Positions 1 through 64,000 of a stretch of DNA of 64,000 nt are shown one piece after another (the first letter of the stretch is position 1; the number at the start of each line of letters is the position of its first letter). The DNA comes from Aliiglaciecola sp. M165 (lineage in GTDB: Bacteria > Pseudomonadota > Gammaproteobacteria > Enterobacterales > Alteromonadaceae): assembly GCF_007197995.1 (NCBI RefSeq), contig NZ_VKKH01000001.1, positions 1 through 64,000 on the forward strand. The letters are read 5' to 3'. The translations under genes and the position numbers were made by a program. The notes under the pieces were generated by a model. That model searched no databases. It saw only the letters and a list, made by a program, of their open reading frames with translations, and had not been told where the DNA came from.

Positions 1-482
<482 letters not shown>

Positions 483-533
483 CTAATTTAAAAGTCCGAC
501 CCAATAACAGACCGGACCGAACCTTCATTTAGA

Positions 534-2636
534 TTAATTTCTAGATTCAACTATTGCTTGCGTCACATTTGCTGACGCTTCTGCATAGTTGAAAAACTCC
601 ATAGAATACGAAGCTCGACCCTGCGTAGCACTTCTCAGTGCGGTAGCATAACCAAACATCTCAGAGAGCGGAACCTTTGCGCGTACAATTTTTATACCCG
701 CAACGCCATCATCCATTCCCTCTATTACGCCGCGGCGACGGTTTAGATCGCCAACAACATCACCCATCCAGTCTTCTGGTGTGGTGACTTCAACTTTCAT
801 TGTCGGTTCGAGCAATACAGGCTTGGCTATTTCACAAGCATTTCTAAAGCCCATTGAACCGGCAATTTTAAACGCCATTTCCGAAGAATCTACATCATGA
901 AAAGAACCGTCAAACAAAGTTGCTTTGACATCGAGAACAGGATAACCGGCAAGTACACCATTTTGCATTTGCTCTTGGATACCTTTGTCAACAGCTGGAA
1001 TGTATTCTTTGGGGACAACGCCACCAACGATTTCATTCACGAACTCGTAACCTGCTCCTTCTTCATTTGGCTCAACTTTTAGCCAGACGTGTCCATATTG
1101 GCCACGACCGCCGGATTGACGCACAAACTTACCTTCCACTTCCACGCTCTTACGAATTGTTTCGCGGTACGCCACTTGCGGTTTACCAACGTTACAATCA
1201 ACGCTAAATTCGCGCTTCATTCGATCGACGATAATATCCAGATGTAATTCACCCATACCAGAGATTATAGTCTGGCCGGATTCTTCATCAGTTTTAACGC
1301 GAAAAGAAGGATCTTCGGCAGCAAGTTTTGCTAATGCGACAGCCATTTTGTCCTGATCAGCTTTTGATCGGGGCTCTACCGCAATGGAAATCACCGGTTC
1401 AGGAAACTCCATACGTTCAAGAGTAATCACATGATTAGGATCACACAAAGTGTCCCCGGTTGTGACGTCTTTTAAACCAATGGCAGCAGCTATATCGCCA
1501 GCTCTTACTTCTTTTAACTCTTCGCGGTCTTTGGCGTGCATTTGCACGATTCGACCAAAGCGTTCTTTTTTACCTTTAACCGCGTTGAAAACAGCATCAC
1601 CTGTATTAACAACTCCGGAATAACAGCGGAAGAACGTTAAGGTACCCACAAATGGGTCAGTGGCAATTTTAAACGCCAAAGCAGCAAACGGTTCACTGTC
1701 GTCAGCATGACGCTCAGCTTCGGTCTCTTTTTTGTCGTTTAATACCCCTTTAATAGCAGGGACATCTACTGGAGCAGGCAAGAACTCAATCACAGAGTCG
1801 AGAACTGCTTGCACACCTTTGTTTTTAAACGCGGAGCCGCATGTAGCAACAACAATCTCGTTATTTAGCGTACGTATGCGTAGTCCGGTTTTAATTTCTT
1901 CCTCAGAAAGCTCTTCACCTTCCAGGTATTTATCCATTAGTTCGTCAGAGGCTTCCGCAGCAGCTTCTACCATCTCCATGCGCATTTCTGTCGCGCGGTC
2001 GAGTAGATCTGCCGGAATATCTTCATAGTCGAATGTCATGCCCTGATCAGATTCGTTCCAATTAATGGCTTTCATCTTGATCAGGTCAATAACGCCTTTA
2101 AAGGTCTCTTCAGCACCAATGTTCAATTGAATAGGCACACAAGTGGCACCTAAACGATTGCGAATTTGATCCACTACGCGATCAAAGTCAGCGCCTGCAC
2201 GGTCCATTTTATTGACAAAAACCATGCGCGGAACATGGTATTTGTCAGCTTGGCGCCATACAGTTTCAGATTGAGGTTCGACACCCGATGAGCCACAAAA
2301 CACCACGACAGCACCATCAAGTACACGCAAAGAGCGTTCTACTTCAATCGTGAAGTCAACGTGCCCTGGTGTATCGATGATGTTGATTCTGTGCTGGTCA
2401 TACTGTTGTTGCATGCCAGACCAGAAACAGGTGGTTGCCGCTGAGGTAATAGTAATGCCACGCTCTTGTTCCTGCTCCATCCAGTCCATGGTGGCTGCGC
2501 CATCATGGACTTCACCGATCTTGTGAGACAAGCCAGTATAGAATAGAACACGTTCAGTCGTGGTCGTTTTACCCGCATCAACGTGTGCAACGATTCCGAT
2601 GTTACGATAGCGTTCGATAGGATGCTTACGAGCCAT
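534..2636 (-). CDS. fusA: Elongation factor G
   Basis: Translocation GTPase of the ribosome, 700 residues, the normal length for bacterial EF-G. G1 AHVDAGKT is at residues 17-24, G3 DTPGH at 88-92 and G4 NKMD at 142-145, followed by domain II and a conserved domain IV/V tail. The N-terminus [15 protein letters not shown] matches the gammaproteobacterial form. The start lies 24 bp downstream of the rpsG stop, consistent with cotranscription in the str operon. No truncation or odd residues were noticed. Confidence 0.98.
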
Positions 2637-2660
2637 CTTTCCCTCTTAATCCTGCGGTGA

Positions 2661-3131
2661 CTACCAGCGGTAGTGCGCGAACGCTTTGTTCGCTTCAGCC
2701 ATACGGTGAACGTCTTCACGTTTCTTAACCGCAGAGCCTCTGTTCTCAGACGCATCTAGCATTTCAGCTGCTAGGCGCTGAGCCATAGATTTTTCACCAC
2801 GCTTACGCGCAGCTTCAACCATCCAACGCATACCTAGTGCATTACGACGAACTGGACGAACTTCTACAGGTACTTGGTACGTAGAACCACCAACACGGCG
2901 AGACTTGACCTCGACTGTAGGGCGGATGTTGTCTAGTGCTTCTTCGAAAACATCTAGGTGTGTTTTGCCGGTCTTTTCAGCAACGATGTCTAATGCACCG
3001 TAAACGATTTTTTCAGCAGTAGATTTTTTACCATCTAACATGACAACGTTCATGAATTTGGCAAGTAATTGTGATCCGAACTTAGGATCTGGTAGGATTT
3101 TACGTTGACCTACGACTCGTCTTCTTGGCAT
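2661..3131 (-). CDS. rpsG: 30S ribosomal protein S7
   Basis: Primary 16S rRNA-binding protein that nucleates assembly of the 30S head. It has 156 residues, starting [20 protein letters not shown] as in E. coli S7. It is second in the str operon, with 76 bp to rpsL upstream and 24 bp to fusA downstream. In E. coli S7 represses its own operon by binding the rpsL-rpsG intercistronic RNA; the 76-bp gap here could play that role, but I did not identify the target structure. Confidence 0.98.
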
Positions 3132-3207
3132 CTTAATTCTCCGTGGGATTCAGGGATAACCCAAAACTCTAATTTAATTCAGTTTGGCCTTACTAAACGG
3201 AGAACCG

Positions 3208-3582
3208 TTAAGATTTAGGCCTTTTTGCGCCGTACTTAGAACGGGCTTGTTTACGGTCGTTTACGCCTGCGCAGTCCAAAGTACCGCGAACAGTGTGGTA
3301 ACGAACACCTGGTAAATCTTTAACACGGCCACCACGGATAAGAACAACACTGTGCTCTTGTAGGTTGTGACCTTCACCACCGATGTATGAAGAAACTTCA
3401 AAACCGTTGGTTAAACGAACACGGCATACTTTACGTAGTGCTGAGTTCGGCTTCTTTGGTGTGGTGGTATATACACGAGTACATACTCCACGTTTTTGTG
3501 GGCACGCTTGCAATGCAGCAACGTTGCTTTTCACAACGGGCTTTTTGCGAGGGGAGCGTACCAACTGGTTAACTGTTGCCAT
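3208..3582 (-). CDS. rpsL: 30S ribosomal protein S12
   Basis: Decoding-centre protein, 124 residues. The TTPKKPNS loop carries Lys43 and the RVKDLPG loop carries Lys88 and Pro91, the wild-type residues at the classical streptomycin-resistance positions, so this copy looks streptomycin-sensitive. It is the first gene of the str operon. A strong sigma70-like promoter lies about 100 bp upstream. Confidence 0.98.
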
Positions 3583-3689
3583 TAACTAGCTCCTGGTTAT
3601 AAAAAATCTACTGTTTTGCTCGTTTTACCGAGCGCTGAAAGCGAAAAATCCGCAACCTTAACTTGGATTACCAAATTTCGGGTCGCGGA

Positions 3690-3718
3690 ATTCTATAGAT
3701 CATAAAGTGAACTGTCAA
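3690..3718 (-). promoter_or_regulatory. Sigma70-type promoter of the str operon
   Basis: Read on the minus strand, the -35 hexamer TTGACA (perfect; 3713-3718) is followed by 17 nt and the -10 hexamer TAGAAT (5 of 6; 3690-3695). It precedes rpsL by about 108 bp, and the segment after the -10 is GC-rich (CCGCGACC), as in stringently controlled promoters. Only hexamer matching and spacing support the call. Confidence 0.8.
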
Positions 3719-3731
3719 GGAATGAATAACG

Positions 3732-3756
3732 AAAGGCCCCTGAATGAGGGGCCTTT
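3732..3756 (-). terminator. Rho-independent terminator after rpoC
   Basis: A perfect 9-bp stem (AAAGGCCCC / GGGGCCTTT) encloses a 7-nt loop. It sits 35 bp past the rpoC stop and just upstream of the str-operon promoter. The stem is flanked by T-rich sequence on both strands, so it may act in both directions. It separates the rplJL-rpoBC and str transcription units. Confidence 0.8.
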
Positions 3757-3790
3757 TTATTTGACAGTTGGTAAAGCGTTTAGCGACTGA

Positions 3791-6700
3791 TTATTCTTCA
3801 GTTGCTGTGCCGCTTTCACCTGTTTCTGCATTCAATGCTTCGGCAAGTGCTTGCTCTGCTTCTGAAGCTGAAACTGAAGGTTCTTCAACCAATGCAGCTT
3901 GCTTCATTTTGGCGCGGTTTTGATGATAAGCAAAACCAGTACCAGCAGGGATCAAACGACCTACGATAACGTTTTCTTTCAAGCCACGTAATTCGTCTTC
4001 TTTACCTTGCACTGCAGCTTCGGTAAGAACACGTGTTGTTTCTTGGAAAGATGCAGCTGAAATGAATGATTCAGTTGAAAGTGATGCTTTGGTAATACCT
4101 AGCAACTGAGTCTCAAACTGAGCAGGGATTTTGCCCTGTTTTTCCATTTCACGGTTAGCAATCTTAACGTTAGCAACTTCTACTTGTTCACCTTCTAGGA
4201 ACTGAGTGTCACCAGCATGGGTGATCAAACACTTACGCAACATCTGGCGAATAACAACTTCGATGTGCTTATCGTTAATTTTTACACCTTGCAGACGGTA
4301 AACTTCCTGTACTTCGTTCACAATGTAGTTAGCTACTGCACTGATACCACGCAGACGTAAGATGTCATGCGGAGACTCAGGACCATCAGCGATAACTTCA
4401 CCTTTTTCTACAGACTCACCTTCGAAGACGTTCAATTGACGCCATTTCGGGATCATCTCTTCATAGTGATCACCATCTTTTGGTGTAATGACCAAGCGCT
4501 TCTTACCTTTGGTTTCTTTACCAAAGCCGATGCTACCTGATACTTCTGCCAAAATGGCTGGCTCTTTAGGCTTACGAGCTTCAAACAAGTCAGCAACGCG
4601 CGGTAGACCACCGGTGATGTCACGAGTTTTCGAACTTTCCTGAGGAATGCGCGCTAACACGTCACCTTCACGAGCTTCTTTACCATCAGCCGCTTCAATG
4701 GTGGTAAAGCTAGGCAGGCGAATTTCTTGCAAGCCAACTTCATCACTTTCAAGGATAAGCTTAGGCTCTTTTGCATTAGCTTTCGTCAAATCTTTAACAA
4801 CGATACGGGTCAAGCCAGTCAACTCGTCTTGTTGCATTTCGGTGTTCGAATCGTCTACGTCAGCAAAGCTGATTTTCGCTTTACGTTCAGTGATAATTGG
4901 ATGCGAATGCGGGTCCCAGTTAGCTACAACGTCACCTGCATTCACCGCAGCATTGTCGTCAACAGTTAAAATCGCACCATATGGCACCTTGTAACGCTCT
5001 TTCTCACGACCTTGATCATCGATCATTGTCAATTCAGTTGAGCGAGAAACGATTACCACTTTGTCATCTGCGTTGCGAACAAACTTAGAGTTGTGTAGTT
5101 TCAATGTACCAGTTGTTTTAACCTGAACACTGTTTTCGGCAGAAGCTCTAGATGCAGCACCACCGATGTGGAAAGTACGCATCGTTAGCTGTGTACCTGG
5201 TTCACCGATTGATTGTGCTGCAATAACACCAACCGACTCACCATGACCAACCATGTGACCACGGGCCAAATCACGACCGTAACATCTCGCACACACACCA
5301 AAATCGTTATCACAAGTGATAACCGAGCGTACGATAATCTGGTCAACTGAGTTTGCTTCAAGCATATCAACCAAGGCTTCATCCAATAGCACGTTACGTT
5401 CTACTAGAATCTCGTCTGAACCTGGCTTAACTACGTCTTCAGCAACAACACGACCCAATACACGTTCGCGAAGCGGCTCAACAACGTCACCACCTTCGAT
5501 TAACGGTGTCATTTTAACACCTTCGAAAGTGCCACAGTCTTCGTTGTTAATAACCAAATCTTGTGCAACGTCAACCAAGCGACGGGTTAGGTAACCCGAG
5601 TTTGCTGTTTTCAATGCAGTATCGGCCAAACCTTTACGCGCACCGTGAGTTGAGATGAAGTACTGAAGTACGTTCAAACCTTCGCGGAAATTAGCGGTAA
5701 TCGGTGTTTCGATGATTGAACCATCTGGTTTTGCCATCAAGCCACGCATACCTGCAAGCTGACGAATCTGTGCGGCACTACCACGAGCACCGGAGTCAGC
5801 CATCATGAACACGGAATTGAACGAGTCTTGCTCTTCCATTTCGCCGTCACGGTTCTTAACGCTTTCTTTTGACAAGTTCGACATCATCGCTTTAGCAACG
5901 TCTTCGTTTGCACGAGACCAGATATCGATAACCTTGTTGTAACGCTCACCAGCAGTAACAAGACCTGATTGGAATTGCTCCTGGATTTCAAATACTTCTT
6001 CTTCTGCTGCTTCGATAATTTCTTTCTTAGCATCAGGAATGACCATGTCGTCAATACCAACAGAAGCACCCGCGATCATCGCGTAGTGGAAACCGGTATA
6101 CATGATTTGGTCAGCGGCAATAACCGTATCTTTAAGACCCAAAACACGATAACAAGTATTTAGCAATTTAGAGATTTGCTTCTTACCCATTGGCTGGTTA
6201 ATGATTTCAAACGGCAATCCTTTTGGCAGGATCAAAGAGAAAATAGCGCGGCCAACAGTGGTATCTGTCAACGTCACTTTTTCTGTTTTAGAACCGTCTT
6301 CCGCAACATCGTACTCAGTGATACGTACTTTTACGCGAGCATGCAACTCAGCATTACCTGTACGATACGCTTTTTCAGCTTCGTGTGGGCTGGTAAATAC
6401 CATGCCTTCACCCAAGCCATTTACACGGTCACGAGTTAGGTAGTACAAACCTAATACAACGTCCTGTGAAGGCACGATGATTGGCTCACCATTTGCGGGG
6501 GACAAAATGTTGTTGGTTGACATCATCAATGCACGGGCTTCTAGTTGTGCTTCGATAGTCAACGGTACGTGTACCGCCATTTGGTCACCATCGAAGTCAG
6601 CGTTGTACGCTGCACAAACCAATGGATGCAATTGGATAGCTTTACCTTCGATTAAGGTCGGTTCAAATGCTTGAATACCCAATCTGTGTAGTGTTGGTGC

Positions 6701-7975
6701 ACGGTTAAGTAATACAGGGTGTTCGCGGATAACGTCATCCAAAACGTCCCAAACTTCCGGCGCTTCACGTTCGACTAATTTTTTAGCTGCTTTAATCGTT
6801 GTTGCTAATCCACGACCTTCTAATTTTCCGTAGATAAATGGCTTGAATAACTCAAGTGCCATTTTCTTAGGCAGACCACACTGGTGCAAACGTAGTGTAG
6901 GACCAACAGTGATAACTGAACGTCCAGAGTAGTCAACACGCTTACCAAGAAGGTTCTGACGGAAACGACCTTGCTTACCTTTGATCATATCAGCCAAAGA
7001 TTTCAACGGACGTTTGTTAGAGCCAGTGATAGCACGACCACGACGACCATTATCTAACAAGGCATCAACCGCTTCTTGAAGCATACGTTTTTCGTTACGA
7101 ACAATGATGTCTGGCGCAGCAAGATCGAGAAGACGCTTCAAACGGTTATTACGGTTAATAACTCGGCGGTAAAGGTCATTCAAATCAGAGGTTGCGAAGC
7201 GGCCACCATCCAGAGGTACCAATGGACGTAAGTCAGGCGGTAATACTGGAAGTACTGTCATGATCATCCACTCTGGCTTGTTGCCAGACTGTTGGAATGA
7301 TTCAAGCAACTTCAAACGCTTGGTGATTTTCTTGCGCTTAGTTTCTGAGTTGATGCTAGGCAATTCTTCACGCATAGCCGCCACGTCTGCATCAACATCA
7401 AGTACTTTAAGTAATTCAAATACTGCTTCGGCACCCATTTTTGCTTCGAACTCATCACCATGCTCTTCTAGCGAGTCAAGGTACTCTTCTTCAGTAAGAA
7501 GTTGAGAACGCTCTAGGGTAGTCATACCAGGCTCTGTCACCACGTATGATTCAAAATAAAGTACTCGTTCGATATCACGTAGTGTCATATCAAGCATCAA
7601 GCCGATGCGAGACGGAAGTGATTTCAAGAACCAGATATGTGCAACTGGGCTCGCCAATTCGATGTGGCCCATGCGCTCACGACGCACTTTTGTTAGGGTC
7701 ACTTCAACGCCACATTTTTCACAGATTACACCGCGGTGTTTTAGGCGTTTGTACTTTCCACACAAGCACTCATAGTCTTTTACTGGCCCAAAAATACGAG
7801 CACAGAATAGGCCGTCACGTTCAGGTTTGAACGTACGGTAGTTAATGGTTTCAGGCTTTTTAACCTCACCAAATGACCATGATCGGACCATGTCCGGAGA
7901 AGCAAGACCGATACGAATATTATCGAACTCTTCGGTTTTGTTCTGTTGCTTAAGAAACTTTAATAAGTCTTTCAC
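3791..7975 (-). CDS. rpoC: RNA polymerase beta' subunit
   Basis: Catalytic beta' subunit, 1394 residues (E. coli 1407). The N-terminal zinc site ([20 protein letters not shown]) is near residues 70-88. The active-site NADFDGD metal-binding loop, the trigger-loop/bridge-helix region ([20 protein letters not shown]) and a second zinc site ([17 protein letters not shown]) are present. The C-terminal tail is acidic and Glu/Ala-rich. It lies 90 bp downstream of rpoB and is followed by the terminator at 3732-3756. Confidence 0.99.
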
Positions 7976-8065
7976 ATTTATCTCCCAGCGGAGTGGTGTT
8001 ACGCAAGCCTGAATGGTGACTTACACCAAACAGGCTCTCTTAGTCTTTTGCTCTAGAAGAGCAGC

Positions 8066-11000
8066 TTAATCGTTCTGCTCTTCGAGTTCGATGTTGATAC
8101 CCAGTGAACGGATTTCTTTCAACAATACGTTGAACGACTCCGGCATACCAGGTTCCATGCGATGATCGCCATCAACGATGTTTTTATACATCTTGGTGCG
8201 ACCATTCACGTCATCGGACTTAACAGTAAGCATTTCTTGCAAGGTGTAAGCGGCACCGTAAGCTTCAAGTGCCCACACTTCCATCTCACCGAAACGCTGA
8301 CCACCGAATTGAGCTTTACCACCCAACGGCTGCTGTGTAACCAAGCTGTAAGAGCCAGTTGAACGTGCATGCATTTTGTCATCAACCAAGTGGTTAAGTT
8401 TCAGCATGTACATGTAACCAACAGTAACTGGACGCTCAAACGCGTTGCCAGTACGGCCATCAAACAAGGTGATTTGTCCGCTCGTAGGGATGTCAGCCAA
8501 CGTCAACAGATCTTTAATTTCTGCTTCAGTCGCACCATCGAATACTGGCGTTGCAATAGGTACACCTTTACGCAAGTTTTCAGCAAGTGTTTTGATTTGC
8601 TCATCTGAGAAGCTATCTAAATCCACTTCCTGGTGAGACGTACCAGAACCGTAAACATCTTTTAGGAAGCTACGTAGCTTGGCCATCTCTTCTTGCTCTT
8701 TGATCATGCGGTCGATTTTCACACCCAAACCATGAGCAGCCATGCCCAAGTGAGTTTCCAATATCTGACCGATGTTCATACGTGAAGGTACACCTAGCGG
8801 GTTAAGTACGATATCAACAGGGGTACCGTTTTCATCGTACGGCATATCTTCTACTGGTTGGATAGTCGAGATAACACCTTTGTTACCGTGACGACCGGCC
8901 ATCTTATCACCAGGTTGGATATGACGTTTAACCGCCAAATAAACTTTAACAATTTTCAACACGCCTGGCGCAAGATCATCACCTTGGGTGATTTTACGAC
9001 GCTTGATTTCAAATTTGTTATCAAAATCAAGTTTCGTTTCACTGTATTGCTCAGCGGTTTGGTCTAGTTCATTCTGTGCATCATCATCTTTCAATGTGAT
9101 ATCAAACCATTTCTCACGCGGCATGCTATCAAGCTTGGCTTGGTCAACGCCGTTGCGAGTTAGAAGATTCGCTGCACGAGCAAAAATGCCGTCAGCCAAG
9201 ATACCAAATTCGTCACCCAAGTCTTTCTTAACTTGACGCAACTGCATATCTTCGATTTCTAATGCACGCTTATCTTTTTCAACGCCATCGCGAGTAAAGA
9301 CTTGAACATCAATGACGGTACCGTGAACAGAGTTAGGTACACGTAGAGAAGTGTCTTTCACGTCAGACGCTTTTTCACCGAAGATTGCTCTCAAGAGTTT
9401 TTCTTCAGGTGTTAGCTGAGTCTCGCCTTTAGGAGTAACTTTACCTACAAGGATGTCACCGCCTTTCACTTCAGCACCGATATAAACCACACCAGATTCA
9501 TCCAGTTTGCCCAATGCAGATTCCCCTACGTTAGGAATATCAGCACTGATTTCTTCTGGACCAAGCTTGGTATCACGAGCGATACAGCTAAGTTCTTGGA
9601 TGTGGATAGTGGTGAAGCGATCTTCTTGGGCGACACGCTCAGAAATAAGGATTGAATCCTCAAAGTTGTAACCGTTCCAAGGCATAAATGCGATACGCAT
9701 GTTCTGACCTAGCGCCAATTCACCTAAATCGGTAGACGGGCCATCAGCCAAAACGTCTCCAGCTACAATCGGGTCGCCAACATTACACGTAGGCTTTTGA
9801 TTGATGCAGGTGTTTTGGTTTGAACGTGTATATTTAGTCAGGTTGTAGATATCAATGCCTGCTTCACCGGCAGTCATTTCGTCTTCATTCACCTTAATAA
9901 CAATACGACTAGCGTCAACGTAATCAACCGAACCACCGCGTTTTGCAATGATGGTTACACCAGAGTCAACGGCAACGGTTTTTTCCATACCTGTACCAAC
10001 AAGCGGCTTATCAGCCTTCAACGTTGGAACGGCTTGACGTTGCATGTTCGCGCCCATCAAGGCACGGTTAGCATCATCGTGCTCTAGGAATGGGATGATT
10101 GATGCAGCGACAGAAACGATCTGCTGAGGTGAGACATCCATGTATTTGATGTCTTCAATTTGCATCAACGTTGTTTCACCGCGATAACGACAAGGGATCA
10201 ATTCCTCTGTCAATTTACCGTTTTCGTCAACTGCAACGTTTGCCTGTGCGATAGCAAACTGACCTTCTTCAATAGCAGACAAGTAATCAATTTCGTCTGT
10301 CACTGTGCCGTCAACAATCTTACGATAAGGTGTTTCCAGGAAACCAAAATCATTGGTACGAGCAAAACTCGAAAGCGAGTTGATCAAACCGATGTTTGGA
10401 CCTTCTGGTGTTTCAATTGGACATACACGACCATAGTGAGTCGGGTGTACGTCTCGGACTTCAAAGCCTGCACGTTCACGTGTCAAACCACCTGGGCCCA
10501 AAGCAGAAATACGACGTTTGTGCGTCACTTCTGATAGCGGGTTGTTTTGGTCCATGAACTGAGAAAGCTGACTTGACCCGAAGAACTCTTTAACCGCTGC
10601 TGAGATAGGCTTAGCATTGATCAAATCTTGCGGCATGATGGCATCAAGGTCGCCCAAACTTAGGCGCTCTTTCACAGCACGTTCAACACGAACTAGGCCA
10701 ACACGGAATTGGTTTTCCGCCATTTCACCAACTGAACGAATACGACGGTTACCCAAGTGATCAATATCATCCACTTCATCTTTACCATCACGAATGGTAA
10801 TTAACTGCTTCATAACAGCGATGATATCGGCTTTGTCTAATATGCCTTCACCAGTCAATTCTTCACGACCAAGGCGTCGGTTGAACTTCATACGACCTAC
10901 AGCAGACAGATCATAACGGTCTTCAGAGAAGAACAAGTTACCAAACAAGGTTTCTGCTGCATCTTTTGTTGGTGGCTCACCAGGACGCATCATGCGATAG

Positions 11001-12100
11001 ATTTCAACTAACGCTTCAAGACGGTTAGTTGAGCTGTCAATACGCAATGTATCAGAGATGTAAGCACCGTGGTCAAGTTCATTGATATACAAGGTATCAA
11101 ATGCTTTGACTTCTGATGCTGATAAGACTTCTAATACTTCAAGTGTTAGCTCATCATTAGCATTAACTATCACTTCTCCGGTTTCTTCGTTGACGTGTGT
11201 TTTAGCAACAACACGACCTACTAAGAATTCAGCCGGCACTTCTAGTTCAGTGATTTTAGCTTTTTCAAGCGCGCGCGTGTGGCGAGCAGAAATACGACGT
11301 CCAGTTTCTACTAGAACCTCGCCTTTCCCATCTAGTATATCGAACTGAGCAGTTTCACCACGAAGACGTTCAGGAACGATATCCATCATGAACTTATCGT
11401 CAACCATACGAATCTGATCGCGATCGAAGAACAATTCGAGAATTTCTTCTGTGCTCATTTCTAGTGCACGTAAGATGATCGTCGCTGGTAATTTGCGGCG
11501 ACGGTCTATACGTACAAACAAATTATCTTTAGGGTCAAATTCGAAGTCTAACCAAGAACCACGGTAAGGAATAACTCGGGCGTTATAAAGTACTTTACCA
11601 GATGAATGCGTTTTTCCTTTGTCATGATCGAAGAACACACCAGGTGAACGGTGTAATTGAGACACAATAACGCGCTCAGTTCCATTGATAACAAAAGTAC
11701 CGTTTTCGGTCATGAGTGGAATTTCACCCATGTAAACTTCTTGCTCTTTAATATCTTTAACTGTGCCCGGTGCTGCTTCTTTATCGAACAAAACTAAACG
11801 TAGTTTTACACGAAGAGGTGCAGAAAAGGTTACGCCACGGATTTGACATTCTTTAACGTCAAATACTGGCTCACCTAGGCGGTAGCTAACATATTGTAGT
11901 TCAGAGTTACCCGAGTAACTTTTAATCGGGAAAACTGACCTAAAAGCAGCTTCTAGTCCATATTGTCCATCAACATCAATATCGATAAACTTTTTAAAAG
12001 AATCGAGCTGGATTGAAAGAAGGTAAGGTATCTCTAATACCTGCGGGCGTTTGCCAAAATCCTTACGGATACGTTTCTTTTCGCTATTGGAGTAAACCAT
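8066..12100 (-). CDS. rpoB: RNA polymerase beta subunit
   Basis: Beta subunit, 1344 residues when started at the ATG at 12098-12100 ([20 protein letters not shown]), which has an upstream TGAGGAA Shine-Dalgarno. The open frame extends 24 codons further to 12172, but that extension lacks homology to the conserved N-terminus. The rifampicin-binding segment [30 protein letters not shown] is intact, with the Asp, His and Ser of the E. coli 516/526/531 hot spots. The SHGQ-type C-terminal switch and clamp segments ([20 protein letters not shown]) are present. It is transcribed with rplJ-rplL upstream and rpoC downstream. Confidence 0.98.
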
Positions 12101-12327
12101 GGGTTCCTCAGCATTCTGATTTTTGACCCAACTTGCAAGGTAAAGCGCTTTTACCGAGCAAACTTCAAGCACCCTTTACGGCGCAATTTCAAAGCATACA
12201 CCAATTTTTTACTTCGTATCACTATAAATAATACTTAACTCATTGGTTTTATTTTACTTTTCCATCACGGTTGCGCATACATTCGAAGGATAGTGTTAAA
12301 GGGTATAAATGCCCTATCCTACAGCGC

Positions 12328-12358
12328 AAAAAGGCTGGTGATTAAATAATCACCAGCC
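12328..12358 (-). terminator. Transcription attenuator between rplL and rpoB
   Basis: On the minus strand a perfect 11-bp stem (GGCTGGTGATT / AATCACCAGCC, arms 12348-12358 and 12333-12343) with a 4-nt loop is followed by TTTTTGCGC. It lies 38 bp after the rplL stop and about 230 bp before rpoB. The position matches the well-known partial terminator of the E. coli rplJL-rpoBC operon, which sets the excess of L7/L12 over polymerase. Partial readthrough is inferred from rpoB having no obvious separate promoter. Confidence 0.8.
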
Positions 12359-12395
12359 CAAGCCTTTTCAGGCAAGTAATCTGTCAGATGACAAA

Positions 12396-12770
12396 TTACT
12401 TAAGTTCCACTTCTGCGCCAGCTGCTTCAAGTTCAGCTTTAAGTGCTTCAGCTTCGTCTTTAGATAGACCTTCTTTGATAGCTTTAGGAGCTGATTCAAC
12501 AACTTCTTTAGCTTCTTTAAGACCTAGACCAGTAGCGCCGCGTACTGCTTTGATAACAGCAACTTTGTTGCCACCGAATGAAGTCATTACAACGTCAAAC
12601 TCAGTTTGCTCTGCTGCTGCTTCACCAGCTGCTGCTGCAGGACCTGCAACTGCTACTGCTGCTGCTGCAGAAACGTTGAATTTTTCTTCAGCTGCTTCGA
12701 TTAGCTCTACCAATTCCATAACTGGCATTTCAGCAATCGCGTTCAAGATATCTTCTTTAGTTAGAGCCAT
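12396..12770 (-). CDS. rplL: 50S ribosomal protein L7/L12
   Basis: Stalk protein that recruits translational GTPases, 124 residues. It has an N-terminal dimerisation domain ([24 protein letters not shown]), an Ala/Gly-rich hinge around residues 34-52 and a C-terminal GTPase-binding domain ([20 protein letters not shown]). It lies 55 bp after rplJ and is followed by the attenuator. Confidence 0.98.
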
Positions 12771-12825
12771 TTCTCTAAACTCCCGGGTTAGTTAATAATA
12801 AAAAATTTAATGCCAAACACGAAAA

Positions 12826-13344
12826 TTATTTTTCGTCTTTGATCGCCGCCAATACACGCACAAACTTGCCTGGAACTTCGTTGATTGTACGAACGAATTT
12901 CTCGGCTGGTGCTTTGAAGGTAGCAAGTAGTTTTGCCAGTGCTTCGTCGCGAGTCGGAAGTGAAGCCACTGCGTCCAATTTATCAGGACCCAATAAACCA
13001 CTGCCGATTGAAAGTGCTGTTACTTTAAGCTTGTCATTTTCTTTTGCGAAATCTTTGAATAGACGTGCTGCACCGCCTGGTGCGTCTATTGAAAATCCGT
13101 AAATCAAAGGACCAGTCAAAGCTTCATTCAGATCTGCAAACTTGCTGTCTGCTAAACCACGCTTAGCAAGAGTGTTACGTACAACTTTCACGTACACGCC
13201 TTGTTCACGAGCTTTAACACGCAGGTCAGTCAGTTCTGAAACTTCCATCCCACGGTATTCAGCGACGGCAACGGATAGAGCGCGAGATGCAACATCATTT
13301 ACTTCTGCTACGATCTCTTTTTTTGCTGCTAAACCTAGTGCCAC
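12826..13344 (-). CDS. rplJ: 50S ribosomal protein L10 (GTG start)
   Basis: Stalk base protein that anchors L7/L12 dimers, 172 residues. The conserved N-terminus [14 protein letters not shown] begins right after a GTG at 13342-13344, which has the Shine-Dalgarno AGAGGTG six bases upstream. The GTG three codons further up (13353) overlaps that Shine-Dalgarno and is less likely. The frame then shows the L10 signature [11 protein letters not shown] and a charged tail that binds L7/L12. Translation is probably controlled by the L10 leader upstream. Confidence 0.96.
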
Positions 13345-13486
13345 TGAGTTCACCTCTTGTTAACTGAAAGTTTGTTCTAAAAGAACGCTCTTTCAGAGTT
13401 CCAGATTGATAAAAATGTCACACGTAAGTGCTTCATTTTTACCGCTCTACGGTGTTCGCTTTCCCAGAGAGTCTGAGTCGAAACCA

Positions 13487-13591
13487 CCGTCTGCGCAGGC
13501 ATCCCACTTTAAAAGTAAAACATTAAGTAAAACGTTTAGTGCAAATGCTCTCTTACTTCATTTACCGTTTCACACCTGCGGTCTTGGACGG
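13487..13591 (-). ncRNA. L10 leader (autoregulatory 5' UTR of rplJ-rplL)
   Basis: In the 354-bp gap between rplA and rplJ, the minus-strand RNA contains CCGTC...GCAGG (13575-13591) that pairs with CCTGC...GACGG (13487-13499), with a purine-rich CAAGACC asymmetric internal segment resembling a kink-turn. In known gammaproteobacterial L10 leaders this element binds the L10-L7/L12 complex and represses translation. The remaining leader sequence runs to about 13360. Boundaries are approximate; a covariance-model search for L10_leader would settle them. Confidence 0.7.
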
Positions 13592-13698
13592 GAGCTAAGT
13601 AGTGACTTTGTCATCTATTAGCTCCAACCCATAACCTACAGAGAGATAGGCGTTAGCCTATAAGCCTTGTTTTACCGCCTAAGCGATAAGCAAAGAAT

Positions 13699-14397
13699 TT
13701 ATTTCAAGCCAATGCTTGCTGGATCAAGTGTCACGCCAGCACCCATAGTGGTGCTCAAGCTAACTTTCTTGAAGTAGGTGCCTTTTGCTGAAGAAGGCTT
13801 AGCTTTCTTCAATGCTTCAAGCAATGCTTCAAGGTTTTCTTGGATTTGATTTGCTTCAAAAGCAATCTTACCAATGCTTGCGTGGATGATACCGTTCTTG
13901 TCGTTTCTGTAACGAACCTGACCCGCTTTTGCATTTTTAACTGCAGTGGCTACGTCTGGTGTTACTGTACCCGTTTTAGGGTTTGGCATAAGGCCACGTG
14001 GACCTAAGATTTGACCAAGTTGGCCGACAACGCGCATCGCATCTGGAGAAGCAACGACTACGTCAAAATTCATTTCGCCTTTTTTCACTTGGTCTGCCAA
14101 GTCGTCCATACCGACGATATCAGCACCAGCTTCTTTAGCTGCTTCTGCATTAGCGCCTTGAGTAAATACCGCAACACGTACTTCTTTACCTGTACCGTTT
14201 GGTAGTACAGTTGCACCACGAACGTTTTGGTCAGATTTACGAGCATCGATGCCAAGGTTGACAGAAACATCAATACTTTCTGCGAATTTTGCAGTCGCTA
14301 GCTCTTTCAACAAAGACACAGCTTCGTTGATTTCATATTCTTTTTCAGCGTCAACTTTCTCACGGATAGTGCGCATTTTTTTAGATAATTTAGCCAT
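13699..14397 (-). CDS. rplA: 50S ribosomal protein L1
   Basis: L1 stalk protein involved in E-site tRNA release, 232 residues. The N-terminus [21 protein letters not shown] and the signature [23 protein letters not shown] are typical. It starts 3 bp after the rplK stop, so the two are cotranscribed and probably translationally coupled. In E. coli L1 also represses the rplKA message. Confidence 0.98.
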
Positions 14398-14400
14398 GTC

Positions 14401-14829
14401 TTAACCCTCTACTACCAAGCCCATGCTACGAGCAGAACCCGCGATGGTGTTAACAGCAGCGTCAAGATCAGCCGCAGTAAGGTCAGGTTCTTTAGTCTTT
14501 GCAATTTCTTCCAATTGCGCGCGCGTCACTTTACCCACTTTTTCAGTGTTAGGACGGCCAGAACCGCTTTTGATACCCGCTGCTTTTTTCAATAAGAAAG
14601 ATGCAGGAGGAGTCTTGGTTTCGAACGTGAATGAACGATCTTCGTACACAGTAATAATTACTGGAACTGGAGCACCTTTTTCAAGGCTGTCTGTAGCGGC
14701 GTTAAACGCTTTACAGAATTCCATGATGTTCACACCTTTTTGACCCAATGCAGGACCAACAGGTGGACTAGGATTTGCAGAGCCAGCTGCAACCTGTAGC
14801 TTAATTAAGCCAGTGATTTTTTTAGCCAT
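14401..14829 (-). CDS. rplK: 50S ribosomal protein L11
   Basis: GTPase-centre protein, 142 residues. [30 protein letters not shown] includes the proline-rich thiostrepton/micrococcin-binding N-terminal helix ([10 protein letters not shown]), and the C-terminal rRNA-binding domain contains the [13 protein letters not shown] segment. It is the first gene of the rplK-rplA unit, with its own promoter about 90 bp upstream. Confidence 0.98.
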
Positions 14830-14917
14830 TTTGCTTCTCTCAATTTTGGGTCAAACGCCTCGCAATACACTGAGAATGTTTGCTCGATCGGCTTCCCATA
14901 CAAATAAAGGGTCGCGA

Positions 14918-14946
14918 ATTATAGATTAGTAATTGGACATGATCAA
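14918..14946 (-). promoter_or_regulatory. Sigma70-type promoter of rplK-rplA
   Basis: On the minus strand TTGATC (4 of 6; 14941-14946), a 17-nt spacer and a perfect TATAAT (14918-14923) are followed by a GC-rich discriminator (TCGCGACCC), typical of growth-rate and stringently controlled promoters. It lies about 90 bp upstream of rplK, downstream of the nusG terminator. Confidence 0.78.
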
Positions 14947-15155
14947 CAACAAATGTTGACAAATTTAAATTTTCTGCTTTTGGTGGCTCATAACGCGTGT
15001 AATTGTTGTCGACGACGTTATATATAACTCGACTCGAAGAAAAGTTATCGAGCGCTCTTGTCGGGGATCTCTTAAACACCATCGTAGAGTTTAAAAGATC
15101 CCGGCACTGCGTGCGCCCACAACAGCGTTGCCGGGACGAGTCTAGGTTGTATAAA
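14947..15155. other. Unexplained structured spacer between nusG and rplK
   Basis: This non-coding stretch separates the nusG terminator from the rplK promoter. On the minus strand it carries two strong inverted repeats. One pairs 15100-15106 with 15129-15135 (CCCGGCA/TGCCGGG). The other pairs 15089-15102 with 15064-15077 (14 positions, one mismatch). The arms overlap at 15100-15102, so the two hairpins compete for the same bases. No gene or known element was recognised. Confidence 0.5.
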
Positions 15156-15181
15156 CAAAAAAAGACGACCTAATGTCGTCT
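15156..15181 (-). terminator. Rho-independent terminator of secE-nusG
   Basis: On the minus strand a 7-bp stem (AGACGAC / GTCGTCT, 5-nt loop) is followed by a run of seven T and then GTTTAT. It lies 93 bp downstream of the nusG stop. Confidence 0.85.
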
Positions 15182-15273
15182 CATCGTGCACATCCTGTGG
15201 CTAGGTTCCAGCCCGACATCCATGTCGGTCGTTCGGCAGGTAAACGCTTCTTCGAAGCTAAGTACTACCTACC

Positions 15274-15810
15274 TCACCCTTTCTCTACTTGCCCAAATTC
15301 CAACTCTACAGGCGTTGAACGGCCAAAAATAAGAACGGAAACTTTCAAGCGGCTTTTTTCGTAATCGACTTCTTCGACAACACCGTTGAAATCGGCAAAA
15401 GGACCGTCGGTAACACGAACCACTTCGCCTGGCTCGAATAACGTCTTCGGTTTTGGCTTGTCTACAGACTCTTCTAAGCGGTTTAAGATAGCGTCTGCTT
15501 CTTTCTTAGTGATTGGCATTGGACGGTCGGATGTACCGCCAATAAAACCAAGTACGCGTGGAACACTTTTCACTAAGTGCCACGAGTCTTCGTTCATTTC
15601 CATTTCAACCAGAACATAACCTGGGAAGAATTTACGTTCACTTTTACGCTTTTGGCCAGCGCGCATTTCAACCACTTCTTCGGTTGGAACTAGGATTTCA
15701 CCAAAGTAGTCTTCCATGCTGTGCATTTTAATATGCTCAAGGAGTGTTTTTTGAACACGTCCTTCGTAACCGGAAAAAGCTTGTACTACGTACCATTTCT
15801 TGTCAGACAT
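15274..15810 (-). CDS. nusG: Transcription termination/antitermination factor NusG
   Basis: 178 residues: an N-terminal NGN domain ([20 protein letters not shown]) that contacts RNA polymerase, then a linker and a C-terminal KOW domain (about 125-178; [27 protein letters not shown]) that contacts Rho or S10. It starts 3 bp after the secE stop, the conserved secE-nusG pair. Followed by a clear terminator. Confidence 0.98.
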
Positions 15811-15813
15811 GAA

Positions 15814-16191
15814 TTAAACTCCTAAACCGGTAATAAATGACACTAGCTTAACTATGATTCCGTCAAGTCCCCACAATAAGAGAGACATCACTGCCGTAGC
15901 AGCTAAAACTATCATTGTGGTAGTCGTAGCTTCTTGGCGTGTTGGCCAAACCACTTTACGAACTTCCATGCGGGACTCTTTAGCAAAGGTCAGAAATGTG
16001 CTGCCTTTAATCGTACTACTCGCAATAAAACCTGCGATAACCACAAGAGCCACCGCGCCTAAAGCACGATAAAGCACTGAAACTTCTTGGTAATAGGTAT
16101 TAGCCGCAATTACGCTGCCCAACAATAGGAAAACAACCAACCATTTGATCATATCCACCGGGTTGGATTGGGTTTCTGTTTTTTCGCTCAT
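15814..16191 (-). CDS. secE: Preprotein translocase subunit SecE
   Basis: Essential SecYEG subunit, 125 residues, of the longer enterobacterial type with three membrane segments (about 15-33, 38-58 and 93-118). The conserved SecE core FAKESRMEVRKVVWPTRQEATTTT precedes the last helix. It lies between tRNA-Trp and nusG; the start has an upstream GGAAGT motif. Confidence 0.97.
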   Translation of the reverse strand: MSEKTETQSNPVDMIKWLVVFLLLGSVIAANTYYQEVSVLYRALGAVALVVIAGFIASSTIKGSTFLTFAKESRMEVRKVVWPTRQEATTTTMIVLAATAVMSLLLWGLDGIIVKLVSFITGLGV

Positions 16192-16273
16192 TACTAATAC
16201 TTCCGTTATCTATGCAGGCGGCAAAGTCACCCTGCATGTAAAAAATTAATTCAGGCATAAAACTATATTTGTT

Positions 16274-16350
16274 TGGCAGGGGTGGAGGGATTCGAACCCC
16301 CAACCATCGGTTTTGGAGACCGCTGTTCTACCAATTGGAACTACACCCCT
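16274..16350 (-). tRNA. tRNA-Trp (CCA anticodon)
   Basis: A 77-nt cloverleaf including an encoded 3' CCA. The acceptor arms AGGGGTG and CACCCCT pair apart from wobble, the anticodon loop is CTCCAAA with anticodon CCA, and the T loop is GGTTCGAATCC. It matches gammaproteobacterial tRNA-Trp closely. It lies 82 bp upstream of secE on the same strand, so it is probably cotranscribed with secE-nusG. Confidence 0.96.
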
Positions 16351-16432
16351 AAACAAATTTTAGTTACACCAGCCTTGTGATTTCTTGACATTCTTATCGG
16401 AAAAACGCTGAGTCACACAAGGAGGGACGCGT

Positions 16433-16460
16433 ATTATACTCATTGATGGGGGCGTTACAA
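16433..16460 (-). promoter_or_regulatory. Promoter of tRNA-Trp-secE-nusG
   Basis: On the minus strand TTGTAA (16455-16460), a 16-nt spacer and a perfect TATAAT (16433-16438) are followed by the GC-rich discriminator ACGCGTCCC, as expected for a stable-RNA promoter. It lies about 80 bp upstream of the tRNA. Confidence 0.7.
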
Positions 16461-16487
16461 GGGAAAAACCAGATCAAGATGCAAATT

Positions 16488-17207
16488 TTATTGCGGTTTC
16501 GAAATGCCGTATCCCTGGATGTATTGTGCTGCGTATTTTTCCATTCTTTCGCTGACTAAAGGGGCAAGATAGCCAAGCCTGGTGTTTAGAACGTGGTAAG
16601 TGGCGGTAGAAAAAAGAAATTGTTTTTGCAAGTGTTGGTAGGTGTCCAAACTACTGTCACCAAATGTAGTTACATAGATGCCGTAAAGAATGCGTTTTTG
16701 TTCAATCAACTTGGGAATATTGCTCAGTGTGCTCAAGATATAGGGCTGGGCTTCGAAGCTTTCCCCATAATGACTTTTTATCCCACCATAAGACGCTTCG
16801 GTAATTAACATTGTCACATCGTCTTCACTCAACACAGAAACACTGCACCGCACACTGTCATGGCACAACAAGATAAATTGCGAAGCGATAAGTGACTTGC
16901 CAACCTTCACCAAATTGTCGTGCTCGTTAACCAGCAATTCGCTGTAAGCAACCTCGCCGTCAGTTTGACCAGACGAGGCCAAATACATATTTCGTTGGGA
17001 AGGTTGCAAAACAAATTCAACTTGAATACCTAAATCCCTATAAACCTTTTCCATCAATGGCAGGACGTGGTTTTCTATGTAGGGGTGGGAAATATATGAA
17101 AGCGTAATGACTTCAGGTAAAGGTGGGGCACAACGGATCGAAAAAGAGTAGCTAAATACAAGCCCCAAAAGAAGTACTTTAGCACCACTCACTTTTGCCC
17201 TAAGCAT
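16488..17207 (-). CDS. Orphan periplasmic solute-binding-like protein (family 3 type)
   Basis: 239 residues with an N-terminal hydrophobic signal segment (about residues 8-24) ending near a Cys-Ala-Pro. The body resembles the extracellular solute-binding family 3 fold seen in many Alteromonadales orphan proteins: an early beta strand VITLSYISHPYIEN, then PSQRNMYLASSGQTDGEVAYSE. No permease or ATPase partner is next to it and no ligand can be inferred. No strong Shine-Dalgarno precedes the ATG. It is divergent in sequence from the three similar proteins elsewhere in the window. Confidence 0.6.
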   Translation of the reverse strand: MLRAKVSGAKVLLLGLVFSYSFSIRCAPPLPEVITLSYISHPYIENHVLPLMEKVYRDLGIQVEFVLQPSQRNMYLASSGQTDGEVAYSELLVNEHDNLVKVGKSLIASQFILLCHDSVRCSVSVLSEDDVTMLITEASYGGIKSHYGESFEAQPYILSTLSNIPKLIEQKRILYGIYVTTFGDSSLDTYQHLQKQFLFSTATYHVLNTRLGYLAPLVSERMEKYAAQYIQGYGISKPQ

Positions 17208-17272
17208 ATAAAGGACAGCCCCAGTTTTCGATACAGTTTAAGTATAGCTTAAGAATACAACTCGACTCGTTT

Positions 17273-19114
17273 TCAATCGACGCCAATAAACCCGCCCGTT
17301 TGATGCGCCCATAATTTTGCATAGATACCGCCCTGTGCCAGCAATTCTGTGTGGCTCCCCGATTCGACAATTTGACCTTTTTCTAAAACCAGTAATCGAT
17401 CCATTTGTGCGATGGTCGACAGGCGATGCGCGATGGCTAATACGGTTTTATTCTCCATAACTTTATTCAAGCATTGTTGAATCGCTAACTCGACTTCTGA
17501 ATCCAACGCAGACGTAGCCTCGTCGAGGATCAAAATCGGCGCGTCTTTTAGCATTACCCTGGCAATCGCGATCCGTTGGCGTTGGCCCCCGGAGAGCTTA
17601 ACTCCACGCTCACCAACCTGAGCATCGTAGCCAATATTTCCATTTAAATCCGACAGGTTCTGAATAAACTCATGAGCTTCTGCTTGTTTGGCCGCAGTGA
17701 TCATTTGCTCATCATCCGCATTCATTTTACCGTAAACAATATTTTCTCGAACAGAACGATGTAACAACGAGGTATCCTGAGTAACCATACTAATATTTTC
17801 GCGCAAGCTTTCTTGCTGCACCTGTTTGATGTCCTGACCATCTATCAAAATTTTACCTTGCTGAACATCATAGAAGCGCAACAACAGATTCACTAATGTC
17901 GATTTGCCCGCACCAGAACGTCCTACCAAACCAACTTTTTCACCGGGTTTAATCGATAAAGTCAGTTTATCAAACACTTCAATTGGCCGACCTTCTGGTC
18001 CTGCATATCCAAAATCAACACTGTCAAATTCGATGGCACCGCCACTAACCTCTACAGGTTTGGCGTTTTCACTGTCTTTTACTGAGATTTCATTGGACAG
18101 GGTATTAATGCCATCTTGCACGGTCCCGATATTTTCAAACAATGAAGAGACCTCCCACATGATCCACTGTGACATGCCATTTAGGCGCAGACACAAGCTA
18201 ATGGCCACAGCCAAATCCCCTGGACTCACGGCGTTATCTATCCACAACCAAATAGCGATAACACTAACACTGAATACAAGTAATGAATTGGCAAACCAAA
18301 CGCAGCCATAAAGCAAAGTAACCAGGCGCATCTGCGGATAGACTGTTTTCAAAAACCCAAACATGCCCTCTTTGGCATATTCTGACTCGCGGCTACTATG
18401 AGAGAACAGTTTCACTGTCATGATATTGGTGTAACTATCGACAATTCGACCGGTCATTATCGAGCGGGCATCCGCCTGTTTTTGCGATACATTTTTGAGT
18501 CTTGGTACAAAGGTTTTCAGTACTAAAACATAAACAGCCAACCAAATAAACAAAGGTAGACTTAAGCGCCAGTCTATTGAAAAAATCAATACCAGAATGC
18601 TGATGAAATAGACACTGACATACACTAAAATGTCCAGCAGCTTCATAACGGATTCGCGCACAGAAAGCGCGGTTTGCATAACTTTAGTTGCGACACGTCC
18701 GGCAAATTCGTTTTGGAAGAAGCTAACACTTTGGCCAATCAGATAGCGATGAGCTTGCCAACGGATTTTCATTGGGTAATTACCCAACAGTGTTTGATGC
18801 GTCAAAAGTGATTGTAATACGACCAAAGACGGCAGGATCACCAAAACCAACAATCCCATCCACATCAAACTGCTTTGTTCTTCACTTAAAAAAGTCTGAC
18901 GATCACGAACTGCTAACCAGTCTACGAGTTGTCCAACATAGCCAAAAAGAGTGACTTCTAGCGCAGCGATGAGTGCTGACAACATCGAAACAAGCAAAAT
19001 GGCAGGCCACATCCCTTTTGTGTAGTGACGACAAAACGCAACCAGGCCTTTCGGGGGTTGTTTGGGATGTTCAGGTGGGAACGGGTCTGTTAACCGCTCA
19101 AAAAATGAAAACAT
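17273..19114 (-). CDS. ABC exporter, fused membrane and ATPase domains
   Basis: 613 residues, a half-transporter of the MsbA/multidrug type that would function as a homodimer in the inner membrane. A six-helix type-1 exporter domain spans about residues 35-325. The nucleotide-binding domain follows with Walker A GRSGAGKST, Q-loop MVTQDTS, signature LSGGQRQRIAIAR, Walker B ILILDEATSALD and H-loop AIAHRLST, all intact. The substrate is unknown. It follows the RraA-like gene by 18 bp and may share its transcript. Confidence 0.9.
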   Translation of the reverse strand: MFSFFERLTDPFPPEHPKQPPKGLVAFCRHYTKGMWPAILLVSMLSALIAALEVTLFGYVGQLVDWLAVRDRQTFLSEEQSSLMWMGLLVLVILPSLVVLQSLLTHQTLLGNYPMKIRWQAHRYLIGQSVSFFQNEFAGRVATKVMQTALSVRESVMKLLDILVYVSVYFISILVLIFSIDWRLSLPLFIWLAVYVLVLKTFVPRLKNVSQKQADARSIMTGRIVDSYTNIMTVKLFSHSSRESEYAKEGMFGFLKTVYPQMRLVTLLYGCVWFANSLLVFSVSVIAIWLWIDNAVSPGDLAVAISLCLRLNGMSQWIMWEVSSLFENIGTVQDGINTLSNEISVKDSENAKPVEVSGGAIEFDSVDFGYAGPEGRPIEVFDKLTLSIKPGEKVGLVGRSGAGKSTLVNLLLRFYDVQQGKILIDGQDIKQVQQESLRENISMVTQDTSLLHRSVRENIVYGKMNADDEQMITAAKQAEAHEFIQNLSDLNGNIGYDAQVGERGVKLSGGQRQRIAIARVMLKDAPILILDEATSALDSEVELAIQQCLNKVMENKTVLAIAHRLSTIAQMDRLLVLEKGQIVESGSHTELLAQGGIYAKLWAHQTGGFIGVD

Positions 19115-19132
19115 TACCTTCCTTAGTTGGAA

Positions 19133-19744
19133 TTATTTAAGCTTTGCCAAACACTTGTTTACGATTGCTTGATGATTTTCCTGCCACTGTTCTAGCGAAG
19201 TATCGGCATCTTTGTCGGTACGCGCTTTTGCGATATTGTACACCTCGTCTTGTTGCGCCTTTGGAATAACAGCAATCCCCTCTTCATCTGCAACAATGAT
19301 ATCACCCGGATGCACGGTCACTCCGGCACAATCGATCGGTTGATTAAGTGGTGTGTAACAGTTCTTTCCTCCAGGTTTGGGAATAACCCCTCGAGCAAAA
19401 ACCGGAAATTTTAGCGCTCGCACTTCGGCAAGATCACGGATGACACCATCAATAATAAAACCTGCAATACCGCGATTTTGAGCGATTGCACAAACATTTC
19501 CACCTGCCACAGCAAAGCTATCATCTGCTTGTACAACAATCACGTCGCCGGGCTGCGCTTGGTAAATCGCAGCATGCAGCATTAAGTGATCTCCGGGCTC
19601 ACATTTCACCGTAAATGCAGGACCAGCAATACGAGGAGGCTCAGGCCATAGGCTTGCGATTTGATAATCTAAAAACTGAGAGCGCGGCAAACCGTCGGCA
19701 TATTCGCAAGGTGAAATCTCAGCAAACTGCTTCATTGTGAGCAT
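19133..19744 (-). CDS. RraA-family protein (4-hydroxy-4-methyl-2-oxoglutarate aldolase-like)
   Basis: 203 residues from the ATG at 19742-19744, 4 bp after the MAPEG gene stop and preceded by GGGG; a longer frame reaching 19840 would overlap that gene. The fold hallmarks are GPAFTV, GDVIVVQAD and GIAGFIIDGVIRD, whose Gly-Val-Ile-Arg-Asp supplies the Arg/Asp pair used by the HMG/CHA aldolase and oxaloacetate decarboxylase members, plus DIIVADEEGIAVIP. Family members are either class II aldolases or RNase E inhibitors (RraA). The retained Arg-Asp pair and the longer C-terminus favour an aldolase/decarboxylase, but the substrate is not determined. Confidence 0.8.
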   Translation of the reverse strand: MLTMKQFAEISPCEYADGLPRSQFLDYQIASLWPEPPRIAGPAFTVKCEPGDHLMLHAAIYQAQPGDVIVVQADDSFAVAGGNVCAIAQNRGIAGFIIDGVIRDLAEVRALKFPVFARGVIPKPGGKNCYTPLNQPIDCAGVTVHPGDIIVADEEGIAVIPKAQQDEVYNIAKARTDKDADTSLEQWQENHQAIVNKCLAKLK

Positions 19745-19748
19745 CAAA

Positions 19749-20165
19749 CTACCCCGCAAACTTAGAAAATAACATGACCAGCCAATATCCACTAATGGCG
19801 ATTTGTGCGAGGAAAAGAGCAAACCGAATTTGCACAGCAAGCACTGATGTTGAAGCCAAATGAACGATGGATTGGCCCAAACGTGCTGCGAGCAAATAGT
19901 AGGCCAAAGGATCTGTAATTGCCGACGAACCTGTTGCTAAAGCCAACAACATCACACCACCGGTGACCACAAAACTTTCAGAACAATTAAGCTGGGCTCT
20001 GGCAATTCGTTGTCCAAATTCTGGCGAATCTGAACCATCCGCTTTGAAAGCATTGGGAAGTCGCTCTTTATTCATCACCAAAACCGTTCGATATACGGCT
20101 AAAAACACCAACAGTAGTAGTGCCCAACTTATGTACCCTGCCAGGGCGATAATCGTAGCGTTCAT
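19749..20165 (-). CDS. MAPEG family membrane protein
   Basis: 138 residues from the ATG at 20163-20165, which has GGAG six bases upstream. Four predicted membrane helices, with the MAPEG-like cytoplasmic stretch RIARAQLNCSESFVVTGG between helices 1 and 2. MAPEG proteins include glutathione-dependent eicosanoid/leukotriene enzymes and bacterial homologues of unknown substrate. It is followed within 4 bp by the RraA-like gene. Confidence 0.8.
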   Translation of the reverse strand: MNATIIALAGYISWALLLLVFLAVYRTVLVMNKERLPNAFKADGSDSPEFGQRIARAQLNCSESFVVTGGVMLLALATGSSAITDPLAYYLLAARLGQSIVHLASTSVLAVQIRFALFLAQIAISGYWLVMLFSKFAG

Positions 20166-20316
20166 TAGTAACTCCATCAGGTCAAATCTTTGAGGTTAAA
20201 GTAACTCAATTAGTCTCTAAATTAAATCTCGTATTTTTCTGTTACAGTTTTTAGTGCAAATTTGACCCAGCAACGGCTATTCTAGACAGATTAATATGTA
20301 TACTTTTTGAGCCAAC

Positions 20317-21132
20317 ATGAATGTTTTTCGCAACTCTACGCAAAATTTAATCTGCCGTGCTCTTTCCTGCGGTTTTCTCGCTTTATGTGTATCCTTTAAC
20401 ACGTCTGCACAAAGCGTGTTAAATGCTCAAGCAATTCAAAAGGTTCTGACTTCAAGTGAGCGTCCAAGCGAAGACATCAAGCGTGATGCCGCTAGAAAAC
20501 CTGAAAAGATCCTGGCTTTTGCCGGCGTAAAAAGTGCTGATACCGTATTAGACCTGTTTGCCGGTGATGGTTGGTACACCGAACTGTTTTCAAAAGCAGT
20601 AGGCCCAGCAGGGAAAGTTTACGCTCAAAATGATGAAGTGATTTGGCGCTTCGCCCAAGAAGGGATCAAAAAACGCACATTAGACAATAGACTGCCGAAT
20701 GTGACCAGACTAGACAACATCGCCATCGCAAAAATAAACGTACCCGACAACTCCGTTGATATTGCATTTATGGCGTTGAATTATCATGATTTGTTTTTCA
20801 CCCAAATGATGCAAGATGGCAAACTCGTTAAATTACGAGATAATGTTGTTGACCACAAAGCAGTTTTAGCAACAATAAAACGGGTGTTAAAAGATGATGG
20901 TGTGGTAATCATTATTGACCATTTTGCTCACCCCGGCTCTGGTTATGAGGCAGCCAATAACCAACATAGAATTGACCCAGATATCGTAAAATTCCAATTC
21001 GACGAAGCCGGCTTCAAACTATTAGAGGAGGCCTTTTACCTTCGCAACGATAAAGACACATTAGACCTATCCGTATTCGACCCCAGTATTAGAGGGAATA
21101 CGGATCGATTTATTTATAAGTTTGGTAAGTAG
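20317..21132 (+). CDS. Exported class I SAM-dependent methyltransferase-like protein
   Basis: 271 residues. Residues about 1-31 form a signal peptide (hydrophobic LSCGFLALCVSF then SAQ). The SAM-binding motif I VLDLFAGDGWYTEL is at 77-90, with later strands (VDIAFMALNYHD and VVIIIDHFAHP) of the predicted periplasmic methyltransferase group (COG4798-like). A SAM-dependent fold with a secretion signal is odd because SAM is not known in the periplasm; the signal may act as an anchor or the fold may be repurposed. It lies 57 bp upstream of the M13 peptidase on the same strand. Confidence 0.8.
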   Translation: MNVFRNSTQNLICRALSCGFLALCVSFNTSAQSVLNAQAIQKVLTSSERPSEDIKRDAARKPEKILAFAGVKSADTVLDLFAGDGWYTELFSKAVGPAGKVYAQNDEVIWRFAQEGIKKRTLDNRLPNVTRLDNIAIAKINVPDNSVDIAFMALNYHDLFFTQMMQDGKLVKLRDNVVDHKAVLATIKRVLKDDGVVIIIDHFAHPGSGYEAANNQHRIDPDIVKFQFDEAGFKLLEEAFYLRNDKDTLDLSVFDPSIRGNTDRFIYKFGK

Positions 21133-21189
21133 TACTTGCCATTGTTTAACTAAGCATGGAAGCAAGACCATGAAAAATAAGGTGTAAAA

Positions 21190-23256
21190 ATGAAGCGTTA
21201 TGTTCTGTCCATGGCCGTCGCATTGGCCGTTACAGGTTGTTCACAACCTCAACAAAACACAACTGAGCAGACTGAGACAAAAGCAGCTGTTGAAGCCAAA
21301 CAGCAGCTTAGTTCAGGTATCTCTCTTGATCATATTGATCAAAGTATCAGCCCCGGCGAGAACTTTTTTAAGTACGCAAACGGCAAATGGTTAGATAGTG
21401 TTGAAATCCCTGATGACAAAGCAAGCTATGGCGGATTTCAGATACTCAGAGACGAAGCCCAAGAAGACGTGATGAACATAATAAAAAGTTCTTCTGAAGG
21501 CGACTTTGCCATGGGTAGTGATGAGCAAAAAGTGGGTGGCTTGTACAACTCATTCATGAATATAGAGCAACGCGATAAGATTGGTATTGCCCCTCTGGCC
21601 CCCGAATTTGACAAAATCGACAGCATTTCCGATTACAAAGCCCTTGCCGCACACTTTGCCTATGCAAACAAATATGGCTTTGGTTCGCCGTTTTCTGTTA
21701 GCCAATACGTCGATTTTAAAGATCCCAACTCTTATATGATTTTAACCTGGCAAGGTGGTATCGGCCTGCCAGAAAGAGAATACTATTTTAAAGATGATGA
21801 AGCGTCTGTTGCTATTCGCGAAAAGTATCTTGCTCATATTGCTCGTATGTTTGCATTGGCCGGTTTGGAAAATGGCGAGCAGCATGCAAAGACTATTATG
21901 GAATTGGAAACCCGTATCGCTGAGCATCACATGAAAAAAGAGCAAACTCGCGATATGGTTGCCTTGTACAACAACATTCCTGTTGCTGAGCTTGCAGAGC
22001 TTATGCCGAAGTTTGATTGGACAACCATGCTTGCCGAAGGACAGCTTTCAGATGTCAAAGAACTTGTTGTCACCCAACTAGACTTCATGCGCAACATGGA
22101 CGAGATCATCGCCAATACCGATCTTGAAACCTGGAAAGTGTTTTTAAAATGGGGCCTGATAAACCGTGCCTCAACGCTGTTAACCAGCGAATTGGATAAG
22201 GCAAATTTTGAGTTCTACAGCAAAGTTATTTACGGTGTAGAAGAGCAACGTCCAATGTGGCGCCGCGGCGTCAATTTGGTAAATAGCCACTTAGGTGAAG
22301 TGATCGGTAAAGTCTATGTTAAGGAGCATTTTTCGCCTGAAGCAAAAGAACGCATGATGGAACTGGTCAATAACTTGTTGAAAGCCTATGAGATCAGTAT
22401 CAAGGAATTGGACTGGATGTCTGACGAAACAAAAGTGCAGGCACTAGACAAATTATCTAAATTTACCCCTAAAATCGGTTACCCAGACAAGTGGAAAGAT
22501 TATAGTGCTTTGACCATTGCTGAAGATGACTTATTTGGCAATGTTAAACGTTCGAGTGAAGTGCAATATGCGCTAATGCTTGAAAAACAAAAAGGACCAG
22601 TGCAAAAACACGAATGGGCTATGAACCCACAAACGGTGAACGCATATTATAATCCTCCAATGAATGAAATCGTGTTTCCTGCGGCCATTCTTCAACCTCC
22701 ATTTTTTAACATGGAAGCGGAAGACGCCGTTAACTATGGCGGGATCGGAGCGGTAATTGGCCACGAAATTGGTCACGGATTTGATGACTCTGGAAGTACC
22801 TTTGACGGTGACGGGGTGCTACGCAACTGGTGGACAGACGAAGACAAATCGGAATTCAAAAACAGAACCAAGCAACTTATCGAGCAATACAATCAATTTG
22901 AAGCATTGGAAGATGTATTTGTTAACGGTGAATTTACCTTAGGTGAGAACATTGGTGATTTAGGTGGGATCAGCATCGCGCTGAAAGCCTATGAGCTATC
23001 GCTGGAAGGCAAAGAAGCGCCAGTGATTGACGGATTTACCGGTACTCAACGGGTATTTCTTGGTTTTGGTCAAATTTGGGCCAACAAATATCGGGATGAA
23101 ACCTTACGGAATCAAATCACTACTGACCCACATTCGCCTAGCGAGTTTCGTGCAAATGGCTCGGTTAGAAATGTACCGGAATTCTATGAAGCGTTTAACA
23201 TTACCGAGCAAGACGCCCTGTACCTGCCACCAGCAGAACGTGTGAAAATCTGGTAA
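21190..23256 (+). CDS. pepO: M13 family metallopeptidase lipoprotein (PepO/neprilysin-like)
   Basis: 688 residues with a lipoprotein signal (MKRYVLSMAVALAVTGC). The gluzincin motif HEIGH places the zinc ligands at His525 and His529 with catalytic Glu526; the third ligand Glu586 is in GENIGDLGG. The NAYYNP substrate-binding motif and the N-terminal M13 domain are present. These are envelope zinc endopeptidases acting on oligopeptides. A clean AAGGTG ribosome site precedes the ATG, and the gene is closed by a strong terminator. Confidence 0.93.
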   Translation: MKRYVLSMAVALAVTGCSQPQQNTTEQTETKAAVEAKQQLSSGISLDHIDQSISPGENFFKYANGKWLDSVEIPDDKASYGGFQILRDEAQEDVMNIIKSSSEGDFAMGSDEQKVGGLYNSFMNIEQRDKIGIAPLAPEFDKIDSISDYKALAAHFAYANKYGFGSPFSVSQYVDFKDPNSYMILTWQGGIGLPEREYYFKDDEASVAIREKYLAHIARMFALAGLENGEQHAKTIMELETRIAEHHMKKEQTRDMVALYNNIPVAELAELMPKFDWTTMLAEGQLSDVKELVVTQLDFMRNMDEIIANTDLETWKVFLKWGLINRASTLLTSELDKANFEFYSKVIYGVEEQRPMWRRGVNLVNSHLGEVIGKVYVKEHFSPEAKERMMELVNNLLKAYEISIKELDWMSDETKVQALDKLSKFTPKIGYPDKWKDYSALTIAEDDLFGNVKRSSEVQYALMLEKQKGPVQKHEWAMNPQTVNAYYNPPMNEIVFPAAILQPPFFNMEAEDAVNYGGIGAVIGHEIGHGFDDSGSTFDGDGVLRNWWTDEDKSEFKNRTKQLIEQYNQFEALEDVFVNGEFTLGENIGDLGGISIALKAYELSLEGKEAPVIDGFTGTQRVFLGFGQIWANKYRDETLRNQITTDPHSPSEFRANGSVRNVPEFYEAFNITEQDALYLPPAERVKIW

Positions 23257-23295
23257 TCAAAATATAACCAATCCCAAGTTGGGTTCGTTAATCTG

Positions 23296-23325
23296 GGCGC
23301 CAATTCTTGTTGGCGCCTTTTTTAT
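23296..23325 (+). terminator. Rho-independent terminator of the M13 peptidase gene
   Basis: A perfect 8-bp stem (GGCGCCAA / TTGGCGCC, 6-nt loop; 23296-23317) followed by TTTTTTATTTC. It lies 40 bp past the peptidase stop and overlaps the end of the convergent gene. Confidence 0.9.
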
Positions 23326-24206
23326 TTCAATCCAAAATCTTTTGGTTGGAACCAGTATCTCTCGTTTGAATAGTCGGTGCCTTCTGACAGGATGACATTT
23401 TTAACTGATATGGCTCTGACATCTGCCTCTTTACCAAGTGGGAAGACATCTCGCGTCAATTCATGAGTTTGCATGTGCAATTGAAACTCGCCACTGTCGA
23501 TCATCATATCAAGTCCTTTTTCGATCCAACTAGCAAGTTCAGCGTTTTCTAAACTAGTAAAAAAATACACCGCAAACGGATAATGTAACATGATCCCCCG
23601 ATAACTTAACAATGTGGGATATTGTTCGGCTCTAAGTTGAAGTTCTTTTTGGTGATCATGATAACCACGAGGAAAAAAATCACATCGGCCCGCAGCGAGC
23701 ATTTTGTATATATTTTCTAATGCTGGAGTCGTGGCTACTTTTATCTGAGCGTTGCGTAAAATTAATGTATCTGGCCACCCGGTTCCTTGGCATGCCGTGA
23801 GCTCTCTGAGTTGCTCGATGGTGTTAATGCGTGCAAATTTTCCAATATCTTGTTTTCTAATCACAAACTTTCGAAAGCCAATCAAGCCTCTGGTTGTTGG
23901 GATCGGAACCGCGCGTAATTGCTGCTCTTTGCTGTAATCTGTGCCCATCCAAAACACATCAAGATTTTCCCCCTTAATGAGTTCTCGGGTCGCTCTGCCC
24001 TCATGCATGTCCACTTCTGCGACAAAACTAGCGGTATGCTCACCTTCGCTTCCACGTTCGATCGCTGCTGCCAGTAGTCTAGTATGGTAGTCATATGAAA
24101 TATCGTGCTGAGATCTTGCTAGGGGAATTTTTAAAGTTAATATTTCGGCCGAGCAGGTCCATCCAATGCAACACATTAGCATAGTGACGAATATGTTCCT
24201 GCCCAT
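23322..24206 (-). CDS. Orphan periplasmic solute-binding-like protein
   Basis: 294 residues from the ATG at 24204-24206, preceded by TAGGA at a good distance; the open frame extends 16 codons further. The signal peptide MGRNIFVTMLMCCIGWTCSA is followed by a mature part that resembles family 3 solute-binding folds (VFWMGTD, LRELTACQGTGWPDT, LLSYRGIMLHYPFAVYF). No transporter genes are adjacent. Ligand and role are unknown. It is convergent with the M13 gene and divergent from the Pho-box lipoprotein. Confidence 0.6.
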   Translation of the reverse strand: MGRNIFVTMLMCCIGWTCSAEILTLKIPLARSQHDISYDYHTRLLAAAIERGSEGEHTASFVAEVDMHEGRATRELIKGENLDVFWMGTDYSKEQQLRAVPIPTTRGLIGFRKFVIRKQDIGKFARINTIEQLRELTACQGTGWPDTLILRNAQIKVATTPALENIYKMLAAGRCDFFPRGYHDHQKELQLRAEQYPTLLSYRGIMLHYPFAVYFFTSLENAELASWIEKGLDMMIDSGEFQLHMQTHELTRDVFPLGKEADVRAISVKNVILSEGTDYSNERYWFQPKDFGLK

Positions 24207-24397
24207 AAAGCATCCTAAAAACCAGAGAATCAATTCTAAGCCCATTATAGTCAAGAATTTTAAAAGGTCCGTATGCGCATTACCGATATCGTTGTAGTTC
24301 GTATACCCGAAAGATGTGGAACAGCATCAGTGTAGTTTTGGTTCGCAGCAGCCGTTAGCCTAAAAAATAGAACTGCATCAATATTAAACTTTTGTGA

Positions 24398-24426
24398 CGA
24401 TTATCTTACTGTAACAAGTTTGTCAT
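24398..24426 (+). promoter_or_regulatory. Candidate PhoB box upstream of the duplicated lipoprotein gene
   Basis: CTGTAAC (24409-24415), 4 nt, then TTGTCAT (24420-24426), an 11-bp direct repeat matching CTGTCAT with 4-bp AT-rich spacers. A weaker unit CGATTAT occupies 24398-24404 in phase. The two main units match the E. coli PhoB-box consensus at about 14 of 18 positions. It lies 66 bp upstream of the start codon. PhoB binding is inference. Confidence 0.55.
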
Positions 24427-24491
24427 TTTTGTTAGTTACTTTGCTCGCGTTTTTAAATCCAATAATCATAAAATCGCATGTGGAGAGCACG

Positions 24492-27224
24492 ATGGAACTC
24501 AAAAATGTTTTTAGGGCAAGCGCTGTAGCTACGGCCATTGCACTAGCAGGTTGTGGCGGTGATATTAATATCACAGAAGGCAATATTGACAATAGTCAGA
24601 CAATCAATAACCCACCCACTCAAACTCCAACGCCTACTCCAACACCAAGCGAACCACTCCCAGGCGAGTTCAGTTCTTCGTTAACTCAAGCGGTTACCCA
24701 AGCCTTGGGTCGCAGTGTCACGGTACAGGTTTTATCTGGCACAATCACTGAAGACACGACACTAACAACAGACGCCTTTTACGCATTGTCAGGTTCGGTA
24801 TTTGTCGGCGGTGACAATGAGAATTCAGCAGTTTTGACCGTTGAACCCGGTGTTGTGATATTTGGTCAAAGTGGCAGTGATGCAATGGTTGTGAGTCGTG
24901 GTTCCAGATTAGAAGCGGCTGGTACTGCTTCTCAGCCAATCATAATGACATCTTTGCAAGATGTGGTTGGCGAGCCAATTTCTCCTGGACAATGGGGCGG
25001 TTTGGTACTCCTTGGCAATGCGCCCAGCAACAAATGTCCGACAGACGGTACACCTTGTGCTCGCGAAGTTGAGGGCGTAGCTGACGCTTTCTACGGCGGT
25101 ACGGACACAGAAGACAACTCGGGCACACTGCAATACGTTGTAGTAAAAAACTCTGGATTTGAAGTCGAACCAGGTAACGAATTAAATGGCATTACCTTCG
25201 GTGGTGTAGGTTCTGGCACTACAGTTGATCATATCCAGGTTCACAACAGTTCTGATGATGGCGTGGAGTTTTTTGGCGGCAATGTTGACGTCAAATACCT
25301 GGTGCTAACCAACAACCAAGACGATAGTATTGACTGGGACCACGGCTACCAAGGTCGTATGCAGCACATTTATGTGCAACACAATCCGAACGCTTCTGAT
25401 GCAAACCGCATCATCGAAGCAGACAACGATGGAAGCAACTTGGATGCTAGCCCTAAATCAAACCCGACCCTAGTTAACATGACTGCAATAGGTAATAACT
25501 TTGCTGCAGACGAAGATCCGTCTGAAGGGATTTACCTGCGTGAAGGTACCGGTGGTCAGTTTTACAATATTGTCGTCACTGGTCCATCTGAAATGGGTGA
25601 ATGTTTCGAAGTAGAGGGTAATGCTGTTTCTCAAGCTAACTTGGGGGACGGAACCATTTTAATGGAAAACTCCGCTTTCGCCTGTACCAATGAAGAAAAC
25701 TTCAAAAACGGCGACACCGATGTCGATTTGGAAGCATGGTTCTTAGGCCAGACAGGTAACTTTATCAGCGACGCCCCTATGATTATGTCTAATGGACAAC
25801 CCATGGCGGGCTCTCCATTACTGGGCGCAGGTCAAGATACGTCTAATACGGTAGATGGATTCTTCGATGCAACAAATTATGTAGGTGCTTTCGATGGTTC
25901 TTCTGATTGGCGAGAAGGCTGGGCATTTGGCTACGGTGGTGGCGAAGTGACCGCGCAAGCAGAACAAGTAGGCTGCCCTACTGGCACTTCTTCGATTTTG
26001 TCTGTCGATGGATCCACAACTACCTGTGAAATTCCTGCCGGCACTATCACAGCCGATACTACATTAACTGCTGGCAATATATACGCCCTATCGGGTGTAA
26101 CCTTCGTCGGCGGCGACAATGAAAACAGCGCAACCTTAACTATTGAGCCAGGTGTCACTATTTATGGTCGCAGCGCTAGCGATGCGTTGGTTGTAAGCCG
26201 AGGTTCACAAATTATGGCAGAAGGTACTGCCGCGGCACCCATCACATTTACATCCACTCAAGATGTTACAGGTGAAGCAACCGGCCCAGGTCAATGGGGC
26301 GGCGTAGTGTTGTTGGGCAATGCTCAAAGCAACAAATGCCCGACAGACGGTACACCGTGCGCACGTGAAGTTGAAGGTGTCTCTGGTGCGTTTTATGGCG
26401 GCACAAACGATGAAGACAACTCAGGTGTGCTTCGCTACGTAGTCGTCAAACATGGCGGATTTGAAGTCGAGCCAGGCAATGAATTAAACGGTATCACATT
26501 TGGTGGTGTTGGCTCAGGGACAACCGTTGAATACATTCAAGTTCACCAGAACTCAGACGATGGAATCGAATTCTTCGGTGGTACGGTTAACTTAAAATAT
26601 GTCGTCCTAACGGCCAACCAGGATGACAGTGTCGATTGGGATCACGGCTATCGCGGCAAGATGCAGTATGTATTGGTTCAACACGCTAACGACGACAGCG
26701 ATGCGAACCGCCTAATTGAAGCCGACAATGATGGAAGCAACCTGGCTGCAGAGCCAAAATCTAATCCGACAATTGCAAACTTCACTGGTATTGGAAATAA
26801 CTTCAATCCAGAAGACGACCCGTCTGAAGGTATCTACTTACGTGAAGGTACAGGCGCGCAATTGTATAACCTGATTGTTACCGGCCCGGCATTGATGGGT
26901 GAGTGTTTTGAAGTAGAAGGTAATGCAGTGTCTCAAGCAAACCTTGGTGATGGCACCATCTCCATGACCAACGCCGTATTTGCATGTGAAAACAGCGAAA
27001 ACTTTAAAAACGCTGACGGCGACGTTGACCTTGAAGCATGGTTCCTCGGACAAAACGGCAACTCAATTGCTGCAAATCGTGCAGCGGTATTGAATGGCAT
27101 CTTCACAACGACGGATGCTGCGGCCCGTGACTTCACTGGCGATACATTCTTCGACAACGTTGATTTCATTGGAGCGGTTGAAGAAGGCAATGACTGGACT
27201 GCTGGCTGGACTGTAGGTCTGTAA
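24492..27224 (+). CDS. Large duplicated surface lipoprotein, predicted beta-helix
   Basis: 910 residues from the ATG at 24492, which has GGAG upstream and begins a lipoprotein signal with lipobox LAGC (Cys near residue 18). A Thr/Pro-rich linker (TPTPTPTPSEP) follows. The rest is two homologous halves of about 400 residues (about 83-500 and 517-910), each with FVGGDNENSA-LT-EPGV, GQWGG-VLLGNA-SNKCPTDGTPCAREVEGV, DDG-EFFGG, a DWDHGY motif and GECFEVEGNAVSQANLGDGT. Repeated Gly/Asn turns and short strands suggest a right-handed beta-helix; conserved Cys and Asp-rich motifs may bind a metal or ligand. Enzymatic activity is unknown. The downstream TonB-dependent receptor suggests a receptor-lipoprotein pair at the outer membrane. 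Confidence 0.7.
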   Translation: MELKNVFRASAVATAIALAGCGGDINITEGNIDNSQTINNPPTQTPTPTPTPSEPLPGEFSSSLTQAVTQALGRSVTVQVLSGTITEDTTLTTDAFYALSGSVFVGGDNENSAVLTVEPGVVIFGQSGSDAMVVSRGSRLEAAGTASQPIIMTSLQDVVGEPISPGQWGGLVLLGNAPSNKCPTDGTPCAREVEGVADAFYGGTDTEDNSGTLQYVVVKNSGFEVEPGNELNGITFGGVGSGTTVDHIQVHNSSDDGVEFFGGNVDVKYLVLTNNQDDSIDWDHGYQGRMQHIYVQHNPNASDANRIIEADNDGSNLDASPKSNPTLVNMTAIGNNFAADEDPSEGIYLREGTGGQFYNIVVTGPSEMGECFEVEGNAVSQANLGDGTILMENSAFACTNEENFKNGDTDVDLEAWFLGQTGNFISDAPMIMSNGQPMAGSPLLGAGQDTSNTVDGFFDATNYVGAFDGSSDWREGWAFGYGGGEVTAQAEQVGCPTGTSSILSVDGSTTTCEIPAGTITADTTLTAGNIYALSGVTFVGGDNENSATLTIEPGVTIYGRSASDALVVSRGSQIMAEGTAAAPITFTSTQDVTGEATGPGQWGGVVLLGNAQSNKCPTDGTPCAREVEGVSGAFYGGTNDEDNSGVLRYVVVKHGGFEVEPGNELNGITFGGVGSGTTVEYIQVHQNSDDGIEFFGGTVNLKYVVLTANQDDSVDWDHGYRGKMQYVLVQHANDDSDANRLIEADNDGSNLAAEPKSNPTIANFTGIGNNFNPEDDPSEGIYLREGTGAQLYNLIVTGPALMGECFEVEGNAVSQANLGDGTISMTNAVFACENSENFKNADGDVDLEAWFLGQNGNSIAANRAAVLNGIFTTTDAAARDFTGDTFFDNVDFIGAVEEGNDWTAGWTVGL
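24738..27214 (+). repeat. Tandem intragenic duplication in the lipoprotein gene
   Basis: Two in-frame copies beginning near 24738 and 26039 (period about 1.3 kb, about 434 residues). Protein identity is high throughout, and blocks such as SNKCPTDGTPCAREVEGV and GNAVSQANLGDGTI are identical or nearly so, while many third codon positions differ. That points to an old duplication kept under protein-level selection rather than a fresh one. Confidence 0.85.
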
Positions 27225-27248
27225 AGACTTGCAATGATGGAGCCAGAG

Positions 27249-27283
27249 CAAAGTGCGTTGGGTGTCCAACGCACTTTGTTTTA
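27249..27283 (+). terminator. Rho-independent terminator after the lipoprotein gene
   Basis: A perfect 13-bp stem (CAAAGTGCGTTGG / CCAACGCACTTTG, 4-nt loop; 27249-27278) followed by TTTTATC, 24 bp after the stop. It separates the lipoprotein transcript from the receptor gene, so the receptor needs readthrough or its own promoter. Confidence 0.85.
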
Positions 27284-27301
27284 TCAGACAGTTATTTGTT
27301 A

Positions 27302-27328
27302 AAAGGTCCAAGCAAACCCAGGACCTTT
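27302..27328 (+). other. Hairpin in the leader of the receptor gene
   Basis: An 8-bp inverted repeat (AAAGGTCC / GGACCTTT) with an 11-nt A/C-rich loop, 25 bp upstream of the receptor ATG and 16 bp before its Shine-Dalgarno (GAGG). No T-run follows, so it is not a typical terminator. It could be an operator or a leader structure; nothing decides between these. Confidence 0.4.
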
Positions 27329-27353
27329 AATAAGCATTCTAATGAGGTTAAAA

Positions 27354-30020
27354 ATGAATAAGCTAGCCAAAAGGTTTTCTGTTGCAAACCTGTCCTTGGC
27401 AATTATTGCAGGGTTGAGCGCACAATCATCATATGTTTTGGCTCAACAAACAGGTGAAGAAGAAAACGTCATTGAAGAGGTCGTCGCTACCGGCACGCGT
27501 TTGAAAGGGACAGCTACGGCGGTACTTCAAGAAAGAAAAGAACAAGCGTTTGTCGCTGACATCCTTGGCGCCGACCAAATATCCAGAACGGGAGACAGCG
27601 ATGCCGCCTCGGCACTGCGCAGGGTAACAGGTTTAACCTTGGTTGATGGCAAATTCATCTACGTGCGCGGCTTGGGAGAGCGATATTCAAGTACGCAATT
27701 AAACGGCATGACTGTACCAAGTCCCGATCCAACCCGCAGTGTCATCCCGTTGGATTTGTTTCCAGCTGAGATTATAGAAAGCTTGTCTGTTCAAAAAGCC
27801 TACTCACCTTCTATGCCTGCTTCATTTGGTGGCGGAAATGTCGATATTCGTCTGAAAACCATTCCAAATGATTTTTTATTCAAGGTTTCGGGAGGACTTG
27901 GAGTCAATAGCAACAACTTTGATGATGGCTGGCACTATGACGGCGGAAGTGACGATTTTTATGGAAGAGACGATGGAACGCGCGAAATGCCAAGTGCACT
28001 GCGCGACGTGTTTGATCGACAACTGACCATCGAGCAGTTAACTATCGCACAACAGCAAGAAGTGGCCCTTGGCTTGAATAGAAATTACGACCCAATCAAA
28101 GAGGCAGTTGATCCCGATGTGAGCTTCGACATTTCGGTGGGAGACTACTACGACATTAACAATGATTGGCGAGTAGGATTTCTAGCGACGCTTGGCTATG
28201 ACAATTCGTGGCAAGTGTCTGACGAGTTTCAAGGCAACCAATTTAGCTCAGATGGCGAAGGTGGATGGACTTTGCAGTCTGGTTGGCCAGTGGGCGAATC
28301 CAATGAGCATTCTGTCCAATGGTCTGGGTTATTAAATTTGGGTCTGAAATATACCAACTACCACAATATCGACGTAAGCTTGCTAACGCTAAACGATACA
28401 CGTGACCAGATCCGTGAACGTTATGGTTTTAATGCCAATACCAGTACCGACGAAGGTCAGTTTATCCGTTCTTACGATCTATTGTACGAAGAACGCCATA
28501 TGCGTACTGGGCAAATAAAGGGCTCTCACACTCTGCCAGATTTGTGGTTTATGGGCGTCGATTGGAAATATTCTGAATCTCGCAGTTTCCGTCGAGCGCC
28601 GGGCAATATTACCACTGGGTTTTCTTTCCTTGATGCTGATGGAGATCGTATATTTGACCGAGGTGTTGAATCAATCTCCTTAATCAGAGGGCGTACAGGC
28701 CAAGCAGACTATACCTTCCAGCGTTTAGACGATATTGTCAAGAATTGGGGGGGCAATGTTTCATTACCTGTGTCAGTGGAGAAGTGGGATTTCGAATTTA
28801 AAGCCGGCGTCGATTTTGTGCAAAAAGCGCGAGTGGGTGAAAACCGTGCCATTGGTTTTCTAACCAACAGTTTTACAGCTGAGGAACTCGCTGGGTTTAA
28901 TCTCAATGACATACTTACCGACGAATTGATCTCTGGTTTTGAAAGCAACCTTAACCAAAATTTACTGCGCCAATCTGCTGCACCAGGAGATGATTACACC
29001 TCAGCACAAATTACCGATGCAGCGTATTTTGAATTTGATGCTTTTTTCAATAATCAGTGGCGGTTATCCGGTGGTGTAAGATGGGAAGAGTTCAAACAAG
29101 CGATTTTGGACTCCAGTTCGCGTAACAGCAATAACCCGCCAGAGCGTAATTTTGAAGATCTCACATTTCAAGAGGACGATTTTTATCCTGCGTTAGCATT
29201 CACCTATATCCCTGATGACAGTATGCAATACCGTTTCAGTTATGCAGAAACGGTGGTTCGCCCAGACTTGAGGGAAATTTCTGATGCCCTTTACATCGAC
29301 CCACTTACAGAATTCCCTATTCGAGGAACGCCAGGTTTAAGGCCTACAAGTATCAAACATTACGACTTTCGTTGGGAGTGGTATCTTGATCAAGGCGACA
29401 ACTTATCCGTCGCACTGTTCTACAAAGATATGCTTGACCCAATTGAGGGATTCCAGACAGAGCAAGGTGATTCCGCTCCTCGGACAAGGATTGCTAACGG
29501 TGAAAGCGCAGAGGTATATGGTATAGAAGTTGAATTTCTTAAAAGTTTAGGCTTTTTGGGGAACGATTATACAAGTACTTGGAATGATTTGTTTTTCTCT
29601 GGAAACGTCACCTTAAGTGATTCGGAAACCACCTTTGATCGTGAAAAAATCACTGAACAAACTGGAGTTAACCCGGATTTTGTTAATGATGTAAGGCGTT
29701 TGACCGGTCACTCTGAATACGTAGTAAATATGCAACTGGGTTACGATGCGCCGAATGGTGAGCATTCTGCGACCTTGGTTTACAACGTGTTTGGAGAGCG
29801 CATCATTATCCCTGGAATAGGGTTACAAGACGACGCATTTGAACAGCCGTTTCATTCGTTGGATTTTGTTTATACCTACTATCCAAACTTTAACAGCACG
29901 GTGAAATTTAAGTTAGACAATATCCTTGATCAAACCAAAGAAATTGAGTTTGAAGGTGTATTGATTCGCTCAGAAACCCGAGGGATTGGTGCAAGCCTAA
30001 GTTACTCCTACGAGTTCTAG
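27354..30020 (+). CDS. TonB-dependent outer-membrane receptor
   Basis: 888 residues from the ATG at 27354, which has GAGG six bases upstream (an ATG at 27342 overlaps that site). The signal peptide ends near LAQQ. The TonB-box region ENVIEEVVATGTRL is followed by a plug domain (IYVRGLGERYSSTQLNGM, then a Gly-rich FGGGNVDI) and a long 22-strand barrel ending in the aromatic SYSYEF. The ligand is not predictable. It sits between the duplicated lipoprotein and a dedicated TonB2 operon, all on the same strand, so the three are likely functional partners. Confidence 0.92.
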   Translation: MNKLAKRFSVANLSLAIIAGLSAQSSYVLAQQTGEEENVIEEVVATGTRLKGTATAVLQERKEQAFVADILGADQISRTGDSDAASALRRVTGLTLVDGKFIYVRGLGERYSSTQLNGMTVPSPDPTRSVIPLDLFPAEIIESLSVQKAYSPSMPASFGGGNVDIRLKTIPNDFLFKVSGGLGVNSNNFDDGWHYDGGSDDFYGRDDGTREMPSALRDVFDRQLTIEQLTIAQQQEVALGLNRNYDPIKEAVDPDVSFDISVGDYYDINNDWRVGFLATLGYDNSWQVSDEFQGNQFSSDGEGGWTLQSGWPVGESNEHSVQWSGLLNLGLKYTNYHNIDVSLLTLNDTRDQIRERYGFNANTSTDEGQFIRSYDLLYEERHMRTGQIKGSHTLPDLWFMGVDWKYSESRSFRRAPGNITTGFSFLDADGDRIFDRGVESISLIRGRTGQADYTFQRLDDIVKNWGGNVSLPVSVEKWDFEFKAGVDFVQKARVGENRAIGFLTNSFTAEELAGFNLNDILTDELISGFESNLNQNLLRQSAAPGDDYTSAQITDAAYFEFDAFFNNQWRLSGGVRWEEFKQAILDSSSRNSNNPPERNFEDLTFQEDDFYPALAFTYIPDDSMQYRFSYAETVVRPDLREISDALYIDPLTEFPIRGTPGLRPTSIKHYDFRWEWYLDQGDNLSVALFYKDMLDPIEGFQTEQGDSAPRTRIANGESAEVYGIEVEFLKSLGFLGNDYTSTWNDLFFSGNVTLSDSETTFDREKITEQTGVNPDFVNDVRRLTGHSEYVVNMQLGYDAPNGEHSATLVYNVFGERIIIPGIGLQDDAFEQPFHSLDFVYTYYPNFNSTVKFKLDNILDQTKEIEFEGVLIRSETRGIGASLSYSYEF

Positions 30021-30044
30021 GCTATTCGCACGCCCCATAAAGCA

Positions 30045-30075
30045 CCAGAGCCGCCTTTGCGGCTCTGGCTCTTTT
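30045..30075 (+). terminator. Rho-independent terminator of the receptor gene
   Basis: A perfect 10-bp stem (CCAGAGCCGC / GCGGCTCTGG, 4-nt loop; 30045-30068) followed by CTCTTTTAG, 24 bp after the stop. Confidence 0.85.
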
Positions 30076-30087
30076 AGTGTTGCAGTA

Positions 30088-30116
30088 TTGTCATGTTTCT
30101 GCAATCAAACTGTCAT
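30088..30116 (+). promoter_or_regulatory. Candidate PhoB box upstream of the TonB2 operon
   Basis: Three units in exact 11-bp phase: TTGTCAT (30088-30094), CTGCAAT (30099-30105) and CTGTCAT (30110-30116), with A/T-rich 4-bp spacers (GTTT, CAAA). The last unit is a perfect half-site of the CTGTCAT consensus. A CATTAT -10-like hexamer lies at 30123-30128, the usual arrangement where PhoB replaces the -35. It is 78 bp upstream of the DUF3450 start. Confidence 0.6.
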
Positions 30117-30193
30117 ACAAGGTCATTATCCTGCACGCAACTTTGAAAGGCGGCTATGTGTCAGCCTCAATTCGAGAGTCAGGACCTAATTGT

Positions 30194-30961
30194 ATGAAGT
30201 TTTTTAGACAAGCAGCTGTAGCAGTAACAGTGGGCACTTTGCTTACCTCCACACTCTCAGCCCAGGAAGATAAAGATTTAAGGCCCGTGGTCAACGCTGC
30301 CGCTGAAATTAATCAGTCAGCAGAGCAATCACAGACAAAAATCAATCAAATAACCGACCAGATTGAAGACAAACTTCAACAATTTAAAACCCTCAATAAA
30401 GAAACTGATGGCTTGCGCGTTTACAACGAACAACTGCGCAAACAAATCGCCAATCAGCAACAAGAGATGCGTGACATAAACAGCGCTATCGACGAAGTCA
30501 GCGTGGTGGAGCGCCAAATAACGCCGTTAATGCTGAAGATGATTGCTGGGCTCGAACAATTCATCACATTGGATGTGCCGTTTTTACCTGAAGAACGGGC
30601 CCAACGTGTCGCAGATTTAAAAGAAATGATGGACCGAGCTGACGTTGCACCCTCAGAAAAGTTTCGCCGTGTGATGGAAGCCTATCAAGTGGAAATGGAC
30701 TACGGACGAACGTTGGAGGCCTATGCAGGCTTGCATACGATTGAAGGCCAAGAACGCAATGTTGATTTTCTTAGAATTGGTCGAACAGCGCTTATTTACC
30801 AAACACGCGATGGTAGCTTACAAGGCAATTGGAATAAAACGACTGGTCAATGGGAAGTATTGCCTAGCAGCTATCGTTCTCAAGTCACTAAAGGGCTGAG
30901 AATGGCTAAAAAGCAAATGGCGCCAGACCTGCTAATGCTACCTATTGCGATGACAGAGTGA
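30194..30961 (+). CDS. DUF3450 periplasmic coiled-coil protein of the TonB2 system
   Basis: 255 residues from the ATG at 30194 (MKFFRQAAVAVTVGTLLTSTLSAQ signal peptide; the open frame extends further upstream). After the signal, about residues 30-105 form a Gln/Glu/Lys-rich coiled coil, then a conserved C-terminal part ending in a DGSLQGNWNKTTGQWEVLPSSY-like region. In Vibrio the homologue is the first gene of the TonB2 cluster, ahead of ttpC. It is probably an accessory that links the energising complex to its clients; the exact role is unknown. Confidence 0.85.
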   Translation: MKFFRQAAVAVTVGTLLTSTLSAQEDKDLRPVVNAAAEINQSAEQSQTKINQITDQIEDKLQQFKTLNKETDGLRVYNEQLRKQIANQQQEMRDINSAIDEVSVVERQITPLMLKMIAGLEQFITLDVPFLPEERAQRVADLKEMMDRADVAPSEKFRRVMEAYQVEMDYGRTLEAYAGLHTIEGQERNVDFLRIGRTALIYQTRDGSLQGNWNKTTGQWEVLPSSYRSQVTKGLRMAKKQMAPDLLMLPIAMTE

Positions 30962-30965
30962 TTAA

Positions 30966-32348
30966 GTGAATAAAATGATGAACAAACTAACCCAACTAAT
31001 TTTTGTATTTGTCACGTCAATCGCCATGACGTCTAATCTTGTTGCTCAAGAAAAGGCACTGGATCTAGATGCTTTGTTAAAGCAGCTTGAGCAAGGCCAG
31101 TTTCAGCAAAATCAGCAAAATGTCGAACGTGAACGTGAATTTGCACAAAAGCGCTCAGAACAAGACCAAATGCTTCGTGATGCCTCAAGACAAAGAGACA
31201 ATGAATTAGCCTTGTCTTCGCAACTTGAAACTCAATACGAAGAAAACGAATTTAAAATTGCTGATCTCAAATCTGCGGTGGATACCCGGTTAGGTTCGCT
31301 TAAAGAGTTATTTGGCGCGCTACAGCAAACTGCAGGTGATACCAAAAACAAGTTTTTCGGTTCGGTAGTGTCGGCACAAATCCCAGGTCGCGCTCAGTTT
31401 CTAGATGAACTCGCTCAATCAATGGGTAAAAGCAGCAAGCTTGCCTCGATTGAAGAAATCGAGCGAGTTTGGTTTGAATTGCAACGTGAAATGACCGAAT
31501 CGGGCAAAGTAACCCGATTCACCACAGATGTTGTTGAAGCTGGTGGCGCAAAAGTAAACAAAGAAGTTGTTCGCGTCGGGTCTTTTGCACTTATCGCCGA
31601 TGGCAAGTACCTTGATTACGAAGGTGCAACGAACTCTGTGTTTGAATTGGTTAGACAACCAGCGGATCGCTTTACAAATAGTGCCGCAAATTTGCAAAAC
31701 TCAAGCGGCGATGTCATTCAATTTGGTCTTGATCCAACGGGCGGTACTATTATGCGTTTGTTGGTTAACGCACCGAATCTTGAAGAGCGCATCCATCAAG
31801 GTGATCTTGTTGGCTATATAATCATAGCTGTCGGCGCAATAGGGATCTTTGTCGCTGTGTGGCGCTTTATCGTGCTCACGAGTGTGAGCAATAAAGTTAG
31901 ACGCCAACTGAAATCCGATACTTTTAAAGATGACAATCCGCTCGGCCGAGTGATGCTGGTGAAGGACAAGTATCCACATGCAGATACCGAAGCACTGGAA
32001 TTGCATCTGACAGAAGCTATTTTGGGCGAAGTGCCTAAGTTGGGTCGCTTCTTAACCTTGGTCAAAATGATTGCGGTCGTAGCGCCATTGGGCGGGTTGC
32101 TTGGAACGGTAACCGGAATGATCGTGACCTTCCAACAAATAACCTTATTTGGTACAGGCGACCCTAAAATCATGGCGGGTGGCATATCCTCCGCGCTGAT
32201 TACCACTGTTTTGGGATTGGTTGTTGCTATCCCCACTACCTTGATGTTCGCACTGCTTAATACACAAAGTAAAAACATTATTTATATCTTGCAGGAACAA
32301 GCCGCAGGGGTCATTGCCGAGCGTGCCGAAAGGTTAGAGAAGGCATAA
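30966..32348 (+). CDS. ttpC: TtpC-like long MotA/TolQ/ExbB-family protein
   Basis: 460 residues from a GTG at 30966, 4 bp after the upstream stop; ATGs at 30975 and 30978 are equally possible. The signal/anchor ends near VAQ, then comes a periplasmic coiled-coil domain (about 25-120) and a linker. A C-terminal ExbB-like three-helix proton-channel region (about 285-450) carries PLGGLLGTVTGMIVTF. In Vibrio TtpC is required for TonB2-dependent transport and joins ExbB2-ExbD2-TonB2. It sits where expected, between DUF3450 and ExbB. Confidence 0.88.
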   Translation: MNKMMNKLTQLIFVFVTSIAMTSNLVAQEKALDLDALLKQLEQGQFQQNQQNVEREREFAQKRSEQDQMLRDASRQRDNELALSSQLETQYEENEFKIADLKSAVDTRLGSLKELFGALQQTAGDTKNKFFGSVVSAQIPGRAQFLDELAQSMGKSSKLASIEEIERVWFELQREMTESGKVTRFTTDVVEAGGAKVNKEVVRVGSFALIADGKYLDYEGATNSVFELVRQPADRFTNSAANLQNSSGDVIQFGLDPTGGTIMRLLVNAPNLEERIHQGDLVGYIIIAVGAIGIFVAVWRFIVLTSVSNKVRRQLKSDTFKDDNPLGRVMLVKDKYPHADTEALELHLTEAILGEVPKLGRFLTLVKMIAVVAPLGGLLGTVTGMIVTFQQITLFGTGDPKIMAGGISSALITTVLGLVVAIPTTLMFALLNTQSKNIIYILQEQAAGVIAERAERLEKA

Positions 32349-32354
32349 CCAATC

Positions 32355-32882
32355 ATGATGCTTGAGCTATTCGAATCCCTTCGAGATTTTACTGAAACAG
32401 GCGGAATTGTGCTGCTCTTTATTGGCGGCCTAATTTTCACAATGTGGCTATTAATCCTTGAGCGGATCATTTATGTCAACAGCGGCCACCGACAGTTCAA
32501 AAAACACGTCATTGCTACATGGCAAGCAAGAACTGACCGAGCCTCCTGGAATGCAGAACAAATTCGCCAGGCAATGGTATCCCGAGTGAGCCTAAAGCTG
32601 AAATACAGCCTGCCTATTATTCAGGCTTTGGTTGCTCTATGCCCCTTGCTGGGACTAATGGGTACTGTGACAGGCATGATTCAGGTTTTTGATGTCATGG
32701 CACTTTCAGGTGGTGGTAATGCACGTTCAATGGCTGCTGGCGTATCCAAGGCGACGATTCCAACGATGGCCGGAATGGTGGGCGCATTGTCCGGAGTTTT
32801 TGCCTCGACTTGGCTAACTCGAACGGCAAAAACCGAACGTACACATTTAGAAGACGCATTAATTATGCAGCGTCAGGGCTAA
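32355..32882 (+). CDS. exbB: ExbB-type proton channel subunit
   Basis: 175 residues with three membrane helices (about 15-35, 90-115 and 135-155). It carries the conserved channel motif ALCPLLGLMGTVTGMIQVF and the Ala/Gly-rich third helix. With ExbD it forms the inner-membrane proton-driven motor that energises TonB. It starts 6 bp after the ttpC-like gene and lies 25 bp before exbD. Confidence 0.93.
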   Translation: MMLELFESLRDFTETGGIVLLFIGGLIFTMWLLILERIIYVNSGHRQFKKHVIATWQARTDRASWNAEQIRQAMVSRVSLKLKYSLPIIQALVALCPLLGLMGTVTGMIQVFDVMALSGGGNARSMAAGVSKATIPTMAGMVGALSGVFASTWLTRTAKTERTHLEDALIMQRQG

Positions 32883-32907
32883 GTCCTGAGGAACTAGAGA
32901 GAATAAA

Positions 32908-33315
32908 ATGAAACAGCACTTTCAGAATTTAATTGATGAAGAAGAATCGAACATCGACATGACGCCGATGTTGGACGTGGTATTTATCATGCTGATCTTT
33001 TTTATTGTGACGGCATCCTTTGTCAAAGAAGCGGGCATCGATGTCAATCGACCTGATGCGGCCACCGCAGTCAAAAAGGACCGTGCCAATATTTTGGTTG
33101 CGATCAGCGACAAAGGCGAAATCTGGATCAATAAACGTCGTGTCGACAAACGTGCCGTTCAAGCAAATATTGAGCGACTACATGCTGAGAACCCACAAGG
33201 CACAGTCGTCATCCAAGCTGATAGAAAAGCCACAACAGAAACATTGATTGCTGTCATGGATGCCTCTAGGGCAGCAGGCGTATTTGATGTTTCCATCGCT
33301 GCACAAGAGCCTTAA
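32908..33315 (+). CDS. exbD: ExbD-type subunit
   Basis: 135 residues: a short cytoplasmic segment, one membrane helix (about 22-42) with the essential Asp23 in MTPMLDVVFIML, and a periplasmic domain. This Asp corresponds to the proton-carrying residue of ExbD/TolR. It sits directly before tonB, with a 3-bp gap. Confidence 0.94.
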   Translation: MKQHFQNLIDEEESNIDMTPMLDVVFIMLIFFIVTASFVKEAGIDVNRPDAATAVKKDRANILVAISDKGEIWINKRRVDKRAVQANIERLHAENPQGTVVIQADRKATTETLIAVMDASRAAGVFDVSIAAQEP

Positions 33316-33318
33316 GCC

Positions 33319-33927
33319 ATGCCGCGTATTTTGATTGCCATTGTATTAGCTGCAGGTGTCACACTGGGCTTGTTCTATTTAATGCAAGCGCTGATTAAAA
33401 GTGGTGACCAGGCGTTGTCAGAGCCATCCAAAGGTAGTGTTTTGGATTTCGTAAGAGTAAAAAAAGACGAAGTTACCGAACAAAAACAGCGCAAACCGCG
33501 AAAGCCCCCTAAGCCAGAGCAACCACCACCTGATATGCCTCAACCTGAAATGGATCTTGCATCTTCTGATCCACTAAGCAGTGGTTATGACTTTGCTGCG
33601 GATGTCGCAGCGGATGTTTCTCTAGAAGGTGGACTAGCCTTGGAGTCGGGTGACGGTGAGTATTTACCCATCGTGAAAGTGTCGCCCGTTTACCCGAGGC
33701 GCGCGTTGTCTAGGGGAATTGAAGGTTATGTCATCGTTGAATTTACTGTGACGAAACAAGGTTCAGTAAGCAATCCAACAGTCATTGAAGCGGAGCCTGC
33801 AGGTATTTTTGAGCAGGCGGCTGTCGATGCGGCATTGAAATTTAAATATAAACCTCGGGTAATAAACGGTGAAGCAGCAGAAGTTGCAGGTGTGCAAAAC
33901 CGTATTTCTTTTCAAATAGATGGTTAA
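33319..33927 (+). CDS. tonB: TonB2-type energy transducer
   Basis: 202 residues: an N-terminal anchor helix (about 3-25), a Lys/Pro-rich spacer (KPRKPPKPEQPPPDMPQPE, about 59-77) and a C-terminal TonB domain with SPVYPRRALSRGIEGYVIVEF and FKYKPR. It is short, like Vibrio TonB2, and would contact the TonB box of the neighbouring receptor. It sits between exbD and the TPR gene. Confidence 0.93.
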   Translation: MPRILIAIVLAAGVTLGLFYLMQALIKSGDQALSEPSKGSVLDFVRVKKDEVTEQKQRKPRKPPKPEQPPPDMPQPEMDLASSDPLSSGYDFAADVAADVSLEGGLALESGDGEYLPIVKVSPVYPRRALSRGIEGYVIVEFTVTKQGSVSNPTVIEAEPAGIFEQAAVDAALKFKYKPRVINGEAAEVAGVQNRISFQIDG

Positions 33928-33937
33928 AGGTGATCAA

Positions 33938-35263
33938 ATGAAACGTTTTGCTGCGATTTCTCAAAAAACTATGTCTTTGCTGTTAGCTTTCTCGATGGCA
34001 ATTTCAGGTAGTTTGTTGACAACAACCAACGCCGTTGCGGAAGTCCAAAAAGAACAGAAAACTAAGCGCACACCAGCGTTACGCTCAAAAGTCTACGACC
34101 AACTCGCACGAGCACAGGCCCTCGCTGATATGGACAAAATTGACGAAGCGTTAGACTCACTTAAAGCGGTGGAACGAAAGTCTTCTTCAATGAACAGCTA
34201 CGAGTTAGCGATGATGTATAACTTCTTTGGTTTTATCTATTACAACGCTGAAGATTATGACAATGCGATCGCCTCTTTTGAAAAAGTAGTCGCTCAGCAG
34301 CCCATCCCGGAATCCTTTGAAAAAAGCACGTTATTTAGTCTGTCTCAGCTGCATATGATGCGTGGAAACTACGACAAGACTGTGAGTCATTTGGAAAAAT
34401 GGGAAGCCTTGCATGATGGAGAAATACCCGCCAAAAACCTTGTATTAAAGGCACAGGCGATGTACCAGAAAAAAGACTACGTTGCGGCTTCGGGATTTAT
34501 TAACGCGGCCATTGAGCAACAGGAGTCAAGCGAACTTGGTTTCAAGGTAGAAGAAAGTTGGTATGTGTTGCAGCGTGCCGTTTATTACGAGTTGAAAAAC
34601 CCCAAAAAAGTGACCGAAGTGCTGGTCAAAATGGTTAAACAGTTCAACAAGCCAGAGTACTGGGTGCAGCTGTCAGGCATGTACGGTGAATTGGGTCTGG
34701 AAAAAGAACAGCTAGCAATTCTTGAATCAGCGTATCAACAAGGTTTTGTAAACAAAGCCAATGATTTATTTAACTTAGCACAGTTATATTACTACCATCA
34801 GGCCCCGTTTAAAGCAGCCAAAATAATCGAACAGGCGATTGATCATGGTGTCTTGGACAACGACCTGCGCAATCTAAAATTTTTAGCGCAAAGTTGGTCT
34901 CTGGCAAAGGAAGATGAAAAAGCGGTGCCGGTAATGTTGGCAGCGGCACAAATGTCTTCCGACGGTGAACTCGATATGCAACTCGCGCAGATTTTCCTCA
35001 ATATGGAAAAATATGACGACGCCATAGAGGCGTCACAACGGGCGATAGACAAAGGTGACTTGCGTAACCCTGGAAACGCGCATTTAATTCTCGGAATGGC
35101 TTTGTTTAACAAGCAACGTTTTGTGGCATCGCTAACACAACTGGCCAAAGCAGAAGAACACCAGAAAACTGAAGCCATGGCCAAACGCTGGAGTCAGTTT
35201 GTAAAAAATGAACAAGAATACTTTAGCAATGTGCTGGGCCGCGCAACACAGGTTGGGTCATAG
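33938..35263 (+). CDS. TPR-repeat periplasmic protein of the TonB2 operon
   Basis: 441 residues from the ATG at 33938, which has AAGGTG upstream (the frame opens earlier, overlapping tonB by 8 bp). Signal peptide (about 1-34, ending NAVA), then tetratricopeptide repeats across about 50-430, with typical A-x-x-x-x-A/Y-F patterns such as YNFFGFIYYNAEDYDNAIASFEKVV. Vibrio TonB2 clusters end in a similar TPR protein. It probably scaffolds partner proteins in the periplasm. Confidence 0.87.
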   Translation: MKRFAAISQKTMSLLLAFSMAISGSLLTTTNAVAEVQKEQKTKRTPALRSKVYDQLARAQALADMDKIDEALDSLKAVERKSSSMNSYELAMMYNFFGFIYYNAEDYDNAIASFEKVVAQQPIPESFEKSTLFSLSQLHMMRGNYDKTVSHLEKWEALHDGEIPAKNLVLKAQAMYQKKDYVAASGFINAAIEQQESSELGFKVEESWYVLQRAVYYELKNPKKVTEVLVKMVKQFNKPEYWVQLSGMYGELGLEKEQLAILESAYQQGFVNKANDLFNLAQLYYYHQAPFKAAKIIEQAIDHGVLDNDLRNLKFLAQSWSLAKEDEKAVPVMLAAAQMSSDGELDMQLAQIFLNMEKYDDAIEASQRAIDKGDLRNPGNAHLILGMALFNKQRFVASLTQLAKAEEHQKTEAMAKRWSQFVKNEQEYFSNVLGRATQVGS

Positions 35264-35296
35264 CAGCTGCCAAAGCTTGGGGCGTTACAAAGAAAA

Positions 35297-35339
35297 ATCC
35301 GGAAATTGATTTAGCTTTTTAGCAATCAATACTCCGGAT
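35297..35339 (-). terminator. Terminator of the dbpA-side operon
   Basis: A long imperfect hairpin: outer arms ATCCGGA / TCCGGAT (35297-35303, 35333-35339) and inner arms ATTGATT / AATCAAT, followed on the minus strand by TTTTCTTTG. It lies between the convergent TPR gene and dbpA and favours the minus strand. Confidence 0.65.
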
Positions 35340-35367
35340 CCATCTTTGGCCGAATGTTTTTTATCTG

Positions 35368-36774
35368 TTAGGTCAATTTACGTGCTTTAAACTTTCTGCC
35401 TTTCATTTTGCCTTCATTAATTTGTTTTAGGCTGCGCTTAACACTGCGCACTTTGACCGCGACATAGCTGTGTGTGGCTGTAACATTAATTTTACCAATA
35501 TCGTCACCGGGCACGTCGGCATCTTTGGTCAACGCGCCTAAAATATCTCCAGGACGAAGTTTGGCCTTTTTACCGCCATCAATGCAGATGGTTTGGTATT
35601 CAGGTTTAATGATGCGATTGGCATGAAATCGCATGGCTTGTATTGCTTTCCACTGAATTTTCGCTTGTTGATAATCTTCAATAGCGTTTGCCCGAGAGAT
35701 TTCATTCGGGGCACAAAGTGTTAGCGCTAGTCCTTCCTCATCGGCGCGCCCTGTCCTGCCAATGCGATGAATATGCACTTCTGGATCAGGTGTAATATGA
35801 TAATTCAACACCATCCCTACGCCTTTAACATCAAGACCCCGTGAGGCAACATCAGTCGCAATCAACAAATTGATACTTTTATTGGCAAATTGCACTAGCA
35901 CTCGATTGCGATCTTTTTGCTCAAGATCGCCGTGGAGGGCTTGCACCGAAAAACCTCGTTCTGAAAGATCTTCAAGTAGAGATTGGCATGCAACTTTGGT
36001 ATTGCAAAAAATGATTGCAGATTCAGGTTGATATTCACTTAACAAAGCCGAAGCTGCGTTGTTGCGATGATTCTCTTCAATCTCAAAAAAGAATTGTTTA
36101 ATTTTGCTGGTATCGTGTGTTGACTCAACACTGATTTCAATTGGGTTGCGTTGTACCTTGAGGCTTATTTGACGGATCTGATCTGGGTAGGTTGCAGAAA
36201 ACAAAAGCGTTTGCCGATCACTGGGGGATGCTTTGATTACTGCTTCCATTTCATCTTCAAACCCCATGTCCAACATACGATCAGCTTCATCAAGGACAAG
36301 GGTGTTGACGTCACGAAGGTCCAAACGCCGCTTGAAAAGATGATCCATTATGCGACCTGGCGTGCCAACAATAATATGAGCACCATGTGCCAAAGAACCA
36401 ATTTGCGGTCCCATCGGAGAGCCGCCGCACAAGGTTAACACTTTCATGTTTTCAATCATGCGCCCTACGCGACGGATCTCTTGTGCAACTTGCTCCGCCA
36501 GCTCTCTTGTAGGACACATAACTAATGCTTGCACGCGAAAACGCTCAACGTCCAAACGATTCAGCAAGCCCAATGCAAAGGCCACGGTTTTACCACTTCC
36601 TGTTTTCGCTTTGGCCAACACGTCTTTACCTGCCAAAATCTTTGGCAGACTTTGAGCTTGAATTTCGGTCATGGACGCGAAACCCAGGGTCGCTAAATTG
36701 TTTGTCAGTCTGGCGTCTAGTTCAAGAGACTCAAAAGGTTGTGCGTTGTCGCCACTGGGTGATTCAGTATTCAA
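35368..36774 (-). CDS. dbpA: DEAD-box ATP-dependent RNA helicase DbpA
   Basis: 468 residues. Walker A AKTGSGKT, then PTRELAEQ, VGTPGRIMD, DEAD in VLDEADRMLDMGF, SAT (FSAT), and C-terminal motifs TDVASRGLD and HRIGRTGR are all present. The C-terminal DbpA RNA-binding domain CIDGGKKAKLRPGDILGALT recognises hairpin 92 of 23S rRNA in E. coli, so the role is late 50S assembly. The start overlaps the upstream crotonase stop by 4 bp, indicating translational coupling. Confidence 0.95.
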   Translation of the reverse strand: MNTESPSGDNAQPFESLELDARLTNNLATLGFASMTEIQAQSLPKILAGKDVLAKAKTGSGKTVAFALGLLNRLDVERFRVQALVMCPTRELAEQVAQEIRRVGRMIENMKVLTLCGGSPMGPQIGSLAHGAHIIVGTPGRIMDHLFKRRLDLRDVNTLVLDEADRMLDMGFEDEMEAVIKASPSDRQTLLFSATYPDQIRQISLKVQRNPIEISVESTHDTSKIKQFFFEIEENHRNNAASALLSEYQPESAIIFCNTKVACQSLLEDLSERGFSVQALHGDLEQKDRNRVLVQFANKSINLLIATDVASRGLDVKGVGMVLNYHITPDPEVHIHRIGRTGRADEEGLALTLCAPNEISRANAIEDYQQAKIQWKAIQAMRFHANRIIKPEYQTICIDGGKKAKLRPGDILGALTKDADVPGDDIGKINVTATHSYVAVKVRSVKRSLKQINEGKMKGRKFKARKLT

Positions 36775-37460
36775 AGTGAACTCGTTTTATCTAGTTCGAT
36801 GCATTTGTCCAATAAGCTTAAAAACTCTTCTCGCGCTTTAAGTTTTGTTTGACGATGGGCTCGCATATCGAGCGACGCCATGGCGTTCGCAACCTTTTCA
36901 ACGATTTTTTCAAACTTTTTCGGTTTCACAACAAGATCTATAAAGCCGGCTTCTAACGCACCGTCTGGGTTGAAAATTTCTGCGTTAATGACGGAACGAT
37001 TAAAGTATACGGGGGCCAAGCGGTTTCTCGCCAATTCTACACCAGCGTTGTGCATCGTCATGCCAATTGCGACTTCGTTTAATCCGATTTTAAATTCGCC
37101 CTCAACGCCTATTCGGTAGTCTGCAGAAAGTAACAAAAACGCTCCTTTTGCTACGGCATGTCCTGGGCAGGCCGCGACGATTGGTGTGGGGAATGATAAC
37201 AGTCGACGAGAAAGTGTAGAGCCTTTTTCCACCAGCTCCATTGCCGCTTCCATGCTTTGTTTCATTACGCTTAGATCGTATCCAGCGGAGAATATTCCTG
37301 CTTTTCCGGTAAGCACAACAACTTTTTGCTCTTTCTCAGCTTTGTCTAAACATAAATTGAGTTGGTCTAGGACCTCATGGGAGATAGCGTTGGCTTTGCC
37401 ATTATCGATGGAAATAACTGCGTATTTTTCTTTTGCTTGGTAGGATACAAGTTTTGTCAT
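36771..37460 (-). CDS. Enoyl-CoA hydratase/isomerase (crotonase) family protein
   Basis: 229 residues, shorter than the usual 255-260 for a crotonase. The first oxyanion-hole strand is in FSAGYDLSVM and the second in GHAVAKGAFLLLS; NEVAIGMTMH follows with one acidic candidate catalytic residue. Reactions in this superfamily vary (hydratase, isomerase, thioesterase), so no specific substrate is assigned. It lies 11 bp after a solute-binding-like gene and overlaps dbpA. Confidence 0.85.
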   Translation of the reverse strand: MTKLVSYQAKEKYAVISIDNGKANAISHEVLDQLNLCLDKAEKEQKVVVLTGKAGIFSAGYDLSVMKQSMEAAMELVEKGSTLSRRLLSFPTPIVAACPGHAVAKGAFLLLSADYRIGVEGEFKIGLNEVAIGMTMHNAGVELARNRLAPVYFNRSVINAEIFNPDGALEAGFIDLVVKPKKFEKIVEKVANAMASLDMRAHRQTKLKAREEFLSLLDKCIELDKTSSL

Positions 37461-37471
37461 TTAAGGGCCCT

Positions 37472-38287
37472 TTATTGCTGCCATAAATTAAGCACACCAT
37501 CTTCCATGTGCATCGGAATTGGTAATTCTTCGTATTGTTTTAACCAATGTCGCGTAAGCTGAGTGAATTCCTCAGAATGCTTAAATCTAAGGGCTGCACT
37601 TTTTAATCTGTCAGCTAACTGTTCATCAGTTTCCGCTTTGGACAACACCAGATAACTGAACATTCGCTCGTACATAAACACGCGCTTGAGCTCTTTGCAA
37701 TTATTTGTCGATTTTTCGCAAAAAAATTGCATACCGGCATCGGATAAAAATATCGCTTCTGACTGTCCATTGACCACCGAGTCGACCGCCTCCTGCCAGC
37801 TTTCATAGGGTCTGATATTTGTCATCTTGGCGTTTAGCAGGATTTTGTGTCGCACGTCATTATTAAGGACCGCGATAGACGAAATATTCTTTAGTTCATC
37901 AAGATGCTGATAGTGGTCTTTGGTCGCGCTGTGCCCATACACAGCAAATACATTGGCAGTTAAAGGCGTTATCCAGTGATAATAATTTTCGCGCTCAGGC
38001 GTTCTGGCTAAAGCGAATACCAATACATTGGATTTTACTCGCGCTTCTCGCTCGACCCGCTCCCATGGCGCCGCAAGAATTTGCTGCTTTATGTTAGCTT
38101 CACTAAGCACGCCATTGACCACATCCACCAGCATACCACTTAACTGACGTTTATCATCTTGCACAACAAAAGGCGCTTCAGGGTTAGTCAGCACCCAGAA
38201 ATCAGGCGTGTTCGGCACTTGCGCAAAAACGCGTTGTGCTAACACGACCAATATGAAAAATAGTGTGGATCCGTTACGGAAACTCAT
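37472..38287 (-). CDS. Orphan solute-binding-like protein (tandem copy B)
   Basis: 271 residues from the ATG at 38285-38287, with GGAAG upstream; it overlaps the upstream gene by 14 bp. Signal peptide MSFRNGSTLFFILVVLAQRVFA, then a family 3 solute-binding-like body (LSGMLVDVVNGVL, LAAPWERVEREAR, VLVFALARTPERENYYHW). Key segments (WAR/WER, ARTE/ARTP, WLT/WIT) parallel those of the adjacent gene, so the two are paralogues. No permease gene is nearby. Confidence 0.7.
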   Translation of the reverse strand: MSFRNGSTLFFILVVLAQRVFAQVPNTPDFWVLTNPEAPFVVQDDKRQLSGMLVDVVNGVLSEANIKQQILAAPWERVEREARVKSNVLVFALARTPERENYYHWITPLTANVFAVYGHSATKDHYQHLDELKNISSIAVLNNDVRHKILLNAKMTNIRPYESWQEAVDSVVNGQSEAIFLSDAGMQFFCEKSTNNCKELKRVFMYERMFSYLVLSKAETDEQLADRLKSAALRFKHSEEFTQLTRHWLKQYEELPIPMHMEDGVLNLWQQ

Positions 38288-39110
38288 TCTTAACTTCCAC
38301 CATACCATTGGTTAAAACCAATGACTTTGATAAACCTTCGCGCCCAGACAAGTAGCGTGCGGCCATGAGGCGAAACTCTTCAGACTCTTTCACCATTTGT
38401 GCGGCCGTTTTTAAGCTATCGGCGACGACATCATTAACTTTGGTTTTTGCCATTGCAATATAACTCTGGGTAACTTGATACGTCAGTACCTTTTTGAGAG
38501 AACGACAGTTCAGACTTGCTTGTAAACAAGTTAACGCAAGACCCATATCCGACAAAAAAACGCTATCGACCCTTCCTCGAATAAGAGTTTTAACAGCTTG
38601 TTCCCACGAGTTAAATGTCACCATGTTTTGAACTTTATTATCGATAAGAATTTGTTGACGGTAGTCGTCCCTTAACACCGCGATATAACCAAATTCGTCG
38701 AGTAATTTAAGCGACGTAAGTGAAATTTGCGGCGGATCATTCGCAAAGGCTGCTACCTGATTTTGTGAAATCGCAGTGAGCCAATGAAAATCTTCTTCCC
38801 TTGCCTCGGTGCGAGCCAACCCCAAAATCATAATCGGCACGTCCCCTTCCTTCTTCGCCATAATACGAGCCCAAGGCATCGCAGATATCGAATACCGCAT
38901 TCGTGCCTGATCAGCAATCAATTTAGCCAGTTCTACGGAGTAACCTGAAGGTTTTCCATTACGATTACTTTCACTAAAAAAAGGCAGAGGATTGGTCAGA
39001 ATGATCAATTCTTGTTCTGCTGCTCGCCCGTGATTGGAATATAGAAGACCTAAACCGATAACGGCGGCCGCAAAGTTTGCCCCGTATCTTAGCGCGACTG
39101 TAATAATCAT
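38274..39110 (-). CDS. Orphan solute-binding-like protein (tandem copy A)
   Basis: 278 residues from the ATG at 39108-39110 with AAAGG at about 9 bp; a TTG at 39119 is less likely. Signal segment (residues about 8-30, ending GRAA). The body contains NGKPSGYSVELAKLIADQARM, ISAMPWARIMAKKEG, ILGLARTEAREEDFHWLT and LIRGRVDSVFLSDMG, the pattern of family 3 binding proteins. It starts 33 bp after the pyrC stop, and is a paralogue of the next gene downstream. Confidence 0.7.
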   Translation of the reverse strand: MIITVALRYGANFAAAVIGLGLLYSNHGRAAEQELIILTNPLPFFSESNRNGKPSGYSVELAKLIADQARMRYSISAMPWARIMAKKEGDVPIMILGLARTEAREEDFHWLTAISQNQVAAFANDPPQISLTSLKLLDEFGYIAVLRDDYRQQILIDNKVQNMVTFNSWEQAVKTLIRGRVDSVFLSDMGLALTCLQASLNCRSLKKVLTYQVTQSYIAMAKTKVNDVVADSLKTAAQMVKESEEFRLMAARYLSGREGLSKSLVLTNGMVEVKNEFP

Positions 39111-39142
39111 ACCCAACAACCTTTTTTTACCGAGAAAAACCG

Positions 39143-40177
39143 TTAGTCTGCAATTTTCCAGTCAACTCGCTGTCCGGCAAAAAACGGTACGATTGGGTTA
39201 CCATTTGGCAGAGTAATACTCTCTGGAACTTGCCATGTTTCTTTAACCAAGGTTACCTTTCCTGTATTTCTTGGCAAACCATAAAAATCCGCACCGTGAA
39301 AGCTCGCAAATCCTTCGAGTTTATCCAGGGCGTTAAGTTCTTCAAAGACATGAGTATAGAGTTCCAATGCACTCCAGGCGCTGTAACATCCTGCACAACC
39401 ACAAGCAGATTCTTTAGCATGTTTTTCGTGAGGAGCGGAATCTGTACCGAGGAAAAACTTCGAGGAACCACTGGCAACAGCTTCCCGTAACGCCTGTTGA
39501 TGAGTCGAGCGTTTAAGAACTGGTAAACAGTAATTGTGTGGTTTGATCCCACCTACAAGCAAGTCATTGCGATTCAACAGCAAATGCTGCGGTGTAATGG
39601 TGGCGGCAACGTTATTAGAGCTCTGTTCAACAAAGGCTGCGGCATCCGCTGTTGTGATATGTTCGAATACGACTTTCAATTCTGGGAAATTTTTAACAAT
39701 ATCGGCCAGATATTGATCGATGAAGGCCTTTTCTCGATCGAAGATGTCCACATGGTTTTGTGTCACTTCCCCGTGGATAAGTAACAACATGCCTTGTTTA
39801 GCCATTTCTTCAAATACGGGGTATAGGGCTTCAATGCCATCTACTGCAGCGTCGGAATTAGTGGTTGCCCCAGCGGGATAAAGCTTCGCTGCGACCACAC
39901 CTGCTGCTTTTGCTTCGCTGATGTCTTGTTTACTAGTTTGATTAGTCAAATACAGCACCATTAGCGGCTCAAACTCACTTTGCTGCGGGCGAGCTGCCAG
40001 AATGCGGGCCTTGTAGTCCATTGCCATTTGCGCAGTCGTCACTGGCGGAACAAGATTTGGCATAACTATCGCGCGTTTAAAACAACGAGCGGTAGCGGGG
40101 ACTGTTTCTGCCAACATCTCATAGTCTCGAAAGTGTAAATGCCAGTCATCAGGTGCTGTTATCGTAATCTTGTCCAT
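39143..40177 (-). CDS. pyrC: Dihydroorotase
   Basis: 344 residues (E. coli PyrC 348). Converts carbamoyl-aspartate to dihydroorotate in pyrimidine synthesis. The metal site is visible: DDWHLHFRD near residues 10-18, the lysine in AAKLYPAGA that is carboxylated, IHGE, FEHITT and the catalytic Asp in [12 protein letters not shown]. All residues expected of the E. coli-type enzyme are retained. First gene of the five-gene minus-strand run to dbpA. Confidence 0.96.
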
Positions 40178-40334
40178 AATGCTCTCAATCAGTAATATTT
40201 TTTTTAGATTATCGGTCTACAACTATTATGCCCTATTAACGCGCTAAAATAATCCTTTGCAATACATTAATCGCCTCTGTTATAAGTGAGAAAGTTGATT
40301 ATTGAAACGCCCTATCAAATGTTACGGACTTGCG

Positions 40335-42080
40335 ATGTCAGAAGTATCCGGCTCAATTAGCCTCATCAATTTATTACCCAAAGAAAAGCAACAGGCACCA
40401 ATGCGGTATGCAATCAAGCTACTTGATTCGGTTTTAGGCGTCAAAAAAATGGACCGCATGTACAAGCAACACAAAATGAGCGGTTTAGACAAGGAAGCCT
40501 TCGCCAAAAAACTACTAGATGTGATGAATATCCGTATCAACGGAGGCAAAACGTTACAGCAGGGCATTCCAACATCGGGGCCTATTGTGATTGCCAGCAA
40601 CCACCCATTTGGTGGCATTGAAGGCGTTATCTTATGCCTTTTGATAGGCCAAGTCAGACCCGATCTCAAGGTACTAGCCAATCAGGGGTTGAAACTCTTT
40701 CCAGAATTGAGTGATTATTTTATTTTTACTAACCCCTTGTCTGAGCGGGACCCTAAAAACACGCCTTCAATTCGCGCTAGCATTAAACATGTTAAACAAG
40801 GAGGGGCATTGCTCATCTTTCCAGCAGGCCGTGTTAGTTATTATCAAAAAGACAAAGGGCGAGTCAGCGAACACACTTGGAATCGAGTGATTGGGAAATT
40901 GGTAAGCATTACTGATGCGCGATATTTACCCATATTTGTAAGCGGTCAAAATTCTCCTTTATTTTATCGACTTGGCCGTATTTATTATCGTCTTCGTATG
41001 TTTATGCTTGCCAGAGAACTTCTTAACAAAACAGATTCGCAGATCACCGTTAGTTGCGGTTACCCTGTGAAGGCGTCGCATTTTAAAGATGAGAATACCG
41101 CGCAAATTGCCGCTCTTTGTCGAGTTCAAAGTTATTGCCAGGATCCCAGTTGGGATCGAGAATGGCCTGCTGATCCGGTTACCGATCTAAAACCACTAGC
41201 AGCAGAAACCCCTTGGGCAGAAATTGAAGCAGAGCTGAACGAATTACCTCAAGGCCAAAGGTTGCTCGACCACAAAGCATTCAGCGTTTTTTATGGCTAT
41301 CAACATCAGCTTCCAAAGACCGTTTACGAAATTGCCAGACTCCGTGAAAAGGTATTTCGTGAGCACAATGAAGGTAGTGGTGAACCAATCGATACGGATC
41401 ATTTTGATGCCAGCTACACTCAACTGTTTGTCGTCAACAACGAACAACAGAAAATCATCGGTGCCTATCGAATGGGACGTACAGATGAATTATTGAAAGA
41501 TGGGGATACTTCCAAACTGTATTTGTCGAGGATGTTTGATTTCAAACCCACATTCGTTAATCAACAATCTGCCTGTTTAGAAATGGGACGCTCGTTCTTA
41601 ATCCCTGAGTACCAAAAAAGTTTTCAAGGGTTGTTTTTGTTGTGGAGAGGAATTGGTGCCTTTGTGTGTAAGTTTCCACAATACAAGACACTTTACGGAA
41701 CAGTGTCATTGAGTAAGCTATACAGCAATCGTGGTGTGGCGATGATTAAGCAAGCCTTAGTAACACCTACCGAGGACGTAAAACCCTTCAACGAGTACGA
41801 TTTTGAATTGCCAGTTGAGCTACTGGATTACAGCCGACAACACGATTTAGCTGATAACTTGTCTGCGCTTTTGGCTTGCATCGAACATGATGGTAAGGAT
41901 ATTCCAATATTGGCTAAGCATTATCAAAAGCTCGGTGCAAAATTCCACTGTCTGGGCATTGATAAACACTTCAACGATACCCCTGGCCTTTTGCTGAGTG
42001 TTGACTTACCTAATGCGCCGGAGAAACTACTGAAACTGTACCTTGGTGATTCTTGGCAGGATTATAAGACAGCTCAATAG
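40335..42080 (+). CDS. olsF: Bifunctional acyltransferase, probable ornithine-lipid synthase
   Basis: 581 residues from the ATG at 40335 (a TTG 11 codons upstream is also open). The N-terminal half resembles 1-acylglycerol-3-phosphate acyltransferases: SNHPFGGIEG (His90) and FPAGR (162-166). The C-terminal half is a GNAT-like OlsB/hemolysin acyltransferase domain (REKVFREHNEGSGEPIDTDHFD, CLEMGRSFLIPEYQ). This domain order matches OlsF enzymes, which make ornithine lipids from ornithine and acyl groups. The position usually Asp after the His motif is Glu (Glu96), a conservative change. Confidence 0.75.
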   Translation: MSEVSGSISLINLLPKEKQQAPMRYAIKLLDSVLGVKKMDRMYKQHKMSGLDKEAFAKKLLDVMNIRINGGKTLQQGIPTSGPIVIASNHPFGGIEGVILCLLIGQVRPDLKVLANQGLKLFPELSDYFIFTNPLSERDPKNTPSIRASIKHVKQGGALLIFPAGRVSYYQKDKGRVSEHTWNRVIGKLVSITDARYLPIFVSGQNSPLFYRLGRIYYRLRMFMLARELLNKTDSQITVSCGYPVKASHFKDENTAQIAALCRVQSYCQDPSWDREWPADPVTDLKPLAAETPWAEIEAELNELPQGQRLLDHKAFSVFYGYQHQLPKTVYEIARLREKVFREHNEGSGEPIDTDHFDASYTQLFVVNNEQQKIIGAYRMGRTDELLKDGDTSKLYLSRMFDFKPTFVNQQSACLEMGRSFLIPEYQKSFQGLFLLWRGIGAFVCKFPQYKTLYGTVSLSKLYSNRGVAMIKQALVTPTEDVKPFNEYDFELPVELLDYSRQHDLADNLSALLACIEHDGKDIPILAKHYQKLGAKFHCLGIDKHFNDTPGLLLSVDLPNAPEKLLKLYLGDSWQDYKTAQ

Positions 42081-42112
42081 TAAGGGAAGAAACACGCTAC
42101 AATGAAAGGCGA

Positions 42113-42676
42113 TTACGATTTTTTAGTGTAAGCACTAATTATCACAATGCGCTGGCCATTCACTTTACCTTCAATGTGCGCGGGATTGCTGCTTAATGCG
42201 ATCCCTCTGACTGCGGTGCCGCGTTTAGCCGTAAAATTCGCACCTTTTACATTTAAATCTTTAACTAAAGTAACCGTGTCACCAGTTTGCAGAGGCGTAC
42301 CATTGCAATCGAGGGTCGCTTCATCATTAATTTCCACTAGGCCCGCTTCGGCCCATTTTTGCATATCTTCGTCAAGATAAAGCATGTCCAAACTGTCTTG
42401 TGCCCAGGGTTCAGACATTAAACGTTTGAGGAGTCGCCAAGATACGATTTGCACCGCAGGTGTTGTACTCCACATTGCAGTATTTAGACAATGCCAATGG
42501 GTCGCATCTAATTCGTTTTCGTCGGTTAACTGTGCGTGGCAAGTTTTACAGACCAAAAGACATTTATCAGCATGGGCTTCTACCGGTGGGACCTCATAAA
42601 CACGCAACGATTCTTTACTGGAACACAGCTCACAAGATTCATTACTGCGAGAAAGTAGAGATTGCTCAATGGACAT
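42113..42676 (-). CDS. PhnA/YjdM family zinc-ribbon protein
   Basis: 187 residues. An N-terminal zinc ribbon with CELC (about 16-19) and CKTC (about 48-51), and a C-terminal PhnA/YjdM SH3-like domain (GTPLQTGDTVTLVKDLNVKG, then KRGTAVRGIAL and HIEGKVNGQRIVI). Despite the historic 'alkylphosphonate utilisation' name, E. coli YjdM is not required for that process and its function is unclear. Convergent with olsF. Confidence 0.88.
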   Translation of the reverse strand: MSIEQSLLSRSNESCELCSSKESLRVYEVPPVEAHADKCLLVCKTCHAQLTDENELDATHWHCLNTAMWSTTPAVQIVSWRLLKRLMSEPWAQDSLDMLYLDEDMQKWAEAGLVEINDEATLDCNGTPLQTGDTVTLVKDLNVKGANFTAKRGTAVRGIALSSNPAHIEGKVNGQRIVIISAYTKKS

Positions 42677-42772
42677 ATAAATTTACCGGCTGATTGGAAA
42701 TGCGCGGTTATTATCCATAAAATCCTTACGATTACTATGGTTTTATAGACTCAACTGCGCGTCCAGGTATGT

Positions 42773-43276
42773 TTAGGCTTGCTGGCGAATAAAGGTTGCG
42801 GTAGCGGGTGCGATACCAAAATACTCGGGTGTTGTTTTGCCTTGCAAAGACCGGATCACTGCAAGCAACGAAAAATGATGGATGGCATGGCTTGAAACAA
42901 ACACTAGCTCTCTGGCTAGTGTTGAAGGAACTTGTGCAAATTGAGTTTCAAAGATACAAGTTTCACTCATCACCTGTAGTGGGGCATCCATAGGCTGTGC
43001 ACAAATGTTTGAAAGCCAAGATTCGATCTCATCCCAAATAGCCATTGCCGATTTTGGACAGGATTCCACTTCGGAGAAGCGATTACGCTTGTTGTAGTCG
43101 ACCAACCCACTATCAAAGCCATGCATCAACGCTAAATAGTGATCCAATACGTGACGCATGTGCGCCCCTGCACTGCCTGAAAAATGTGGCGTAACGGTAG
43201 CGGTATATTCGTCTATATGGATATCACGTAGGAATTGTTTGGCTTGCTGCACAATTTCTAACTGACTATCGAGCAT
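42773..43276 (-). CDS. DinB-like four-helix protein
   Basis: 167 residues. A four-helix pattern with His-rich helix ends HMRHVLDHY (about 40-48) and SSHAIHHFSLL (about 128-139), which match the metal-site His of the DinB/YfiT-like superfamily. Members include metal-dependent thiol transferases and many unknowns. No specific function can be given. Confidence 0.6.
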   Translation of the reverse strand: MLDSQLEIVQQAKQFLRDIHIDEYTATVTPHFSGSAGAHMRHVLDHYLALMHGFDSGLVDYNKRNRFSEVESCPKSAMAIWDEIESWLSNICAQPMDAPLQVMSETCIFETQFAQVPSTLARELVFVSSHAIHHFSLLAVIRSLQGKTTPEYFGIAPATATFIRQQA

Positions 43277-43368
43277 GGCGATCCTTTTTATAAGCTTACT
43301 ATTGAGTGTTTGGTCCAGTTTAAGACCCTGTTAACACGCAATATATTTCACGCCAATCTATTACAGCA

Positions 43369-43884
43369 TTAAGGATGACTAACGTAAATTAATTCTTCAG
43401 TGGCAAAACCATTGGTCTTAGCTTTTTCCACCAATGCGTTTAATATTGCTTGAGGTAACTGCTTTTGTCTACTAAGTATCCAAAAGTAGTCTCTGTTTGG
43501 ACCTGTCACCAAAGCATATTGATAACCCTCTGAATCCAAATCAAAAATCACGTAGCTGACGTAAAAGGGACCGAAAAAAGAAACTTTCAAGTGACCTGTT
43601 TGGGGATCCCCGACAAAATAGGCCTTGCCGTCAGCTTGCTCCCATTCGTTTTCTTCTGCGTTGTAACCCCGATTAGTCACACTTACGCCACCGTCTTCAC
43701 GCATTTCATAGTGGGCAGTAACATGATCCAGTCCACGTTCAAATTTGTGATCCAATCTCGCGATTTCGTACCAGGTACCTAAATAACGATCCAGCTCAAA
43801 ATTGTCGACCGGTTTAATACCGTCAGGGATACTTGTGCAGGCTTGTAAAAGGATAAAGGCAGCGATGAAGAGTGCTTTTTTCAA
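43369..43884 (-). CDS. blc: Outer-membrane lipocalin Blc
   Basis: 171 residues with a lipoprotein signal (lipobox LQAC, Cys at residue 16). The lipocalin signature DRYLGTWYEIARLDHKFERGLD is near 32-53, followed by the beta-barrel repeats and the lipocalin motif TGPNRDYFWILSR. Binds lysophospholipids or fatty acids in other bacteria. It stands alone between small genes. Confidence 0.92.
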   Translation of the reverse strand: MKKALFIAAFILLQACTSIPDGIKPVDNFELDRYLGTWYEIARLDHKFERGLDHVTAHYEMREDGGVSVTNRGYNAEENEWEQADGKAYFVGDPQTGHLKVSFFGPFYVSYVIFDLDSEGYQYALVTGPNRDYFWILSRQKQLPQAILNALVEKAKTNGFATEELIYVSHP

Positions 43885-43951
43885 GGGAGATCTCTCATAC
43901 TTTTATGTTTAAACGTATAAATAGAAAATACGTATCACTTTGCGTATCTCA

Positions 43952-44587
43952 CTATTGCTCGCTAGGTTTCGCCGCAGGAACAATAGATTTAATTTGATCG
44001 ACCGGATATACATTGGCTTGTTTACTATCGGGATGATAAGTGAGTATAAAGTTTGTCGTCGATCCTAATAAGGTCACCGTTCGTAATTTGTTTGTTTCGA
44101 CTAACTCTAATATCACTTGCTTGCCTTTGCCACGTTTGACCTGTTTACTTTTCCAGTCGGCATATAAGGTCATAAAAATATACGAGTAGACAACAAACGT
44201 GCAAACAAAGATGAACATAACCGAGATACTTTTTTTAGGCGTGTATACAGCGGTCAAAATCAGTCTTCGTTTAAAGCTTTTTGGCTTTTCTCGCCAACGT
44301 CTTTGTGCGTCGTAAGATCGTCGAGTGATAAAATCTGTAAAGTAGGCCACCAACAAACCACCGCCAAACATTAGGATAGCCGCAGGTTCACTCACGCCGA
44401 TAATCATCAAATCAGACACATTCGCCAACTTGAGAATTTCGATGTTAAATTCTTCATAAAATCCCTGACTATACAAAATCCCGCAAAGTGTCAGCAGCAT
44501 GTATGCAATGGATAAGGTTGTCCCAGGATTTTGTTTGAAGTAATCGAGCAACAATAATAATTGGCTTTCTTTTTGGTACTCACTCAT
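43952..44587 (-). CDS. Hypothetical three-helix membrane protein
   Basis: 211 residues. Three hydrophobic segments (about 22-45, 60-82 and 115-140) separated by a basic loop (RRSYDAQRRWREKPKSFKRR), and a soluble C-terminal region (about 145-211). No family recognised. The next gene downstream (lipocalin) is 67 bp away. Confidence 0.55.
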   Translation of the reverse strand: MSEYQKESQLLLLLDYFKQNPGTTLSIAYMLLTLCGILYSQGFYEEFNIEILKLANVSDLMIIGVSEPAAILMFGGGLLVAYFTDFITRRSYDAQRRWREKPKSFKRRLILTAVYTPKKSISVMFIFVCTFVVYSYIFMTLYADWKSKQVKRGKGKQVILELVETNKLRTVTLLGSTTNFILTYHPDSKQANVYPVDQIKSIVPAAKPSEQ

Positions 44588-44736
44588 AGAAAACTACTTG
44601 GCCTGTTACATTGGTTAGCGGAGTTATTACTTTGACATAAACGACAATGAGAGGACAAATTAATTATTGAACCAGGAAATTTGATGACTCTATAGAAGGT
44701 GTCTTGGTGTGCCAAATACGATTCGGTTAGCTCAAA

Positions 44737-45237
44737 TCAATGACTAATTGGCTTTTTCGGTTGCTCTATCTGAGAGGTTTTGTGATTTTCCTCATTAACG
44801 CGGCGAAGTATGTTAAGCCTGTGAAGGTCGTTTTCAACATATTGCAAGCCAACAAATTGATAGGCTAGATGGCATTGTGAGTCCAAATAGTAACGATGCT
44901 CAATATTCGATGCAGAAGTCATCATAACTATTCCTTTAACCAGATTGAGTAATTTGCCATTACCGCTGGGAAGGAGGAGCGCTGTTTTGCTATTTGGCAG
45001 GTCGTTATTTCTGTCACTTATAGATTTTGTGAATGCACTGAGATCGGAGAGCTCTCCAAGAATGTTGGTACATTGGGTTAGGTCGTAAAAACTGTTCATC
45101 CCTGGTCGAAACTGTGGATCTTGCAACAAGGTATGCAAATGCTTGAGCATATCGCTAAAAGCGATTTCTCCCTTTACCTTAGACATTACAACCGATTGTG
45201 CGGTATCAATATAGTAGCTAATCACTGTAATTTTCAA
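44737..45237 (-). CDS. Hypothetical protein, STAS/SpoIIAA-like fold possible
   Basis: 166 residues, soluble, no signal peptide. The pattern of strand-helix repeats (VVMSKVKGEIAFSDMLKHLHTLL, FRPGMNSFYDLTQCT) resembles STAS/SpoIIAA-like proteins, but this is a weak impression. No conserved catalytic motif seen. No functional context. Confidence 0.5.
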   Translation of the reverse strand: MKITVISYYIDTAQSVVMSKVKGEIAFSDMLKHLHTLLQDPQFRPGMNSFYDLTQCTNILGELSDLSAFTKSISDRNNDLPNSKTALLLPSGNGKLLNLVKGIVMMTSASNIEHRYYLDSQCHLAYQFVGLQYVENDLHRLNILRRVNEENHKTSQIEQPKKPISH

Positions 45238-45616
45238 ACCACTCTGTCTGTATTAATTATTGTAATCTGACAGAACATATAACTTTGAATATCTCGAATC
45301 GTGGTCCAACGTAACAAAAAATGATCAATTGCTACATTATCAATTAGTCTAATAGGAGGTATTCAGTCGTTATTACAGACTGTTTTCACTACTAATGACT
45401 GAACCAAAAGTTTTGAATAAAGTGAACTTATCCTTAATAATCCTCATTGAGTGTACTTCCAAAATCATCAGCAACTCGTGTTGGTACGCATCAAAAGACT
45501 GCTGCACCTCCCTTTAATGCAAGAACAAAGCGACAATGCAACGGGCGGAAACGGGCGACGTATTAACAAATGCAGATATCATAACGGGCCTTCTCGAGCC
45601 CCAGACAGGAGAATGG
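45238..45616. other. Intergenic region upstream of the symporter
   Basis: 379 bp without a supported gene. It contains the divergent control regions of the STAS-like gene and the symporter, an AGGAGGT-like sequence near 45354 with no start codon in range, and a weak inverted repeat TTCAGTC...GACTGAA. A 40-codon frame at 45395-45517 looks random and was not called. Confidence 0.4.
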
Positions 45617-47227
45617 ATGGCTTCTTCAATTGATCCAATTGATTGGTTGGTAATCGCTATATATCTTATTGCCTTGCTAGGTTTCGCGTACTATTTGTCT
45701 CGCGGTCAACATAATCGAGAAGACTATTATGTAGGCGGTAGGAAGATAGGTAGCTGGCCAATCGCGATTTCCATTCTTGCGACACAGTGTTCAACAAATA
45801 GCATCTTAGGTGCTCCGGCTTTTGTTGCCTTTGCCGCCGGCGGAGGCTTGCTTTGGCTGCAATATGAGTTAGCTGTTCCATTAGCCATGCTAGTCATTAT
45901 TTTGGTTTTAGTACCAGTATTTCGCGCTCTTAAATTAGTCTCTGTTTATGGGTTTCTCGAACAACGATTTGATCTGCGCACGCGGTTGCTGTTGAGCGGA
46001 CTTTTTCAATTCGTGCGCGCTTTTGCCACGGCGGTCACCGTTTATAGTATTGCGTTAGTTATTGAGCTAATCACCGGATTGAGTTTCTTCTGGTCTGTCG
46101 TGCTGCTTGGATTATTTACGGTAGTGTACGACGTAATGGGAGGTATCAAGGGCGTTATTTATAGTGATGTGGCGCAAATGATTATTTTGGTCGCGATGTT
46201 GCTTATTGTTTTTGTATCACTAGTGGCTGACGCTGGCGGTTTGAGTGCTATGTTGCAAACCGTGCCTAGTGAACGACTGCAAACATTGCGTTTTGATAAA
46301 CACGGGTTTGGCGATGGTCACACCTTTGCGTTTTGGCCAATGTTATTTGGTGGTCTGTTTCTTTATGTTTCTTATTACGGTTGTGATCAAAGTCAGGCTC
46401 AACGAGTGCTATCAAGCGACAGTCAACAAGGCAGTGTAAAAGCACTTTTCTACAATGGGTTATTGCGCTTTCCACTTGTTGCTTTGTATTGCTTTGTCGG
46501 TGTCGGAATTGCCGCTTATGCCATCAATAACAGCGAATTTGTTGGTTCATTGCCAGCCAACGGCGAACAAGCAAATTACAATCTCGCGGTTCCTGTCTAC
46601 ATGATCCAACAGTTGCCTGTTGGATTGGTAGGCATGGCTTTGGTAGCTCTTTTTGCTGCAGCAATGTCTTCATTAGATTCAGTTTTAAACTCGTTGAGTG
46701 CAACCACCATGGAAGATTTTGTTTTTCGGTTCAGACAAAAGAAGTGGTCACTAAAACGTGAATTGTGGGTTTCAAGGTTGATCACTGCGACTTGGGGACT
46801 GATCACCCTCACCATGGCATTCTTTGTTGGGGACATCGCGTCTACGGTACTCGAAGCGATTAACAAAATCGGTTCATTAGCTAACGGGCCCGTACTAGCG
46901 GTATTCATGCTCGGTGTGTTAACACGCATTGTCTCGGCCAATGCAGTGATCACTGGAATGTTAGCTGGCTTTTTATTCAATGCTTATTGCTGGATTGAAC
47001 TCCCCAACCTTTCGTGGCTCTGGTGGAATGTTACCGGATTCATAGTTACTGTAATCGTTGCACTTTTATTTACTTTGGCTCAAAGGACTACAAAGCAAGC
47101 TGCGGTTTCTACTTTAGCGCAGAAGGTAGATCTACAAAACAATGACAGTTATGTTTGGACAATCAGCCTCACATTACTGATATGGTTTGCCCTGATGTTT
47201 TCCGCGCTATTATACCAATCCACATAA
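45617..47227 (+). CDS. Sodium:solute symporter (SSS/SLC5 family)
   Basis: 536 residues from the ATG at 45617, preceded by AGGAG; the frame opens 27 codons earlier. Thirteen or so membrane helices. The N-terminal half has ISILATQCSTNSILGAPAF (helix 1 break), and GGIKGVIYSDVAQ and SMSSLDSVLNS-like segments follow, as in sugar-type SSS transporters. The substrate is unknown; the GH9 gene 0.3 kb downstream suggests a carbohydrate product. The last codons lie inside an inverted repeat that supplies the stop. Confidence 0.88.
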   Translation: MASSIDPIDWLVIAIYLIALLGFAYYLSRGQHNREDYYVGGRKIGSWPIAISILATQCSTNSILGAPAFVAFAAGGGLLWLQYELAVPLAMLVIILVLVPVFRALKLVSVYGFLEQRFDLRTRLLLSGLFQFVRAFATAVTVYSIALVIELITGLSFFWSVVLLGLFTVVYDVMGGIKGVIYSDVAQMIILVAMLLIVFVSLVADAGGLSAMLQTVPSERLQTLRFDKHGFGDGHTFAFWPMLFGGLFLYVSYYGCDQSQAQRVLSSDSQQGSVKALFYNGLLRFPLVALYCFVGVGIAAYAINNSEFVGSLPANGEQANYNLAVPVYMIQQLPVGLVGMALVALFAAAMSSLDSVLNSLSATTMEDFVFRFRQKKWSLKRELWVSRLITATWGLITLTMAFFVGDIASTVLEAINKIGSLANGPVLAVFMLGVLTRIVSANAVITGMLAGFLFNAYCWIELPNLSWLWWNVTGFIVTVIVALLFTLAQRTTKQAAVSTLAQKVDLQNNDSYVWTISLTLLIWFALMFSALLYQST

Positions 47228-47375
47228 AGAAGTGATCCGTCAGAATGCGCCCAGCGGTTTTTGAACAAAGCGTTGCTTGAACTTAAACGAGCCCCACTCT
47301 TCCTTCATTCAAGCGCCTTGATTACGCCCATTTACTTTCTCGCTGCCTGTTCACTTCTTTGTGTGGATTGGTATT
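47211..47375. mobile_element. MITE-like element with 25-bp terminal inverted repeats
   Basis: Left arm 47211-47235 and right arm 47351-47375 are inverted copies (23 of 25 positions match; the core TACCAATCCACA and AAAGAAGTGA are shared). The interior is 115 bp, has a smaller GCTTGAA...TTCAAGC repeat and no coding potential. The left arm overlaps the end of the symporter gene and supplies the stop codon TAA at 47225-47227. The size and symmetry fit a non-autonomous transposable element; other genomic copies cannot be checked here. Confidence 0.6.
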
Positions 47376-47443
47376 ACTTGCCTAGCAAGGAAATGCTGCA
47401 TCAAACACCCAAAACATATAGTTAACTCCCTTAAAATTAAAAC

Positions 47444-47457
47444 TGTAAGCGCTTACA
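47444..47457 (+). promoter_or_regulatory. LacI-family operator-like palindrome before GH9
   Basis: A perfect 14-bp palindrome TGTAAGCGCTTACA with the central CG typical of LacI-family operators. It lies 88 bp upstream of the GH9 start, between it and the inverted repeat. No lacI-type gene is in the window. Confidence 0.6.
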
Positions 47458-47545
47458 AAATATTTTTATTTATTGATAATCTTTGGGTATAGTGGCAATC
47501 AAGTGCTGGATTTTTGTCCATCAACGTCAATTAACGGTTGAAAAA

Positions 47546-49294
47546 ATGAAAATGATTAGACTCTGCTTGGTAATTTCTGCGATCTGTTTGGCTGCGTGTC
47601 AACAGAATCTGCAAACACAAAACGAACCTAAATTGTCTACTAAAGATCCTTTGGTACAACAGAGTACCAAAATCATGATGAACCAAGTAGGTTACGCTCC
47701 CAGTTCAACCAAAATTGCGTTAGTCACAAATGTTAATTCGACACATTTTGAGGTTATTGATATTACTCAAAATAAAAGCGTTTTAAAGAAGCGACTGGGA
47801 CCAAGCAAGCTTTGGCAGGATTCAGGACTAGATGTGCAGATTGCGGATTTCAGTGAGTTAAATACATCGGGAACTTTTTTAATTAGAGTAGACGGTATTG
47901 ATGATTCAATCACGTTTGAGATCACATCCAATCCGTACAAACCAATACATGACGCTGCCCTAAAAGCTTATTATTTCAATCGAGCGAGTGCCGCATTACC
48001 CGTTGAATTCGCCGGTCCTTGGTCAAGGCAAGCTGCGCATCCAGATACAAATGTTAAGGTTCATACTTCTGCAGCCACACAACAAAGACCCGAAGGGTAT
48101 ATCATTTCCTCACCGAAAGGTTGGTATGACGCGGGAGACTACAACAAATATATTGTCAACAGTGGAATTTCAACCTATACGCTACTCAGCGCCTACGCTG
48201 ATTTTCCGGCGTTTTACCAACAACATTTCGGACAAATCCCAGAATCTTCCAACGACATACCCGATATACTTGATGAAATAAAATGGAACCTGGATTGGAT
48301 GTTAACCATGCAGGACCCAAATGACGGAGGCATTTATCACAAATTAACGACCTTACGCTTTGAAGGTAAAAAGATGCCCCACAATGCAAATGCTCAGCGC
48401 TATGTGGTTAAAAAAAGTACCAGTGCGGCATTAAATTTCGCGGCCGTCATGGCCTATGCCAGCAAAATATATAGCGACATTCCTCAATACACCGCGTTTT
48501 CCGAACAGGCAAAGTTTGCGGCAGTAGATGCCTGGAAATGGGCATTGCAAAACCCTGGGGTTACTTATAAGAATCCTGAAGATGTCAAAACAGGTCAATA
48601 TGATGATGAATTTCTAAACGATGAATTTAAATGGGCGGCCGCGGAGTTGTTTTTGCTCACTCAAGAAGAATCGTATCTGCGGCGTTTTGAACAAAGTAAA
48701 AGTCCGCTAAATGTCCCTAGCTGGTCAAACTCGTCGGCGCTTGCCCATATTTCTCTGCTTAATCACGGGAAAGATCAGCTGCCATCAGAGTTGTACCAGC
48801 AACTTAAAGTCGAATTTATAGCCTTTGCAGATACGATTGTTGAACAACACAAAGACTCACCGGCCCAAGTTGCTATGACGACTCCAGACTATGTTTGGGG
48901 CAGTAACGGGGTGGCGATGAACAAATCTATGGTGCTGTTACAAGCCGCTAAATATGTTAAAGATGCGACAGCATACAGAACCGCTGCTAGCGGATTATTG
49001 GATTACGTGCTTGGCCGTAATCCGACGGGATACAACTATGTCACTGGTTTTGGACATAAATCACCAATGGATATCCACCATCGTCAATCTTATGCTGACG
49101 ATGTGGTTGCTCCGATACCAGGTTTTGTCGCGGGAGGGCCACATTCCGGTAGGCAGGATGGATGTGAATATCCTTCGGCATTTCCAGCCGGAAACTATGC
49201 TGACACCTGGTGTAGTTATTCCACAAACGAAGTGACCATCAACTGGAATGCACCCTTTGTTTACGTTACTGCTGCCATAATTAATGCTGACTAA
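47546..49294 (+). CDS. Glycoside hydrolase family 9 lipoprotein
   Basis: 582 residues from the ATG at 47546 (the frame opens 21 codons earlier). Lipoprotein signal with lipobox LAAC. An N-terminal Ig-like CelD_N domain (about 30-125) is followed by a GH9 (alpha/alpha)6 barrel with GWYDAGDYNKYIVNSG (catalytic-base Asp region) and a C-terminal Y-x-D...E-x-T signature in YADTWCSYSTNEVTINWN containing the acid Glu. GH9 includes endoglucanases, cellobiohydrolases and beta-glucosidases. A lipid-anchored form, probably in the envelope, suggests action on short beta-glucans. Confidence 0.9.
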   Translation: MKMIRLCLVISAICLAACQQNLQTQNEPKLSTKDPLVQQSTKIMMNQVGYAPSSTKIALVTNVNSTHFEVIDITQNKSVLKKRLGPSKLWQDSGLDVQIADFSELNTSGTFLIRVDGIDDSITFEITSNPYKPIHDAALKAYYFNRASAALPVEFAGPWSRQAAHPDTNVKVHTSAATQQRPEGYIISSPKGWYDAGDYNKYIVNSGISTYTLLSAYADFPAFYQQHFGQIPESSNDIPDILDEIKWNLDWMLTMQDPNDGGIYHKLTTLRFEGKKMPHNANAQRYVVKKSTSAALNFAAVMAYASKIYSDIPQYTAFSEQAKFAAVDAWKWALQNPGVTYKNPEDVKTGQYDDEFLNDEFKWAAAELFLLTQEESYLRRFEQSKSPLNVPSWSNSSALAHISLLNHGKDQLPSELYQQLKVEFIAFADTIVEQHKDSPAQVAMTTPDYVWGSNGVAMNKSMVLLQAAKYVKDATAYRTAASGLLDYVLGRNPTGYNYVTGFGHKSPMDIHHRQSYADDVVAPIPGFVAGGPHSGRQDGCEYPSAFPAGNYADTWCSYSTNEVTINWNAPFVYVTAAIINAD

Positions 49295-49298
49295 TGAG

Positions 49299-49332
49299 TA
49301 ACCATCAGTCAGCACATTGTATGGTTATTTAA
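49299..49332 (+). terminator. Weak terminator between GH9 and the convergent gene
   Basis: A 7-bp stem (TAACCAT / ATGGTTA, 15-nt loop; arms 49299-49305 and 49321-49327) followed by TTTAATT. It overlaps the stop of the convergent gene. Low GC makes it a weak candidate. Confidence 0.35.
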
Positions 49333-50077
49333 TTACCGGCTGAACACGGTACAACTCAAATTGCTTTGTACCGTTTTTAAGCAAATGAGCATGGCGTTTA
49401 AAGCCTTCGCTTTGTTGGAAATCGAGTAAGCCTTGCTCACTGTCCCATTGTACAAAGGTAATTTCATCTGGACCTTTCAGTGCCTCATTCATCGAAACAT
49501 GCCGAGGATTCACCATGCTGTGAATGAATTTACCCCCGGCCTCTGATACAGCATCTTGAATGCCGTCCATGTAAGCGCGATAATCGTTGGGGTTTTGGCC
49601 GTCCAACCATGCAAACGCTACGGAATAATACTTGTCTTGCGAAAAAGTAAGCGTTTTGGCATCCATTGTGGGCGCTTTATAAAAATTGAGTTCTTCCCAA
49701 ATCTGGTTACGTAACCCTTTGTAATCTTGCCATCTGGGATCACTTTCAAACGTCAGATCCGCTTCATTGCTAGGCCAGCTTGCCAATACAAAAACCACGG
49801 GCTGTTTGCTGCCCACTACCGTTTCGGTTACTCGTAGAGTTCCGTGATTTTGATACCCAAATGATCTAGCCAGGGGAATTGCTTTCTCGTAATAAACTTT
49901 TAATCCTTCTTTTGCGCTTTCAGTCTTTTTTGTTTTTGGGTTGATAATCGACAGCAGATTGTCTTTTTGCAAGGCAACTTCCAACGACTTTGCCTGTGCG
50001 AATTGGCCTACAGCCATGCAGCTCGAAGCGAGCAACATCATCACTTTCGCGATGCCAAATATTCTATTATTCGTCAT
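49325..50077 (-). CDS. Exported protein with dimeric alpha-beta barrel-like repeats
   Basis: 250 residues from the ATG at 50075-50077, preceded by GAGG. Signal peptide ending FAQA. The body has two related segments with VFVLASWPSNEADLTFESDPRWQDYKGLRNQIWEE-like and ITFVQWDSEQGLLDFQQSEGFKRHAHLLKN-like patterns, reminiscent of the EthD/Dabb/DUF1330 ferredoxin-like fold. Function unknown. Divergent from the LysR gene, which may control it. Confidence 0.5.
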   Translation of the reverse strand: MTNNRIFGIAKVMMLLASSCMAVGQFAQAKSLEVALQKDNLLSIINPKTKKTESAKEGLKVYYEKAIPLARSFGYQNHGTLRVTETVVGSKQPVVFVLASWPSNEADLTFESDPRWQDYKGLRNQIWEELNFYKAPTMDAKTLTFSQDKYYSVAFAWLDGQNPNDYRAYMDGIQDAVSEAGGKFIHSMVNPRHVSMNEALKGPDEITFVQWDSEQGLLDFQQSEGFKRHAHLLKNGTKQFELYRVQPVIK

Positions 50078-50194
50078 ATAAAACCTCATTAGTTAGTTGT
50101 TACAAGACACTTACTGTTGCGTTTTTGCAATATACAAGGAAATAAATCGGACAATTGGATTTAATTAAACTCACTTTGTTGCAATAATGCACCA

Positions 50195-51073
50195 ATGAAA
50201 GATTGGGATGATTATCGATTTATACTTGCGCTTGCTAGGCAAAAGTCCTTAAGGGGTGCCGCAAAAGCGTTAGGTGTAAATCATTCAACAGTGTCTAGAA
50301 AGCTCAGCTGGTTGAATCAATCAGCGGGTAATGACTTATTTGAGAAAACTCCTTTAGGTTATCAGGTAACATCGTTGGGCCAACAGTGGCTCAAAACCGC
50401 TGAAGAAATGGAAGTATTAACCCTTTCCGCTGAACGCAAACAACGGGCGTTAACTGACACTGAGCTGTCAGGTAAGGTGTCCTTGTCGCTTTCAAATCCA
50501 ATTGCTGAATATATACTTCCAGAAGCGTTTAACACCTTTAATCAAGAATTTCCCAATATAGAATTGTGCATCGATGCGACGGAAGCCGTTGTTAACTTGG
50601 ATCGTTCAGAAGCGGATGTAGTGGTAAGAAGTGCCCAAAATCCTCCAGATCATCTTGTTGGCAGAAGGTTGTTTCCTTATTCGGTGTGTTACTACGCCAA
50701 TCGTGACTATTTCCATGGGACGTCTGAAGATAACTTTACATGGATTGGCAGTGAAAGTGATCCCAAGCATCCCCAATGGATTGAGCAAAGCCCTTTCCCG
50801 AATAAACCGGTAAAAACTCGCACCACTGGCTACCATTCTCGATATCTAGCACTATGCGCTGGAATGGGGCTGGCGCGAGCGGCTTGTTTTATGGCTGATC
50901 AGAACCCCGTACTCATGAGGTTACCTGGGGCGTCACCCTTTCCTACGATGGATTTTTGGGTTCTCACCCACCCCGACCTACGAGACTCGCCACGTATTCG
51001 TGCGGTCATGAATTATTTAACTGAAGCCATGCGCAAAAAGCAAAGTTTAATTCAGGGTGAATTACCGATTTAA
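50195..51073 (+). CDS. LysR-family transcriptional regulator
   Basis: 292 residues. Winged helix-turn-helix at about 5-60 (SLRGAAKALGVNHSTVSRKLSWLN), then a LysR substrate-binding domain (about 90-290). It is divergent from the exported-protein gene with a 117-bp gap, the usual arrangement for a LysR regulator and its target. The effector is unknown. Confidence 0.9.
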   Translation: MKDWDDYRFILALARQKSLRGAAKALGVNHSTVSRKLSWLNQSAGNDLFEKTPLGYQVTSLGQQWLKTAEEMEVLTLSAERKQRALTDTELSGKVSLSLSNPIAEYILPEAFNTFNQEFPNIELCIDATEAVVNLDRSEADVVVRSAQNPPDHLVGRRLFPYSVCYYANRDYFHGTSEDNFTWIGSESDPKHPQWIEQSPFPNKPVKTRTTGYHSRYLALCAGMGLARAACFMADQNPVLMRLPGASPFPTMDFWVLTHPDLRDSPRIRAVMNYLTEAMRKKQSLIQGELPI

Positions 51074-51087
51074 GGTTGAATGCACCG

Positions 51088-51840
51088 CTACAGGTGCTGC
51101 CGTTTGATTAGCTCGTCTGCTACCAACAGTGGATTTTCCGGTAAACAGGTTTGCACCCTTCGGGCCCAAGCAATGATTTCAGGATGCTCGAGCATCGGTG
51201 ACTTTCCCCTCATCCCCATTAAGTGGCCTGAGACAATCGTTGGGTACGCTGACAAGTCAGCTAAGGATGGCTGCTGTAACCCGCCCAGAAAAGGTCCGTT
51301 ACCGAGATGCTCAAGAAATTCATCTCGCAAACGAAGCTTCATGTCCTGCATAGACTCAGCACGGTTTAATTCGTTTACCATTTCAACGATGAATTTTGCT
51401 TTACGCACAAAGAACGGCCATAAAACTCTAACCCATCCTGGAATGGGTGTTCCAGCATTTACAGCAGACGATAAAATCCAACCATTGCGAATGGAATCTA
51501 AGGCGTTTTCCCACTCTACTGCAGCACGAAATCGAGCTGGAATGAGCTGATTGCTCACCCAGGCATCGATTTTTAGTATGGGATCTGTGTGCTGCTCGGG
51601 AACAATTGAACGTTCTGGGAATTGCTCATCTAGCCAAATCCCCAATGGACTAGAGTCCTTACGCCACTCGTCTCCAATGGTCAAAACCGGTACTTGGCGT
51701 TGCCCGGTAAACTTGATTTGTTTTAGTGAAAGAGGATTAACCGGAACGTGCTCAAAATTAAGCTGTTTGTATTTAAGAAAACAGCCTACTTTCATCACAA
51801 ACGGACTAGTAGCGTAACCATACAAAATGATTTTTTTCAT
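51088..51840 (-). CDS. Glutathione S-transferase family protein
   Basis: 250 residues. N-terminal thioredoxin-like domain (GYATSPFVMKVGCFLKYKQL, cis-Pro region GQRQVPVL, then a DSSPLGIWLDEQ glutathione-contact segment) and a C-terminal helical domain with GGLQQPSLADLSAYP. No reaction assigned. Convergent with the LysR gene, 14 bp apart. Confidence 0.85.
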   Translation of the reverse strand: MKKIILYGYATSPFVMKVGCFLKYKQLNFEHVPVNPLSLKQIKFTGQRQVPVLTIGDEWRKDSSPLGIWLDEQFPERSIVPEQHTDPILKIDAWVSNQLIPARFRAAVEWENALDSIRNGWILSSAVNAGTPIPGWVRVLWPFFVRKAKFIVEMVNELNRAESMQDMKLRLRDEFLEHLGNGPFLGGLQQPSLADLSAYPTIVSGHLMGMRGKSPMLEHPEIIAWARRVQTCLPENPLLVADELIKRQHL

Positions 51841-52023
51841 TTAGTGCCCAGCAACATATCTATCTAGCTTTATTTGAACGACTAAATTACAGAAAGATTT
51901 CGTTTTAGAGTATTGACCTTGTTGATAGTTTTTTATGGGTTTTGCGAATATGCTCGCGAGCTCCTCGTATATCAAAGGAACACCAATCAAAAGGCAGTGA
52001 TTTGAAATTTTCCTCGCACAAGT

Positions 52024-53640
52024 TTACTGACAAATAAAAATCCCAGCATAATTTCCCGGTACGGATTGATAAAAGGTAATATCAGGGAAATTAGAAATCA
52101 ATTGAGCAGATTTTTCGAACAGTAAGGGATTAACCGCTTGTTCCTGAGCTGAAAAATTAAACACACATAGCAATTCTTCTTGGCGATAGATGCGCTTGAT
52201 GATCACCACATCTGTTGCGCATTCAATAAAATGAAATTCGCCGTACTTAAGTGCAGAGCTTTGCTTACGCAAACGAATAAGCGCCTTGGTGTAGTTTAAT
52301 ACGGAATATTCATCGTCTACCTGAGCAGAAACAGAATCAGCTGCAGATGCAGATGCAAAATCTGCCGGTAACCATGGAACAGTATTGGTAAAATCAAAAT
52401 TTGGTTTTGCGTGATCCCAAGGCATCGGTGTTCTTGCGCCATCGCGTCCCATACTGTCTGGCCAGTTAGCAATACCTTCAGGGTCTTGTAAAAGATGGAA
52501 CGGCAAGGAAGCTTGCCTCATGCCTAACTCCTCGCATTGGTATAAAAAGATGTTTCCACGCAGACTAATTAATAGAGTCTGAAATAGTTTGGCTTTAATA
52601 GGAGATTCTTGTCCATTTGACCAACGACTTAATACCCTTGGTACGTCATGATTTGAAAAGGCCCATGATGGCCAATGCTCGTCATCTTTTGTGTCCCAAG
52701 GTTGCAATATTTTCTGCAAATTTAAACCACTGACGTTTTGCATGGTTAAGAAGTCGAAACTGTAGGCCGTACTCAGTTTATTGTTGGCACTGATATAGGA
52801 TTTCATCACCGCGGTGGGTTCATTACCTCCAACCTCAGCCACCGTAAAAACCTCATCAAATTGTTCAAGAACCTGACGAAATTTTTCTAAAAACATCGGC
52901 ATGTCTTGATGAGACATATTGTTCGACTGCTGCTGCATGGTATAGGGACGCGCAGTCAATTTGTCTGCCAAGGGGTTTGGCGGATTGTCGAATAACTCGA
53001 TGTTGTGCATACCATAATTGATTGCATCTAGGCGGAAACCATCCACGCCTAATTCCAACCAAAATTTAGCGACATCAAAGATAGCCTCTTGTACATCGGG
53101 GTTATGAAGATTCAGATCCGGTTGGTTGGTTAAGAAGTTGTGCAGGTAATATTGCTTGCGTCGATTGTCCCAAGTCCAGGCGGGGCCACTAAATACTGAC
53201 TGCCAGTTCGACGGCGCTGAACCATCAGCTTTTGCGTCAGCCCAAATATACCAATCACTGTAGGGGTTGTCTTTGGATAAGCGGCTTTGTTTAAACCACT
53301 CATGTTGATCAGAGGTATGCGAGTAGACCTGATCAATAATGACTTTTAAGTTTCGTTGATGGCAGGCGCTGACAAGATTTTTAAAATCATTTAAATCACC
53401 GAACAACGGATCTACTGCTGTATGGTCAGATACGTCATAACCAAAATCTTTCATTGGAGATAGAAAAAATGGGCTTATCCAAATCCCGTCTACGCCCAAA
53501 TCAGCAATATAGTCGAGTTTCTCTAATATGCCGTTTAGATCACCAATACCGTTGCCTGATGAATCGTTGAAACTTCGCGGGTAAATTTGATAAAGACACG
53601 CGCCTTTCCACCATGGCTCGGCTGCAGTAACAATAGGCAC
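52024..53640 (-). CDS. GH13 alpha-glucosidase
   Basis: 538 residues, no signal peptide (MPIVTAAEPWWKGACLYQIYPRSF), so probably cytoplasmic. The (beta/alpha)8 barrel has the GH13 conserved regions: VIIDQVYSHTS (region I), GFRLDAINYG with the nucleophile Asp (II), FTVAEVGG with the acid Glu (III) and FSNHDVPR with the third Asp (IV). The SGNGIGDLNGI segment is typical of oligo-1,6-/alpha-glucosidase subfamilies. It probably splits maltose-type or isomaltose-type oligosaccharides. Confidence 0.92.
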   Translation of the reverse strand: MPIVTAAEPWWKGACLYQIYPRSFNDSSGNGIGDLNGILEKLDYIADLGVDGIWISPFFLSPMKDFGYDVSDHTAVDPLFGDLNDFKNLVSACHQRNLKVIIDQVYSHTSDQHEWFKQSRLSKDNPYSDWYIWADAKADGSAPSNWQSVFSGPAWTWDNRRKQYYLHNFLTNQPDLNLHNPDVQEAIFDVAKFWLELGVDGFRLDAINYGMHNIELFDNPPNPLADKLTARPYTMQQQSNNMSHQDMPMFLEKFRQVLEQFDEVFTVAEVGGNEPTAVMKSYISANNKLSTAYSFDFLTMQNVSGLNLQKILQPWDTKDDEHWPSWAFSNHDVPRVLSRWSNGQESPIKAKLFQTLLISLRGNIFLYQCEELGMRQASLPFHLLQDPEGIANWPDSMGRDGARTPMPWDHAKPNFDFTNTVPWLPADFASASAADSVSAQVDDEYSVLNYTKALIRLRKQSSALKYGEFHFIECATDVVIIKRIYRQEELLCVFNFSAQEQAVNPLLFEKSAQLISNFPDITFYQSVPGNYAGIFICQ

Positions 53641-53833
53641 ACTATCACTCCTGATTTATAGGGATAACATTTGTAAAAATTGGCAATAGAATAAAGAAAA
53701 ATGTGCCAGTATTCCAAACACGTTCTATTATCCGATTATATTGAACAAAACACAGAACAAACCGTACTATGAAATATTAGTTGTTTTTCAATGGACCCTA
53801 GGCTTCCTAGGCGGTCAAAAAGGTAGTAAAAAT

Positions 53834-54859
53834 ATGGATTCAATCACCCAAATCGCATTGGGTAGTGCCGTAGGCTATGCAGTCTTGGGCAATAAAGTTG
53901 GCAAAAAGGCAGCCTTATATGGCGCTATACTTGGTACCTTGCCCGATTTAGACGTTTTTGTATCGTTTGGCGGACCGGTAGAAGATTTCACTTATCACCG
54001 CAGTTTTAGTCATTCATTTTTAGTTCAACTACTGATAAGTCCATTGATTGCTTGGTTGCTGATTAAGCTGCATCCCGCGACGAAGATCCATAAGGTAGGC
54101 TGGTTTTGGTTAGTGTTTTTGACATTATCTACCCATGCACTTTTAGATAGTTTCACCGTTTACGGTACCCAGTTACTTTGGCCCCTAACAGAATACCCCT
54201 TTGGGATATCCAATTTATTTATCATCGACCCACTATATACCTTGCCTTTGTTAGTCGGGCTATTCGCTTTTCTATGGCCCAAAGTTAGCCACCAGCGACT
54301 GCACCGCATCAATACTATGGCACTAACATTGAGCTCCATCTATATAGTTTGGAGCCTAATCGCAAAGTGGCATATTGATAATAAAATTGATGTCGCTTTA
54401 AAAGACAATGGACTGGAAAAAGGTGTGTACGAAAGCACACCCGCCCCCTTCACTACCTTGCTTTGGCGAGCTGTAGTGGTTAATGATGACAAATATTATG
54501 AAATTTTTACGTCAGTATTTGACTCCCCATCGCAAGTGAGTATTGATACCTATCCAACGTCCCCAGAGCTTTTGGAAAACATCACTGAAGAGTGGAGTGT
54601 GCAACGATTAAAATGGTTTACCAAAGGGCTTTATTCCGTCAATATAGTCGACGACAGCGTAGTGCTTTCTGATTTGCGCATGGGGATTGAAGGCAGCTAT
54701 GTGTTTAGCTTTGAAGTCGGTAAAGTCAATGGTACAAAGATAGTCACCTCAGACAACGAGCAATTTGAAAACCAACCAGACTTAAGGCAAGCCGGAAAAT
54801 TATGGGATCGAATTTGGGATGCCAACGTTTCGCTCTCACCCACAGCAAGGGCGGAATAA
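53834..54859 (+). CDS. YdjM/DUF457-type membrane-bound metal-dependent hydrolase
   Basis: 341 residues from the ATG at 53834, preceded by AAAGGTAG; the frame opens 31 codons earlier. The family signature is LPDLDVF and YHRSFSHSFLVQ (conserved His and Asp), then several membrane helices across about 10-170, and a longer soluble C-terminal part. Members are predicted inner-membrane metal hydrolases of unknown substrate. Confidence 0.85.
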   Translation: MDSITQIALGSAVGYAVLGNKVGKKAALYGAILGTLPDLDVFVSFGGPVEDFTYHRSFSHSFLVQLLISPLIAWLLIKLHPATKIHKVGWFWLVFLTLSTHALLDSFTVYGTQLLWPLTEYPFGISNLFIIDPLYTLPLLVGLFAFLWPKVSHQRLHRINTMALTLSSIYIVWSLIAKWHIDNKIDVALKDNGLEKGVYESTPAPFTTLLWRAVVVNDDKYYEIFTSVFDSPSQVSIDTYPTSPELLENITEEWSVQRLKWFTKGLYSVNIVDDSVVLSDLRMGIEGSYVFSFEVGKVNGTKIVTSDNEQFENQPDLRQAGKLWDRIWDANVSLSPTARAE

Positions 54860-54896
54860 ATTCTCACCTGAATTCTGATTTGAAATCGGATAAAAA

Positions 54897-54917
54897 GGCC
54901 CAGCATGAAGCTGGGTC
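54897..54917 (-). terminator. Terminator of the small exported-protein gene
   Basis: An 8-bp stem with one wobble (GGCCCAGC / GCTGGGTC, 5-nt loop) followed on the minus strand by TTTTTATCC. It lies 40 bp after the stop at 54957, between two convergent genes. Confidence 0.7.
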
Positions 54918-54956
54918 ACTCAATACTATGGCTATTCATTTTTAGCGCATTTCAAC

Positions 54957-55286
54957 TCATGCCTTAAAGAAGGTGATCGTTCTATCCGTCTTCACTAAGC
55001 AGGTATAGCTAGCTTTGCGTTTTGAATCAGGCTTGATTTTCATGTTTACAACCATGCCTTTTAGACTTCTGTGCCATTTTACTCTACTTGCATCACGTTG
55101 CACCTTCGCTGATTCATCAGCGTCAATCACTGAGCCATCTCCATATTTTTCTTCTGCGGCTATATGGCAAGCTTCAACAGCCATTGCTCGCAATTCTGAT
55201 TTAGTTGCTCTGTCCTCAGCCATTGACGCTGTTACGGCAGATAAATTTATAGTTAACGCGATGAATAAGTATTTTGCCATGTTCAT
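54957..55286 (-). CDS. Small exported protein of unknown function
   Basis: 109 residues from the ATG at 55284-55286, preceded by GAGGAG. Signal peptide (about 1-21, ending SMAED). The mature part is basic and charged (VACHIAAEEKYGDGS-like, WHRSLKGMVVNMKIKPDSKR) with two Cys that could form a disulfide. Divergent from the hxlR-type gene across the operator region, so possibly its target. Confidence 0.65.
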   Translation of the reverse strand: MNMAKYLFIALTINLSAVTASMAEDRATKSELRAMAVEACHIAAEEKYGDGSVIDADESAKVQRDASRVKWHRSLKGMVVNMKIKPDSKRKASYTCLVKTDRTITFFKA

Positions 55287-55333
55287 ATGTCTCTCCTCAA
55301 AATAAAAAAGTCGGGCCTCTCTCCCCATAACAA

Positions 55334-55380
55334 GTTCCATTTTGGAACCTGTGTATTAATATAGAGTTGCAAAATGGAAC
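55334..55380. promoter_or_regulatory. Paired operators in the HxlR divergent region
   Basis: Two 15-bp palindromes: GTTCCATTTTGGAAC (55334-55348) and GTTGCAAAATGGAAC (55366-55380, one arm mismatch). Their centres are 32 bp apart, about three helical turns, and both are followed by CTGT. They lie between the small exported gene and the hxlR-type gene, so are the obvious binding sites for that regulator. Confidence 0.7.
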
Positions 55381-55430
55381 CTGTCAAGTAATACTGATAA
55401 AAAAATTTAATTGAGATTGTGAGGTAAACG

Positions 55431-55955
55431 ATGAAATGGCAAGATTCCAGCCACCAGACATGTTCTGTAGCCCGCGCCACGTCTATCTTTGGTGACAAGT
55501 GGACGCTGTTGGTGTTGAGGTTATTGTTTGTCAGGGTTTATAAGTTCTCAGACATTCAACAAACGCTTGGGATCACCAAACATCGATTGACTGACAGATT
55601 GAATCGCTTGATCGAAGAAGGCGTTGTGTTCAAACACCTCTACGATGAAAAATACAAGCGATATGATTATCGTCTGACCGAAAAAGGCACAGACTTATAT
55701 GCGGTAATGATTGTTATTGGGCAGTGGGGAGACAAATGGTTATCAGACGAAAATGGCCCTCCTGTAGAATATGTTCACAAAGACTGTGGTCACAACGCAC
55801 AGCCCGCTCTGACGTGTTCTTGTTGTGGAGAGAAATTGACGCCGCATAACTTAGCCCTAAGCATGGGACCGGGTTTAAAAAAGAAGATAGACGATGGTGA
55901 CATCAGTGAACAAGATAAAAAACTCTACGCCAATGCCTTTGCACTAAAGAAATAA
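55431..55955 (+). CDS. HxlR-family transcriptional regulator
   Basis: 174 residues. The winged-helix core has FGDKWTLLVLRLLF, HRLTDRLNRLIEEGVV and YKRYDYRLTEKG, typical of HxlR. The C-terminal tail adds CGHNAQPALTCSCCGEKL, a Cys-rich possible metal site not in minimal HxlR proteins. HxlR members sense reactive electrophiles or metals through Cys in some cases; whether this one does is inference. Likely autoregulated from the palindromes upstream. Confidence 0.9.
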   Translation: MKWQDSSHQTCSVARATSIFGDKWTLLVLRLLFVRVYKFSDIQQTLGITKHRLTDRLNRLIEEGVVFKHLYDEKYKRYDYRLTEKGTDLYAVMIVIGQWGDKWLSDENGPPVEYVHKDCGHNAQPALTCSCCGEKLTPHNLALSMGPGLKKKIDDGDISEQDKKLYANAFALKK

Positions 55956-56250
55956 TTTCTATTACGTCGACTATCAGAGCAATATGTTTGGTCGACTAAC
56001 TGGCAGTCAGTTTTAAACATATTCCCTATCGCGATTGTTTGCAGAAGTGAAACAATTAAAAGCGCAAGCTTGTTCAACGGTGCACAGCTATGGCATCTAG
56101 TTAAACAGCTCAGTGCGGCTTTCAATGAAAAACGCAGACCATTGCACTGAGTGTTTTTCAACGCTTAAAATATACGATTCAACGTTGATGGATTGAGCGC
56201 ATAGCTTATCAACGGCTAATCTTGATATCTTACTTATCGAGGATTATCCG
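55956..56250. other. Intergenic region after hxlR-type gene
   Basis: 295 bp without a supported gene. A 9-bp inverted repeat AATATGTTT / AAACATATT (55981-55989 and 56015-56023) with a 25-nt loop lies 26 bp after the upstream stop; no T-run follows, so it is not a clear terminator. Nothing else recognised. Confidence 0.4.
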
Positions 56251-56829
56251 ATGTACCCATCAACGCTAGCACAAAAATCTGCGCAAATTTGCTTGTTATT
56301 TTTGGGCACTCTATTAACCGTTCTATTGACCGTTGTTGCGTTTTCATCTGAGGCTAAAGAACAAAAGATGCCCATGGAAAAGCTTAGCTGGTTATTGGGT
56401 GAATGGACGTTTGAAGACGCTCAAGTGAATGGTCAGTATTGGGAGCGTGGTACTCGAACTTGCATTCTGGTGTTGGAAAATCAATATATTCAATGCGAAT
56501 CCAAGGGTATTTCAAACAGTGGTAAAGAACGTTCTTATTACTTTATTTTAGGTTACAACTCGATGGATAAGCGATACGAAATGCTTGGCCTTACGAGCAG
56601 CTACCCAAGACAAAATTTATACATAATCACTCCCTCTGACGACGGTCACACGTTAGAAATCTCTAATCACTTTTGGACCCAAGAAGGCATCGTAAAAAGT
56701 AATGAAGCGACCATTAGGTATAATGGCAAAGACCAATATATTTGGCATATTCGTAATGGTGAATTGGACCCAACGACGGGACTAAAAAAGGTAGGTTTTA
56801 TTGACACCGTAAACCGAACAGATAAATGA
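56251..56829 (+). CDS. Exported DUF1579-like protein
   Basis: 192 residues with a long hydrophobic signal or anchor (about 12-35). The motif LSWLLGEWTFED at about 44-55 and the repeated strands (YWERGTRTC, YFILGYNSMDKRYEMLGL) resemble DUF1579/lipocalin-like small beta-barrel proteins. No enzymatic function known. Confidence 0.55.
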   Translation: MYPSTLAQKSAQICLLFLGTLLTVLLTVVAFSSEAKEQKMPMEKLSWLLGEWTFEDAQVNGQYWERGTRTCILVLENQYIQCESKGISNSGKERSYYFILGYNSMDKRYEMLGLTSSYPRQNLYIITPSDDGHTLEISNHFWTQEGIVKSNEATIRYNGKDQYIWHIRNGELDPTTGLKKVGFIDTVNRTDK

Positions 56830-56888
56830 AGTGATTTACTCCTCAAATGAGCATCAAAAAGCCCGTCAAAGTTAAACAACAGACGAGG

Positions 56889-57395
56889 TTAATACCGCTC
56901 TAACACTTTGTTATCATAGTCTTCAGCTCGCAAAACCACATTGAATTGTTTAGCAATACTGTCGAGCTCAGCTTGGTGAACGACCAGTTCATCCATGGTA
57001 ATGGTGTTATCGTCTAGTTGCCATAATTGTCGAAAACCAGAATAGCTAAATTGAATCGCATTCAGTGCTTCAATATCGCCTTTCCACCCTCCAGCTTTTA
57101 GCTTTTCCATTTTGCGGTTTATCTTATTTAGCGCTTGTTTGAGATCCCAAACATAGACTACTTCGGTCATAAACTCATGGGTTCGAAGCCTATTTAGTTG
57201 CCAGCCAATCAGCACACAAGTCACAATCACGCCAAGTAGATTCCAGTGGAAATGGCTGCCGCTATCATCCGGAAATAATGCAATGAGCATTTGTGATATC
57301 GTTAAGCTTCCGACCGCCAAGCCAAGAATGCAAATTGCGATAACGCGGTTTAGGTGACGACGATAACGCGCTTTATCAATTTCGATGAGCTGCAT
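56889..57395 (-). CDS. Hypothetical two-helix membrane protein
   Basis: 168 residues. Two membrane segments (about 16-38 and 48-66) near the N-terminus, then a cytoplasmic region with KQALNKINRKMEKLKAGGW and a helical C-terminal half. No family recognised. Confidence 0.6.
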   Translation of the reverse strand: MQLIEIDKARYRRHLNRVIAICILGLAVGSLTISQMLIALFPDDSGSHFHWNLLGVIVTCVLIGWQLNRLRTHEFMTEVVYVWDLKQALNKINRKMEKLKAGGWKGDIEALNAIQFSYSGFRQLWQLDDNTITMDELVVHQAELDSIAKQFNVVLRAEDYDNKVLERY

Positions 57396-57545
57396 AAAAC
57401 CTAATTAGAAAATGTTAATAAGCGCAATTGTACCCGTATTTTCTAACGATAATAAATGCTATTGATTAATCGTATGACAAGGCGGTATAAATCCTGGAAC
57501 ACGTTCTCCAAAGCATCTCAAACTAGTGTTGAGATTCACCGGTTC

Positions 57546-58631
57546 TCAACTCGAACGCTGCTTTTCCCAAAGGCGGATGATCTCCTGTTCTCGCTGCGAA
57601 GATATCGTTGCCGTATTGGGCTGACCAAAAACAAAATCGTCCTTTGGATTTCGATCTAAATATCCTTGAAGTTGATCGGCCAAAAGAACAGACTGTGAAC
57701 GATTTGTCAGGCCCGACTGCATTGCTTTGTCGACTTTAAATCGATATCTTCCCGCAGGCCTTTCGCGCATCAATTTAACATCATTGGCAAGTAGAAAGGC
57801 TTGTGGGATCCAGTGTAATGTCACTTTGCTATTGGTTTGCTCAACAATGTTTTGGATGAAATCTCGAAACAAAATCGGCGGGTAACAGACATTAAACGGC
57901 CCCATAGTCTGGGTTTGTCCACAGGTGATCATAAAGCGCGCCAAGCTAACCATGTCTGTAATCTGATAATAATCTATATCACTTGGTAGCACTAGATCAC
58001 CACCTCGCATCACCTTCACTTGCCAGTATGGCTCATGTCTGGGTGCAGTTGTGGGATAACCGCGCATGCCATGGGAACGGAAAAATGCACTGTTTTTTGG
58101 CAGTATCTCTTGCAATGCTTGTTCTGCAAAGGTTTTGCGTAGCGCATAGCGGTTTTCTGTAATAAGTGCTTCGACGTCAGCCGGAAGTGGGTTCAATGGT
58201 TCGGTTTCGGTTATCCCAATCTTGTCCCACTTGTCATAAACCGACACAGTTGAAACGTATTGATATTGAGCTGTGCGCTGGACTAATAAATGGGCTGTGT
58301 CTATCACGCACTTCGATGAGCCTTGCCAGGTGTCAACTACCCAGTCCCACTCCGTCTTTGATGCTTGGAGCGCTGACAACCCTCGGCCATCCAATGTCTC
58401 TCGATCACCTCTTATTTTGGTGAGCTCAGGAAACAAATGAGGATTGGTCTTTCCTCGATTGAAAAGCGTCACGTCGTACCCCTGCCGCAACAGCTCTTCA
58501 ACCAGAACTGGACCAAAATATCGGGTTCCTCCCAGCACAAGTACTTTTCCCGGTTTCGGATGTGCAAAGCTCGGCACTGTGGCCATTGCCCCCAATACGC
58601 CACTGGTCTTTATAAATTGTCGTCTATCCAT
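57546..58631 (-). CDS. Tat-exported NAD-dependent epimerase/dehydratase-like protein
   Basis: 361 residues. Tat signal MDRRQFIKTSGVLGAMATVPSFA (RRQFIK motif) followed by a Rossmann fold with VLVLGGTRYFGPVLVEEL near 30-47 and a SDR-type YVSTVSVYDK segment. Tat export implies folding with a tightly bound NAD(P) in the cytoplasm before export, as for Tat-exported GH109. It is 100 bp downstream of the LytTR gene on the same strand. Substrate unknown. Confidence 0.8.
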   Translation of the reverse strand: MDRRQFIKTSGVLGAMATVPSFAHPKPGKVLVLGGTRYFGPVLVEELLRQGYDVTLFNRGKTNPHLFPELTKIRGDRETLDGRGLSALQASKTEWDWVVDTWQGSSKCVIDTAHLLVQRTAQYQYVSTVSVYDKWDKIGITETEPLNPLPADVEALITENRYALRKTFAEQALQEILPKNSAFFRSHGMRGYPTTAPRHEPYWQVKVMRGGDLVLPSDIDYYQITDMVSLARFMITCGQTQTMGPFNVCYPPILFRDFIQNIVEQTNSKVTLHWIPQAFLLANDVKLMRERPAGRYRFKVDKAMQSGLTNRSQSVLLADQLQGYLDRNPKDDFVFGQPNTATISSQREQEIIRLWEKQRSS

Positions 58632-58731
58632 CGTGTTTCCACCGTTTACTTTTTTAACGACGATAGAAGGGAATACACTGAAGGGAAAAGTCGTTTGGGA
58701 TAAACACTGTCAATTTTGGTACTAATACAGC

Positions 58732-59544
58732 TCACAAGATAAGTTGTTTTTTTATTGCCTGCCAATAAGTGCTTCCAATAGGAATAGTACTGCCGTTATT
58801 GAGGACGAGTTCCACCTTGCTCCTCGTCAACCTTTTGCTAGATGTAATGAAGCTTCGATTAACAATGTGTGACCGGCTGACCCTCAGAAATCCACGGGGG
58901 GCTAACTCTGAAAACACCGTTTTCAAGGCTCCCCGCGAAATAAGCTGCCCTTGCCTGGTGTGGTAACACAGATAATTACCCGCTGATTCAATGGAATAAA
59001 TCTCATCGGTATTTACCCAGTAAGTCTTTTTACCATCGTTTATTTTCAGCTTGTCATTTGAACCAGCCGCTTTCACAGATTCATCTCTTGACGTGGATTT
59101 TAGGAAAAAGTGATTGAGCATCAACAACCAAAAAATGATAAAAATAAACAAATATTGCAACCAACGTTTACTGTAAAAATGTGCGAAGTCCTGCCAGAAC
59201 GGTCTTGATGCTGTGCCCGCAATAAAATCTATACTAACAATCAATAAAGTTTGTAAAACACCGCTGCCTATTGCTATCAAAGCAACGACAACTAAACTTT
59301 TTGCTGAAAACTGCCTCAGCAATTTCTGCTTTCGAAAAAACATGTAAATGACGGCAAAAATCGCGAACCAAACCAGCCAATCACGAAAACTCCAGCGGAC
59401 CGAATTCCACAATGACTGTTCAAAATAAAAATAGAAATGCACGGTTTGGCTCAAACTGAGAAGTAGCCAGCTCGTCAACACCAGAAAAAGTATTTTTCGA
59501 GATTCAGGTTGAATAGCAAGCCCATTAAAACGTTTAGTAATCAA
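58732..59544 (-). CDS. LytTR-family membrane-bound regulator
   Basis: 270 residues. Four membrane helices (about 20-140), then a LytTR DNA-binding domain (about 170-268) with YWVNTDEIYSIESAGNYLCYH, FLRVSRSHIVNRSF and a SKVELVLNNGSTIPIG strand. A membrane-embedded sensor with no separate receiver. The epimerase-like gene downstream is a plausible target. Confidence 0.85.
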   Translation of the reverse strand: MITKRFNGLAIQPESRKILFLVLTSWLLLSLSQTVHFYFYFEQSLWNSVRWSFRDWLVWFAIFAVIYMFFRKQKLLRQFSAKSLVVVALIAIGSGVLQTLLIVSIDFIAGTASRPFWQDFAHFYSKRWLQYLFIFIIFWLLMLNHFFLKSTSRDESVKAAGSNDKLKINDGKKTYWVNTDEIYSIESAGNYLCYHTRQGQLISRGALKTVFSELAPRGFLRVSRSHIVNRSFITSSKRLTRSKVELVLNNGSTIPIGSTYWQAIKKQLIL

Positions 59545-59658
59545 AACAATTCGTCACAACGTGATGGATATAGTCAGCTTAAAATATAAATGCTCACTAA
59601 AAAATTGCTTTTCGATAGATTTAAAGGGTTTTGCGATGAGTGTATAAACAAAATAAGA

Positions 59659-59699
59659 GCTGCACGAGATCAAAATTCAAATGAATGACTTCGTGCAGC
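59659..59699 (-). terminator. Terminator after the PL7 gene
   Basis: A perfect 9-bp stem (GCTGCACGA / TCGTGCAGC; 59659-59667 and 59691-59699) with a 23-nt loop, followed on the minus strand by TCTTATTTTG. It lies 24 bp after the PL7 stop. Confidence 0.65.
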
Positions 59700-59722
59700 G
59701 ATGTGGATATTACTCTGTAGAA

Positions 59723-61450
59723 TTAATTACTGTGCGTCGCACTTAACTCAGTAAAGCGAACTTCAAAGTTGCCACCTGAATCTTTGTCAGCCTGAGCGTA
59801 ATTCCCAGCTTTGAAGTAATAAACATGATTCAGCCAATCAGTGCTCATGCCGCCTTCGCCAAACCGAACAGAACGTGTTTCAGTCTGGTTGCCCAAGGTA
59901 ACAGAGATGGTGACCGTATCATCCTCAAGTTCAATAATGTAGCTCCACTCATCCGTTCCAGGAATGAGCCCAAAATCTAAGCTGAAAGAGCCTCCACTGC
60001 TGGCGCTTTTATTGATGATCGCTCGCACGTCTTTGTTGGGGCCGTCCCACTGCAACTTCACTAGGGCATAAGAGGATTCTTTTGCATGGATCTGGCCCAC
60101 CACAGTTTGCGGATCACTGGCTTCATAATCGGTCACTCTGAGGGTGCCCTTCAAAACGTGTTTCCCGCTTGGAGCCCAGTTTGCCATGCCATCTGATTCA
60201 CAAGGACTCCAATTATAAAGCTCGCGTAGCTCGGAACGCACGTAGCTGGTGTTAGTTGTCACTGCACCACCAGTTAAAGGCGTTACAAACACCATTGCAC
60301 CATCTGAGCCAGTATAAAAGTAATCGGAGTCTTCGAACCCCTCGTCTAGTCCATTGCCCGTATACAAGCTATTGGAGCATTGGTCCGGCTGAATTTCGGC
60401 TGCGGCTGAGCCGCCACTGCCAAAGTAGTCGTTTTTGCTGGTAGGTAAGGTGATTTTCCACTGGCTCAAATCGAAGTTGCCCGATGGCGGTAAGCTAGGG
60501 TCTAAGTTTCCGCCTCCAGCAGATTGGATATCAATCCAATTGATGTTTATTCTGCCGTCAACAACATAGAATCGTAATGTATGGCTCCCGGCACTCAAGT
60601 TCCCCAATGAAACAGTTTCGGTGTAATAGAGTTGCCAGTTTGTAGTGTTATCAACAGTGACATTTCCAGTCACATTATTGCCATCAACCAAGAGCGAAAA
60701 GCGTTTCCCTGAATCAGGTGTGGCTAAACGAACTTTAGCCTCGTAGTTACCTGCTGTCGCGACGTTGATGTCATATTCCAGCCATTCCCCTGCGGCGGTC
60801 CAGCCAACGTTGTAACCACAATTACTGTCTCCACACGGCTGAATATCAACGTCTTCGCTTGTTCTATAAACGCCTCCAACATTCCCGTTGCTTGTGTCGT
60901 AATAGCGGTCAAAGTCTTCGGCCTCTATGCGACCAGGAACTGCTACACCAGAGCTTCCGCCATAAATTTTCACTTCTGTAATGTTTGTCCATGAGGAACC
61001 CGCATCATTTTCGAATACCTTTATCCGCACTTGTTGCGCGTTGATGTCAGTGACATCATAGGTTTCGATATTATTGGTGTTTCCAGAACTCCAACCGCTG
61101 TAGATTTTGGTCCAGGTGCTATCAGTGCTATTTGGACGTGTCCGTATTTCAAATCGATGTGCCCTGCTGTCGCCAACTCCCCATGCAATACCAACCTCAG
61201 TAATAGCTTTAGCGCTACCTAGATCAGCAATCAAGTTCGAAGTACCATTGCTACTCAAACTATTGTTGGCCGCCCAACGCGACGACCAGGCTGTACTGCC
61301 ATCAAAGGCTTTTGATGGTGGGAAACTGCTATGAGAATTCCCATAGTCACTCGAAGAAACAACATTGTACTCAATGGCATTGGCTGAAAACGCCGCCAGA
61401 AAACATGTACTGATACCGGCTAATGCGCTCCAATATTTGATATTTTTCAT
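59723..61450 (-). CDS. Secreted PL7 alginate lyase with two carbohydrate-binding domains
   Basis: 575 residues from the ATG at 61448-61450, preceded by TAGGA (a TTG six codons earlier is less likely). The signal peptide ends FSANA. An F5/8 type C (CBM32-like) domain (about 25-170) is followed by a CBM6-like domain (about 178-315, IEAEDFD, GYNVGWTAAGEWLEYDI, INWIDIQ) and a PL7 catalytic domain (about 325-575). PL7 hallmarks are RSELRE (from Arg405), VVGQIH and YYFKAGNYAQ. The QIH form is usually linked to polyG or polyMG activity. Two GntR-type palindromes lie upstream. Confidence 0.93.
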   Translation of the reverse strand: MKNIKYWSALAGISTCFLAAFSANAIEYNVVSSSDYGNSHSSFPPSKAFDGSTAWSSRWAANNSLSSNGTSNLIADLGSAKAITEVGIAWGVGDSRAHRFEIRTRPNSTDSTWTKIYSGWSSGNTNNIETYDVTDINAQQVRIKVFENDAGSSWTNITEVKIYGGSSGVAVPGRIEAEDFDRYYDTSNGNVGGVYRTSEDVDIQPCGDSNCGYNVGWTAAGEWLEYDINVATAGNYEAKVRLATPDSGKRFSLLVDGNNVTGNVTVDNTTNWQLYYTETVSLGNLSAGSHTLRFYVVDGRININWIDIQSAGGGNLDPSLPPSGNFDLSQWKITLPTSKNDYFGSGGSAAAEIQPDQCSNSLYTGNGLDEGFEDSDYFYTGSDGAMVFVTPLTGGAVTTNTSYVRSELRELYNWSPCESDGMANWAPSGKHVLKGTLRVTDYEASDPQTVVGQIHAKESSYALVKLQWDGPNKDVRAIINKSASSGGSFSLDFGLIPGTDEWSYIIELEDDTVTISVTLGNQTETRSVRFGEGGMSTDWLNHVYYFKAGNYAQADKDSGGNFEVRFTELSATHSN

Positions 61451-61548
61451 AAAATTCCTAACGTTCAATCTATGTGTGTGTGATTTCTATTTTTTGAATC
61501 GATACGCAAGTCAAAGACACTTTGAAACAACCTCACAGATCAAGAATT

Positions 61549-61560
61549 TTGGTTAACCAA
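61549..61560. promoter_or_regulatory. Palindromic operator copy 1 (GntR/FCD-like)
   Basis: TTGGTTAACCAA is a perfect 12-bp palindrome, and the 20-bp context ATTTTGGTTAACCAATTTAA (61546-61565) is repeated exactly at 61773-61792. The GGT...ACC half-sites fit FadR/FCD-type GntR operators. It lies 99 bp upstream of the PL7 start. Confidence 0.6.
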
Positions 61561-61775
61561 TTTAAACCCAAACATTTCCACCATTCGCTGATCCTTGAGT
61601 TACTCTCAAATCCAACACCTTTTTATGAGCGAAACAACTCAACTAAAGCCAATTATTTTTACCTAAATTAACAATCGGCTAAAACAATTTACACATTTTG
61701 GTAACATTTACAAATACTTTTTGGATTACCAAGCAAGTCAATTAGATTACTCGAACTTACTTTCTTGCAACCATT

Positions 61776-61787
61776 TTGGTTAACCAA
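61776..61787. promoter_or_regulatory. Palindromic operator copy 2 (GntR/FCD-like)
   Basis: A second perfect copy of TTGGTTAACCAA with the same 20-bp context, 227 bp from the first. The repeat of an entire 20-mer in a non-coding stretch is unlikely by chance and supports cooperative or looping regulation. The regulator gene is not in the window. Confidence 0.6.
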
Positions 61788-62147
61788 TTTAATGATTTGT
61801 AGGAGTAATGTGACGTGTGACGTGATTGGATTCACTTAAAATTTGAGATACTGTTGTAGCAGTTAGGTGGATATTTTTATTAACACATTACAAAAAAGAG
61901 AAGGTTTCTTCGATATGCACTTAAAGTTCAATCAGAATAAGTAAAATAATTTGTGAAAAGAGGCGAGCAAATTCTGTTATGCAAAAAATAGATATTGACT
62001 GCAGTGCTCGCACATTTGCCTTTTCGGTGAGGAGAGGAAAAATAAACTGCATGCAGGTCTAGTTGACAGAAACCAAGTCTGTGGCGTTCCATGATTAGCA
62101 GCTTCGTTTAGTACTTAAGAGGTATTTCCCGGAGGCAACCTGATGTT

Positions 62148-62426
62148 TTATTGCACTTCACGACCTTGTCCCTGCTGCTGCATTTTATCAACCATCTGCT
62201 TAGCAGCCTTTCGCGCCTCTTCTCGTTGGCTGGCTGTCGTGCATTGCTTAACGGGCAAACGCGATCCTGTCACGGTGATTGCTTTACACTGGTAGCCAGC
62301 ACGTTTTTTCTCTTCATCTGACATACATTGCATTCCCTCACAAGAGTTTGATGCGGTGGTATCAGCATCTTGTGCAGCGCAACCTAAAAGCGTTGCACAC
62401 AAGATCAGAATTAATTGAAGTTTCAT
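62148..62426 (-). CDS. Small lipoprotein next to a TonB-dependent receptor
   Basis: 92 residues. Lipoprotein signal with lipobox LLGC (Cys16). The mature part has four Cys and a segment CKAITVTGSRLPVKQCTTASQREEARKAAK; the TGSRLP motif framed by Cys recurs in small secreted proteins of Alteromonadales and Xanthomonadales. A Shine-Dalgarno (GAGAG) is present. It lies 50 bp after the receptor stop across a hairpin. Function unknown. Confidence 0.7.
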   Translation of the reverse strand: MKLQLILILCATLLGCAAQDADTTASNSCEGMQCMSDEEKKRAGYQCKAITVTGSRLPVKQCTTASQREEARKAAKQMVDKMQQQGQGREVQ

Positions 62427-62445
62427 CGTATTCTCTCAGGGTAAT

Positions 62446-62469
62446 AGGAGCCACACGATGGTGGCTCCT
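62446..62469 (-). other. Hairpin between receptor and small lipoprotein genes
   Basis: A perfect 9-bp stem (AGGAGCCAC / GTGGCTCCT, 6-nt loop) in the 50-bp gap. On the minus strand it is followed by ATTACCCTGAG, without a T-run, so it may be an attenuator or an mRNA-stabilising stem rather than a full terminator. Confidence 0.5.
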
Positions 62470-62476
62470 GATTGTG

Positions 62477-64000
62477 TTAGAAGGAGAAGTTCACACCTGC
62501 AAAAATGTAGCGACCCATTGCATCATATGGCCCAGGGAAGGTATTACCGTTACCAATTCCAGAAGGCGTGTTAGGTACAATCGGAGGCTCTTTGTCCAAC
62601 AGGTTATTGATACCAAACCGCATCCGTGTATTGTCAAACACTTGCCAAGAAGCGGTTAGATCCAGGTAACTCTGTGAAGACAATGTGGTTGGCCCATCGT
62701 TGAGCTCTTCTGCTTTTCCAAAGTAACGCCAAGTAGCAGTAACCTGTGCATCCCATGGCGTTTCCCAGGACAATCTGAGGTTTTGTCTGAGTTTGGGGGT
62801 CGGTGCGCCGCAGTTACTACGGTCCCAATAGCCCAGACAATCGATGATAGGCGCATCTGGCGTGCTTTTTTGGTCCCATTTGGTGAGGTAAGTACCAACA
62901 AGATTCACACTCAATGACCCAAACTCTTCCAGATTGAATTTATAGCTAGCATCAAAATCGACTCCAGAGGTCTCAAAAAAGCCTATGTTGATGTCTGTCG
63001 CCACAATGTTGTCGTTTCCAATCCACAGGGTTCCGCGGGTTGGGCTTCGATTAATCAGACTACAAAACTCTGCTGCACCAGTTTGCGCACATTGATCGAG
63101 GATAAAACGTTCTGGCACATTGGAGATGGCATCCTGCACGTCAATATTGAAGTAATCCAACGCCAAATCGAATCCTGGTAAGAATTCTGGTGCGAGAATA
63201 ATACCAAAAGAGACCGTATCGGATTCCTCTGGACGCAAGTCAGGGTTACCCCCGGTAATGGAGTTATACTGACCGGCTGGGTTGTCGGCAATGTTTCCGT
63301 ACTGGGCTTCTGTGACACCTGTGCGCGCACACTGCTCGAAAGTATAAAGTGGTGTGGCGCTGGCACAGGGATCTTCATTCATGTTAAACAAACCCAGCGA
63401 TTGGGGTCTGAACAAATCGCGGATATTCCCCGCCCGTACTGCATGCTGGAAACTGGCCCGCATCCGCACCTGTTCATTGAGCATCCAGTCCGCTGCGTAT
63501 TTATAAGTATTGGTTGTTTGCCCAGTCGAATAGTCAGAGTACCGGTAAGCCAATTCAAGATTAAGCTGTTCGGCAACACTTGAGCCCTCCAAAATAGGAA
63601 TGCTCACTTCAGTAAATAGCTCATCAACATCGTATTCACCAAACACGGCAGCCGTAGGGCCACCTTGACCCGCGCCGTCGCCGGTTCTAAATGCCTGATC
63701 AGGATCAAACTCTAAGCGCTCTTCGCGATGCTCCAAACCCACGACCATACTTACACCAGTGCTGGTGCCTGGCATTATAATACCGGCAGAGGTTAAGTCG
63801 CCCGCCACATAGCCGGATATCTGTTTGGTTACTGTTTCCCCTTTAGATACCAGAGGTAAACTGATGTAGGACAAAGCTTGTTGCGTTACGCCACCGGTGG
63901 TGAAAATGTTGTAAGGTACACAATTTAAATCACTGCCATCCAATACTGATTGACACACAGGGTCGCCAGTATTGGGGTCGGTCACGACATTCAGCGCACG
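62477..64000 (-). CDS. TonB-dependent receptor, C-terminal part (cut by window end)
   Basis: 507 C-terminal residues visible; the frame stays open through base 64000, so the N-terminal plug lies outside. Typical barrel sequence (FQHAVRAGNIRDLFRPQSLG, GGNPDLRPEESDTVSFGI, FNLEEFGSLSVNLVGTYL, FGINNLLDKEPPIVP) ends in the aromatic FAGVNFSF. Several Cys pairs occur in the extracellular loops. Neighbouring an alginate lyase, it may import alginate oligosaccharides; this is inference from context only. Confidence 0.93.
   Translation of the reverse strand, partial: RALNVVTDPNTGDPVCQSVLDGSDLNCVPYNIFTTGGVTQQALSYISLPLVSKGETVTKQISGYVAGDLTSAGIIMPGTSTGVSMVVGLEHREERLEFDPDQAFRTGDGAGQGGPTAAVFGEYDVDELFTEVSIPILEGSSVAEQLNLELAYRYSDYSTGQTTNTYKYAADWMLNEQVRMRASFQHAVRAGNIRDLFRPQSLGLFNMNEDPCASATPLYTFEQCARTGVTEAQYGNIADNPAGQYNSITGGNPDLRPEESDTVSFGIILAPEFLPGFDLALDYFNIDVQDAISNVPERFILDQCAQTGAAEFCSLINRSPTRGTLWIGNDNIVATDINIGFFETSGVDFDASYKFNLEEFGSLSVNLVGTYLTKWDQKSTPDAPIIDCLGYWDRSNCGAPTPKLRQNLRLSWETPWDAQVTATWRYFGKAEELNDGPTTLSSQSYLDLTASWQVFDNTRMRFGINNLLDKEPPIVPNTPSGIGNGNTFPGPYDAMGRYIFAGVNFSF

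Follow-up and report, generated by a model that had tools for sequence, protein, structure and literature searches.

What does a TonB motor serve when it is encoded behind a candidate Pho box, next to a lipoprotein and a TonB-dependent receptor (TBDR)? TonB motors are mostly studied with iron, vitamin and glycan receptors. In a 64,000-nucleotide stretch of the Aliiglaciecola sp. M165 genome (the window), the ORFs place an ElpS-like lipoprotein, a TBDR and a six-gene motor on the + strand between positions 24492 and 35263. The first-pass annotation had described this one-strand gene set with a complete DUF3450-TtpC-ExbB-ExbD-TonB-TPR operon, and we found all of the named genes in their places on the + strand, with Pfam matches for all six operon genes. 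These are TtpB (DUF3450; 30194-30961; PF11932, 308 bits), TtpC (30966-32348), whose C-terminal MotA/TolQ/ExbB domain matches PF01618 at residues 337-443 of 460, ExbB (32355-32882; PF01618, MotA_ExbB), ExbD (32908-33315; PF02472), TonB (33319-33927; PF03544, TonB_C) and the TPR protein TtpD (33935-35263; TPR families). The TBDR (27354-30020; 888 aa) matched PF07715 (Plug) and PF00593 (barrel) above cut-off and carries a TonB-box-like EEVVATG; of 81 TBDR rows, just 19 show a narrow TonB-box pattern.

The lipoprotein (24492-27224; 910 aa, lipobox Cys21) matched no Pfam family and no NCBIfam family above cut-off. Cys21 is invariant in an alignment of 43 sequences, and aligning the two halves of the protein shows shared motifs. 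An AlphaFold model (mean pLDDT 89.3, pTM 0.57) consists of two right-handed beta-helices, consistent with the duplication noted earlier; the relative placing of the two halves is unsure because of the pTM of 0.57. Structure matches (Foldseek, VIA) were spread over many beta-helix families, including PL6 lyases, NosD, epimerases and tailspikes. Because these matches are generic and scattered, no enzyme activity was assigned. The length of the protein ranges from 429 aa in locus L153, through 910 aa in the window, to about 1360 aa in some Alteromonas and Pseudoalteromonas. Conserved acidic residues occur in each half of the 43-sequence alignment and could possibly bind metal. The TBDR was modeled (pLDDT 85.4) as a barrel with a plug, of the ordinary kind. 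Its nearest structural matches are receptors for siderophores, heme and cobalamin (Fiu leads the VIA rows with Z 38.0 and rmsd 4.3 over 570), a likeness to known importers that leans toward import. A sequence search for solved structures gave none for the lipoprotein profile and none for the TBDR.

Upstream of both the lipoprotein and the operon, Pho-box-like repeats with the 11-bp phase described earlier are present and score 22/24 and 20/24, respectively. The 24-point scoring scheme followed the E. coli consensus; the threshold of 20/24 was fixed after a first look at the scores, and controls were run under the same threshold. The lipoprotein box, CTGTAACAAGTTTGTCAT (24409-24426, + strand; CTGTAAC-N4-TTGTCAT), is followed after 10 bp by a predicted -10 hexamer, TACTTT (24437-24442). 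Four half-sites precede ttpB on the + strand (30088-30127), with TTGTCAT starting at 30088, CTGCAAT at 30099, CTGTCAT at 30110 and GGTCATT at 30121. They contain the core box CTGCAATCAAACTGTCAT (30099-30116), and the predicted hexamer TATCCT (30127-30132) lies 10 bp beyond it. The promoter of the genome's own pstS shares this layout (CTGTAACAAAAGTGTCAT, 10 bp, TATACT). Both half-sites plus a -10 element at PhoB spacing, with at most one mismatch, occur 13 times in the 4.61-Mb genome versus 4 times for the reversed pattern, indicating that the phased repeats exceed chance. The lipoprotein, pstS and porin sites are all among the 13, as are several chance-like sites inside coding frames; the ttpB site, with two mismatches, lies outside. 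The genome also encodes PhoB (G000:C24:407416-408093; 362.9 bits, cut-off 296.2), and the window's own contig carries pstS (PstS-type domain) followed by pstC, pstA, pstB and phoU, named by eye from translations. Since a phosphate-selective porin (family match) with a Pho box lies beyond phoU, the genome would possess a second outer-membrane route for phosphate. A search for a Fur box upstream of the motor operon gave no signal (best 11/19, p 0.62 versus shuffles).

The region upstream of the TBDR has no Pho box (best score 16/24). In the gap between the lipoprotein and the TBDR, RNA folding of 27225-27353 (-42.0 kcal/mol) gave a 16-pair hairpin, including G-U pairs, at 27246-27281 (+ strand), which is possibly an attenuator or a 3'-end stabilizer. 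A hairpin finder detected hairpins in 32 of 76 such gaps and missed the window's own, which was revealed by the RNA fold. A terminator-like hairpin (30045-30068, + strand), with a 10-pair stem containing 8 GC pairs and a T-rich tail, lies in the gap between the TBDR and ttpB.

To assess box conservation, the 300 bp preceding each gene of the relatives were scored, with the window itself outside all counts. The Alteromonadales set comprised 50 loci among the matches listed, giving 47 lipoprotein, 48 TBDR and 19 ttpB rows. Three lipoprotein rows (including L108 and L112, whose starts were mispicked) and the ttpB of L111 were omitted. Among these listed matches, boxes of at least 20/24 were found at 38/47 lipoprotein and 15/19 ttpB genes, as against 0/48 TBDRs and 29/378 other genes of the same loci. 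At least 12 of the 29 are phoB, pstS or pstC, and some of the others appeared porin-like by eye. When the half-sites were shifted to 10 or 12 bp apart, 3/47 lipoprotein and 1/19 ttpB rows scored in each case, and the reversed consensus reached 20/24 or more at 6/47 lipoprotein, 1/19 ttpB and 11/378 other genes (again Alteromonadales, among the matches listed). Fisher tests against background gave p 2e-27 for the lipoprotein and p 1e-12 for ttpB, relatedness not being discounted. Rows in these counts are not independent, because the named loci and the remaining genomes overlap in species (for example, L036/L100 and L037/L101, near-identical in the trees). Alignment of the best boxes scoring at least 19 brought out a common -10 element (TANNNT) at 10 bp, with TAaaaT for the lipoprotein (n=42) and TATcCT for ttpB (n=18); the window's TACTTT fits the former and its TATCCT equals the latter. 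The distance from box to start was 71 to 252 bp for the lipoprotein and 73 to 175 bp for ttpB. Thus loss of the boxes in relatives keeping the genes, a point raised by the first-pass annotation, was not seen overall in these Alteromonadales. Elsewhere among the matches listed, the lipoprotein box was found in 3/3 other Gammaproteobacteria, 0/3 SAR86, 4/20 Alphaproteobacteria and 0/3 Bacteroidota/Verrucomicrobia. The window genome's own PstS, used as query for the pst promoters of relatives, returned besides its own gene weak partial matches of 27-32% identity.

In some relatives, gene neighborhoods tie the set to phosphate genes. A TBDR match accompanied the lipoprotein in 74 of the 79 loci found with the lipoprotein profile (among the matches listed); the other five loci stop at the lipoprotein or no more than about 750 bp from it. 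A PhoB is encoded no further than 4 kb from the lipoprotein in 14 of these 79 listed loci and in L039, and all 15 of these proteins match TIGR02154 (E<=1e-85). Left out of this count were low-scoring candidates (L089, the second in L105, L120, L158, L164) and the partial PhoB of L160. A gene of L153 first labeled phoB proved to be OmpR-like and was not counted either. In Alteromonas macleodii, the annotated order is phoB-phoR-PstS-like-(2OG oxygenase)-lipoprotein-TBDR-motor, and two Pseudoalteromonas replicons have the order motor-lipoprotein-TBDR. Type II secretion (gsp) genes adjoin the pair in 15/20 alphaproteobacterial and 2/4 SAR86 loci (among the matches listed), with GspD confirmed in L160 and L161 and gsp genes annotated in Indioceanicola. 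The lipoprotein homologues adjoining gsp genes in Alphaproteobacteria are 37-43% identical to the first sequence of the profile. The window pair has no type II secretion genes beside it, and the motor stands in that place.

Related genomes had been proposed for a search for the boxed lipoprotein-TBDR-motor set, and that search, besides the boxes at lipoprotein and ttpB described above, found sets in distant gammaproteobacteria. The TBDR was compared with 369 Gammaproteobacteria, of which 40 genomes matched, many weakly. Of 21 distant matches above 240 bits, 20 were taken (19 genomes), with G428, a congener of G318, omitted. A lipoprotein homologue is present in every one of the 20 loci; in L241 it lies about 7 kb away, and in L251 it stands behind a pstS-type gene. 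Motor genes are present in 13/20, once together with pst genes, and contig ends truncate some of the loci. The usual order is ttpB-ttpC-exbB-exbD-tonB-TPR-TBDR-lipoprotein, with L245 and L259 deviating. Boxes of at least 20/24 precede the lipoprotein in 7/20 and the first motor gene in 6/11 of these distant loci. In L249, the motor is followed in one direction by TBDR-(361 aa)-pstS-lipoprotein-pstC-pstA-pstB; PstC and PstA pass their cut-offs (267.1 and 220.0), PstS is below its own (144.2 of 206.6) and PstB runs off the end of the sequence. L256 has the order phoB-phoR-lipoprotein-TBDR, with phoU and pst genes further along. Overall, the set has phoB or pst neighbors in a fair number of relatives. 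DUF3450 and motor genes with lipoprotein and TBDR also occur outside Gammaproteobacteria, in L153 (Bdellovibrionota), L158 (Myxococcota), L157 (unclassified) and L151 (Verrucomicrobia); no Pho box was seen upstream of DUF3450 in any of these four.

The motor itself belongs to a distinct lineage that is co-inherited with the pair. When 19 whole genomes were searched with the window TtpB, most held a copy of about 33-37% identity and nine held a copy of at least 53%. Upstream of these nine close (Pho-clade) ttpB genes, a box scored at least 20 in 7/9 and at least 19 in 9/9, as against 1/21 of the other DUF3450 copies in the same genomes. Two Idiomarina, one Aliiglaciecola and two Colwellia with the pair but no motor in the sequence around it carry a close ttpB (50-75%) elsewhere. 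These unlinked copies have a box in 4/5 cases versus 1/15 for other DUF3450 copies, the boxless one being that of Colwellia maritima (17/24). Pooled, the Pho-clade and unlinked ttpB genes are boxed in 11/14 cases versus 2/36 for other copies (Fisher p 7e-7, relatedness not discounted). A fixed rule chose the start codons in these tests; a few choices seem mistaken (L183, L185, L195, L221, L225, L228, L231), so that some upstream windows may be shifted. Among 34 whole genomes (19+15) with the lipoprotein/TBDR locus, a close ttpB (at least 50%) is present in 14 and absent from 20, indicating that the motor is not obligatory for the pair.

In a TtpB tree of 55 rows, a single change separates 31 Pho-adjacent rows (counting G121, actually unlinked, and one row 14 kb away) from 18 TonB2-type rows. 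The latter, typed by identity alone and with no named Vibrio TonB2 included, form a 98/94 clade without the window. With two TonB3-layout Vibrio rows, three further copies and one row from Salinivibrio added, the branch has 94/97, slightly short of a star. Four rows from outside Gammaproteobacteria sit on long branches, and their place in the tree is unsure. The Vibrio TonB2 type assigned earlier to this motor describes its gene order; in this tree the motor appears separate from the rows of TonB2 and TonB3 type. In the TBDR tree (45 rows of known motor status), 24 of the 25 Pho-motor rows fall into one 100/99 clade, with Catenovulum outside; a copy of only 42-46% identity (G040, G044, G082) was taken to mean no Pho motor.

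The lipoprotein and the motor are very probably under phosphate control, and lipoprotein, TBDR and motor are likely to be one functional unit. Induction of both motor and client by phosphate limitation, as first proposed, is supported by conserved boxes at the lipoprotein and ttpB, but not for the TBDR, which has no box. Because it is without a box of its own, and because Le Blastier et al. 2010 (PMC2996285) report constitutive expression (data not shown) of CC0171, the TBDR beside the Caulobacter crescentus lipoprotein ElpS (CC0170), the TBDR may not be strongly induced. We favor, with moderate confidence, a system in which TonB powers the import of phosphate or another phosphorus compound and the lipoprotein does the capturing at the surface. 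When phosphate runs short, PhoB would bind both boxes, switching on an ElpS-kind surface beta-helix lipoprotein and, separately, a private TtpB-TtpC-ExbB-ExbD-TonB-TtpD motor. The lipoprotein would capture a phosphorus source at the cell surface or present it to its partner TBDR, the motor's own TonB would open the TBDR, and the cargo would pass into the periplasm to phosphatases and PstSCAB. Several observations weigh against this reading: boxes are mostly missing outside Gammaproteobacteria, 20 of the 34 genomes have the pair with no close ttpB, gsp genes adjoin the pair in many Alphaproteobacteria, the narrow TonB-box pattern is infrequent, Caulobacter reportedly keeps its alkaline phosphatase activity when elpS is lost, and the porin offers this genome a further phosphate route.

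Movement in the opposite direction is a less probable alternative. The TBDR and TonB motor might bring the ElpS-like lipoprotein to the surface or set it free, and once secreted it would help to mobilize phosphate outside; the motor's place would then be filled in many Alphaproteobacteria by a type II secretion system (T2SS). Such export is unlikely in our estimate. The close lipoprotein-TBDR pairing agrees with it, as does the fact that the neighbor of the pair is in some lineages a TonB motor but elsewhere gspC/D/E/F/G (the listed alphaproteobacterial and SAR86 loci counted above). TonB-dependent protein export is reportedly known from Myxococcus Oar/PopC and was counted in its favor. Caulobacter ElpS, moreover, is described as surface-bound independently of the T2SS and then released (PMC2996285). 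However, the modeled TBDR has the usual plug and barrel and comes closest to importers, and deletion of CC0171 is reported to leave ElpS production on, its localization not being reported there (PMC2996285). The run of L249 with pst genes also points to phosphorus transport and against export.

Phosphate might instead control the import of a cargo that holds no phosphorus, such as a metal, or a glycan from an envelope remodeled at low phosphate, which we consider distinctly improbable. Regulation tells when a system works, not what it carries; the modeled beta-helix domains are similar to NosD and to enzymes acting on glycans, and the acidic residues of each half might serve a metal. Against this, in L249 the set shares a single run of genes with a pstS-family gene, pstC, pstA and pstB, and L251 carries a PstS-family gene as well. 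That this is an iron system of the Vibrio TonB2 kind with phosphate boxes by chance is hardly credible. In its favor, the six-gene order is shared with TonB2 and TonB3 of V. vulnificus (Barnes et al. 2019, PMC6957404). Against it, there is no Fur-box signal at the operon, the tree places the motor away from rows of TonB2 and TonB3 type, and the boxes are kept across genera and at 4/5 unlinked copies.

Phosphorus import stays our preferred reading, and from it a broader and tentative one may be drawn, on which we would not insist. Proteobacteria may possess an active, TonB-powered outer-membrane route for phosphate, a phosphate ester or a phosphate polymer, with the private motor as the outer-membrane counterpart of PstSCAB. 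PhoB would then govern jointly encoded genes for the surface beta-helix lipoprotein, the receptor and the motor, joined in certain lineages by those for the Pst transporter.

Several known systems resemble parts of this set. The phosphate-selective porin OprO/OprP is a Pho-boxed outer-membrane phosphate route like the one in this genome; it is a porin, with no TonB and no lipoprotein. PusCD is said to be a SusCD-like system for phosphate. A SusCD-like importer was considered and rejected here, as the window lipoprotein is not of SusD type (no Pfam match, beta-helix model). In the bipartite receptor TbpA/TbpB, as described in PMC7857515, a surface lipoprotein likewise partners a TBDR, and the window lipoprotein differs in its modeled beta-helices and in having no Pfam family.

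The V. vulnificus TonB2 and TonB3 systems are described as six-gene operons, TtpB-TtpC-ExbB-ExbD-TonB-TtpD, the gene order of the window motor (PMC6957404). According to the same source, TonB3 has a receptor gene at the start of its operon and TonB2 is iron-controlled; the window motor, by contrast, has no Fur-type site. Identity with TonB3 was rejected on the tree and on two TonB3-layout Vibrio loci, whose TtpB proteins show 29% and 34% identity and whose receptors gave no BLASTP match to this TBDR.

In gene arrangement and predicted regulation, the closest likeness is to ElpS and CC0171 of Caulobacter crescentus. As reported in PMC2996285, ElpS is induced by phosphate starvation, anchored at the surface and released with the aid of a T2SS; it gets to the surface independently of that T2SS by a route described as not known. 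The same report notes the co-occurrence of elpS and cc0171. It states that overexpression of elpS raises phosphatase activity while its deletion leaves alkaline phosphatase unchanged, and that deletion of CC0171 does not stop ElpS production. Like that pair, the window pair joins a lipoprotein bearing a lipobox to a neighboring TBDR and is linked to phosphate starvation, by induction for ElpS and by prediction for the window. Its alphaproteobacterial relatives, among the matches listed, mostly have gsp genes beside them, as in Caulobacter. Set against ElpS, the window lipoprotein has 910 aa and two modeled beta-helices, and the pair is followed by a Pho-boxed TonB motor, not by a T2SS. The Caulobacter PhoB regulon is reported to include the T2SS and several TBDRs, thought to import phosphate donors (2024, PMC11208175); the main text of that paper does not contain the term ExbB, and the passages covered mention no dedicated TonB motor. 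In the open-access literature, mostly at the level of titles and the first part of abstracts, no TonB motor behind a Pho box is described, nor is there one in the passages covered of PMC7857515, PMC12844025 and PMC2536512. The first-pass annotation's statement that the combination had no prior description accordingly holds for the motor and not for the pair, which resembles ElpS/CC0171. The new part is the dedicated Pho-controlled motor, and the lipoprotein/TBDR pair is of a known kind. Such a motor would bear on phosphorus uptake through the outer membrane in phosphorus-limited marine bacteria, and its dedication to phosphate starvation would help to explain the roles of ElpS and CC0171, open since the 2010 paper.

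In two distant gammaproteobacterial loci that hold a TonB-dependent receptor, a homologue of the lipoprotein and a pstS-type gene, the interval between the receptor gene and the pstS-type gene is occupied by a gene for a 360-aa protein (L249:6195-7280 and L251:7080-8162 (minus strand)). Searches of Pfam and NCBIfam returned no match for this protein, which we regard as a candidate additional member of the lipoprotein/receptor system. The lipoprotein gene is adjoined by a gene for an ankyrin-repeat protein in two distant loci, one from Bdellovibrionota (L153:11337-12143) and one unclassified (L157:11282-12046), and in Alteromonas macleodii a 2OG-Fe(II) oxygenase gene (L208:2986-3777) separates it from a PstS-like gene.

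Within the window, two neighboring genes on the minus strand (37472-39119) encode SBP_bac_3-type periplasmic proteins; no adjoining ABC transporter gene was noticed in the window's ORF list. Also on the minus strand, 59723-61468 and 62477-63985 encode alginate lyase (PF08787) with CBM-like domains and a TonB-dependent receptor barrel, the barrel being located close to the window end.

Scanning the organism's own genome for the Pho pattern (two half-sites and a -10 element at PhoB spacing) revealed a Pho-box-like site belonging to the gene for a phosphate-selective porin (PF07396; L273:9322-10680, at about 303 kb of contig C1), located beyond phoU. The pattern occurs with zero mismatches at a single site genome-wide (C24:437266, in stretch L260), preceding the gene for a functionally uncharacterized protein that is predicted to be secreted.
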